DNA of 38,780 nt from Methylococcaceae bacterium (GTDB taxonomy: Bacteria > Pseudomonadota > Gammaproteobacteria > Methylococcales > Methylomonadaceae), in NCBI GenBank assembly GCA_005772825.1, contig SXIP01000277.1:1-38780 (forward strand). Direction: 5' to 3'. The notes under the pieces were generated by a model, which saw nothing but the letters and a program-made list of their open reading frames with translations, had not been told where the DNA came from and made no database searches. The translations under genes were made by a program, and so were the position numbers. The number at the start of each line of letters is the position of its first letter. Positions within the stretch are counted from its first letter, which is position 1. This document shows, in pieces, positions 1 through 38,780 of this stretch.

Positions 1-179
1 CCTTTACCACCCACCTTGGCTAAAGGCGCATCGAGTATTTTATCGCCTCGGGTAACCATTTTAACCAACTCGGTTTTTAAGCCGGGAAATGCCCGCTCCA
101 GGCGCTCTGCGACATGTTCTGCCTGCCACAAGGCCAAAGGACTTTGCCGCGTTGCAATACGAATAATTTTTTCAGCCAA
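1..179 (-). CDS. hemC: Porphobilinogen deaminase (hydroxymethylbilane synthase), N-terminal part, cut by window edge
   Basis: Only the first 59 codons are in the window. The translation contains the family's N-terminal block: [17 protein letters not shown], then a conserved VTRGD motif (residues about 44-48), then PLAKVGGKG at the window edge. The enzyme polymerises four porphobilinogen molecules into hydroxymethylbilane in tetrapyrrole synthesis, in the cytosol. I place the start at a TTG codon (177-179), because an AAAGGA ribosome site lies 7 bases upstream (187-192 on the complement) and the protein starts [11 protein letters not shown], as is usual for HemC. No ATG or GTG fits this N terminus. 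The dipyrromethane-cofactor cysteine lies in the missing part. Identity is near certain; the TTG start is likely. Confidence 0.93.
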
Positions 180-497
180 AAGAAAATCCTTTATTTCAAA
201 AAAATAGTGCAGCTATTGTATCCTTAAATAGGAATCAAGGGCCAACGTCTGTCAGCCTTATTACCTGAATCTCACCTTTGAGATCCGGATTTTATCTATG
301 CTCTTTTGAAAGCTCAGGTTTATTTTCAATTATTAATCAGGTCTGGAGCCCTTATTGAGCTTATAAAACCATAGAAACTCGCATAAAAAAACCGCTCCAG
401 GGTTACCCTGGAGCGGTTTATTTCAATCAACGGTAATTACAAAAATGGAGAAGTGAAATCTAACCCCAACCTTGGCAACTTACCACACTAAACTAAA
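180..497. other. Intergenic region: hemC leader and the terminator of the downstream minus-strand gene
   Basis: About 320 bases without a gene. The left part must hold the hemC promoter (minus strand) and its AAAGGA ribosome site at 187-192. The right part holds the strong hairpin at 390-418, listed separately. I see no convincing ORF, and no promoter I would defend by eye. Confidence 0.6.
390..418 (-). terminator. Strong rho-independent terminator of the exported-protein gene
   Basis: A perfect 13-bp stem (390-402 paired with 406-418, GC-rich core CCGCTCCAGGG) closes a 3-base loop. On the minus strand it is followed by a run of T (the A-run at 385-390 on the given strand). It lies about 80 bases after the stop codon of the gene at 498-2063. 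Confidence 0.9.
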
Positions 498-2063
498 TTA
501 GTGTGATTGATGGAAAGCGCCATTGTTGATGGCTTGAATGTAAATACCCTCTTTCAAACGCACTGTTGAAGGCTTTCCTGGCGTGAAGGTTGTTGGACCA
601 AACGTCAATTTGGAATTACCATCCAAATGATCATCGCCGAAGGCGCCGCGCACTTCGATTCTGATTTTACCTGGCTTGCCATCTACACCGGTGCCTACTG
701 AGAAACCTGCATTTACCGATTTCGCCGCTGCATCAAACGCATTAACGTCGATGATCGGAGTACTCGCCAAACCATTCAGTACAGCTGGGAGATTTACGCC
801 AGGCGCAGGACCGACTTTAATAGCCGACAATGGGAAATCAACCTGAACACCGGCATCATTCCAGACGCTGATATTAACCGCACCGCCAGTCTTCGTTGGG
901 TTGGTGATACGCAGATATTGTTTATTGACGGAACCAGGGGTTAAGCCGTAGTCAACTCGGTCACTTGATCCACTAAAATTGAGTCTACCGCAAACACCTA
1001 GATCGACAGGATTCGGAGACACAGGGAAAACAGGAGAGCTGCCTTGTGTAACCAAAACAGTGTAATCACCATCAAGCATTGGGGTCACGCCGTCTGGATC
1101 AAACACCACTAAGGCGCCCAGTAAATCCGGCGCTGGTGGTGGGGTAGTCCATGTTCCCGTCGTAGCGGTAAGAACCGCAGGCACAGCATTTAGAGTTAAA
1201 GAGCCGCCTCCCAGAATATTTTGAACATTACCTGTCACCTTAAAGGTAGAACCTGCAGGCAGGTAGTCCGTAGTAGCAACAGCAGTGCCGTCCGGCTTGA
1301 GTGTGCCAAGTCCAGCTGCCGTCAAAGTGAAAAGATCTGTAATAGAAGTCCCATCAATGAACTTCGTTTTATCTGTCACATTGATTTTTTTAGATGCCGA
1401 TGGAGCACATGACAAATTTAAACCTGGGCCGAATTTATACCAAATATCGCTTGCGCTAGATAATGCAAGGGCAGGATTGTTAGTGACGGCATCAACCGGA
1501 CTGTTGTACAAGCGATAAGTAATCGTATGCGGGGATTTTGATTGGGGTTGAATTTTTTGAACCGGTAATATACTAGGAACTGCAGCTGTAACACCGTCGC
1601 TCAGCGTAAAATGAAACTCATCAAGGTTGCTCAGGTTGGCACCGGCAACTTCGACAATGACAAAACTGGAACCCACAGCACCACCGGCAGAAATAGTCAG
1701 TGTGCCTGGAACAGGTGGCACAGCACCTCCGGCAAGCGTTGTACTAAAATTCCTCGCAGTCAAAGCTTGAGCCAATTTTGTATCGGGAAAATCCAGACGA
1801 ACATATTTAGACGAACCTACGATAGAGAATCCGAGCTGCATTTTAACACCAAGAATACCGGTAGCGGGACCATCACCGTCACCATCGCCATTAGTATCCG
1901 CTGGTGCACCGCCCGCATTCGTAAAGTCAGCAGGCAAAATAACTTCCTGAGCATAGGTTACAGGAACCGACGGACCTGGTGGAATCAGACTGACAACGGC
2001 ATAAGATGCCCCAGGCAATGCGCCGACAATCGCCAGCGCTAAAATATTTTTATTAAAAGACAT
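498..2063 (-). CDS. Exported protein of unknown function with an acidic DxNxDxDxD calcium-site-like motif
   Basis: 521 residues. The N terminus (MSFNKNILALAIVGALPGASYA) is a clear Sec signal peptide with cleavage expected after ASYA. The mature protein is rich in Gly, Ala, Thr, Val and Pro and looks all-beta. Residues about 57-65 read DTNGDGDGD, resembling the calcium loops of thrombospondin type-3 or dockerin repeats. Only two cysteines are seen in the mature part (in SCAPS and GVCGR), which could form one disulfide. No catalytic motif is recognised. A good ribosome site (AAGGAAA) precedes the ATG, and a strong terminator follows, so it is a monocistronic and possibly well-expressed gene. 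It could be a surface-layer or matrix protein, possibly a substrate of the nearby type II secretion system; both ideas are inference. Confidence 0.8.
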   Translation of the reverse strand: MSFNKNILALAIVGALPGASYAVVSLIPPGPSVPVTYAQEVILPADFTNAGGAPADTNGDGDGDGPATGILGVKMQLGFSIVGSSKYVRLDFPDTKLAQALTARNFSTTLAGGAVPPVPGTLTISAGGAVGSSFVIVEVAGANLSNLDEFHFTLSDGVTAAVPSILPVQKIQPQSKSPHTITYRLYNSPVDAVTNNPALALSSASDIWYKFGPGLNLSCAPSASKKINVTDKTKFIDGTSITDLFTLTAAGLGTLKPDGTAVATTDYLPAGSTFKVTGNVQNILGGGSLTLNAVPAVLTATTGTWTTPPPAPDLLGALVVFDPDGVTPMLDGDYTVLVTQGSSPVFPVSPNPVDLGVCGRLNFSGSSDRVDYGLTPGSVNKQYLRITNPTKTGGAVNISVWNDAGVQVDFPLSAIKVGPAPGVNLPAVLNGLASTPIIDVNAFDAAAKSVNAGFSVGTGVDGKPGKIRIEVRGAFGDDHLDGNSKLTFGPTTFTPGKPSTVRLKEGIYIQAINNGAFHQSH

Positions 2064-2616
2064 AATTATTTCCTTAGCTAATTGAAAATAGCCCTTGATA
2101 AAGGGCAGTCATACTGTGAGTGGTCACTTTAGCGGATTATTAAAAAATTGCAAGCCTTAAGTTATTACCGGCCTGTATGACTCTCAATCTTCTGCAAAGA
2201 GGCTCACACGGAGCATTATTAAAAATCGACCCTGTTTGTATAGGCTTTGACTCCTTTATCGAAACAGGTGCTATGAAGTATAGCATCGAATATTAATAAT
2301 ACAAAAAACAGGGCTATAAAGCCTGATGAAGCGGCGATGTGAATTTTACTAGGGATTTAGGTTTATTACTAAATGAATAGTTCTTTTCCTGATTACCGTT
2401 CTGTTGGATTAAGACCTGTTTAACTCGCTGTTAACGACGAGTCGGGGTACAGTGTAGAGTAGCATTGTTTCCGGCTTATTTCAGAACAACGTGGATTTGT
2501 TTCAATTGTTTCGGTATCCGCCACTGTCCAAGCAAGGATTTTTATTTCCGGTCTATGGATTGTGTTATATTTTGATGATCTCTATCTTAATGAATATTTA
2601 TGGACGGTGGTCGCGT
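2064..2616. other. Intergenic region between divergent genes, with a leader hairpin at 2091-2106
   Basis: About 550 bases between the exported-protein gene (minus) and the small DUF1640-like gene (plus). It contains the ribosome site of the former and a perfect 6-bp hairpin (GCCCTT, loop GATA, AAGGGC; 2091-2106) in its 5' leader, 28 bases before the start codon. The rest is AT-rich. An open frame upstream of and in phase with the gene at 2617 runs back to 2491, but its translation does not look like part of the family. I see nothing else defensible. Confidence 0.5.
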
Positions 2617-2862
2617 ATGGCAACAATTACATTTGATACACACAAATTTGTCCGCAAATTGCAAGAGGCGGGCTTTGATCAAAAACAAGCCGAGGGTTTA
2701 ACTGAGGCTATGCGTGCGGCGATTGACGAATCGGAGCTTGTCACTAAAAGGGATTTACAGATCGAGCTCGCACCCCTCAAGGCAGATCTTAATTTACTCA
2801 AATGGATGATGGGTGTTCTTGTCGCCATCGCGATTGCTAATTTCTCGAAGCAATTTTTATAA
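2617..2862 (+). CDS. Small coiled-coil protein with C-terminal membrane anchor (DUF1640/CCDC90-like)
   Basis: 81 residues from the ATG at 2617. The pattern is FDTHKFVRKLQEAGFDQKQA, then an amphipathic helical stretch (LTEAMRAAIDESELVTKRDL, residues about 28-47), a short coiled-coil region and a hydrophobic C-terminal helix (MMGVLVAIAIANF) likely to be a membrane anchor. This order is typical of the widespread bacterial DUF1640-like small proteins, whose function is not established. An in-frame GTG at 2491 would add 42 residues unlike the family, so I prefer the internal ATG. No operon partner: the neighbouring genes run on the opposite strand. Confidence 0.75.
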   Translation: MATITFDTHKFVRKLQEAGFDQKQAEGLTEAMRAAIDESELVTKRDLQIELAPLKADLNLLKWMMGVLVAIAIANFSKQFL

Positions 2863-2941
2863 TCAGCAGCGTGTAGTAAAGTCACTTGCTTCGCTCGACC
2901 CCAGGTTCTGGCTCTCATCGTTACACGAGTCTGTAGGAACA

Positions 2942-3060
2942 CGTCATTCCGGCAGGGATTGCCGGAGCCGTTAGACCGCGTAAGCGAATCCAGAATACAG
3001 GGATGTATTCGAAGTTACCGTCCATGGCACTGGATACCCGCTTCGCGCCGGGTATGACGA
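2942..3060. repeat. MITE-like intergenic repeat with CGTCAT termini
   Basis: The element begins CGTCATTCCGGCAGGGATTG and ends with GGGTATGACG, giving short terminal inverted repeats (CGTCATNCC against GGNATGACG). It contains the internal pair CCGGCAGGGATTGCCGG and a second pair around GATACCCGCTTCGCGCCGGGTA. Elements with CGTCATTCC termini are common in proteobacterial intergenic DNA. Whether it is multicopy in this genome cannot be judged from this window. Confidence 0.55.
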
Positions 3061-3089
3061 CAGTTGTATATAACAATGAGAGACGAAGC

Positions 3090-3113
3090 GGGACTGGGTT
3101 TAAACCCAGTCCC
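3090..3113. repeat. Perfect 24-bp palindrome
   Basis: GGGACTGGGTTT is followed directly by its reverse complement AAACCCAGTCCC. It lies between the convergent ends of the DUF1640-like gene and gspD. It could act as a bidirectional transcription stop, but no T-run follows on either strand, so it may equally be part of the adjacent repeat element. Confidence 0.6.
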
Positions 3114-3222
3114 AAACGTTTTGATACGGCGGCAATCCTTGAACCCCTCAAGAAACCCTACGAACAGGAACTGTTCAGACTATTTTTGTCCAACAGATCC
3201 GATTTAATTTCCTGTTTTCCGA

Positions 3223-5391
3223 TCAAGGCTTTTGCAACGCCGTATTCGGTTTCTGATTAAACGAATATTGATCACGGAAAGCATCGCTGATCGACTCCAC
3301 ATCGTCATCATCTTCCATTATGTAGGGCGTGATCATGATGACGATTTCGGACTTGTCGTGACTGCGTCCCTTGGAGCTAAACAAATAACCCAGCCAGGGA
3401 ATGTCCTTTAGATAGGGTATGCCGCTACTGTCATAGGAGTTGTCATCCCTGATAATGCCGGCAATCAATACCGACGCACCGTCTTTAAGACTTAACGTGG
3501 TTTCTACCTTCCGGTTCTGAATGGTGGGGCTGCTGATTGCGCTGGTGAGATTTTCCGTCGCCTTGCTGAGCTCCTGACTGACATCCAGATCAATGCGTCG
3601 TCCCGAATGCACTATCGGTTTGACATTGAGGATCACGCCGGTTTTGCGATACTGCACGTTTTGTGTAAATATGCTGTCGCCTCCTGTTTGCGGCGAGCCG
3701 GAAGGAACCCCCTGACTGGTGACAATAGGCACTTCATCACCAATTTCGATGGCGGCCTCTTCGCCGCTTTTGACCATGAGCCTCGGTGTTGACAAGACAT
3801 TCACGCGACTGTCGGTAGCCAGCGCCTTCAAGACCATGCGGGTTTTGCCGCCGGAGTTGAGGACATAATTAAAGGCATTGGCGACCGGTGAAGCGGCACC
3901 CACCAGCGTACCGACATCGAAGCCGAAATCTCCCGACTTACCGTGAGCAGACCATTGAATACCGAAGGTATCGGTATCCCCCAGCGTTACCTCGGCAATG
4001 GTGACTTCAATCAGGACTTGCTTGGACTGGGTATCCATCTGCCGGATAATCGGCAGTATTTGCGACCAGGTATCGGCGTTACCAAAAAATAGCACAGCAT
4101 TGCGTTGTTCATCGACTACCAAGCTGGACTTTTGCCCCCCTGAACCGGTTCCTGATGTTTGCGAAGCAGCATTCGCAGTAGCTCCTTGCGCTGCGGCGCC
4201 AGGATTTTTTTGTGTCTGTGCCGCTTGCTGGATAACGATATTCGGCACGAGAGCGCTTAATGTTTTAACGAGAGCGCCGGCTGCAGTATTTTTTACCGGA
4301 TAGTAAAAAAGCGTGTTTTTATCGTTGGCGTAAGTCGGCTGATCCAGCGCCTCTACCCACTGCTTTACCAGGCCAAGCACTTTTGGATCGGCGGTAAATA
4401 CCAGCACGGCGTTAATTTTACTCATCGGCAACACCAGTATGCTACCCATCGGCAAAGTGGAACTGGCTCCGTAACCTTCCGATTGCAAAACCTGCACCAG
4501 TGCTTCGCTTAAGGCTTCGGGCGTTTGATACAGTGGATCAATACGTAAGCTATAGCGACCTCGCATCGTCGGCTGATCCAGAAACTTGATGGTTTCCAGC
4601 GCATTGGCAACGAGATGGCGGGAACCCTGCAGGGTAATGGTGTTACGCTCAAGATCGTCCATTATTTTCAGATCCTGTCCGGCGTACATTTGATTTAACG
4701 CCGAAGTGACATTGACATTGCGCACATGATAAAGCGGGACCACCTGAAAAATGGGCCGGTGTGTCACCGGCACTTCGGGGAGAGTTCTTCCACTGATTAA
4801 CAACGGCGGCTCATCAGCAGGCGTTTTAGTGCTTTGCAGAAAACGGTAATGCTGCTCTTCTTTTTTTATCGCCACGCCGTATTCAGACAATACTTTTGCG
4901 ACCACTCGCGACAGTTCCTGCGCGCTCTGCGGCTCCGTTATACGCAAGGTAATCAGGTCACTGACGCTTTGCAATGACTTATCAATCTGAAAGGAAATAT
5001 GCAGCATGTTGCCATAGACTTCATTAATGAAGGCCGGCAACGGCATGTTGTCTACATCCAGTTTGAAAGGACCGCCTTTAAGACCCGGCATGGTTTCTTC
5101 AAAGGTATCAAGGCCGGCAATTGCCGACGGCTGCATAATTCCCGGCGTTTCGGTAAAACGAGGCGGCTTTGTTCGATTTGACGGAATAGCTTGTTTCTGT
5201 TCTTCCGCAACCGTCCCAATACCGGTTATATTTGACGCGCCGGTTTTATCATCGAGCGCCCTTACTTCTTGCTGGCGCGGACGTAACGGTTCGGGTAATT
5301 TAATAGGGCTTTGCCATGTGTAACAGCCTGCCAATGAAAGACTGGATATTAAAGCTGCGATAATCAATAAAGACGAGGTTTTAAAGGGCAT
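3223..5391 (-). CDS. gspD: Type II secretion system secretin GspD (outer-membrane lipoprotein, XpsD-like)
   Basis: 722 residues. A lipoprotein signal peptide ends in the lipobox LAGC (Cys23). An N0-type domain (about 110-190; FKLDVDNMPLPAFINEVYGN) is followed by N1/N2-type repeats (about 205-360), then a low-complexity Ala/Gly/Ser/Gln linker (about 390-425). The secretin channel domain spans about 430-690, with the diagnostic VPIVTSQGVPSGSP region, the KVETTLSLKDG segment and the C-terminal block IPYLKDIPWLGYLF. It would form the outer-membrane channel of the type II secretion system. It is the last gene of the operon, as in the Xanthomonas Xps system, whose XpsD is also a lipoprotein. The acidic MEDDDDVES tail after the channel could be the pilotin-contact region, which is inference. 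Confidence 0.95.
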   Translation of the reverse strand: MPFKTSSLLIIAALISSLSLAGCYTWQSPIKLPEPLRPRQQEVRALDDKTGASNITGIGTVAEEQKQAIPSNRTKPPRFTETPGIMQPSAIAGLDTFEETMPGLKGGPFKLDVDNMPLPAFINEVYGNMLHISFQIDKSLQSVSDLITLRITEPQSAQELSRVVAKVLSEYGVAIKKEEQHYRFLQSTKTPADEPPLLISGRTLPEVPVTHRPIFQVVPLYHVRNVNVTSALNQMYAGQDLKIMDDLERNTITLQGSRHLVANALETIKFLDQPTMRGRYSLRIDPLYQTPEALSEALVQVLQSEGYGASSTLPMGSILVLPMSKINAVLVFTADPKVLGLVKQWVEALDQPTYANDKNTLFYYPVKNTAAGALVKTLSALVPNIVIQQAAQTQKNPGAAAQGATANAASQTSGTGSGGQKSSLVVDEQRNAVLFFGNADTWSQILPIIRQMDTQSKQVLIEVTIAEVTLGDTDTFGIQWSAHGKSGDFGFDVGTLVGAASPVANAFNYVLNSGGKTRMVLKALATDSRVNVLSTPRLMVKSGEEAAIEIGDEVPIVTSQGVPSGSPQTGGDSIFTQNVQYRKTGVILNVKPIVHSGRRIDLDVSQELSKATENLTSAISSPTIQNRKVETTLSLKDGASVLIAGIIRDDNSYDSSGIPYLKDIPWLGYLFSSKGRSHDKSEIVIMITPYIMEDDDDVESISDAFRDQYSFNQKPNTALQKP

Positions 5392-5423
5392 TGTGGTTTA
5401 TTTAGGCGAGGCCTGTAGAAGTT

Positions 5424-5867
5424 TTATTTTCGTTGTCCGCCATGTAACGTAATAGCCAGAGTCTTACCGGCTAATTCAATGGTAATTCCGTTATTATTAA
5501 TGGCGGTCAGTATCGACATATCGGGCAATCTCTCGCCTATTCGATAGCGCGTGATCTTGGAATTATTTTTAATTAGCGCATACTGCTGCGAACCTTGCTG
5601 AACCATTCCTTGCAAGGTCCAAGTCCTGATTTTTTGCTGTCCGGGCACATTGACGCCTTGAACCGCACTGGTTTGGTAATATTGAGTGAGTGCATTATAC
5701 GCATTGAGCGTTGCGGAAGTATCAGGCAAATCCGGTAATTTCCATTCCAGATCGATAACCGCTTTGGGATCACTCTTGGGTAGTGAATACTGCCAATAGG
5801 CGCTGATGCCGCCGAGTATACACACAAGCAATGCTATAACGATCTGTTTTTGCCCGGCTGCCGTCAT
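5424..5867 (-). CDS. Type II secretion GspC/GspN-like protein (XpsN position), short
   Basis: 147 residues: a short cytosolic start, one N-terminal membrane helix (IVIALLVCILGGISAYW, about 9-25) and a periplasmic part. The C-terminal half (TWTLQGMVQQGSQQYALIKN, then a stretch around RIGERLPDMSILTAINNNGI) has the pattern of the GspC homology region / PilP fold that binds the secretin. The usual GspC PDZ domain is missing. The gene sits between gspM and gspD, where Xanthomonas has xpsN. It overlaps gspM by 4 bases. It probably links the inner-membrane platform to GspD. Assignment to the C/N role is by position and fold pattern. Confidence 0.75.
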   Translation of the reverse strand: MTAAGQKQIVIALLVCILGGISAYWQYSLPKSDPKAVIDLEWKLPDLPDTSATLNAYNALTQYYQTSAVQGVNVPGQQKIRTWTLQGMVQQGSQQYALIKNNSKITRYRIGERLPDMSILTAINNNGITIELAGKTLAITLHGGQRK

Positions 5868-6436
5868 GGTTTATCAGGCGCCTGAAAAAAACAACTGACT
5901 TGTAGTGATACCCCCAACAAGTCTTGCAGGTCACGATTAGTTTGCAATTGATCGATTTGCATTAGTTTGGGGTTTTGTTCGATTTGACTAAGCAACTCCA
6001 GCAAGCCTGCATCATACAATGTACCTTTAATTTCAATCACCACTCTCCAGATGAAAGGCATTTTTGCATCGCTTTGCACACTGGCTCCGGCAATCTCCAA
6101 GCCGGTGAGACCCAACTGCTGTATTTTATCATTGAACCAGGTTTGCACATTTGCTTGCGCCAAGCCTTTGGTTTCCGCGCGCCATAATCCGTTTTCCAAT
6201 TGCAGACGGATGTTTTTTACACTTTCAGCTCTTTCCGCCCAGTCGGTTTGTTGTTGCACATAATGCAGTTTTATGAGTTTTTTATCCTGGCGGGCGTATT
6301 CTTCAAATAACCCGTTTCGGTATTCATTTAATGCCAGCAGGCCATTGCTGATGACAATGAGCAATATCAGCAATACACCGATACGTAACCTCGGGTTTTC
6401 CTGCCATTCTAACAACAGTTGTTTATACGCCTGCAT
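5864..6436 (-). CDS. gspM: Type II secretion inner-membrane platform protein GspM
   Basis: 190 residues with one membrane helix near the N terminus (about 18-36, RIGVLLILLIVISNGLLAL), a helical stretch (about 40-80), and a C-terminal ferredoxin-like domain in which hydrophobic strands alternate with helices (WRVVIEIKGTLYDAGLLELL). This is the layout of GspM, which pairs with GspL in the inner-membrane platform. It overlaps gspL by 14 bases and the GspC-like gene by 4, indicating translational coupling. Sequence conservation in GspM is low, so position in the operon carries much of the evidence. Confidence 0.85.
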   Translation of the reverse strand: MQAYKQLLLEWQENPRLRIGVLLILLIVISNGLLALNEYRNGLFEEYARQDKKLIKLHYVQQQTDWAERAESVKNIRLQLENGLWRAETKGLAQANVQTWFNDKIQQLGLTGLEIAGASVQSDAKMPFIWRVVIEIKGTLYDAGLLELLSQIEQNPKLMQIDQLQTNRDLQDLLGVSLQVSCFFQAPDKP

Positions 6437-7505
6437 CAGCTTGAAATCGAATAATGACGGTTATTTGTCCGGTTCTGGCATCGGGTTGTGCGCTTACCTC
6501 TTTTCCCCAAGCAAGATCGGAATAGGTTTTTACAAACAGGCTGGGATCAGTGTTATTCGTTTGCAGCGTAAAGCGCAATTGCTCTGAACTGTATTCCCAT
6601 AGCATCACCTTCATATTGGCGGGGTCAGGTAGCTTGGCTATGACCTGATCAAGCAACAGCAACTGCCGATGACCTTTCCACAACCCGGCAACCTGATTCA
6701 GGAAACGCTGATCATCCTGTATCTTGTTACGGGTTTGCAGTATAGGCTCTATTTGTCGACTGAGTTCTGATTGTTGCCGATGCTGCGCCTTGATATCCTG
6801 CTGCAACAGATAAATTTGCGTACCTTGCCAGCTGAGCAAAAAAGCCAGCGCCATCGGAAAAGCCTTCCATAAAATGGATTCCAGACTTATAAATAGCGCA
6901 TTTTGATCCAGCTTATAATCTTTTCCCCATGGCTGTGCCTGCTTTTGGGTTATTATGACAGGCAGCTCATCCTGAGCCTCCAAACCGGCCGCGCGTTGAA
7001 AATTTTGCCAGACACTTTGATCTGGCTTTTTCTCCCACCAATGACTTTCCTTTAAAATGCCTTGCAACCAATATTGCGCTTCATAGCCTTGATCAGAATC
7101 CAGCAATTGCAACTGCGTGGCTTCCGGACGCGGAAAAAAACGGGTCTCGATCAGGTATCTATGCTTTTTATTTACACCGTCTTCGGCATGCCAGCACCAC
7201 ACCTGGGCAACACTGTTTTGCCAAACTATATTGGTCATCGGTTCCGGCCAAGGACTCCATTGATTTATTTTAAGTTGCAGGGCTTGGCGCTGCGCGCCGG
7301 ACGGAACATCGCGCAAATCGAAACAACGATAGATAGATTGTGACCTCGGTATAACGGTGTATTTGGCCGAGTTACTTCGAAAAACAGTGAGGAATTTATT
7401 GAGAAACTGCTGTACGACTTGTGGCAGTTGGTATTGTTTGAAAACGTTTAGTTTGAGAGCCGCTGTTGCTAAAAAGGTCTGTTTCAAGCTGCTGGGGTTG
7501 GGCAT
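6423..7505 (-). CDS. gspL: Type II secretion platform protein GspL (long overlap with gspK)
   Basis: 360 residues. The N-terminal cytosolic part (about 1-210) would be the actin-like domain that recruits GspE. A membrane segment lies at about 212-233 (LWKAFPMALAFLLSWQGTQI). It is followed by a coiled coil (QQDIKAQHRQQSELSRQIEP) and a ferredoxin-like periplasmic domain (about 285-358), matching GspL. The ATG at 7505 gives a 110-base overlap with the end of gspK, in another frame. A later start inside the overlap is possible, because residues 1-36 show no conserved motif, but no better ATG is available before residue 90. Confidence 0.83.
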   Translation of the reverse strand: MPNPSSLKQTFLATAALKLNVFKQYQLPQVVQQFLNKFLTVFRSNSAKYTVIPRSQSIYRCFDLRDVPSGAQRQALQLKINQWSPWPEPMTNIVWQNSVAQVWCWHAEDGVNKKHRYLIETRFFPRPEATQLQLLDSDQGYEAQYWLQGILKESHWWEKKPDQSVWQNFQRAAGLEAQDELPVIITQKQAQPWGKDYKLDQNALFISLESILWKAFPMALAFLLSWQGTQIYLLQQDIKAQHRQQSELSRQIEPILQTRNKIQDDQRFLNQVAGLWKGHRQLLLLDQVIAKLPDPANMKVMLWEYSSEQLRFTLQTNNTDPSLFVKTYSDLAWGKEVSAQPDARTGQITVIIRFQADAGV

Positions 7506-8535
7506 TTTGTTGTTCTGCGGTTAAGGCGATATCAAGCTGGTAATCAATACTCCAAGGGCGACGGTTCTTTAAAGAGTAGTCTTTTTGTGTAATGGGGCTA
7601 TGTAATTCTATGTGAATTTCCCGCATCCGTCCAGTTTGCCGATTCCACAGGGTTACCCTGAAAAAATTTGAAGGAGTCGACGTAAATGACAAGTCGTCTA
7701 TATTGAATGTTTTGCCGGTAATTTGATAAAGCTGATCAACTTCTGTAATCGGTAATTGGTTTCTTGCCTGAATAATCTTATCAACACTATCCGAAGTAAG
7801 TCCCATGGAAATTTGCAAGATCTGTTTAGGAGCAACATTGAAATTCGGCAAATCCTCCCAACTGCTACTGGTCAAGCGCGGCAGATTGTTGTTCCAGATT
7901 TCCTGATACTTATCCCAACCCAGGATATTGCGCATCTCCCAACTGGTCAACAAAAACCTGTTTGCAGGGGCCTGCTTGCCCTGTTGTTTGTATTGCTCTA
8001 CCTCGGCGCCGTTGATGCGATGAAAGCTATCGGGGTCTTCATAGTCGAGCAATCTGGCAATGGCATCGTCCCGTTCGGTCCCGGAAAGTCCGAACAACCC
8101 CAGAAAATATTTTAAATGAACAGGCTCGCTGTTATTACACGCCATCAACCCGCTTTCGTCCTGAACCGAGAATATGCTTTCCCCCAGACCTTGATAGGCT
8201 TGGTCATAAAGCTTGATAGTCTTGCCATCAAGCGTTTTTGGCCCCAAAGCCATACCGAAACTCATCGCCTCTTTTTGCTCGGCATTCAATTCGGTCAGGA
8301 TGACGCCGTATTCATTGATAGAGTGTGTATTGATCAGGTACAGCACTGTGGCCAAAGTACCCTGAAACTCTATTTCCGCTTGCATATCCTGTTGTTGATC
8401 GGCGATTTGTTGCCGCGCATCACCCGCCCATTGGGCAAGATAGGCGCCAGCAACGGTAATAAAAGCAATCAACCACAGTGTTGCAACCAGGATAAAGCCC
8501 TGCTGCCGCTCCGCCGGGATAAACCTAACGCTCAT
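7396..8535 (-). CDS. gspK: Type II secretion minor pseudopilin GspK
   Basis: 379 residues. A prepilin-type start (RQQGFILVATLWLIAFITV, residues about 10-28) is followed by the typical large GspK insert: a helical domain with QDESGLMACNNSEPV and LLDYEDPDSFHRINGAE, and helix-hairpin-helix-like segments (around VDKIIQARNQLPITEVDQL). GspK lacks the Glu at position +5 of other pseudopilins, and here that position is Val. It would cap the pseudopilus together with GspI and GspJ. The start overlaps the end of gspJ by 4 bases. Confidence 0.93.
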   Translation of the reverse strand: MSVRFIPAERQQGFILVATLWLIAFITVAGAYLAQWAGDARQQIADQQQDMQAEIEFQGTLATVLYLINTHSINEYGVILTELNAEQKEAMSFGMALGPKTLDGKTIKLYDQAYQGLGESIFSVQDESGLMACNNSEPVHLKYFLGLFGLSGTERDDAIARLLDYEDPDSFHRINGAEVEQYKQQGKQAPANRFLLTSWEMRNILGWDKYQEIWNNNLPRLTSSSWEDLPNFNVAPKQILQISMGLTSDSVDKIIQARNQLPITEVDQLYQITGKTFNIDDLSFTSTPSNFFRVTLWNRQTGRMREIHIELHSPITQKDYSLKNRRPWSIDYQLDIALTAEQQNAQPQQLETDLFSNSGSQTKRFQTIPTATSRTAVSQ

Positions 8536-9134
8536 AAAAAATCTTCTATGCCGGGCTTGGGATTTTTTCTACCGGGAATACTGACTATCCAGGTTATCGG
8601 ATTCTGGACACTGTCTATTTGCAGTTGAATCGCTTCCGGTAATTGCTGTAACACCGCACCCATTTTTGGCGGCCATGTCGATACCCAGTTACCCTCATTA
8701 TCGAGATAACTGAATGAGGCTTTTTGAGCAGTCCATTGACCTAACAACCATTCCTCCTTTTCAGTAATTCTGTATTTAAGCGCAATGGTATTCTCTTGAG
8801 CAGATAGCGACAAGGTAAACGATTGCGGAACGCCGGTCGGTGCCGTCAGCGTACTTATAGATTGTCCTTGTAATTTGGATTCGGTCCCTTCAAACAAGGC
8901 TGGCTCATTCCGGTTATTGACGATAATTCCGTTGACCAGGTTTCTGTACCAGTGTTCTTGTAATTGCCGGATGCGTTGTTTTTTTAGTTGTTGGGTTACG
9001 TTAAACCGAAGCCTCAATACATAGCCGAAACCGTCCATCAGCAAGCCGCTGATCAGGCTGATCAACACCAGCACAACCAGGACTTCCATTAATGTAAACC
9101 CTTTGTGAGTGTTCTTTTTTGTACGGAAATTCAT
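8532..9134 (-). CDS. gspJ: Type II secretion minor pseudopilin GspJ
   Basis: 200 residues with a class III prepilin signal: HKGFTLMEVLVVLVLISLIS, cleavage after Gly13, Glu at +5 of the mature chain. A long hydrophobic helix follows, then a C-terminal beta-rich domain ending PITWIVSIPGRKNP. It overlaps gspI and gspK by 4 bases each. Part of the pseudopilus tip complex. Confidence 0.92.
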   Translation of the reverse strand: MNFRTKKNTHKGFTLMEVLVVLVLISLISGLLMDGFGYVLRLRFNVTQQLKKQRIRQLQEHWYRNLVNGIIVNNRNEPALFEGTESKLQGQSISTLTAPTGVPQSFTLSLSAQENTIALKYRITEKEEWLLGQWTAQKASFSYLDNEGNWVSTWPPKMGAVLQQLPEAIQLQIDSVQNPITWIVSIPGRKNPKPGIEDFL

Positions 9135-9547
9135 TTTACCTGCTGATAACCCACTTGCCTGAGAATGAACTCATCCACTTTATTATCATTTTGATAAATG
9201 CTGACTCGGGAATCAAACAATCCCAACACGAAAGCAGCCGGAGCCCCGCTGGGATCGATTTCCTCTTTTAGAGGAGTAATCGCGGTGGATTGCCAATGTA
9301 AAGTGAAGGATGGGGTTTTAATTTCCCCGTTTATGTCCGCTGCGGGGTTAACTTGCTGCATCAACGCCAGCGCGTTTTGCCTGAATTGTGTTTTTAGACT
9401 GCTGTCGAGGGCGTGATTAAGCCCGCTTAGGGTATTGTTAATCCAGCTAAATAAAGCCATGCCCGTCGTGCTCACCAATACCAAAGCAACAATGGCTTCC
9501 AATAATGAAAAGCCGCTTTGTTTTTGTCGGCCGTCAACCCGCTTCAT
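9131..9547 (-). CDS. gspI: Type II secretion minor pseudopilin GspI
   Basis: 138 residues with the prepilin motif KQSGFSLLEAIVALVLVSTT, cleavage before Phe13, Glu at mature +5. Length fits GspI. It overlaps gspH by 14 bases and gspJ by 4. The C-terminal part contains the strand-rich domain expected of GspI (FTLHWQSTAITPL, then SRVSIYQND). It would nucleate the tip complex with GspJ and GspK. Confidence 0.9.
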   Translation of the reverse strand: MKRVDGRQKQSGFSLLEAIVALVLVSTTGMALFSWINNTLSGLNHALDSSLKTQFRQNALALMQQVNPAADINGEIKTPSFTLHWQSTAITPLKEEIDPSGAPAAFVLGLFDSRVSIYQNDNKVDEFILRQVGYQQVK

Positions 9548-9929
9548 AGAGTTCGGGCTGACACAGCGGTGCTTGCAGCTTCCATTGCTGCACGAATTGC
9601 TTCCGGCGCAAGGTAATTATTCCGCCGCTGCATACGCCATTCGAATAATAGTCGATTGGCGAGTCGACGCCGATCGTCCAGCCTTCGGGCATTGTCAAAG
9701 GGGGTTCGGGTACGTTGTTTACGCTGTCCTCAAGCTGTCCCAGTCTCCAGGTTTTTCCCTGTTGATATGCTTGGTAGCCCAGCCCTGAAATTTGTTGCAG
9801 TACGTCTTCCACTTGGAAGGCGCGTACCGCGCTCTCATAAAGATTGTTTAATCGGGGCATAATCAGCCCCGTAACCAGGGACAACAGAAGCAATACAACC
9901 AGTAATTCCAGAAGCGTGTAGCCGCGCAT
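9534..9929 (-). CDS. gspH: Type II secretion pseudopilin GspH
   Basis: 131 residues from the ATG at 9929, 4 bases after the gspG stop codon. The open frame extends back to 10082, but that extension overlaps gspG. The prepilin motif MRGYTLLELLVVLLLLSL sits directly at the ATG at 9929, with AAGAG just upstream, so I take the shorter form. Cleavage would follow Gly3, with Glu at mature +5. The C-terminal region has the GspH-type beta domain, with CSGGIITLRRKQFVQQWKL. It joins the pseudopilus. Confidence 0.9.
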   Translation of the reverse strand: MRGYTLLELLVVLLLLSLVTGLIMPRLNNLYESAVRAFQVEDVLQQISGLGYQAYQQGKTWRLGQLEDSVNNVPEPPLTMPEGWTIGVDSPIDYYSNGVCSGGIITLRRKQFVQQWKLQAPLCQPELYEAG

Positions 9930-9933
9930 TCTC

Positions 9934-10389
9934 TTATGGCAGGTAACCGATGTCCGCTGCCGTACCTTCACCGCCCGGTTGACCGTCAGCGCCAAAGGAA
10001 TACAGTGCGAAAGGCTGGTTGTTTTTACCCGGAATACTGTATTGATAAGGTTTTTCCCAAGGGTCCAGAGGCACCGGCTCATCCAGATACGGACCTTGCC
10101 AGAGGTTTTTCACTTGCTCCTGACTGGGCTGGTCATAGAGTATTTTCAAACCTTCATCGACCGTCGGAAAGCGGTTTATGTCCAAGCGCATGGTTTCCAA
10201 TGCACCTTTTATCATTTTAATTTGCGTTTCAGCGGTACTCACTTTTGAGCTATCGACTTTGCCAAACAACCGGGGACCTACCAAACCGGCGAGCAAGCCG
10301 ATAATAACCAGTACCACCAACATTTCCAGCAGTGTAAAGCCCTGTTGTTTGAGCGATATTTTTACGAATAAACGATATTTTTTTAACAT
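9934..10389 (-). CDS. gspG: Type II secretion major pseudopilin GspG
   Basis: 151 residues. The prepilin motif KQQGFTLLEMLVVLVIIGLL is followed by the highly conserved GspG block: LAGLVGPRLFGKVD, then ALETMRLDINRFPT, then PLDPWEKPYQY and the C-terminal calcium-site region SFGADGQPGGEG. It builds the pseudopilus shaft. It lies downstream of gspF with a 39-base gap and directly upstream of gspH. Confidence 0.97.
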   Translation of the reverse strand: MLKKYRLFVKISLKQQGFTLLEMLVVLVIIGLLAGLVGPRLFGKVDSSKVSTAETQIKMIKGALETMRLDINRFPTVDEGLKILYDQPSQEQVKNLWQGPYLDEPVPLDPWEKPYQYSIPGKNNQPFALYSFGADGQPGGEGTAADIGYLP

Positions 10390-10428
10390 AGTGTACTTTT
10401 AATAAAGAGTTTCGGAGGGTGTAATTAA

Positions 10429-11640
10429 TTATACCGAAATATCATTGACGCTGGTGATCGCCAAAATTATACCGGTCATTATAACACCGATGACGGCGCC
10501 GATGACCAATATGGCTATCGGCTCCAGCAAGGCCAGGAAACGCTTCATGCGTTCACGTCCGCTTTCCGTGTATAAGGTGGCAAGTGATTTCAGCATGTTG
10601 GGTAATTCGCCGGAACGTTCACCAACCTTGATCAAACCATAACCCGTGGCGGTAATTGCGCCGCTTTCCTGCAAGGCATCGGCAAGACTGCGTCCGGCTT
10701 TAACGGCTTTGGTAACCTGCGAAAAATTGGCGCGCAGACGACTGCCGGATACGCCTTGCTGCGCCAGCGTCAGCGCGCGGGTCAGTTCGACACGACTGGT
10801 CAGCAAGGTACCGAGCATCGCCGACCAGCGACCGATATCGGATTCGATCAGCCAAGTGCCGAGCAACGGAACGAACATTAATTGATCCCATAAACGCTGG
10901 CGAATCTCCGGTCTGGACATGCCAATAATACCAAGCACTATTACAGCCGCTATAACAGCGCCGATAACAGCCAGATGGCTGTTAACAAACTGCCCGGTTT
11001 CCAGCACGGCTTTCGCTAAAAAGGGTATATCGCCTTTGGCCTTGCTCAATAACTTGGTGAACTTCGGCACCACAACGACGAAAATAATCATGACGGCGCT
11101 AATACCCGAAATAATCAAAATAGTGGGATAAATAAGCGCATTACGCAATTCACTGTTGATTCTCTGCTCGTATTCCATTTGCGAGACGCCGTCGCTTAAC
11201 GATTCCGCAAGGCTTCCGGTCAGTTCGCCGGCCGTCGCCAGATGAAACATATAAGGCGGTAAGTCAATTTTCGATTCCGCCAATGCTTTGGAAAACGCGA
11301 TACCCCGGCGCAACTGCGTGGAAATTTCATCAAGCTCCTGCTTTAAAAAGCCTTGCTGTATCGATTCGGCTAACGATGAAACCGCTTCGTCCAACGACAC
11401 ACCCGATTTTAGCAAGGTTGTAAGCTGATGCATCACTAATAACACATCGCTTTTTTTCACCTTGCCTTTAGCTTTAACTGTGGATTTGCCCTTGGCCTGC
11501 TTCTGCGCCTGTAGCGTTAATGCGACAGGCGTCAAACCCTGACGCTGTAATTGCCGGGCGGCGGAACGTTCCGTATCGACCTCAATGCTGCCGGTCACGA
11601 TGCCGCCGTCTTTATTGATAGCCTTGTAGTGATATTTCAT
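10429..11640 (-). CDS. gspF: Type II secretion inner-membrane protein GspF
   Basis: 403 residues, the usual GspF length. After an N-terminal domain (KYHYKAINKDGGIVTGSIE) come two T2SSF repeats, each with a helical cytosolic bundle and membrane helices: about 70-190, with LLKSGVSLDEAVSSL, and about 270-395, with LLTSRVELTRALTLA. The final segment IAILVIGAVIGVIMTGIILA is the last membrane helix. GspF is the polytopic platform protein that couples GspE to pseudopilus growth. A repeat hairpin lies between it and gspE. Confidence 0.96.
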   Translation of the reverse strand: MKYHYKAINKDGGIVTGSIEVDTERSAARQLQRQGLTPVALTLQAQKQAKGKSTVKAKGKVKKSDVLLVMHQLTTLLKSGVSLDEAVSSLAESIQQGFLKQELDEISTQLRRGIAFSKALAESKIDLPPYMFHLATAGELTGSLAESLSDGVSQMEYEQRINSELRNALIYPTILIISGISAVMIIFVVVVPKFTKLLSKAKGDIPFLAKAVLETGQFVNSHLAVIGAVIAAVIVLGIIGMSRPEIRQRLWDQLMFVPLLGTWLIESDIGRWSAMLGTLLTSRVELTRALTLAQQGVSGSRLRANFSQVTKAVKAGRSLADALQESGAITATGYGLIKVGERSGELPNMLKSLATLYTESGRERMKRFLALLEPIAILVIGAVIGVIMTGIILAITSVNDISV

Positions 11641-11662
11641 GAGTTGCTTATTAACTTTATCG

Positions 11663-11684
11663 TTCCCATGCTCCGGCGTGGGAA
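11663..11684. repeat. REP-like hairpin between gspE and gspF
   Basis: TTCCCATGCTCCGGCGTGGGAA folds into a short hairpin (TTCCCA with TGGGAA, then a T-G pair and GC/GC, loop TCCG). The surrounding sequence TTTATCGTTCCCATGCTCCGG recurs almost exactly at 38626-38646, so this is a dispersed repeat family. Confidence 0.65.
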
Positions 11685-11729
11685 TAATAGAATTCCTGCG
11701 GTTCTAAGATGAGTATTTATATTCATGGC

Positions 11730-13403
11730 TTAATTGGCGGTAACCCGCAATACCTCTTCAACACTGGTTATCCCCTGATAGGCTTTCATAAAACCGTCCT
11801 CGCGTAATGATTTAAAGCCCTGCCCTACTGCTATCCGGTGCAATTCCGCGGTGCTGCCGCCCTGCGCGATGGCATGCTGAAGCTCGGGAGTAACCGGCAC
11901 CAGTTCATGAATACCGACGCGACCGCTAAATCCCGATCCCTGGCAATGCTTGCAGCCAACCGGCTCCAGCCAGTTGGCGGGCTGACCCACGAGAAATTCC
12001 GGCAGATTTTGTTCGGTGTTGACACGAATGTCCACCACCGGATTGCCGGGTACGGCGCAGTGTTTACATAAGCGCCTGACCAGTCGTTGCGCCATGACGG
12101 CACGTACCGGTGTCGCCACCAAAAACGGGTCTATGCCCATATCGATCAAGCGGGTAAAGGCACTAATGGCGTCGTTGGTATGCAACGTAGACAACACCAA
12201 ATGTCCGGTGAGCGAAGATTGGATGGCGATTTCAGCCGTTTCCCGATCCCGGATTTCGCCGATCATAATCACATCCGGGTCTTGCCGCAGAATAGCGCGT
12301 AACGCACGGGCAAAGTTATAGCCAATGGTATCGAGCGTCTGCACCTGGGTAATACCGGACATACGGTATTCCACCGGGTCTTCGACGGTAATGATTTTAC
12401 GTTCGCCGGTGTTGATGTTATCGAGCACCGAATACAGCGTCGTCGATTTACCCGAACCGGTAGGCCCCGTTACCAAAATAATGCCGTGCGGTTGACTCGA
12501 CCATTCCTTCAAAAGTTTCAGGTTATCGGGCCGCATACCGATGGAATCAATACTGAACTTTTGCTTTTCCTTCGGCAGCAATCGCATGACGATGGATTCC
12601 CCATGCACACCAGGCAACGCGGAAATACGCACATCCAAATCCTCACCGCTGACCCGCGTTTCAATTTGACCGTCTTGCGGCAAACGATGCTCGGCTATAT
12701 CCATGCCGGAAATCAGCTTGATGCGCGAGGCGATGGCATTAAAACGTTCGATCGGCAAGGTAAAGCGTTCATAAAGAATCCCGTCGATGCGTAATCGCAC
12801 CTTGACCGTATAGCGTTCCGGCTCAATATGAATATCCGAGGCGCGTTGATCAAAGGCCATCGCCAATAAATTATTGACGAATTCGATGACAGGCGCTTCT
12901 TCGGCCAGTTCGCGTAAATAACCCACACCGCTGTTACCGGCATCACTCTCGCCCAGACGGTTGACCATATCCAGCAACTGGTCGAGATCATGACTGCGAA
13001 CCAGCATCCATTCCAGCGTAGACTCAGGCAGAGTTTTTTCCAGGACTTCGCGGATGCCGTTATTTAATGGGTCGCGGGCTGCACAGCAAACAACGTTGTC
13101 GCCTTTTTCGAAGGCGATCACTTCCTGGTCCAGCCACCAGTCGATAGTCAGACCGGTGCTGTTAAGCCATTCCAGCATTTGCCTGCTGTTACCCGGCAAG
13201 TCTTTAAGATCCAGTAGCGGCATATCGAGCTGCCTGGATAATACCGGCAGAATGGCGTCTTCCGACAACGCGCCTATACGAATCAAAATGGCGCCGAGAC
13301 GTCCGCCTACCTGGCCCTGCACATATAAAGCCTTTTCCAGGTCGGCGGGGCTAATGAGTTCCTGCGCTAACAATAATTGTCCAAGCTGCTGTTTTAAAGG
13401 CAT
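11730..13403 (-). CDS. gspE: Type II secretion ATPase GspE
   Basis: 557 residues. N-terminal GspE domains (about 1-150) end in the segment preceding the ATPase; DIHIEPE (about 190-196) and RIDGILYE belong to the N2 domain. Walker A is GPTGSGKST (313-321), the Asp box is ITVEDPVEYRM (about 338-348), Walker B is DPDVIMIGEIRD (about 376-387) and the His box includes STLHTND. Two CxxC pairs (CKHC near 455 and CKHC near 502) form the zinc-binding module typical of GspE/PilB. It powers pseudopilus assembly through GspF and GspL. It is the first gene of the operon, and the GC-rich direct/inverted repeat at 13503-13567 lies upstream of it. Confidence 0.97.
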   Translation of the reverse strand: MPLKQQLGQLLLAQELISPADLEKALYVQGQVGGRLGAILIRIGALSEDAILPVLSRQLDMPLLDLKDLPGNSRQMLEWLNSTGLTIDWWLDQEVIAFEKGDNVVCCAARDPLNNGIREVLEKTLPESTLEWMLVRSHDLDQLLDMVNRLGESDAGNSGVGYLRELAEEAPVIEFVNNLLAMAFDQRASDIHIEPERYTVKVRLRIDGILYERFTLPIERFNAIASRIKLISGMDIAEHRLPQDGQIETRVSGEDLDVRISALPGVHGESIVMRLLPKEKQKFSIDSIGMRPDNLKLLKEWSSQPHGIILVTGPTGSGKSTTLYSVLDNINTGERKIITVEDPVEYRMSGITQVQTLDTIGYNFARALRAILRQDPDVIMIGEIRDRETAEIAIQSSLTGHLVLSTLHTNDAISAFTRLIDMGIDPFLVATPVRAVMAQRLVRRLCKHCAVPGNPVVDIRVNTEQNLPEFLVGQPANWLEPVGCKHCQGSGFSGRVGIHELVPVTPELQHAIAQGGSTAELHRIAVGQGFKSLREDGFMKAYQGITSVEEVLRVTAN

Positions 13404-13502
13404 AGGTTAAATTGTGGAGAAGAGAGTTTGATGAGGATTCATCAAAAATAAGTAAAAATTTGAAAAGCTCGGCAACAAAAACAAATCGCCCAAGTATAGA
13501 GG

Positions 13503-13567
13503 AAGCAGGAAATAAAGCTTCATTTGATTCCCCTCTCCCCAACCCTCTCCCGGAGGGAGAGGGAGCT
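13503..13567. repeat. Dispersed palindromic repeat, second copy inside the MoxR gene
   Basis: On the complement this reads CCCTCTCCCTCCGGGAGAGG, then GTTGGGGAGAGGGG, then AATCAAATGAAGCTTTATTT. The core CTCTCCCGGAGGGAGAGG forms a hairpin. Essentially the same sequence, including the AAATGAAGCTTTATTT tail, is found at 34052-34120 in the coding sequence of the AAA+ gene. Here it sits upstream of gspE, between that gene and the GH5 gene. Confidence 0.8.
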
Positions 13568-13655
13568 CAATATAGTTGTCATTATAAATTAATTACACAG
13601 TTCAATTACCGTCTCTTTGTTAAATAATTTTTTCAAAAAGAAATTAGCTTACCCG

Positions 13656-14834
13656 CTAGGCTTTACTATCCGTGTCCGCCGATTTGCGAAAATGCCGCCT
13701 ATCCACATCGCCATTGTCAAACCGATCAGGCAACCAGCCTCTGTTAACACACTCGCGAAAACACCATGCCGGCGTGGTTTCGGTCTTGTAGCTCCAGAAA
13801 AACCAGCCGAGATATTTTTCAAAAGTGAGCAATTGAGCTGCGGCATAGCCTCGGTAGGCGACTGACATCTGGAACTCGTCCATATCTTGCAGTGCATGGT
13901 TGAAAGGCCCCTTTTCCCAAAGCGCAACCACTTTTAAATCCAGCCCCAGACTCCATTCTCCGACATAAACCCAGTGGCCAAGATCACGAATGATGTCGTC
14001 CGCTTCAGTTTTCCATTCAACCACCGCGCCGCGTATATGACCGTAAATATCCGCGTCAATCTCGGCTCGTCCAAAACATTGGTAACGATGAATATCCAGC
14101 ACGACATTGCTGAATTCCGGTTCCGTTAAAAAGCCGCTATATTCGCGGAAGGAACGAAAACTGTCATGAAAAACGACAGCCACATCGTTGGCCGGACAAT
14201 ATTTTCGGATCCGCCGGTAACCGTCCGTGGTATATTTTTTCAATAAATCCATATCGATATCCCAGCGCGGCTCATTCAATACCTCTATGGCGTACAAAGC
14301 GGGCCGGTTGTGGTATCGCTCGGCCAGCCGCTCCAGTATGTCCAGCGCGTAATTAATATAGTCTTGCTGCGTGTGCCACTCACATACATTCTGGATGCCG
14401 CCGTTATCAAAGCCGTTCTGGCAACCGGGCGCAGCATGCAAATCCAGTACGACCAGCAAGCCGTATTGCTCGGCCCAATCGAAAGCCTGGTCGAGAATCT
14501 CTATGCCTCCTTCAACGAAAGGATGCAAAGATTCACCATAAGACCTGTGATAAGGATAGCCGGGGCCGAATATCCAGTGACCGACTGGAATCCTGACTGC
14601 ATTAATTCCGATTTTGGCAAGCCAGGCAAAGTCGTCGCGGGTGATAAAGGTATTCCAGTGCTTTTTCAATGCCTGTTCTGCACGATCGCCCAGTTCAACG
14701 CAGAAGGAGGTTTCGTCCTTTGCCTGCAAGCCCTCAAACAGGCTCGGCGTCATCCATTTCTCGATCACCAGCCAGCCGCCCAGATTAACACCGCGCAGCT
14801 TTTTGCCGAATTTGTTGTCGAATACCGGTTTCAT
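13656..14834 (-). CDS. Glycoside hydrolase family 5, exo-beta-1,3-glucanase-like
   Basis: 392 residues. LRGVNLGGWLVIEKWMTPS near the N terminus is the hallmark of the GH5 subgroup containing exo-1,3-beta-glucanases. The barrel then shows INAVRIPVGHW (about 77-87), LLVVLDLHAAPGCQNG (about 126-141), EVLNEP with the acid/base Glu188, and the nucleophile Glu293 in VYVGEWS. Both catalytic residues are intact. No signal peptide is visible, so the enzyme should be cytosolic. That is unusual for polysaccharide attack and suggests action on imported oligosaccharides or a glucoside. It ends 253 bases from gspE. A ribosome site AAAGG precedes the ATG. Confidence 0.9.
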   Translation of the reverse strand: MKPVFDNKFGKKLRGVNLGGWLVIEKWMTPSLFEGLQAKDETSFCVELGDRAEQALKKHWNTFITRDDFAWLAKIGINAVRIPVGHWIFGPGYPYHRSYGESLHPFVEGGIEILDQAFDWAEQYGLLVVLDLHAAPGCQNGFDNGGIQNVCEWHTQQDYINYALDILERLAERYHNRPALYAIEVLNEPRWDIDMDLLKKYTTDGYRRIRKYCPANDVAVVFHDSFRSFREYSGFLTEPEFSNVVLDIHRYQCFGRAEIDADIYGHIRGAVVEWKTEADDIIRDLGHWVYVGEWSLGLDLKVVALWEKGPFNHALQDMDEFQMSVAYRGYAAAQLLTFEKYLGWFFWSYKTETTPAWCFRECVNRGWLPDRFDNGDVDRRHFRKSADTDSKA

Positions 14835-14881
14835 TATGTTTTACCTTTAATTAATACTTAAATTATGAAGAGGAAAAACAC

Positions 14882-16576
14882 TTACAACGCAATCCTTCTA
14901 TGATGGAATGCCTCAGCCGTGGGTTGATTCATAATCGTCAGCATCGCGGCTTCAGGTAGCTCCTGGCAGATCAAGCGCAGCATCTCCGATTCTCCTTCTG
15001 GCGTGAGCGAGTCAAAGGCCTCTTGCTGCAAGATCCATCTGGGGCGGTATAACAATAGTCGAACCAGTCCCAAGCGCTGTTGCTGTTCACGGGAAAGCAC
15101 TTTTTCCCAGGTGTCTGTCTGGTCAAGCTGCTCCAGTAAATCTTCAAGCCCGGCCAGTTTGAGCAACTCCTCAATCTTGTCCCGACTGAAGGTTTCAGGC
15201 GCAGACGGGTAGCAAATCGCTTCATACAGCGTGCCATCCGGTAAATAAGGTCTTGGCGGCATAAAGAACATCGGTTCCTGGTCAGGTAATTCGATACTGC
15301 CGCAGCCCCAGGGCCAAAGACCGGCAATCGCCTTGAAAAGCTTGGCGCCGGTCGCAGCATCGCCATGGATGAGAACGCGTTCGCCCTGTCTTATTTCATC
15401 GTTGATACCTGATACAATCACTTCACCATTGTGTTTGGCGATACACAAATCATGGAAGCACAAAACAGAATTGTCGGGTTTTTCTATAAGGATTCGCTGC
15501 GGGTCAGGACGGGCGATCTCCTGTTCCAGCTCTTCCAATGCTTCGACCAAGCCCAATACGCGCTCAACCGAGGCGCGCCATTGCGCGATTCCGGCCATAT
15601 TATTGACTGGCCAGGATAATGCGGAAGCCATGTGCTGAAAAGCCTGCACCGATTGCATCAAAGCGCCCAAGGTAATGCTTCCCAGAATATAGCGCGGCGC
15701 GGAAACCAGAATAGGAAACGCCATCGACAGTACACCATAGCCGGAGTTAAAGAGGAGAATATTCGCCCAGGCATGGGTTTGCTTATCGTACACGTCGGTA
15801 ATCGCTTGAAAAAGACTGAGAAAGCGCTTTTTCTCATTGCTTTCACCCTGAATCAGGGCTATTGCATGGGAGTTTTCCCGCGCCCTGACCAAGCCAAAGC
15901 GAAAATTAGCCTCTGCGGTTTGCATGGCGTTAGTGGTCATCGTTAACGGGCGGCCTATCCACCAACCCAACCAGGAAGCACCGGCGGCATAAAGAATGGC
16001 TATCCAGACCAGATGCCCGTATACAGGCATTTTGATAATTCCCAAATCAACAACAACGACGCCTGAAAGCGACCAGAGAATTTCAGTAAAACTGATCAGC
16101 AACAACACGCTGTAGAATAACGAATGCGCGAGAGCAATGGCTTCATCGGTGGCAATACGAATATCTTCGGCTATCCGACCATCCGGATTGTCATGTTCGG
16201 CAGTTTGTATGTGGGTCACCTGGTAATGGCGGCCTTTGCTCATCCATTGACTGATAACGCGCTCCGTCAACCAACTGCGCCAGGCGATTTGCAATCGCCG
16301 CTTGATGGTTAAGTGCGTGAAAGTAACGGCCATACTGGCTGCAAAAATCAGAATAAGCAAACCGATCTGCTTGAATAATCCTGACATGGAATGCTGTTCA
16401 AGCGCATTGAAAAGAGCGGCGCTCCATTCCGTGATAACCACGGCAATGACGATTTGAACCACAGTGAGGACAATTAAAGCCAGCGCCTGTTTCTGGATGA
16501 CCGACTTATTTTCAGAGGTCCAAAAGGGACCCGCTAACCGTATGAACTGAATAAAAAATTTGCTTTTACCGGGCAT
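14882..16576 (-). CDS. SbmA/BacA-type ABC transporter (YddA-like fusion) with a degenerate ATPase domain
   Basis: 564 residues. The membrane domain (about 25-340) has the SbmA/BacA-like pattern: RSWLTERVISQWMSKGRHY, then HDNPDGRIAEDIRIATDEA, then GSITLGALMQSVQAFQHM. The C-terminal nucleotide-binding domain (about 365-564) keeps the fold outline, but its motifs are altered. The Walker A region reads GDAATGAKL (405-413) without GKS/T. The Q-loop reads MPPRPYLP (Pro for Gln). The signature reads LSREQQQR. Walker B ends ILQQE (Gln for Asp). The switch His is Asn550. The single open frame is intact, so the protein is probably made but is unlikely to hydrolyse ATP normally. It may work like SbmA, which has no ATPase domain and is proton-driven. 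The substrate is unknown (peptides or long-chain acyl compounds are possible). Confidence 0.85.
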   Translation of the reverse strand: MPGKSKFFIQFIRLAGPFWTSENKSVIQKQALALIVLTVVQIVIAVVITEWSAALFNALEQHSMSGLFKQIGLLILIFAASMAVTFTHLTIKRRLQIAWRSWLTERVISQWMSKGRHYQVTHIQTAEHDNPDGRIAEDIRIATDEAIALAHSLFYSVLLLISFTEILWSLSGVVVVDLGIIKMPVYGHLVWIAILYAAGASWLGWWIGRPLTMTTNAMQTAEANFRFGLVRARENSHAIALIQGESNEKKRFLSLFQAITDVYDKQTHAWANILLFNSGYGVLSMAFPILVSAPRYILGSITLGALMQSVQAFQHMASALSWPVNNMAGIAQWRASVERVLGLVEALEELEQEIARPDPQRILIEKPDNSVLCFHDLCIAKHNGEVIVSGINDEIRQGERVLIHGDAATGAKLFKAIAGLWPWGCGSIELPDQEPMFFMPPRPYLPDGTLYEAICYPSAPETFSRDKIEELLKLAGLEDLLEQLDQTDTWEKVLSREQQQRLGLVRLLLYRPRWILQQEAFDSLTPEGESEMLRLICQELPEAAMLTIMNQPTAEAFHHRRIAL

Positions 16577-16858
16577 AAATAATTGTCCTCATTGGGGTAA
16601 ACTATTTCATATCAAACACAGCGTAAATTAATAGCGATAAAATATATCTTGTTTATTGCTTAAAGCCTTTTAATGATACGCACATTTACAAGGGCTTCCA
16701 GCTTTTTTTAAGAAAATCTGTCGCCGGAATAGCTCAAACCACCCGATCGCATTCTTGATAAAATACACTACGAAAATTGCTAAAAACCAATGACGTTGCT
16801 TGTTGAAGTTTACTTCAGAATCATCCAATCGATATTGACCCATTAAGAGATTAAAACA
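16577..16858. promoter_or_regulatory. Divergent promoter region between the ABC protein and GDPD genes
   Basis: The two genes diverge from this 282-base AT-rich gap, so it must contain promoters for both strands. Ribosome sites are visible: GAGGA before the ABC gene (minus) and AAGAGA before the GDPD ATG. I cannot pick out unambiguous -35/-10 pairs. Confidence 0.5.
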
Positions 16859-17776
16859 ATGTTGAATCCTGATCCGCTACGCATGGCCGGACAATCTGCG
16901 GCGCCTGTTTTGAATATAGCCCATCGCGGCGCTCGCGCGTTTGCGCCGGAGAACACTCTTGCCGCCTTTGAAAAAGCGAAGACCTTCGGGTGCCAGATGT
17001 TTGAGATGGATGTCCGCATGTGTAAAGATGAAGAGCTGGTCGTTCATCACGACGAGCAGTTAACACGCTGCACCGATGTCGGCGCCAAATTCCCGGATCG
17101 CAGCACCTATGCCGTCTCGGATTTCAATTATGATGAATTGTCCATACTGGATGCCGGCAGTTGGTATGTCGAACAACTGGCGCTTCTTCCCTCGCAAAGG
17201 CAGTCGTTTTTACAGACGCTGACAGACGAAGAACTGGCCCGCTTTGTCAGCGCGGAAGATCGGGCGTTCTACGCATCCGGCGAGATCAGGATACCAACCT
17301 TAAAACAAACGCTGGAACTTGCCGAGCGTACAGGCATGATGGTTAATATCGAGCTCAAAACGCAGCCGGAGCTGCATCCGGGTCTTGCTGAAGCGGTTGT
17401 AAAACTGGTCGAACGCATGGGAATGGAGCATCGTGTCCTGATTTCATCGTTTGATCATGCGCAACTGGTGAACGTACGCAAGCTCACAAAAATTATCGCA
17501 ACGGCTGTTTTAACCGGTGGACGCATCGAGAACCCGGTCGCGTATTTACAGTCACTTGATGCCGATGCCTATAACCCCGACTGTTATAACGACTGCGACT
17601 CGGCAGGAATTAGAAAACTCAACCTGGTCGGCATCAGCGCAGTTCGCGAAGCAAGCCATGCTGTCAATGTGTGGACTTGCAACAACAAGGATGATATGCA
17701 AGTCTTGATAGCCGCCGGCGTAAGCGGTTTAATCTCGGACTTCCCGAATCGGGTTAGGGATGTTTTGATGGTATAG
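16859..17776 (+). CDS. Glycerophosphodiester phosphodiesterase (GDPD family, UgpQ-like)
   Basis: 305 residues. The GDPD signature is complete: IAHRGARAFAPENT with His22, Arg23 and Glu31, then FEMDVR with Glu49 and Asp51, then VVHHDEQLTR with His64. Later come MMVNIELKTQPE and VLISSFDH, and the barrel ends with VNVWTCNNKDDM and GLISDFPN. It hydrolyses glycerophosphodiesters to glycerol-3-phosphate and an alcohol. Residues about 78-145 are an insert seen in the subgroup that carries a DERTYAVSDF-like segment. No signal peptide is visible, so it is probably cytosolic. It is monocistronic, facing the RTX gene. Confidence 0.93.
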   Translation: MLNPDPLRMAGQSAAPVLNIAHRGARAFAPENTLAAFEKAKTFGCQMFEMDVRMCKDEELVVHHDEQLTRCTDVGAKFPDRSTYAVSDFNYDELSILDAGSWYVEQLALLPSQRQSFLQTLTDEELARFVSAEDRAFYASGEIRIPTLKQTLELAERTGMMVNIELKTQPELHPGLAEAVVKLVERMGMEHRVLISSFDHAQLVNVRKLTKIIATAVLTGGRIENPVAYLQSLDADAYNPDCYNDCDSAGIRKLNLVGISAVREASHAVNVWTCNNKDDMQVLIAAGVSGLISDFPNRVRDVLMV

Positions 17777-17793
17777 TTTGGATGTCAAACTAT
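17773..17793. terminator. Possible weak terminator hairpin after the GDPD gene
   Basis: ATAGTTTG pairs perfectly with CAAACTAT across a 5-base loop, and the 5' arm includes the stop codon. No T-run follows. A second imperfect GC-rich hairpin (about 17816-17848) lies next to it, before the convergent RTX gene. Confidence 0.35.
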
Positions 17794-17892
17794 TAAGATC
17801 GAGAATATATAAACCGGAGAAGGTAGGCAAACCGCCTCCCTCTCCGTCCGAAAAAACGACTTGGACACGAAAAGCCCGCGCCCCTATTCGAC

Positions 17893-20800
17893 TTAGTCTA
17901 CGTGAATTGAGGTCGTGCTAAATACGCTGCCGGTGGAAAGGCTGACAATACTTGACACTCCGACCAAGTTAATTAGTGTATCGGTTGCTCCGCCATCCTG
18001 GAAAACCCACCAATCACTACCGGCTTGAAAAGCGACCGTAGAATTATTAGTAATATTGGTCTTCAAATATTCGATTACATCGCTTAAATTACTTGTCGCA
18101 GAAATAGACAAAGGGGTCAGGTAAGTATCCGCATCATCAAATTTAATAATCCCGTTGTCAATTTTGTGACTCTTAATGACCCCTTGATTGGTTCCATCAA
18201 CAGCTGCCGCAGTCGGAGCAATTTTGATGGTGCCGAACAAATCCAGAGAATCTGTAAATGCAGAGAACTTAGTGATTTTGTCGGCTTGAGCGGCACTGGC
18301 GGCCGTACTGTCACTCGCAGAGGTGTAGCGCACTATATCTTTGGCGGCCAAGGCTTCGGTCAAGTCTATGGTATCGGCGCCCAATCCGCCTATCAGTATA
18401 TCGGCGCCGTCTTTAGCAAAAAGCGTATCGTTACCGCCAAGTCCGCTCAGCACGTTGATTTTTGTGTTGCCGGTCAATACGTTAATGGCATCAGTACCGG
18501 TACCGTTAGCGTCGTTGGTACCGCCAGACAAGGACAGGTTTTCTATATTATTGTATTTTCTCAGATCCGTAGTCGTTTGGATTTCAATGGTGTCGGTGCC
18601 TTCGCCGGCCTTTTCTATAATGATATCGACAGCATTAGGGTCTACGTAAGTATCATTGCCGATACCGCCTATCAAGGTATCCGGACCGTCTCCGCTAATG
18701 ATCCTATCGTCACCGCCAAGTCCCGTTATGATATTGGCGGAATCATTGCCGGTAATGATATTATCATTGGCGTTACCTGTGCCGTTAATGGGGTTATTGA
18801 CACCGGTTGTGCCGCTGAGCGTCAGATTTTCAAAAAAGCCAAATCCAGTTTTTGCCAGACTAAAAGTAACCGTGCTGTTAATCGTATCTATCCAGCCCGC
18901 CTTGATTTTTCCTGTCGTTGCATCCTTCACATTGGCGACTTCAATCAAGGTATCAGTCGTTGTATCAACGAAATAAAAATCATCGCCTAAGCCGCCTTCC
19001 AGCTTATCGATACCGTTTTTACCGTCCAAGAAATTACTGCCCCCGTTACCGATGAGATAATTATTGGATCCCTGCCCGGTTACGTTCAGGTTGCTTGTGC
19101 CGGTAAGCCTGGCATTTTCGATGTCAAACCAGGTAGTCGACGTAGACAAATCCAGAGTGACGTTACCGGACTGTACCCAATCGTTACCTTGTCCGGCAAT
19201 TTCCCTGATGATTTCCAACTGGCTATCAACCACAAAAGTATCATCGCCATAGCCGCCTTCGTAGGTATCCACACCGGAGCCGCCATCCAGATAATCATCG
19301 CCGTAACCACCTTTAAGCGTATTAACACTGACATTAGTAGTCACGCTAATAATTCGATTGTTTAATTCATTACCGACACCCTCGGTTAAATTGCCTACCA
19401 TCGTCAAGTTTTCTACGCCGGCAAGGAGCGTATAGGATGGAGTGAGGATATCGCCTTTAAATTCGACGGTATCCACACCACCGTTAAAAGCATCTTCTCT
19501 CGTTTTGTCTTCGCCCGAGTCAATCCGGTAAAGATCATTGCCCGAACCGCCGTACAGTATGTCGGTTCCGGTAATTTTGAGCGGATCGACCACCGTAGCC
19601 TTATCATAGGTGACTCCTCCATACTTGCTTTCCGAGTAATACCAGCCGTCCAATATATCGTCACCGGCTCCACCATCCAGGGTATTGTTGAATTTATTCC
19701 CACTCAACAAATTGTTAGCGCTCGTGCCAGTAGCATTTACTGCTGCGCTATAATCGAGCAGGTCAACATTTTCAACGCCTTTGATAGTTTGATCGGTCAA
19801 TTTGACACTAGTTCTGGACACAACCAAGTCATAACCGGCGCCACCATCAATAGTGTCCGTACCCTGGCCTGCAAAAATAATATCATTGCCGTCACCGGCC
19901 TTAATCGTATCATTGCCTTCGGCACCGTCCAGTATGTCATACCGATTACTGCCTTGCAGGTAGTTATTGAGTTTGTTTCCGGTTAACGTCGCGATGGAAT
20001 ACAGACTGCCGTCATCCAGGCTTGGCGCATAAAGCTGGTCATCCAATACGCCGTTTTCAATGTTGTCAGCCAAGGTCACATGATAATTGATGGTTTTTGG
20101 ATCAGGATCAAGCTCCTTACCGTCGGCGCCTACATCATCATCGCGGCCGTCACTTTTGTAGTCACGTATGTAGTAAACAGTGTCAGTACCTTGATTGCTA
20201 TTCTCTTTAATAGTATCTTCCATGTTGTCAAAAGTTATGACATATCGATCATTGCCAAGACCGCCTGCTAGCGAGTCCTGACCATAACCGGAAAACAAGG
20301 TGTCATCACCTGAACCGGCCACTATCTTATCATTGCCAAATCCGCCCTCCAGCCAGGAGTCCAGTTGGGCATTACTGTTGGTAACGGTAATGGTATCGTT
20401 TCCGGTGCCTCCATAAACAATACCTTGATTTTTTACATAAAAGATGTCGCTGCCCCCATTGCCCCACATGGTGTCATAACCACCATAGAAGGTATCATTG
20501 CCGAAGCCGCCGACCATTGCATCATGTTCATTGATGTTCGTACCATAATTAGTGAAATCACTGGTATCGGACATCTTATCGTCGCCGTCACCGCCTTCCA
20601 GAAAATCAGTACCAGAACTACCATACAGGATATCGTTACTAATGCCGCCAAAAACATAATCGTCACCGCTACCACCGTAAAGCGTATCAAGGCCAGTGCC
20701 ACCATAGACAAAATCATTTCCGGCATCGCCAAAAAGCTTATCATTACCAAGACCTCCGTCCAAAACATCAATACCGTCATTACCATTAATAGTATCGGTC

Positions 20801-21186
20801 CCAGCTCCACCAGCCAGCTTGTCATCGCCGACACCGCCCAGCACTTTGTCGTCACCCGTACCACCATCCAGGATATCGTTAGCGCTGCCGCCATCAAGGG
20901 TGTCATTCCCCAATCCACCCGTTAACAGATCCTCACCCGCACCGCCAAATAATTGATCATCATCATCGCCGCCATCAAGCGAGTCGATGCCGTCGCCGCC
21001 TTGAAGAATATCTTTGCCCGCACCACCGAGTAACAAGTCATTGCCGGTATTACCTAATAGTGTGTCATTGCCTGTGCCGCCGTTTATTATATCGTTGCCG
21101 GCCAGTCCATCAATGTTATCGTTGCCGCTATTGTTACCGGCACTAGGCCAAGTATCGTCGTCGTTTGTAAGTTTTATTAGGGCCAT
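17893..21186 (-). CDS. Large RTX (hemolysin-type) calcium-binding repeat protein, probable type I secretion substrate
   Basis: 1097 residues built almost entirely of RTX nonapeptides of the GGxGxDxLx type, e.g. LAGNDIINGGTGNDTLLG. They are densest at residues about 25-330 and recur to about 965, separated by beta-rich spacers (around SLDDGSLYSIATLTGNKLN). There is no N-terminal signal peptide. The C terminus (about 970-1097) has a SDWWVFQDGGATDTLINLVGV stretch like the secretion-signal domains that end many RTX proteins. No enzymatic domain is recognised, so it may be an adhesin, a surface-layer or a matrix protein. Calcium would fold it outside the cell. No type I transporter genes are in the window. 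A good ribosome site (AAGGAA) precedes the ATG. Confidence 0.92.
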   Translation of the reverse strand: MALIKLTNDDDTWPSAGNNSGNDNIDGLAGNDIINGGTGNDTLLGNTGNDLLLGGAGKDILQGGDGIDSLDGGDDDDQLFGGAGEDLLTGGLGNDTLDGGSANDILDGGTGDDKVLGGVGDDKLAGGAGTDTINGNDGIDVLDGGLGNDKLFGDAGNDFVYGGTGLDTLYGGSGDDYVFGGISNDILYGSSGTDFLEGGDGDDKMSDTSDFTNYGTNINEHDAMVGGFGNDTFYGGYDTMWGNGGSDIFYVKNQGIVYGGTGNDTITVTNSNAQLDSWLEGGFGNDKIVAGSGDDTLFSGYGQDSLAGGLGNDRYVITFDNMEDTIKENSNQGTDTVYYIRDYKSDGRDDDVGADGKELDPDPKTINYHVTLADNIENGVLDDQLYAPSLDDGSLYSIATLTGNKLNNYLQGSNRYDILDGAEGNDTIKAGDGNDIIFAGQGTDTIDGGAGYDLVVSRTSVKLTDQTIKGVENVDLLDYSAAVNATGTSANNLLSGNKFNNTLDGGAGDDILDGWYYSESKYGGVTYDKATVVDPLKITGTDILYGGSGNDLYRIDSGEDKTREDAFNGGVDTVEFKGDILTPSYTLLAGVENLTMVGNLTEGVGNELNNRIISVTTNVSVNTLKGGYGDDYLDGGSGVDTYEGGYGDDTFVVDSQLEIIREIAGQGNDWVQSGNVTLDLSTSTTWFDIENARLTGTSNLNVTGQGSNNYLIGNGGSNFLDGKNGIDKLEGGLGDDFYFVDTTTDTLIEVANVKDATTGKIKAGWIDTINSTVTFSLAKTGFGFFENLTLSGTTGVNNPINGTGNANDNIITGNDSANIITGLGGDDRIISGDGPDTLIGGIGNDTYVDPNAVDIIIEKAGEGTDTIEIQTTTDLRKYNNIENLSLSGGTNDANGTGTDAINVLTGNTKINVLSGLGGNDTLFAKDGADILIGGLGADTIDLTEALAAKDIVRYTSASDSTAASAAQADKITKFSAFTDSLDLFGTIKIAPTAAAVDGTNQGVIKSHKIDNGIIKFDDADTYLTPLSISATSNLSDVIEYLKTNITNNSTVAFQAGSDWWVFQDGGATDTLINLVGVSSIVSLSTGSVFSTTSIHVD

Positions 21187-21692
21187 GGTTTTTCCTTATT
21201 GATAAATTTAAAAAAGATTGGGGCAAATATTTGCCTGATTAGTTATGAAAGCAGTTAAAAGGATGCTTGTTGATAGTTATAAATATTTAATATAGATACT
21301 GCGAAAAATACGTGTATTTACGGGCCGCACCTTTGTATACGGTATGGCCGAGATTGAAAATCCCGTTAAACCCGGCTTTAATTTGCAAACGGGAATATGT
21401 AAGTAGTCACGTCGGGTTAAAGTATAGATTAATTCTGCGGATTAGCAATTAACCGGCTTTTCGACATAAAACGGAAGGATCCCTATCCAAACAAGAGAAT
21501 CGAGTCCAACGGGTCAAATCAGCCGCCTGCATCGATAATGCCCGAATATTTCGTGGTTTTTTATCCCAAGGCGCTATGTTGACTATAGTGCCTGCCTTTT
21601 GCATAAAATATGAATTAGGTCTCTAATTTGTATTAAATACGCAGATAATGCTACATTATTGTGCAGCCCTATCGAAGGGACGTTTAGCCAAC
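21187..21692. promoter_or_regulatory. Divergent intergenic region with a candidate sigma-70 promoter for the outer-membrane protein gene
   Basis: About 500 bases between the RTX gene (minus) and the outer-membrane protein gene (plus). A TTGACT box at 21579-21584 and a CATAAA box at 21602-21607 are 17 bases apart and lie about 85 bases before the preferred start codon. This is a reasonable sigma-70 promoter. Nothing else in the region stands out by eye. Confidence 0.4.
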
Positions 21693-22457
21693 ATGATAGT
21701 GACTATGCACAACACCTTCTTTTGTTCTGTAAAAATGCTCTTCACGGCATTTTTTTTATGCCAGAGCCGTTTCGCTTATGCTGAAATTCACGGCATTATC
21801 ACAGGGACGACCAATTATGTTTATCGCATGTATTCCAAAAGCAACAATGAACCGGCTATTCAAGCCAACCTTGATTACCAGCATTCATCGGGTCTTTTTA
21901 CGGGCGCCAGCGCCTCAAGTTTTAACATTGGTAACAGTGAAGTATTTGAGGAAGGTGTTTTCCCTAATGCCGCGCGGATTGAAGTCACGCCTTATTTAGG
22001 CTGGAGTTATAATTTCGCTGACGATTGGCGCGTCGATATGCAGTATTCCCGGTATTTCTATGACGGCCTGCTTTACGGGCTGGAGGCGGATTACAACGAG
22101 TTTTACCTGTTTCTTCATTATAAGGATCTAGTGAGCGCGCAAGCTTCCTTTACCGATGACTTTTACGGGATAGGCAATGCGGCTTCTTTCTACGAGTTAA
22201 CGGGGCGCTATCCGCTGACTGACTTTCTGGAAGTCTCCGCTACCCTTGGTTACGGACAACTCAGCAAAGTCTTATTAGCCGATTATCCATACTGGAATGT
22301 GGGTTTGACCGGTCGTTATAAATTCGTCGCACTGGATTTACGTTATTATGATGCCAGGGAGCAATTTTTCGGCGATGAATTCGATCAGTTCTTATTGCCG
22401 GATCATCCTGAAACGCTGAAACCCACCGTCGTATTCTCGTTATCGGTCGGGTTTTAA
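21693..22457 (+). CDS. Outer-membrane protein of the TIGR02001-like family
   Basis: 254 residues from the ATG at 21693 (the frame opens at 21648). GAAGGGA lies 10-odd bases upstream of this ATG, and none lies before 21648. An N-terminal signal peptide (through FLCQSRFAYA) is followed by a beta-strand-rich protein of amphipathic strands (ITGTTNYVYRMYSKSNNEPA, WRVDMQYSRYFYDGL, FYELTGRYPLTDFLEVSATL) ending in Phe (VFSLSVGF), as outer-membrane barrels do. The opening 'G..T.NYVYRMYSKSNNEPAIQ..LDY' resembles the conserved hypothetical family TIGR02001, which is frequent in methanotrophs. The function is unknown. Confidence 0.75.
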   Translation: MIVTMHNTFFCSVKMLFTAFFLCQSRFAYAEIHGIITGTTNYVYRMYSKSNNEPAIQANLDYQHSSGLFTGASASSFNIGNSEVFEEGVFPNAARIEVTPYLGWSYNFADDWRVDMQYSRYFYDGLLYGLEADYNEFYLFLHYKDLVSAQASFTDDFYGIGNAASFYELTGRYPLTDFLEVSATLGYGQLSKVLLADYPYWNVGLTGRYKFVALDLRYYDAREQFFGDEFDQFLLPDHPETLKPTVVFSLSVGF

Positions 22458-22656
22458 GCCTTTCGAAGCGGATTGTAAAATTATCGCAAGTGATTGCAAT
22501 ACTGCGCATGGAGCATACCGAGGCTGTTCAGATTGAAAAAATTTTTCCGCAATGAACCTTTCTGCAATAGTTTGCAATTAACTGATACATTAATCACAAA
22601 TAAATATTGTTGTTTGTTAAATAACTAAGTAAGTTGATTGTAATTCGGAGAAAATC

Positions 22657-23046
22657 ATGAACCATAAAAAAGCGCTGGGGCTCGCCGTAACCGCTCTGGC
22701 ACTCAACCTGAGCCTATTAGGAGATGTTAATGCCGCCTCCGTTAGCGCCAAATGCGAAGTCCGCGGCACCAGTCGTTCGCGAATCTCTGTCGATGGCGCC
22801 GGTCTTAAGGGGAGCTACTTTGCAAGAGTATACTCGGGCGGCGTCTGGAAGTCGTCGAAAGTAAAATCCACGGATTCCGACAATGAAGTGGAATTTGATT
22901 TTGACAGTAACCCTAATGATATTAAAGCCGGTGCGACGGCAATCCCGGCCAACTTCATTAAAGGCGCAAAAGTTATAGGCACTATACGGAAATCAGGATC
23001 GAATGCCCTAATAGGCTCTGTTATAACAAACTGTAAAGTAAATTGA
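22657..23046 (+). CDS. Small secreted protein of unknown function
   Basis: 129 residues with a clear signal peptide (MNHKKALGLAVTALALNLSL, cleavage after VNAA) and a good ribosome site (GGAG) 6 bases before the ATG. The mature part of about 100 residues has two cysteines, one near the start (AKCEVRG) and one near the end (TNCKVN), likely joined in a disulfide, and alternating strands typical of a small beta-sandwich. It lies 119 bases upstream of the subtilase gene on the same strand and could be co-transcribed. A role as a protease partner or inhibitor is only a guess. Confidence 0.75.
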   Translation: MNHKKALGLAVTALALNLSLLGDVNAASVSAKCEVRGTSRSRISVDGAGLKGSYFARVYSGGVWKSSKVKSTDSDNEVEFDFDSNPNDIKAGATAIPANFIKGAKVIGTIRKSGSNALIGSVITNCKVN

Positions 23047-23165
23047 GAGTAAATAGCCACTGTCTTTGCCGGCATTTTAACTAACCCGAATAAGGAAAAA
23101 TTCTAACGTTATCTTTGCAGGGCAAGCGTACGCATTGCTTTCTTCAACGCCAACGGGAAAGAAAA

Positions 23166-24512
23166 ATGAAAACCTGTTTATTATTAGCCTTACTTGGTTT
23201 GGCTGTTTTTTCTGTTCCTTCGGAAAGCAAAGCTGCGCCCGACAGTAAAGGTGAACTCTATACCCTGCTGGATCAGAAAAATGCGGATCGTCTATTGATG
23301 GTGGGCTTTTCCGATAACAGCATTAACAGTCTCAAAGGCACTGCTTCTCCGCTCTCTTACAGAAACCGGGGCGGCTACCGAAGCTCTACATGGAGTGAGA
23401 GAGTCACAAACCAGCTTGCTGACGATTACGGTTTGGAGAAATTGGCTGAATGGCCGATGACTGAGGTGGGCGTCCATTGTGTGGTTTACCGGATTCCAGA
23501 CAAAAGCGCGTTATCGACGGTTATGGAGAGCTTGTCCAAGGATGATCGCGTTGAAATCGTGCAGAACATGAATGTCTTTAAAACCAAAGCTGATAATTAC
23601 AACGATCCTTACTTTAAACTTCAGACCAATTTACAACAAATGCAAATCGATCTGGCGCATGGAAGAGCCACCGGACGCGATATCACGATCGCCATGATCG
23701 ATACCGGCGTAGATCTGGACCACCCCGATCTGGCAGGACAGATCAGCAACAAGCAGAATTTCGCAAATGATATATCCGACAGTTTTTCCACTGACAAACA
23801 CGGTACCGCAGTGGCCGGTGTCATGGTTGCAAAAAGAGATAACGCAACGGGTATTATCGGCGTGGCACCTAATGCCAAACTGGTCGCTTTGAAAGCCTGC
23901 TGGCCGGATAAAACCGATGCGATCGAGGCGATTTGTAACAGTTTCACCCTCGCACTGGCCGTCAATACGGCAATCAAGGCGAAAGTGGATGTGTTGAATA
24001 TGAGCCTGACCGGCCCGACCGACCCTATATTGACCTTGTTGATTAACAAGGCGATGGCAAACGGCATTATCGTGGTGGCCGCCGACACAGGCTCCGGCAA
24101 TCCCTCCGAAAACTTTCCGGCGTCATTAAAAGACGTTATTTCCGTCCAGTCGATTAAACAAGCCGCTCCGTCAGCGAATGCCTTGGTACGATCGATCAGC
24201 GCCCCGGGCGATAAAGTGTTGACTACCCTGCCGCACGGCACCTATGATTTTATTTCGGGCAGCTCAATAGCAGCAGCGGAAGTGTCCGGTGTTGTCGCCT
24301 TGTTGCTGGAACTGAAACCGGATTTAACGGTGGCGGCTGTCCATACGATTTTGCAAAAATCCAAAATCATGGCAAAAGACGGTCTCATAGCCGGCGTTAA
24401 TGCCAATGTCGCCGTCAACACCTTATGCGAAACTATCGCTTGCGCGCCTCAGAACTTGAGTTTTGCACAGTTCAACCCTGCCGGCGAAGCCCAGCCTGAG
24501 CCGATACGCTAG
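23166..24512 (+). CDS. Secreted subtilase (S8 family serine protease) with an altered oxyanion region
   Basis: 448 residues from the ATG at 23166. An upstream in-frame start at 23115 would put 17 basic residues before the signal peptide, so I reject it. The signal peptide is MKTCLLLALLGLAVFSVPSE, with cleavage after SKA. An N-terminal prodomain-like region (about 25-145) is followed by the catalytic core: Asp179 in MIDTGVDLDHPDL, His212 in DKHGTAVAGV, Ser367 in SGSSIAAAEVSG. The segment that normally reads AAGN, carrying the oxyanion Asn, here reads VVAADTGSGNPSEN. The C terminus has a Cys pair (LCETIAC). It is exported by Sec and may go further by the type II system. It converges on the next gene with only 13 bases between them. 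Confidence 0.92.
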   Translation: MKTCLLLALLGLAVFSVPSESKAAPDSKGELYTLLDQKNADRLLMVGFSDNSINSLKGTASPLSYRNRGGYRSSTWSERVTNQLADDYGLEKLAEWPMTEVGVHCVVYRIPDKSALSTVMESLSKDDRVEIVQNMNVFKTKADNYNDPYFKLQTNLQQMQIDLAHGRATGRDITIAMIDTGVDLDHPDLAGQISNKQNFANDISDSFSTDKHGTAVAGVMVAKRDNATGIIGVAPNAKLVALKACWPDKTDAIEAICNSFTLALAVNTAIKAKVDVLNMSLTGPTDPILTLLINKAMANGIIVVAADTGSGNPSENFPASLKDVISVQSIKQAAPSANALVRSISAPGDKVLTTLPHGTYDFISGSSIAAAEVSGVVALLLELKPDLTVAAVHTILQKSKIMAKDGLIAGVNANVAVNTLCETIACAPQNLSFAQFNPAGEAQPEPIR

Positions 24513-24525
24513 CCGCCCTGCCCGC

Positions 24526-25119
24526 TTACCCTCCGGGCAAGGAGCGTTTCATCACATCCCAAATCGAACGCACATTGGATTCGGGTTCGGGCAATAACCA
24601 GGTAATTGCAATTTCCTCAAAAGCCGCCACTATGCAAATGACGGCTGCCGTCCGAAAAGGCCATACCGGCCCGCCCAAAAACAATAGATATAAAGTCAAG
24701 CCCATCGCTGCGGCAGCGATTTTAACACCCCAGGTATGATAGCTGGTAAAGCGTCCGAACTTGACCATCCCGGCCAAGGCCGGCAACAAACAGCTGGCGA
24801 CCATCATGCCGACAAATACCAGTTCCCTTCGAACTACATCGGGCCATAACCACCAGCAACACACGGTAACAGTCAGGTAAGTGATCACATCGGCCCAACT
24901 ATCCAGCGTTGCACCGAACTCTGAGGTTTGCCCGGTCAATCTTGCAATCAGCCCATCCAGCCCATCGGTCAACAAAGCCACCGCCAACAAGCCCATAAAC
25001 AGCAAGGCATAGCCATGCCACGCCAACCATAACAGCACCGGCGCCGCGACAAATCGAAACCCGGTGAGTAAATTGGGCAGCGTCAATCGGGACGGTTCGG
25101 GAAACTGTTTGCTGTTCAT
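24526..25119 (-). CDS. CDP-alcohol phosphatidyltransferase
   Basis: 197 residues with several membrane helices. The family motif D-G-x2-A-R-x8-G-x3-D-x3-D is complete: DGLDGLIAR (52-60), Gly69, Asp73 and Asp77. The enzyme would move a phosphatidyl group from a CDP-activated lipid onto an alcohol. The residues before the motif (LTLPNLLTGFRFVAAPVLLW) are typical of the PgsA/PssA branch. It is the last gene of a three-gene cassette and overlaps the EEP gene by 4 bases (ATGA). The substrate alcohol cannot be told from the sequence. Confidence 0.92.
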   Translation of the reverse strand: MNSKQFPEPSRLTLPNLLTGFRFVAAPVLLWLAWHGYALLFMGLLAVALLTDGLDGLIARLTGQTSEFGATLDSWADVITYLTVTVCCWWLWPDVVRRELVFVGMMVASCLLPALAGMVKFGRFTSYHTWGVKIAAAAMGLTLYLLFLGGPVWPFRTAAVICIVAAFEEIAITWLLPEPESNVRSIWDVMKRSLPGG

Positions 25120-25868
25120 AAGCTAAATGAGGCTATTAACGGCGCATGATCGGAAAGCCTGTGCCACGGCGCATGCGCGAGACGATCACAGGATAACGGC
25201 TGTAAACCGCGGTAATAAATACGGTCCATCTGCAAAAACGGCAGCCAAACCGGGAAAGTCCGGGCATAACGCCCGTGGGTTTGCAGAAACACCTCCTGTA
25301 AACCCAGATGATCGTGGAACAGCGATTCAGCTTGCCCCAGCCAGTCGTTAAAATCACCGGCGACAATCAACGGCGCATCATGCGGTACATGACTGTCGAT
25401 ACGCTCGCACAATTTCCTGATTTGTCCGCGCCGCTCTTTGCCGATCAAGCCAAAATGGATACAAACAATATGCACGGGCTGAGTGCTGTGCGGAACCTGG
25501 ATAACACCGTGCAACATGCTGCGACTGGCCCATGGAAAAGGCGACACATTAATATTTTCCCAGTAGTCGAAAGGATATTTGCTTAAGATGGCATTGCCGT
25601 GATGACCGGCGTTGTAAACTGCATTTTTGCCATAGATATGAAACGGCCAGACGCCTTCGGCAAGAAATTCAAAATGGGACCGCTCGGGCCAATCCAACAC
25701 CTTCTTCTCATGACGTTGATGCTCGCCTTGCATCTCCTGCAAAAACAACAAATCAGCATCGGCAGCGATCAATGCGTCGCGAATCGGGTGCAACACAAAG
25801 CGCCGATTGACGGCATCAAAACCTTTATGAATATTGTAGGTTAATACCCGTAGCGTCTTGTCATTCAT
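25116..25868 (-). CDS. Endonuclease/exonuclease/phosphatase (EEP) family phosphodiesterase
   Basis: 250 residues from the ATG at 25868; a GTG two codons upstream is also possible. EEP motifs are present (numbering from the GTG): Asn14 in LTYNIHKG, Glu47 in LLFLQEMQG, His140 in VCIHFGL, Asp174 and Asn176 in VAGDFNDW, Asp217 in QMDRIYY, and the terminal SDHAPLIASF. The family includes nucleases, inositol-phosphatases and sphingomyelinase-type lipases. The position between two CDP-lipid enzymes suggests a phosphodiesterase or phosphatase in lipid metabolism. No signal peptide. Confidence 0.9.
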   Translation of the reverse strand: MNDKTLRVLTYNIHKGFDAVNRRFVLHPIRDALIAADADLLFLQEMQGEHQRHEKKVLDWPERSHFEFLAEGVWPFHIYGKNAVYNAGHHGNAILSKYPFDYWENINVSPFPWASRSMLHGVIQVPHSTQPVHIVCIHFGLIGKERRGQIRKLCERIDSHVPHDAPLIVAGDFNDWLGQAESLFHDHLGLQEVFLQTHGRYARTFPVWLPFLQMDRIYYRGLQPLSCDRLAHAPWHRLSDHAPLIASFSL

Positions 25869-25901
25869 AGGCACTTTTTCGATTAATGAAGTCTGTTGAT
25901 T

Positions 25902-26393
25902 TTAATAGGGCCGTTTTCGAATATGCAATCGATAAAGCACCGGCGACAAAAATTCCTCGATCAGGAAAAAAATCAGCACAAGCGCCACTATGTCGGAGAG
26001 CGTCAACGCCAAGGCCTCATCTAAAAACAATACCGGCAACAGAGATTCCGGCACCGTATCCAGGCCCCGTATCCGACCGCCTGGCGCCTTAGCCAATCTG
26101 CGCTTAATAAAACTTGCCGATAAATCACCGACCATCGCCAGAAGGCCGAATCCTACGCCGGTTAATAATTCCATGCCCAACACAAGCGCTGCAAGACCCG
26201 TCAAACCTAGCGCTGAAACCAGACCGCGCCAGGTTTTATCGTTTCCGAACAAGCGCTGTCCGTCGCCCAATGTAATGCCGTTATCCACTGGCCAAGCCCA
26301 GCGCTTGCCCAATAGCTTGCCGGCAAGCACCGGTGCGCCATTGGCAGTAACAAGCAATACCAAAGCCTGAACTATGCAAAACAACGCCATCAT
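25902..26393 (-). CDS. CDP-archaeol synthase-like (CarS family) membrane protein
   Basis: 163 residues with about four membrane helices. Conserved motifs of the CarS/DUF46 family are visible: LFGNDKTWRG (48-57), a GDLSASFIKRRL segment (89-100) and GLDTVPESLLP (110-120). These motifs bind CTP and the phospholipid in the archaeal enzyme, which makes CDP-archaeol from unsaturated archaetidic acid. Bacterial relatives with unproven substrates are known. First gene of the cassette, 33 bases before the EEP start. It probably makes an activated CDP-lipid that the phosphatidyltransferase at the cassette's end uses; this is inference. Confidence 0.85.
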   Translation of the reverse strand: MMALFCIVQALVLLVTANGAPVLAGKLLGKRWAWPVDNGITLGDGQRLFGNDKTWRGLVSALGLTGLAALVLGMELLTGVGFGLLAMVGDLSASFIKRRLAKAPGGRIRGLDTVPESLLPVLFLDEALALTLSDIVALVLIFFLIEEFLSPVLYRLHIRKRPY

Positions 26394-26678
26394 GATATTA
26401 ATTTTTCTTCACTCGAATAAATTACTAAAACATCTATATCATGAGAAAGTATTCAACAAAAGCTTTTATTTTTGCAGCATTGGCAATGCATCGGCTTGTT
26501 ACGATATGCATAAAGGCACAGGCCGTTTGGGCTGTTGTCATCTGAGCGCGATGCGATTAATCTGGGAGGGCATGATGGATACCGAATCGATTCGATTAAA
26601 TATAATGCATTGCCTTCATCAGAGCTGGGCGGTTTTCATCACCGGACAAATTCGTTTTAATAAATAAAGGTACAAACC
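26394..26678. other. Intergenic region upstream of the histidine kinase
   Basis: 285 bases holding the promoters for the divergent CarS-like gene and the kinase gene. AAAGG precedes the kinase ATG. A 97-codon open frame on the plus strand here (26374-26667) has no recognisable features and overlaps the start of the neighbouring gene, so I do not call it. Confidence 0.5.
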
Positions 26679-28778
26679 ATGAACACCATAGAACAAAAAT
26701 TCCACGATGAAATTGAAGTGGAACAGATGTGGGTTGTTACCGAGCATGGCAAATATGTATTCTTCTCGATGATGCAGGTATCGCTGCTCCTGGTGTTCGG
26801 GTTATGGGATACGACTCCGCACGAACTGCTGCTTTTCTGGTTTGCCCTTCTCACAATCATTAATTTTTTCAAGTGGGGAGTTTTGCATTTTTACCACACA
26901 CATAAGGAATCACTGATCGCAGATGTCCGGAAATTCAAGCGCATCATCCTGTTTTTCGCGGTACTGACCGGCGTCTGGTGGGGACTTTGCGTGGTCTGGT
27001 TTATGGTGCCGTCCGAGCCGCTTAATGTACTTATTATCAGCGTCACCATGGTCATTGAAATCGTCGGCGCCATGCTAACCTGGACATCTTATTTGCCGGC
27101 GGTGGTAGCCATTTCGTTAACCCCGGCTCTGCCTTTGGTCGCTATGATTTTTCTGCAGGGCGGCAAGACCTACATCGCAACTGCCCTGATTCTTTCGCTA
27201 TTGACGATCTTCGGCATGACCAGCAGCCTGAAACTGTCTGGCGTATTGAAACACGCGTTACGACTGAATTTCGAGAATGTTGCACTGCGTCAGGAATCTG
27301 AAGAGAAATCGATCTTACTGGAAACCGCCCTGGAAAATATGAACCAAGGAATCAGCATGTCCGACAAGGATGATCGGCTGCGCATGTGGAACCGGCAATT
27401 TACCCATATTCTCGGGGTAGTCGGCAGGCAGGTCGAAACGAATGCCAGCCTGTCATCCATCCTCAACACTGCAGAACCGCCTTTACAGGTGCGCTCGGAG
27501 GGCTGGACGGAATACCGCATGGATAACGGTCAAGTCTATGAAATCCGCCAATCGGAGCTGGCGCAAGGCGGGCGGGTTTTAACCTATAACGACATCAGCG
27601 ACCTGATCAAACGCGAGCAGGCGCTGGAAAAAGCACGCAAGGAAGCTGAACAGGCCAATGCTGCCAAAACCCGTTTCCTGGCGGCAGCCAGCCATGATCT
27701 TCGACAACCCATCCATGCGTTGGGATTATTTTTTGCGGAATTGTCGGACAGGGTGCATAGCCCGGAAACGGCTTTATTAATCGGCCAGGTTGAAGACTCC
27801 ATCGCCGCTATCAATTCCATGCTGAATGCGTTGCTGGACGTTTCCAAACTGGATGCCGGCGTCGTCAAAGCGACTATTGAGCCGTTTGCACTGACCGAGC
27901 TGTTCATGCGCCTGCAAGCGGAATTTCAACCGATCGCATTGGAAAATCATAATGCAATCCGTATTCGCCCTACATCAGCGCTGGTCCATACCGATCCTGC
28001 CATGTTGGAACGCATGCTCAGGAACTTGATAGGCAACGCGCTACGCTATACCGAAAACGGGCGCGTTTTAGTGGCCGCTCGTACGCGCGGGCAACACGTT
28101 GAAATCCGGGTCCTGGACAACGGGCCGGGTATTCCCGAAGACCAGCTTGAAGAAATCTTTATCGAATTCCATCAATTACAAAACCCGGCCAGAGACCGGC
28201 GGCAAGGCTTGGGCTTAGGGCTGGCAATCGTCAAACGCCTTGCCGGTCTATTGCACCACAACATTAAAGTGGTTTCGCGCCTGGGGCACGGCTCCTGTTT
28301 TTCAATCACCCTGCCTTTGGCCCCTGTAATACCCGTCATTAAATCGGCACAAGCGGTCGATAAAGTCAATCGTCCCAATTATTCGTTAACCGGATGCCGC
28401 TTGCTGGTGCTGGATGATGACACCGCTGTACTGGAAGGAATGCAGGGACTGCTAACACGCTGGGGATGCCGGGTTATCACTGCCGGCTCACCGGCTGAAG
28501 CGATAAACAAGCTTGCCGCCAATGAACAGCCACTGGAGGTACTGATTATCGATTACCGACTGCCGGACAATGTGTCCGGCATCGAAGTGGCGAGAGATTT
28601 GCAAAAACTTTTGAACTACCCGGTTGCGGTATTAATCATCACCGGCGATACCGGCCCGGAACGCTTGAGGGAAGCCGACGCCAGCGGCTATCCGCTGCTG
28701 CATAAGCCGGTACAACCGGCCAAACTGCGCAGCACTTTGCAATATTTGATAAGTAAATCAAATTCCGGTATATCTTGA
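26679..28778 (+). CDS. Hybrid sensor histidine kinase/response regulator
   Basis: 699 residues. About six membrane helices (about 25-190) form an integral sensor. A PAS-like domain follows (about 205-300; LENMNQGISMSDKDDRLRMW), then a coiled coil and the HisKA domain with the phosphorylated His339 in AASHDLRQPIHAL. The HATPase domain (about 400-540) has the N box NLIGNALRY, DNGPGIPED and the GLGLGLAIVKRLA lid. The C-terminal receiver domain has Asp625 in LIIDYRLPD and the Lys switch near LLHKPVQP. It has no DNA-binding output, so it probably passes phosphate to a partner elsewhere, or regulates in combination with an unlinked regulator. It stands alone as a gene. Confidence 0.95.
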   Translation: MNTIEQKFHDEIEVEQMWVVTEHGKYVFFSMMQVSLLLVFGLWDTTPHELLLFWFALLTIINFFKWGVLHFYHTHKESLIADVRKFKRIILFFAVLTGVWWGLCVVWFMVPSEPLNVLIISVTMVIEIVGAMLTWTSYLPAVVAISLTPALPLVAMIFLQGGKTYIATALILSLLTIFGMTSSLKLSGVLKHALRLNFENVALRQESEEKSILLETALENMNQGISMSDKDDRLRMWNRQFTHILGVVGRQVETNASLSSILNTAEPPLQVRSEGWTEYRMDNGQVYEIRQSELAQGGRVLTYNDISDLIKREQALEKARKEAEQANAAKTRFLAAASHDLRQPIHALGLFFAELSDRVHSPETALLIGQVEDSIAAINSMLNALLDVSKLDAGVVKATIEPFALTELFMRLQAEFQPIALENHNAIRIRPTSALVHTDPAMLERMLRNLIGNALRYTENGRVLVAARTRGQHVEIRVLDNGPGIPEDQLEEIFIEFHQLQNPARDRRQGLGLGLAIVKRLAGLLHHNIKVVSRLGHGSCFSITLPLAPVIPVIKSAQAVDKVNRPNYSLTGCRLLVLDDDTAVLEGMQGLLTRWGCRVITAGSPAEAINKLAANEQPLEVLIIDYRLPDNVSGIEVARDLQKLLNYPVAVLIITGDTGPERLREADASGYPLLHKPVQPAKLRSTLQYLISKSNSGIS

Positions 28779-28967
28779 TTCAAAGCAGTCTGTCATCAGG
28801 CTCGATGGTCGGCTTATTATAGGAATTCAACATTGAGTTACACTGTGCTCTTAGCCAACAACTATCCTGTCAATTATCAAGCCACGTCACCACAATGACC
28901 CAGCGTAAAACACTGAAACCCACTAACCCGGCCACTCCTATCGGGCCTGAAATTCGCGCATCGGCAA

Positions 28968-31328
28968 ATGAAAAAAATTAAGCCAAACCTCGTTCTATTA
29001 TTGTGCATGGTTCTGCTTGCAGGATTAATCACAGGCGTTGTTTACTTCACACGCCCTGCTCCGGTAGCGCTGATTTCAAAGGCTCCCACCGCAGCGAAAC
29101 AGAAGCCCGTATTGGCTCAAGCGAAAACCGATTATATCGGTTCGGATACCTGCAAGCATTGTCATCAGACCGAATTTAAAGCTTGGCAAGACTCGCATCA
29201 TGCCCTGGCGATGCAGGAAGCCAATGCCCAAACTGTGCTCGGCGACTTCGAAAATACAACATTCAAATACTTCGATGTCGAATCGACTTTCTTCAAGCGC
29301 GACGGAAAATTTATGGTCCGCACCGACGGTCCTGACGGTAAACAGACCGATTACACTATCGCCTATACCTTCGGCGTGACGCCGCTGCAACAATATCTGA
29401 TCGCCTTTCCCGGCGGTCGTTATCAGGCGCTCGGCATTGCCTGGGACAGCAGGCCTAAATCCGAAGGCGGGCAACGCTGGTTTCATCTTTATCCCAACGA
29501 AAAAATCGATCATTCCGACCCGTTACATTGGACCGGGCGTTACCAGAACTGGAACATGCACTGCGCCGAATGTCACTCGACCAACCTGAAGAAGGGTTAC
29601 GACGCCGCATCAGACAGTTATCACACGACCTTTAACGAGATCAATGTAGCCTGTGAGTCTTGCCACGGCCCCGCTTCCCGACATATCGACTGGGCTAAAC
29701 AGGCGCAACCGCCCTATTCCGACCATGACAAGGGTTTGGCCGTAAAGCTCAAAAGCCAATGGCAAAACGCATGGACGTTCCCAGATGCGACGGCAAAGTT
29801 CGCACATCGTGAGCAGCGCGCCGATGAGTCACTGATGAATGTTTGCTGGTCTTGTCATGCGCGCCGCTCGACGCTACTGGCAAACAGTTTGCCGGGCCGG
29901 ACTCTTGAGGATACTCATAATCCTGCTTTACTAACCCAGCCCGTCTATTATGCAGACGGGCAACAACGCGACGAAGATTTCACCTGGGGTTCCTTTCGCC
30001 AAAGCAAAATGTTCCAAAAAGGCGTGACCTGCATGGATTGTCACGAGCCGCATGGCCTTAAACTTCGCGCCGAAGGCAATGCGCTATGCACGCGTTGCCA
30101 CAATGCCGCAACATTTGACACTGAGGATCATCATTTCCACAAGCCGGGTTCAAACGGCGCTCAGTGCATCAACTGTCATGCACCTGAACAAAATTACATG
30201 GTGATTGACGGGCGGCATGATCACAGTTTTCGTTTGCCGCGCCCGGATTTATCTATCTCGCTGGGCAGCCCCAATGCCTGCACACAGTGCCATCAACGGC
30301 GCAAAGCGGAATGGGCGGCTGCAACGCTGGATAAATGGCTTGGCAAAGCTTGGCGCAACCGTGCGCATTATGGAACCATCTTACATGCCGGCGTAACCCA
30401 AGGTATCAAAGCCTTACCGGCACTGATCGATCTGGCAGGCGATTCAGCGAGTCCAGCCATTGTGCGAGCCACCGCGTTAGCGCTGATTTCACCGCTGATG
30501 CAGCAGGAGTCCCTTCCCAAGCTGCAATCGCGGCTACAGGATGCCGATCCATCGGTGCGTATCGCCGCCCTGGACCTCTTTGAATCCATTGACCCGGTCA
30601 ATCGCGCTCTTTATGCCTCACCCCTGCTCGCCGATCCAATACGCGGCGTCCGCATCGCAGCAGCGCGCCTGCTTGCCGATATACCGGATAGCGAAATTCC
30701 TGCCAATCATCGCAATGCCCGCAGCAGCGCGATGAAGGATCTGCTGGAGTCGATGAATATCAATGCCGATTGGCCGGTAGAGAGCGTTAATAAGGGGAAT
30801 CTCGCCCTGCGCCAGGGCGACATCGAAGCCGCAATCGCCGCCTACAAACACGCGCTTGTACTCGATCCGCACTTCGTCGAAGCTTACATCAATCTCGCCG
30901 ACGCCTACCGTCAACAAAACCGTGATGATGACGGCGAAATAGAACTACGCAAAGGCTTGTCATTGCTACCCGATGCTGCGGATCTGCACCATGCGCTGGG
31001 ATTACTGCTGGTTCGGAAAACCGACCCTACAGCGGCTCTGCAAGCCCTTGCCAAAGCCGCCAAACTGGCCCCGGATAATGCCCACTATGCCTATGTCTAC
31101 GGCATCGCATTGAATTCACTCGGAAAACAACGTGAGGCCCTGACATTGTTGAAAGCTGCCGACACCCGCCATCCGTATAATCTCGATATACTCAGCGCAC
31201 TGATTTCAATGCAGCGCGAAGCGGGTAACAGCAAAGCGGCGCTGGCCTACGCGCGCAAAGTTGCCGAGGTGATGCCGGACAATATGGACATAAAGCACTT
31301 GATAGCGGAATTGGAAAGCGGGAGATAA
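28968..31328 (+). CDS. Octaheme c-type cytochrome fused to HEAT-like and TPR repeats
   Basis: 786 residues. An N-terminal signal/anchor helix (about 7-28) is followed by eight CxxCH heme motifs: CKHCH (62), CAECH, CESCH, CWSCH, CMDCH, CTRCH, CINCH and CTQCH. They lie in a domain like the cytochrome c554 / hydroxylamine-oxidoreductase superfamily. Residues about 455-590 are HEAT-like helical repeats and about 605-780 are TPRs (KHALVLDPHFVEAYINLADA). The protein should sit in the periplasm, tethered to the inner membrane, with covalent hemes. TPRs would dock partners. Family members are predicted multiheme electron-transfer or redox proteins; no specific reaction can be given. It has no clear ribosome site. 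A 28-codon frame (28884-28970 region) ends overlapping its start and could couple translation. Confidence 0.92.
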   Translation: MKKIKPNLVLLLCMVLLAGLITGVVYFTRPAPVALISKAPTAAKQKPVLAQAKTDYIGSDTCKHCHQTEFKAWQDSHHALAMQEANAQTVLGDFENTTFKYFDVESTFFKRDGKFMVRTDGPDGKQTDYTIAYTFGVTPLQQYLIAFPGGRYQALGIAWDSRPKSEGGQRWFHLYPNEKIDHSDPLHWTGRYQNWNMHCAECHSTNLKKGYDAASDSYHTTFNEINVACESCHGPASRHIDWAKQAQPPYSDHDKGLAVKLKSQWQNAWTFPDATAKFAHREQRADESLMNVCWSCHARRSTLLANSLPGRTLEDTHNPALLTQPVYYADGQQRDEDFTWGSFRQSKMFQKGVTCMDCHEPHGLKLRAEGNALCTRCHNAATFDTEDHHFHKPGSNGAQCINCHAPEQNYMVIDGRHDHSFRLPRPDLSISLGSPNACTQCHQRRKAEWAAATLDKWLGKAWRNRAHYGTILHAGVTQGIKALPALIDLAGDSASPAIVRATALALISPLMQQESLPKLQSRLQDADPSVRIAALDLFESIDPVNRALYASPLLADPIRGVRIAAARLLADIPDSEIPANHRNARSSAMKDLLESMNINADWPVESVNKGNLALRQGDIEAAIAAYKHALVLDPHFVEAYINLADAYRQQNRDDDGEIELRKGLSLLPDAADLHHALGLLLVRKTDPTAALQALAKAAKLAPDNAHYAYVYGIALNSLGKQREALTLLKAADTRHPYNLDILSALISMQREAGNSKAALAYARKVAEVMPDNMDIKHLIAELESGR

Positions 31329-31519
31329 AAAGTAATTTCTTCGGCTACAGATGATTTCCGCTTTCTATCTTATGAATCGATTAGCAAAGTTATATTTCTG
31401 GTAAATTACCAAATCAACTTATAAAATTTCAGGCAAGCTAGCGAAATGAGTTGTTTCGAACGTCATTCATCATTCACTAGCAGTCAATAGCATATCGGCT
31501 TACTCAATGGGGAAAACCT
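31329..31519 (+). promoter_or_regulatory. Upstream region of the conflict-system operon with a 13-bp palindrome
   Basis: 191 bases between the cytochrome gene and the operon. TGGTAAATTACCA at 31399-31411 is a perfect odd palindrome and a plausible operator. A strong ribosome site (GGGGAAA) lies just before the first ATG at 31520. The palindrome's role is a guess. Confidence 0.35.
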
Positions 31520-31984
31520 ATGGCAATTCAGAACGAATCTACATCCCAGGACATTCTCAATCATTCAGACCCTGCGCTAATTAAAACGATGGAAATGTAT
31601 CAAGCCATCATTACCCGAATGGCCGCCAACAGCGCTGCTTGCAAGCAATGGTGCATCCCTTTGGTGACCGCGATATTAGTTTTTGCGGTGAAAGAAAAAT
31701 CCTATTATCTGATATGGCTGACCCTGATCCCTGTCTTGATATGCTATTGCCTGGATGCGTATTACCTGATGCTGGAAAATCGTTTTCGCGAGGGTTTCAA
31801 TCAAGCTGCCGCCAAGGTTGTCGAACAGACGTTTACCCGAGCAGACTTGTTCAAATTATCGCCGGCAGGCTGTAAATGCCAACTATGGCGTAAAGCATTC
31901 ACTTCGCTGGCGACATGGCCGGTTTATCTGGGTTTACTGGCTTTGTTGATCGTTGCCTTGAAACTATCGACAAGTATGAGTTGA
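31520..31984 (+). CDS. Three-helix membrane protein, first gene of the TIR/AAA+ operon
   Basis: 154 residues. A soluble helical N terminus contains MEMYQAIITRMAANSAACKQ (about 26-45). Two close membrane helices follow (about 47-65, IPLVTAILVFAVKEK, and 68-90, IWLTLIPVLICYCLDAYYLM), then a linker and a third near the C terminus (about 130-150, WPVYLGLLALLIVALKL). The layout recalls SLATT-type and similar small membrane proteins that accompany nucleotide-activated bacterial immune systems, but I recognise no exact family. Its stop codon is one base from the TIR gene's ATG, so the two are translationally coupled. A role as membrane anchor or effector pore is inference. Confidence 0.75.
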   Translation: MAIQNESTSQDILNHSDPALIKTMEMYQAIITRMAANSAACKQWCIPLVTAILVFAVKEKSYYLIWLTLIPVLICYCLDAYYLMLENRFREGFNQAAAKVVEQTFTRADLFKLSPAGCKCQLWRKAFTSLATWPVYLGLLALLIVALKLSTSMS

Positions 31985-31985
31985 T

Positions 31986-33407
31986 ATGGAAACGTCGGTC
32001 CAACTTGGGCAGAATTTCCCTGTACACGCCTATTTGTCTTACCGCTGCAAAAACCCGCAGGATATTGCAGCCAGGGACAAATTACAAAACCTCTGTAAAC
32101 AACAAAACATTAGCCTGCGTTTTGATGAAAACCAAACCGAACAAGGCGACAGTCTGATCGAGTTTATGGAAGATTTGACGGCTGCCCGCTGTGTTTTTCT
32201 GTTTCTTAGCCCTGACTACTTTCAGTCTTCTGCTTATACGTTGTTTGAATTGATCTGTATTCATGAAAATGCCGATCTGAATCAACGATTCATTTTGCCG
32301 TTGCGATTGACAGAATCGATGGTCACCTATGTATGGACTGACGCAAAACTTTATTTTGAAGGCAATAACAAAGTTCAAAATGAACTGATCCGTTTATTGA
32401 AAAAATATAATTTCAATACTGACAATCTTTGGCAACGCATTGATGCGGCCTGGAATGCCATTATTTTTCCGCATCTCGATATACTCAATGGCGCATTGGA
32501 AAACCAACATAATGCCTTAGAGGCGTTGCTAGGCAAAACGAAAACAGCAATATCACAAGCGATAACGCAATCGACTAAAACCTTGCGCGATACACTTGTA
32601 TCCAAGATTAGCGCCATTTTAAACCGAAAACATATCAATGCCGACGATCAGTTGAGAGCCGAATTATCATTAAGAGCTAACGATAACACGGATAAAATTG
32701 CCAGTCATTTGGTTGAGAAAACAGAAGTGGGAGAGGCCATAGCCATATTGACACGCGTTTTAGAAGAGAAGAAAGTTCTCCTGGACGCGAATGAATGGAA
32801 GGCCTGCTTTTTTGATGCCGAGCAGCTTTGCGGTTGGTTAATATTAAACAGTGTCGATCCTACATGGTGGTTTCATAACGAAAAAAAATTAGACAAAACC
32901 ACCAAGACCAGTATTAGTGGGAGTATCGCCCTGCATGATAAAAACTACATAGAAGTTGTGATTTCACGATGTTTCGAAAAAGCGGCTCGTTATATCTTAG
33001 ATAGCAATAAACAGCCTAAACCTGCGGGTAACAAAAACGATGTCATGTGTTTTGATGCGTCAACTCCAAAGGCAAAAATTGACGAATTATTGACCAGTAT
33101 CTATAAAGATCTATTTGGTGTTGAACCTTCTAAGGACATAGATATTTTGAAAAAAGTCATTGCTAGAGCAAAGACGAATTATAAAAATCAGCAAAAACCG
33201 GTTTATTATCTGGTGACGGCTGATTATCTCGCCATGTGGGAATCAGTAGCTAAAGATTTTAGCGATGAGGATGTAAAAGAGCTTGCGGGCTGCATGCAAT
33301 TCATTTGTTGCGACAAGCCCGCGAAACCTAATGAACGCCAAGCGAGTATTGAAGATCAAACCCAATTGTTAGATCAAATCGCTTATTTTCTATCTTTGCA
33401 ACATTAG
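31986..33407 (+). CDS. TIR-domain protein, probable effector or signal enzyme
   Basis: 473 residues. The N-terminal TIR domain (about 10-135) has the strand pattern VHAYLSYR, then LRFDENQTEQGDSLIEFMED, then CVFLFLSPDYFQSSAYTLFEL. The putative catalytic Glu is Glu88 in the YTLFEL motif. TIR enzymes of this class typically cleave NAD+ or make a cyclic ADP-ribose signal. The remaining 340 residues are helical without a recognised domain (about 140-260 coiled coil or helical). The AT-rich sequence and its codon use differ from the downstream MoxR gene, hinting at a different origin. It precedes the AAA+ gene by 10 bases. An NAD-depleting, cell-suicidal effector is the likely role; this is inferred from family and context. 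Confidence 0.88.
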   Translation: METSVQLGQNFPVHAYLSYRCKNPQDIAARDKLQNLCKQQNISLRFDENQTEQGDSLIEFMEDLTAARCVFLFLSPDYFQSSAYTLFELICIHENADLNQRFILPLRLTESMVTYVWTDAKLYFEGNNKVQNELIRLLKKYNFNTDNLWQRIDAAWNAIIFPHLDILNGALENQHNALEALLGKTKTAISQAITQSTKTLRDTLVSKISAILNRKHINADDQLRAELSLRANDNTDKIASHLVEKTEVGEAIAILTRVLEEKKVLLDANEWKACFFDAEQLCGWLILNSVDPTWWFHNEKKLDKTTKTSISGSIALHDKNYIEVVISRCFEKAARYILDSNKQPKPAGNKNDVMCFDASTPKAKIDELLTSIYKDLFGVEPSKDIDILKKVIARAKTNYKNQQKPVYYLVTADYLAMWESVAKDFSDEDVKELAGCMQFICCDKPAKPNERQASIEDQTQLLDQIAYFLSLQH

Positions 33408-33417
33408 AAATTACACT

Positions 33418-34542
33418 ATGTTTAAAACACCCACACTGGAAAACTTCCTCCCCCCAGACGACTTAAAAGTCAGTAACCCCAACCGCAAACTCCACCACAT
33501 CTTTAACGAAGCCGATTGTTACGCACTCTGGGCAGCCTACGCCGCCGGTCGGCCGTTGTTAGTGCGCGGCAAGCCCGGAACCGGCAAAAGTCAGATGGCA
33601 AAAGCCATCGCTGAGCAGTTGGGTTGGGCATTTGTCAGCGAAGTGGTGCGGGGCAGTACCGAGCTCAGTGATCTGCATTGGCATTTTGATGCGATTGGTC
33701 GCTTGGGGGAAGCACAGGCGCGGGCTGGGCAAGCTAAAGAACCAGAAAAGCCCGACCCACTGAATCCGCTCAATTTTTTAGCCCCCGGCGCATTCTGGTG
33801 GGCTTTTGACTGGCAGACCGCGCAAGATCAATACGACAAATGCCCCTGCCATGCGCGGCCTAAGCCGGAACAGCCTGAGCAATGGCGGCCTGAAACCGGC
33901 GGCGTCGTGTTGCTGCTGGATGAAATCGACAAAGCCGAACCGGATTTGCCGAATGGACTTTTAGAAACCTTGGGGCTTTATGAATTTACCGTGCCTTATC
34001 TTGATCATGCCAAGCAAGCAATACAAACTGCGGAATTAAAAAAGCGACATACTGCCCCCTCTCCAGCGGGAGAAGGTTGGAGTGAGGGGAAAACAAATGA
34101 AGCTTTATTTTCCGCTGCCGCCATACCCAGCATAAACCCGATCAAAGCCGATCCGTCGCAGCTGTTAGTGATTATCACCACCAACGAAGAGCGCGAACTG
34201 CCCAAGGCTTTTGTGCGCCGTTGTTTTGTGCATACCTTGAAAATGGAAGAATCCGCAGAATCAATAAACCCGGATGCCGAAAAGCCGTTACAAAAACGCC
34301 ACGACTGGCTGATGCAACGGGGGCGACTGCATTTTGGCGAACAAATCGCCGAACTGGTTTATCTACTGGCCGCCGAATTATTATGGAACGATCGTGTTGC
34401 CGCCCCTCATACGCAATACCCGCCGGGATTGGCGGAATACATTGATTTGCTGAACGCCATTAAAAGCCTGGATCATCAGCAACAACTTGAACGCTTGGAA
34501 GCCATTGCCAAGTATGCGCTGAAAAAAGACCTGGAGTCTTAA
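33418..34542 (+). CDS. MoxR-type AAA+ ATPase with a repeat-derived in-frame insertion
   Basis: 374 residues. Walker A GKPGTGKS (51-58), Walker B VVLLLDEIDKA (163-173), sensor 1 IITTNE with Asn256 and the Arg-finger region FVRRC (265-269) are intact. The gene should be an active AAA+ ATPase of the MoxR clade, which works with von Willebrand A (vWA) domain partners. Residues about 211-236 are coded by a palindromic intergenic repeat that also occurs at 13503-13567, without breaking the frame. The insertion falls between Walker B and sensor 1. It follows the TIR gene and its stop codon is 3 bases before the ATG of the vWA/FGE gene, so they form one operon. Confidence 0.92.
   Translation: MFKTPTLENFLPPDDLKVSNPNRKLHHIFNEADCYALWAAYAAGRPLLVRGKPGTGKSQMAKAIAEQLGWAFVSEVVRGSTELSDLHWHFDAIGRLGEAQARAGQAKEPEKPDPLNPLNFLAPGAFWWAFDWQTAQDQYDKCPCHARPKPEQPEQWRPETGGVVLLLDEIDKAEPDLPNGLLETLGLYEFTVPYLDHAKQAIQTAELKKRHTAPSPAGEGWSEGKTNEALFSAAAIPSINPIKADPSQLLVIITTNEERELPKAFVRRCFVHTLKMEESAESINPDAEKPLQKRHDWLMQRGRLHFGEQIAELVYLLAAELLWNDRVAAPHTQYPPGLAEYIDLLNAIKSLDHQQQLERLEAIAKYALKKDLES
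34052..34120. repeat. Palindromic repeat in the MoxR coding sequence
   Basis: The sequence CCCTCTCCAGCGGGAGAAGG followed by GTGAGGGG and an AAATGAAGCTTTATTT tail is a variant of the repeat at 13503-13567 (complement). It adds about 23-26 in-frame codons to the AAA+ gene. Confidence 0.8.
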
Positions 34543-34545
34543 CAC

Positions 34546-37383
34546 ATGGCCTGGGGACGGCTCGCCTTAATTCAGGCCGCAGATGACGCACAGGCCCTGG
34601 ATAAACTCGCCGAGGTTTTCGGGTACGCCAGAAAGCCCGAGCATTCGGCAGAATTTCAGTTAGTGGTCGGCGGTTTCACCGCAGAGATTAGTAGCTCCGA
34701 TGAAACGGAGGATACCGCCCCCAAACGCCCGCCCGCCCGTTTTTTGCGCATCAATAAAATGATCCAAAACGAGACCGACCGTAGCGACTTCCAAAAACCC
34801 AGCTACCTGTCCGATCCCTCCAGACGCTTGCAAGCCTCTACCGGCACTTACCGCTTTGCGCCACCGCCGCCCTTGCTGCCGATAGCCCGATTGCTGCCGT
34901 TATTATTCAACAGTCTGGCGCAAGCCAGAACCGGCCATAGCCTGGATCATCGACCATTATTAAAACGGCTAGCGCAAGGCAGAGCGCTGCAACGCTTACC
35001 GAAACGGCAACATCAACGCTGGCCGCAACGTCTGCAAATCATTGTCGATGCCGACCGGCGTCTGGAACCTTACTGGACTGATTTTGAGTTTATTGTCCGG
35101 CAATTGCAGGCGCTGCTGGGCAAAGAGGCGGTGGAAGCCTTTCGGTTTGACAAGGACACCCTGGGCGATGCCGTCTGTTATTGTCTGCCCTGGCCCGCAG
35201 ATGACCACGAGCAATGGCGAATTTGGCAAGCACCGCCGCCGGATGTGGCTATTTTGATACTCAGCGACTTAGGTGTAGGTGACAGCCGCGCCGCAGTAGC
35301 CTGGCGACGTCAATTAGCCGCTTTACAACAACATCCCGGCCCGATCTTAACCCTCAGCCCCGCCTCCGGCACATCGGAAGACAAAGCGTTTTGCCAACAA
35401 TTTAAACCCAACCCGGTCAACGATGATTACCCGCTGCCGCGCCATCCCGTGCGCAGCGGATTTTCCCTCGGTGAATCTTCAGCATCCGCCATCGAAGACA
35501 TCCTCACCTGGCTGTCGCCGTTGTCTCTTATTGATACCGGTTTATTGCGCCGATTGCGGATAGCCCTGCAATGGGGGGACAGCGCCGTGGAAACTGTCAT
35601 TTGGAACCATCCGGCGGTGCGTGACATCGGCTTGGGGATATGCTTGCAGCAACACCTCGCCAAAGTTTATCAGCAAGGTTTCCAGCAGCGTTTTGCCGGA
35701 ACTGAAGCGGCGGCGAGATTTTGGGACATTGTCGAAGACCATCACAAGGCCGCTTACCAGGGCTTGCGGCAATTGGAAAAACTTAAACAGTGCCTATTCG
35801 AACACAAAGACGAAGCGACGATGTGCGAGTATTTTGAAAATCTTTGCGCCACCGGAATGAACAGCGGCAGTGATCCGGCACAACAGCATGCCTTGCGGCT
35901 GCAATGCCGGACTGTGCTGGCTTCATTGCCCGATGCTATCTGGAACAGCGAGTTAAAAGCGTTGGCTTACCCACTTTACGCTACTGCTTACGAAGATGAA
36001 ATCCGCGCCGGACAATGGCCTGAACGGATAGCCAGCGGATTTAATCCCGATCATCTGCGCTGGGTCACAGGCGATGCGCCTACTGCGCAAGCCCACCAAT
36101 GGTGGCAAATTGTGCAACTGGATGATCAGGGCCAAATTAAAGTGGAGCCGTGTCGTTTGGACAATGTCGTGGCGGTGAATACCTTTAAGATTGAAGCCAA
36201 ATACTCCCTCCCCAGATTGACCCTATCGGATGCCGGACAAGAGACCCGGCTGTTACAGGGCGACATGACAGTGACTTTAGCGGAAAACACGACTGCGGTG
36301 TTCGCATCCGGCGGCTTAACAGTGGAACTGGAAGCCGTTTACCGTCCCAGTTGGGCTAGCCGAATCTGGCGCAATGCTGAAGGCTTATGGGGCACTATCC
36401 CTTGGTTAAACCAAGCGCTGGAAGCTTTTTGGCAAGCCTCTACTACTGAGGCGAATGGAGCTTGGCGTTGGCCTTCGCCCTTCGGCGAAGACGCCTTCGG
36501 CCTGTATGTCGATCTCAGCATCAAGTCTGTCACGCAACGCTTCCGCTGGATCGAGCCCGGTTCATTCTGGATGGGCAGCCCCAACGATGAGCCGGAGCGA
36601 GAATGGTATGGATCAGAAGCCGGTCAAGGCACGGAAACCCTGCATCACGTGACGCTGACGCAAGGCTTTTGGTTGGCGGATACGACGGTCAGCCAAGCTT
36701 TCTGGCTGGCCGTGATGGGCGACAACCCCAGTCAGTTTAACGACAATCTTCAGAATCCTGTGGAAAAAGTCAGTTGGCATGACGCTCAACGCTTTATCGA
36801 CAGGCTAAACTCTTTGTTGCCCTGCTTGAAGGCACAACTGCCCACTGAGGCCCAATGGGAATATGCCTGCCGGGCGGGCGCCAGCACGCCATTTTCGTTT
36901 GGCGCCAACATAACGCCGGAACAAGTCAATTACAATGGGAATTGTCCATACGCCGACGGCCGTGAAGGTTTGTACAGGGAGCAAACTGTCCCCGTCAGAT
37001 CGTTGCCGGCTAATCCGTGGGGGTTATACGAAATGCACGGTAATATTTGGGAATGGTGCGCCGATGACTGGCAACAGCAGCTATCAGCCGAGTCGGTGAT
37101 TGATCCGCTTTATACCAGCTCTTATCCTGGCGCCTACCGCGTTGTACGCGGTGGCTCCTGGTACAACTACGGCAGGAGCGTCCGTTCCGCTGACCGCTAC
37201 AGGGGCACGCCGGATGACCGCGACGACAACCTGGGTTTCCGTCTCGCCCTAGGTCATGTTGAGCAGGCGGTAGCCACCAGCGGAGACCCGGGCAGACGCG
37301 TCGCGGAGCATCGGCAGACCGGGCCTTCGCCGGTGGCGGACAGTAGACCTGTGTCAAATCCGGTGTCACGCCTCAAAAAATGA
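34546..37383 (+). CDS. vWA-like plus FGE/C-type-lectin-fold protein with a DGR variable region (variable protein 1)
   Basis: 945 residues. An N-terminal helical part and a vWA-like domain (about 160-310) show IIVDADRR in place of a MIDAS DxSxS motif, and VAILILSDLG (Asp241). A helical middle (about 320-550) and a beta-rich linker (about 555-640) follow. The FGE-sulfatase domain (about 655-904) shows FRWIEPGSFWMGSP, then KVSWHDAQRFIDRL, LPTEAQWEYACRAG, GLYEMHGNIWEWC and RVVRGGSW. Residues 865-904 form the variable region (VR). The two Cys that active FGE carries here are absent, so it should bind ligands and not make formylglycine. The final 41 residues (after GFRLALGH) read through the downstream hairpin because of a 4-base difference from the second protein. 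It would be the recognition subunit of the system. Confidence 0.85.
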   Translation: MAWGRLALIQAADDAQALDKLAEVFGYARKPEHSAEFQLVVGGFTAEISSSDETEDTAPKRPPARFLRINKMIQNETDRSDFQKPSYLSDPSRRLQASTGTYRFAPPPPLLPIARLLPLLFNSLAQARTGHSLDHRPLLKRLAQGRALQRLPKRQHQRWPQRLQIIVDADRRLEPYWTDFEFIVRQLQALLGKEAVEAFRFDKDTLGDAVCYCLPWPADDHEQWRIWQAPPPDVAILILSDLGVGDSRAAVAWRRQLAALQQHPGPILTLSPASGTSEDKAFCQQFKPNPVNDDYPLPRHPVRSGFSLGESSASAIEDILTWLSPLSLIDTGLLRRLRIALQWGDSAVETVIWNHPAVRDIGLGICLQQHLAKVYQQGFQQRFAGTEAAARFWDIVEDHHKAAYQGLRQLEKLKQCLFEHKDEATMCEYFENLCATGMNSGSDPAQQHALRLQCRTVLASLPDAIWNSELKALAYPLYATAYEDEIRAGQWPERIASGFNPDHLRWVTGDAPTAQAHQWWQIVQLDDQGQIKVEPCRLDNVVAVNTFKIEAKYSLPRLTLSDAGQETRLLQGDMTVTLAENTTAVFASGGLTVELEAVYRPSWASRIWRNAEGLWGTIPWLNQALEAFWQASTTEANGAWRWPSPFGEDAFGLYVDLSIKSVTQRFRWIEPGSFWMGSPNDEPEREWYGSEAGQGTETLHHVTLTQGFWLADTTVSQAFWLAVMGDNPSQFNDNLQNPVEKVSWHDAQRFIDRLNSLLPCLKAQLPTEAQWEYACRAGASTPFSFGANITPEQVNYNGNCPYADGREGLYREQTVPVRSLPANPWGLYEMHGNIWEWCADDWQQQLSAESVIDPLYTSSYPGAYRVVRGGSWYNYGRSVRSADRYRGTPDDRDDNLGFRLALGHVEQAVATSGDPGRRVAEHRQTGPSPVADSRPVSNPVSRLKK
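37138..37257 (+). other. DGR-type variable region VR1
   Basis: 120 bases, from the Arg codon of RVVRGGSW to the His of LALGH. Against VR2 the invariant codons are identical (GGTGGCTCCTGG, GTCCGTTCCGCT, CCGGAT, CGTCTCGCCCTAGGTCAT). The differing codons (e.g. TAC, AGC, GAC, GGC) can all come from AAC by replacing adenines. That is the pattern of mutagenic retrohoming from an adenine-rich template. Confidence 0.85.
37273..37337 (+). repeat. Hairpin/cruciform element downstream of VR1
   Basis: The 5' arm 37273-37291 pairs with 37319-37337 (19 positions, 16 Watson-Crick plus a G-T pair). The 27-base loop contains CAGACGCGTCGCGGAG, which is shared with the loop of the VR2 hairpin. Such structures enhance target recognition in known DGRs. 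This one lies inside the coding sequence of variable protein 1. Confidence 0.75.
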
Positions 37384-37409
37384 TTCAGCAAAAGAGGTAA
37401 AAATAACCA

Positions 37410-37694
37410 ATGAAATATAAGTTTTTTCAAATTCCAGCCGGTGATTCGATTGCTGCCGAAAATGAACTGAATGCGTTTGTGGCCCAACACCGTATCACCC
37501 ATATTGACCGGCATTTTGTCGCCGACGCCGCTAACAGCTTTATCCTCATTCCCAAGCTCAAGCTTGGGAATGCAGTCCTGGAAGCTCCAGCTTCCAGAAT
37601 TCTCGAAGCTGGAGCTTCTCGAATCTGGGTTCCCATTTATGCCCCAGAGGGTAAGCCGGAGCTTGGGAACCCAGGCAAAAATCTAGCCCGATGA
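37410..37694 (+). pseudogene. DGR accessory gene (HRDC-type) broken by a palindromic repeat
   Basis: The first 44 residues or so (MKYKFFQIPAGDSIAAENEL, then AFVAQHRITHIDRHFVADAANSF) match, from memory, the N terminus of the HRDC-domain accessory proteins coded beside many DGR reverse transcriptases, which normally continue with a Trp after NSF. Here the frame runs instead into a composite palindromic repeat (from 37541) and ends at 94 residues as low-complexity sequence. The HRDC domain is missing, so the gene is presumably inactive. It sits between the two variable-protein genes. Family assignment rests on this N terminus alone. Confidence 0.6.
37547..37674. repeat. Composite palindromic repeat
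   Basis: At least three nested inverted repeats: a 12-bp stem (37547-37558 with 37561-37572, CATTCCCAAGCT), the pair CTCCAGCTTC/GAAGCTGGAG (37585-37594 with 37605-37614), and an 11-bp stem CTGGGTTCCCA (37625-37635 with 37664-37674). It has taken the place of the rest of the accessory gene. Confidence 0.85.
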
Positions 37695-38515
37695 GCTCTT
37701 TGCTAAAACTTTCCCCGCCGCGATTTCCTTATCCCTGGGCTTCTGATTGGGGTGAAGACCGCTACGGCCTATGGCAAGCCTTTACTTATCTGGGCATACG
37801 TCTCGCCTTTCGCTGGATACCGCCGGGCCGTTTTATGATGGGCTCGCCGGAAAATGAACCGGGTCGCTATGACGATGAAGACCTGTATCCCGTCACGCTT
37901 AGCCAGGGCTTTTGGTTGGCTGAAACGACGGTCACTCAAGCATTATGGAAAGCAGTATTGGGAGCCAATCCCAGTCGTTTTAAAGGAGAACGCCGACCCG
38001 TGGAGTCCGTCAGTTGGCAGGATGTTCAGGCTTTTATCAAACAACTGAATCAATGTGTGCCGCAATTAATCACCCGCTTGCCGTGGGAAGCGGAATGGGA
38101 ATATGCTTGTCGCGCAGGCAGCCAAACGCCGTTTAATTTTTCCGGTGAACTTACTCTGGATAAGGTTAATTACAGAGGGACACGGGAATATATATCTGGA
38201 GAATGGGGTGAGGACGCTAAGCAGGAAACCGTCGACGTTAAATCCTACCCCTGTAATGATTGGGGCTTATTTGAAATGCACGGAAACGTTTGGGAATGGT
38301 GTGAGGATGCCTGGATTGAGCATTTGGGCAAAGCAGCCATCAATGATCCCTGGCAACTTTCAGCAACAAGTGCTGACGCCGCCCGCGTTGTGCGCGGTGG
38401 CTCCTGGAGCAACCGCGTCGGCAGGGACGTCCGTTCCGCTTACCGCGACAGGATCGCGCCGGATTACCGCATTCACGATCTGGGTTTTCGTCTCGCCCTA
38501 GGTCATTCCGGTTGA
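37691..38515 (+). CDS. FGE/C-type-lectin-fold protein with a DGR variable region (variable protein 2)
   Basis: 274 residues: a short N terminus and a single FGE-sulfatase-fold domain, with FRWIPPGRFMMGSPENEP (about 41-58), VESVSWQDVQAFIKQLN (about 104-120), LPWEAEWEYACRAG and WGLFEMHGNVWEWC. VR2 (residues 232-272) ends two residues before the stop (LALGHSG), which is the usual place for a DGR target. No FGE catalytic Cys pair is present in the VR. It resembles the C-terminal domain of variable protein 1 but lacks the vWA part, so it could be a free decoy, a soluble ligand sensor or an alternative recognition subunit. It is preceded by the broken accessory gene and shares its strand. Confidence 0.85.
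   Translation: MSSLLKLSPPRFPYPWASDWGEDRYGLWQAFTYLGIRLAFRWIPPGRFMMGSPENEPGRYDDEDLYPVTLSQGFWLAETTVTQALWKAVLGANPSRFKGERRPVESVSWQDVQAFIKQLNQCVPQLITRLPWEAEWEYACRAGSQTPFNFSGELTLDKVNYRGTREYISGEWGEDAKQETVDVKSYPCNDWGLFEMHGNVWEWCEDAWIEHLGKAAINDPWQLSATSADAARVVRGGSWSNRVGRDVRSAYRDRIAPDYRIHDLGFRLALGHSG
38384..38506 (+). other. DGR-type variable region VR2
   Basis: 123 bases, one codon longer than VR1. Codons such as AGC, CGC, GTC, GAC, ATC, CAC and TAC stand where the shared frame predicts AAC. Non-adenine differences from VR1 are few (three C/T changes: TTC/TTT, and the third bases of two variable codons). Confidence 0.85.
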
Positions 38516-38541
38516 GGGTAAGGAGGCGGAGTCAGGTGGTA

Positions 38542-38599
38542 GCCGCAGTCAACAGTAACAGACGCGTCGCGGAGAGCAGCAGGCTGTGTTGACTGCGGC
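38542..38599 (+). repeat. Hairpin/cruciform element downstream of VR2
   Basis: A perfect 13-bp stem (GCCGCAGTCAACA, 38542-38554, with TGTTGACTGCGGC, 38587-38599) and a 32-base loop carrying the CAGACGCGTCGCGGAG shared with the VR1 element. The flanks GGTAGCC before and GCGGACA after are shared too, although the stem sequences differ. Confidence 0.85.
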
Positions 38600-38625
38600 G
38601 GACAAGATACGCAGTTTGGTAACGA

Positions 38626-38646
38626 TTTATCGTTCCCACGCTCCGG
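38626..38646. repeat. Partial copy of the REP-like repeat seen at 11663
   Basis: TTTATCGTTCCCACGCTCCGG matches 11655-11675 except for one base, but the matching second arm is absent: the sequence turns to AGGCTGTG. A truncated repeat at the right end of the DGR locus. Confidence 0.6.
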
Positions 38647-38780
38647 AGGCTGTGAAAATATTCCAAATCCCAGCTGTTCTCAAGTCGTCCGGAGTAGTAT
38701 TTTTTTCGAAAATACCGTTTTTTTCTCATATGGCAGCTCAATTTTATCCAAACCAAGCCAAAATCCGTCATTTTTTACGC
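38647..38780. other. Right edge: no gene identified
   Basis: The last 130 bases are AT-rich. A possible reading frame starts at an ATG at 38730 (MAAQFYPNQAKIRHFLR...) and runs off the edge, but it has no clear ribosome site, so I do not call it. No reverse transcriptase or template repeat is visible here. Confidence 0.4.

What the first reader, a model, noticed from the sequence alone, without database searches (positions are those of the whole stretch)
37138..38506. Two adenine-mutagenised variable regions: a diversity-generating retroelement target pair
VR1 (37138-37257) and VR2 (38384-38506) share almost all codons at fixed positions. At the positions where they differ, nearly every codon is derivable from AAC by changing only its adenines (TAC, GAC, AGC, GGC, ATC, CAC, CGC, GTC). 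The exceptions are three C/T differences, one of them in a fixed codon. The rest of the two genes is far more diverged, for instance at synonymous sites of the HGNIWEWC segment. This indicates recent homogenisation of the VRs from one adenine-rich template by mutagenic retrohoming. It is the clearest sign of a DGR in the window.
Basis: partly seen in the sequence, partly recalled or inferred. Interest (0 to 1): 0.92.

Follow-up and report, generated by a model that had tools for sequence, protein, structure and literature searches.

The report
Retroelement-diversified gene pair, retroelement lost
Two neighbouring bacterial genes end in a patch that a mutation-making retroelement once rewrote at chosen positions, but at this spot the retroelement's enzyme and template are gone and dispersed repeat DNA sits in their place; this kind of system is already known, so the finding is real but mostly ordinary.

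Summary
VR1 (37138-37257) and VR2 (38384-38506) are variable repeats of a diversity-generating retroelement (DGR). Relatives in the same family (Methylococcaceae, e.g. Methylomonas koyamae) have intact loci ordered MoxR-type ATPase, long FGE/C-type-lectin target, HRDC accessory gene, DGR reverse transcriptase (RT), adenine-rich template repeat (TR), short FGE target. There, 281/525 TR adenines but only 10/1470 other positions differ between TR and VR. The window has the same order (TIR, MoxR, long target, short target), but between the targets only the first 44 accessory codons remain, followed by a dispersed REP repeat. RT and TR are gone from this position and were found nowhere in the 77%-complete assembly. 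A second locus in the same genome (C208) lost the same interval, now holding REPs and a REP-associated transposase. VR1/VR2 carry more non-adenine differences (3/81 plus a codon indel) than VR pairs of intact loci (2/566), so homing has probably stopped here. The architecture matches the clade 5A DGR conflict systems of Dore et al. 2024, who also describe loci whose RT was replaced by repeats. New member of a known kind. A less-described detail is a long covarying hairpin with a conserved tip after each VR.

The parts
31986..33407 (+). TIR-domain gene (473 aa), likely effector of the conflict system
   Evidence: Pfam TIR_2, E 4.4e-8
33418..34542 (+). MoxR-like AAA ATPase gene (374 aa), directly upstream of the long target
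   Evidence: Pfam AAA E 9.9e-9 and AAA_5 E 2.5e-7; same place in intact relatives
34546..37383 (+). Long DGR target gene (945 aa): N-terminal extension without a Pfam match, C-terminal FGE-sulfatase (C-type-lectin fold) domain carrying VR1
   Evidence: Pfam FGE-sulfatase E 1.7e-41, residues 668-901
37138..37257 (+). VR1, ending in the IMH-type sequence CTAGGTCAT
37273..37337 (+). Hairpin downstream of VR1, with tip CAGACGCGTCGCGGAG
   Evidence: Fold and covariation; motif search
37410..37541 (+). Remnant (first 44 codons) of the HRDC-type DGR accessory gene
   Evidence: tblastn to the accessory gene upstream of RT in nearly all DGR loci fetched; HRDC in intact relatives
37549..37672 (+). REP-like palindromic repeat, in the place of the rest of the accessory gene, RT and TR
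   Evidence: Core repeat has at least 28 copies in the genome
37691..38515 (+). Short DGR target gene (274 aa), FGE-sulfatase domain only, carrying VR2
   Evidence: Pfam FGE-sulfatase E 5.7e-43
38384..38506 (+). VR2, one codon longer than VR1
38542..38599 (+). Hairpin downstream of VR2, same tip and different stem

Best explanation
The two genes are the long and short targets of a DGR that diversified the ligand face of FGE/C-type-lectin domains in a TIR/MoxR conflict (putative invader-sensing) system. A DGR RT copied an adenine-rich TR with random bases opposite A, and the cDNA replaced the VR in each target; the IMH and the downstream hairpin marked the target. Later the 3' part of the accessory gene, the RT and the TR were lost from this locus, and a dispersed REP repeat now stands in their place. 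What remains is an orphan VR pair that has begun to collect ordinary mutations. Shown: the VR pattern, the intact homologous loci, the accessory remnant, the repeat, and the absence of RT and TR from the assembly. Inferred: that REP/RAYT activity caused the loss, that homing has stopped, and the sensing role.
For: Adenine-column bias of VR1/VR2; intact loci in the same family with RT and TR between the two targets and 281/525 against 10/1470 TR-VR mismatches; accessory remnant between the targets; repeat in place of the cassette; no RT fragment in the window, no RT or TR in the assembly; the same loss with a REP-associated transposase at C208; excess of non-A differences over intact loci, 3/81 against 2/566, p = 0.016.
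Against: The assembly is 77% complete and fragmented, so RT and TR may exist unassembled. The repeat could have caused a misassembly that skipped a cassette between two repeat copies. The non-A excess rests on three sites, clustered in VR2. The cognate TR was not seen, so which columns were A is taken from relatives.
Confidence: 0.8

Rival explanations
1. The VR pair is still diversified in trans, by an RT and TR elsewhere in the genome or on an unbinned replicon.
For: In G226, VRs on two other contigs match the TR of contig C39 at 72/73 and 73/73 non-A positions. Trans activity is reported for Thiohalocapsa DGR 4 and 5 (PMC10907252). The genome is incomplete.
Against: No TR or DGR RT in the assembly; more non-A differences between the VRs than in any intact pair; near-complete relatives G069 and G072 also hold VR pairs without a matching TR.
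Confidence: 0.13
2. The cassette is present in cis but was dropped from the contig by a misassembly at the repeat, or lies beyond the contig end.
For: The repeat occurs at least 28 times, and the contig ends about 270 bases after VR2.
Against: The accessory gene is already broken at codon 44; in relatives the cassette never follows the short target in the loci examined; the second locus C208 shows the same loss with the replacing DNA assembled through.
Confidence: 0.05
3. Not a DGR: two paralogous FGE genes whose C-termini were made alike by gene conversion and then diversified by selection on ligand-contact residues.
For: Tandem FGE paralogues exist, and no RT is in the assembly.
Against: It does not predict changes limited to columns that hold adenine in independent TRs, the IMH-type end, the accessory-gene remnant, or RT and TR at the same place in relatives.
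Confidence: 0.02

Closest known systems
Clade 5A DGRs with MoxR conflict systems (Dore et al. 2024, PMC10907252; Thiohalocapsa PB-PSB1 DGR 8 and relatives)
   Same: MoxR directly upstream of a long target with an N-terminal extension and C-terminal CLec domain, a second short CLec-only target, TIR gene nearby; degenerate loci in which repeat arrays replaced RT or TR are described there too
   Different: The host here is in the methanotroph family; the replacing DNA is of REP/RAYT type; the RT is missing here, so its clade could not be tested
Methylomonas koyamae R-45383 DGR locus (L051 = L103, contig NZ_LUUK01000204.1)
   Same: Same gene order MoxR, long target, short target; same VR type, CTAGGTCAT end, and hairpin with a related tip
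   Different: Keeps the HRDC accessory gene, RT and TR between the targets, and its two VRs show no non-A difference
Bordetella phage BPP-1 DGR (Guo et al. 2011, PMC3240598)
   Same: Adenine-specific TR-to-VR change, VR at the 3' end of a C-type-lectin gene, a hairpin needed downstream of the VR
   Different: Phage host-binding protein, 8-bp stem with 4-nt loop, Avd accessory instead of HRDC; the hairpins here have stems up to 22 bp and a conserved tip of about 27 nt

Membership tests
Diversity-generating retroelement | VR that differs from its TR, or from sister VRs, almost only at TR adenines | tested here: met
   VR1 against VR2 on relatives' TR columns, 14/25 against 5/83; own TR not available
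Diversity-generating retroelement | Template repeat in the genome | tested here: inconclusive
   Not in the 77%-complete assembly; present at homologous loci of relatives
Diversity-generating retroelement | DGR-type reverse transcriptase | tested here: inconclusive
   None in the assembly at E 1e-8, no fragment in the window; present in relatives
Diversity-generating retroelement | Accessory gene (Avd or HRDC) | tested here: met
   Only as a 44-codon 5' remnant; full HRDC protein in relatives
Diversity-generating retroelement | IMH in VR against IMH* in TR, and hairpin downstream of the VR | tested here: met
   VRs end CTAGGTCAT and relatives' TRs CTAGCTCA; hairpin after both VRs
Diversity-generating retroelement | Ongoing diversification | not testable with these tools
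   Needs reads; non-A differences suggest none now
Clade 5A DGR / MoxR conflict system | MoxR directly upstream of a long target, plus a short CLec-only target | tested here: met
   compared
Clade 5A DGR / MoxR conflict system | RT falls in clade 5A | not tested
   The window has no RT; the relatives' RTs were not placed in the published tree
MoxR-vWA-VMAP ternary system | vWA and VMAP components | tested here: not met
   No vWA or VMAP Pfam match in the seven neighbouring proteins scanned; clade 5A loci also lack the vWA in the target

The most novel reading that the evidence does not exclude
In methanotroph-family DGRs the target genes outlive their cassettes: RT and TR are repeatedly lost from between the two targets, in association with REP/RAYT elements, while VRs and elaborate covarying target hairpins persist and could be used again by a cassette that arrives later or acts in trans. 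The long hairpin with a conserved tip would then be a target-recognition module unlike the 4-nt-loop type of phage DGRs.
Probability: 0.25. Interest if true: 0.55.

Novelty: new member of a known kind. Interest (0 to 1): 0.38.

Why it matters
It adds a Methylococcaceae-family bacterium to the hosts of DGR-diversified conflict systems and gives a clean case, with a second one in the same genome, of targets left behind after the retroelement was lost. The count of non-adenine differences offers a simple way to tell silent VR pairs from active ones. The covarying hairpin with a conserved tip is a testable target-recognition element.

Tried and rejected
TR pattern in the own genome with up to 3 mismatches: nothing. 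TR-like and VR1 DNA queries in the own genome: only the two VRs, a VR-like site on C208, and short chance hits. The RVT_1 hits on C228 and C275 were considered as the missing RT; neither shows the DGR motifs in the part read, and neither scored against the DGR RT profile at E 1e-8. tblastn of five DGR RTs against the window gave only chance hits. Rfam gave no credible family near the VRs. Gene conversion plus selection was rejected because of the adenine-column bias.

Full report
What was claimed, and whether it is there. Both are present in frame near the C-termini of two FGE-domain genes. On the columns of three template repeats from relatives, VR1 and VR2 differ at 14 of 25 adenine columns and 5 of 83 others. 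On a slightly longer stretch that includes three bases beyond the VR, Fisher's test gives p = 3.7e-6. The rest of the FGE domain is far more diverged: 57.5% against 83.3% nucleotide identity, and synonymous differences in 53/96 against 2/28 identical-residue codons, p = 2.7e-6. VR2 has one extra codon in its AAC-type run.

What relatives show. The window is a whole contig (C273) of a 3.7 Mb, 77%-complete assembly. A TR-like query matches 29 of 237 genomes of the same family, this one included. Intact loci have the order MoxR-type AAA, long FGE target, HRDC accessory gene, RT, TR, short FGE target. The RTs carry IGSLTSQ and RYMDD. TRs are rich in AAC and typically end in CTAGCTCA where VRs end in CTAGGTCA. 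Over 19 TR-VR pairs on the same contigs, 281 of 525 TR adenines but only 10 of 1470 other positions differ. This settles the DGR nature of the VRs.

What is missing in the window. The window keeps TIR, MoxR, long target and short target. Between the targets, ORF 37410-37694 starts with 44 codons homologous to the accessory protein found upstream of RT in nearly all DGR loci fetched, and then runs into a palindromic repeat whose core occurs at least 28 times in the genome, 8 of them without mismatch. RT and TR, which occupy this place in relatives, are absent here and from the assembly. A second locus of the same genome, C208, has Metallophos, MoxR, long target, about the first 30 accessory codons, REP, a REP-associated tyrosine transposase (NF047646, 101 bits against a cut-off of 80), more REP, and the short target. 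Both loci have thus lost the same interval. That REP/RAYT elements caused the loss, rather than landing in a locus already broken, is inference.

Is it still active? In seven intact loci, pairs of VRs differ at 2 of 566 non-A positions in all. The window pair differs at 3 of 81 (p = 0.016) plus a codon indel; the C208 pair at 9 of 80 to 12 of 83 (p below 1e-6). The simplest reading is that homing has stopped at both loci, longer ago at C208, though the two loci do not differ significantly from each other (p = 0.08). Trans activity from an RT and TR outside the assembly remains possible: in G226, VRs on two other contigs match the C39 TR at 72/73 and 73/73 non-A positions, and trans activity is reported in Thiohalocapsa (PMC10907252). 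Near-complete relatives G069 and G072 also carry VR pairs for which no matching TR was found.

The hairpin. Both VRs are followed by an inverted repeat with the same tip, CAGACGCGTCGCGGAG. In relatives the outer stem reaches 22 bp and changes freely in sequence. On nine core sequences, 208 of 243 pair cells are complementary against 63-108 when slid by one to three bases, and 19 of 27 pairs show changes on both sides against 9-13 when slid. The rows were anchored on the tip, the structure was taken from one of them, and some rows are closely related, so these counts are descriptive. The tip motif was found after VRs and after none of the TRs examined; in named loci from other groups it follows 15 of 156 VR-like matches, some of these loose, and 0 of 29 TRs. 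Guo et al. 2011 showed that a hairpin after the VR is needed for efficient BPP-1 homing, with 7-10 bp stems and 4-nt loops in phage DGRs (PMC3240598). The element here is larger; its function was not tested.

Comparison with the known. Dore et al. 2024 describe clade 5A loci with MoxR directly upstream of a long target, a short CLec-only target and TIR effectors nearby, and degenerate loci whose RT was replaced by MITE-like arrays. The window fits this in every respect that could be tested. RT clade membership could not be tested because the RT is missing. The sensing role of the targets is the authors' proposal and is untested there and here.

Noticed in passing
L199 (G000:C208), about 7791-15620, - strand: A second DGR-type locus of the same genome (Metallophos, MoxR, long and short FGE targets) whose accessory/RT/TR interval is now REP, a RAYT transposase and more REP.
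   Followed up: yes
window 37273-37337 and 38542-38599; relatives: Hairpins after the VRs with a conserved tip of about 27 nt and covarying stems up to 22 bp, much larger than the 4-nt-loop hairpins described for phage DGRs.
   Followed up: partly
window 38408-38419; L056 5289; L192 807: Whole-codon length differences inside VRs: VR2 of the window is one codon longer than VR1, the L056 VR is two codons shorter than its TR, and the L192 VR is two codons longer than usual. Slippage on AAC repeats during cDNA synthesis is a possible cause.
   Followed up: no
L044, L045, L047, L048, L049, L050, L054: Tandem FGE VR pairs without a matching TR found in the same genome, also in assemblies called 99-100% complete.
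   Followed up: partly
L046, about 767-3146 (G006:C344): A TR remains near a VR while the stretch between them seems to hold only an RT C-terminal remnant and unrelated DNA; no DGR RT scored in this genome.
   Followed up: no
window 31520-31984: A 154-aa protein just upstream of the TIR gene matches the PADLOC candidate defence family PDC-M50A (E 5.7e-28).
   Followed up: no
window 17893-21186, 23115-24512, 28968-31328: RTX-repeat protein, S8 peptidase, and a cytochrome-like protein with TPR repeats; not obviously part of the DGR locus.
   Followed up: no
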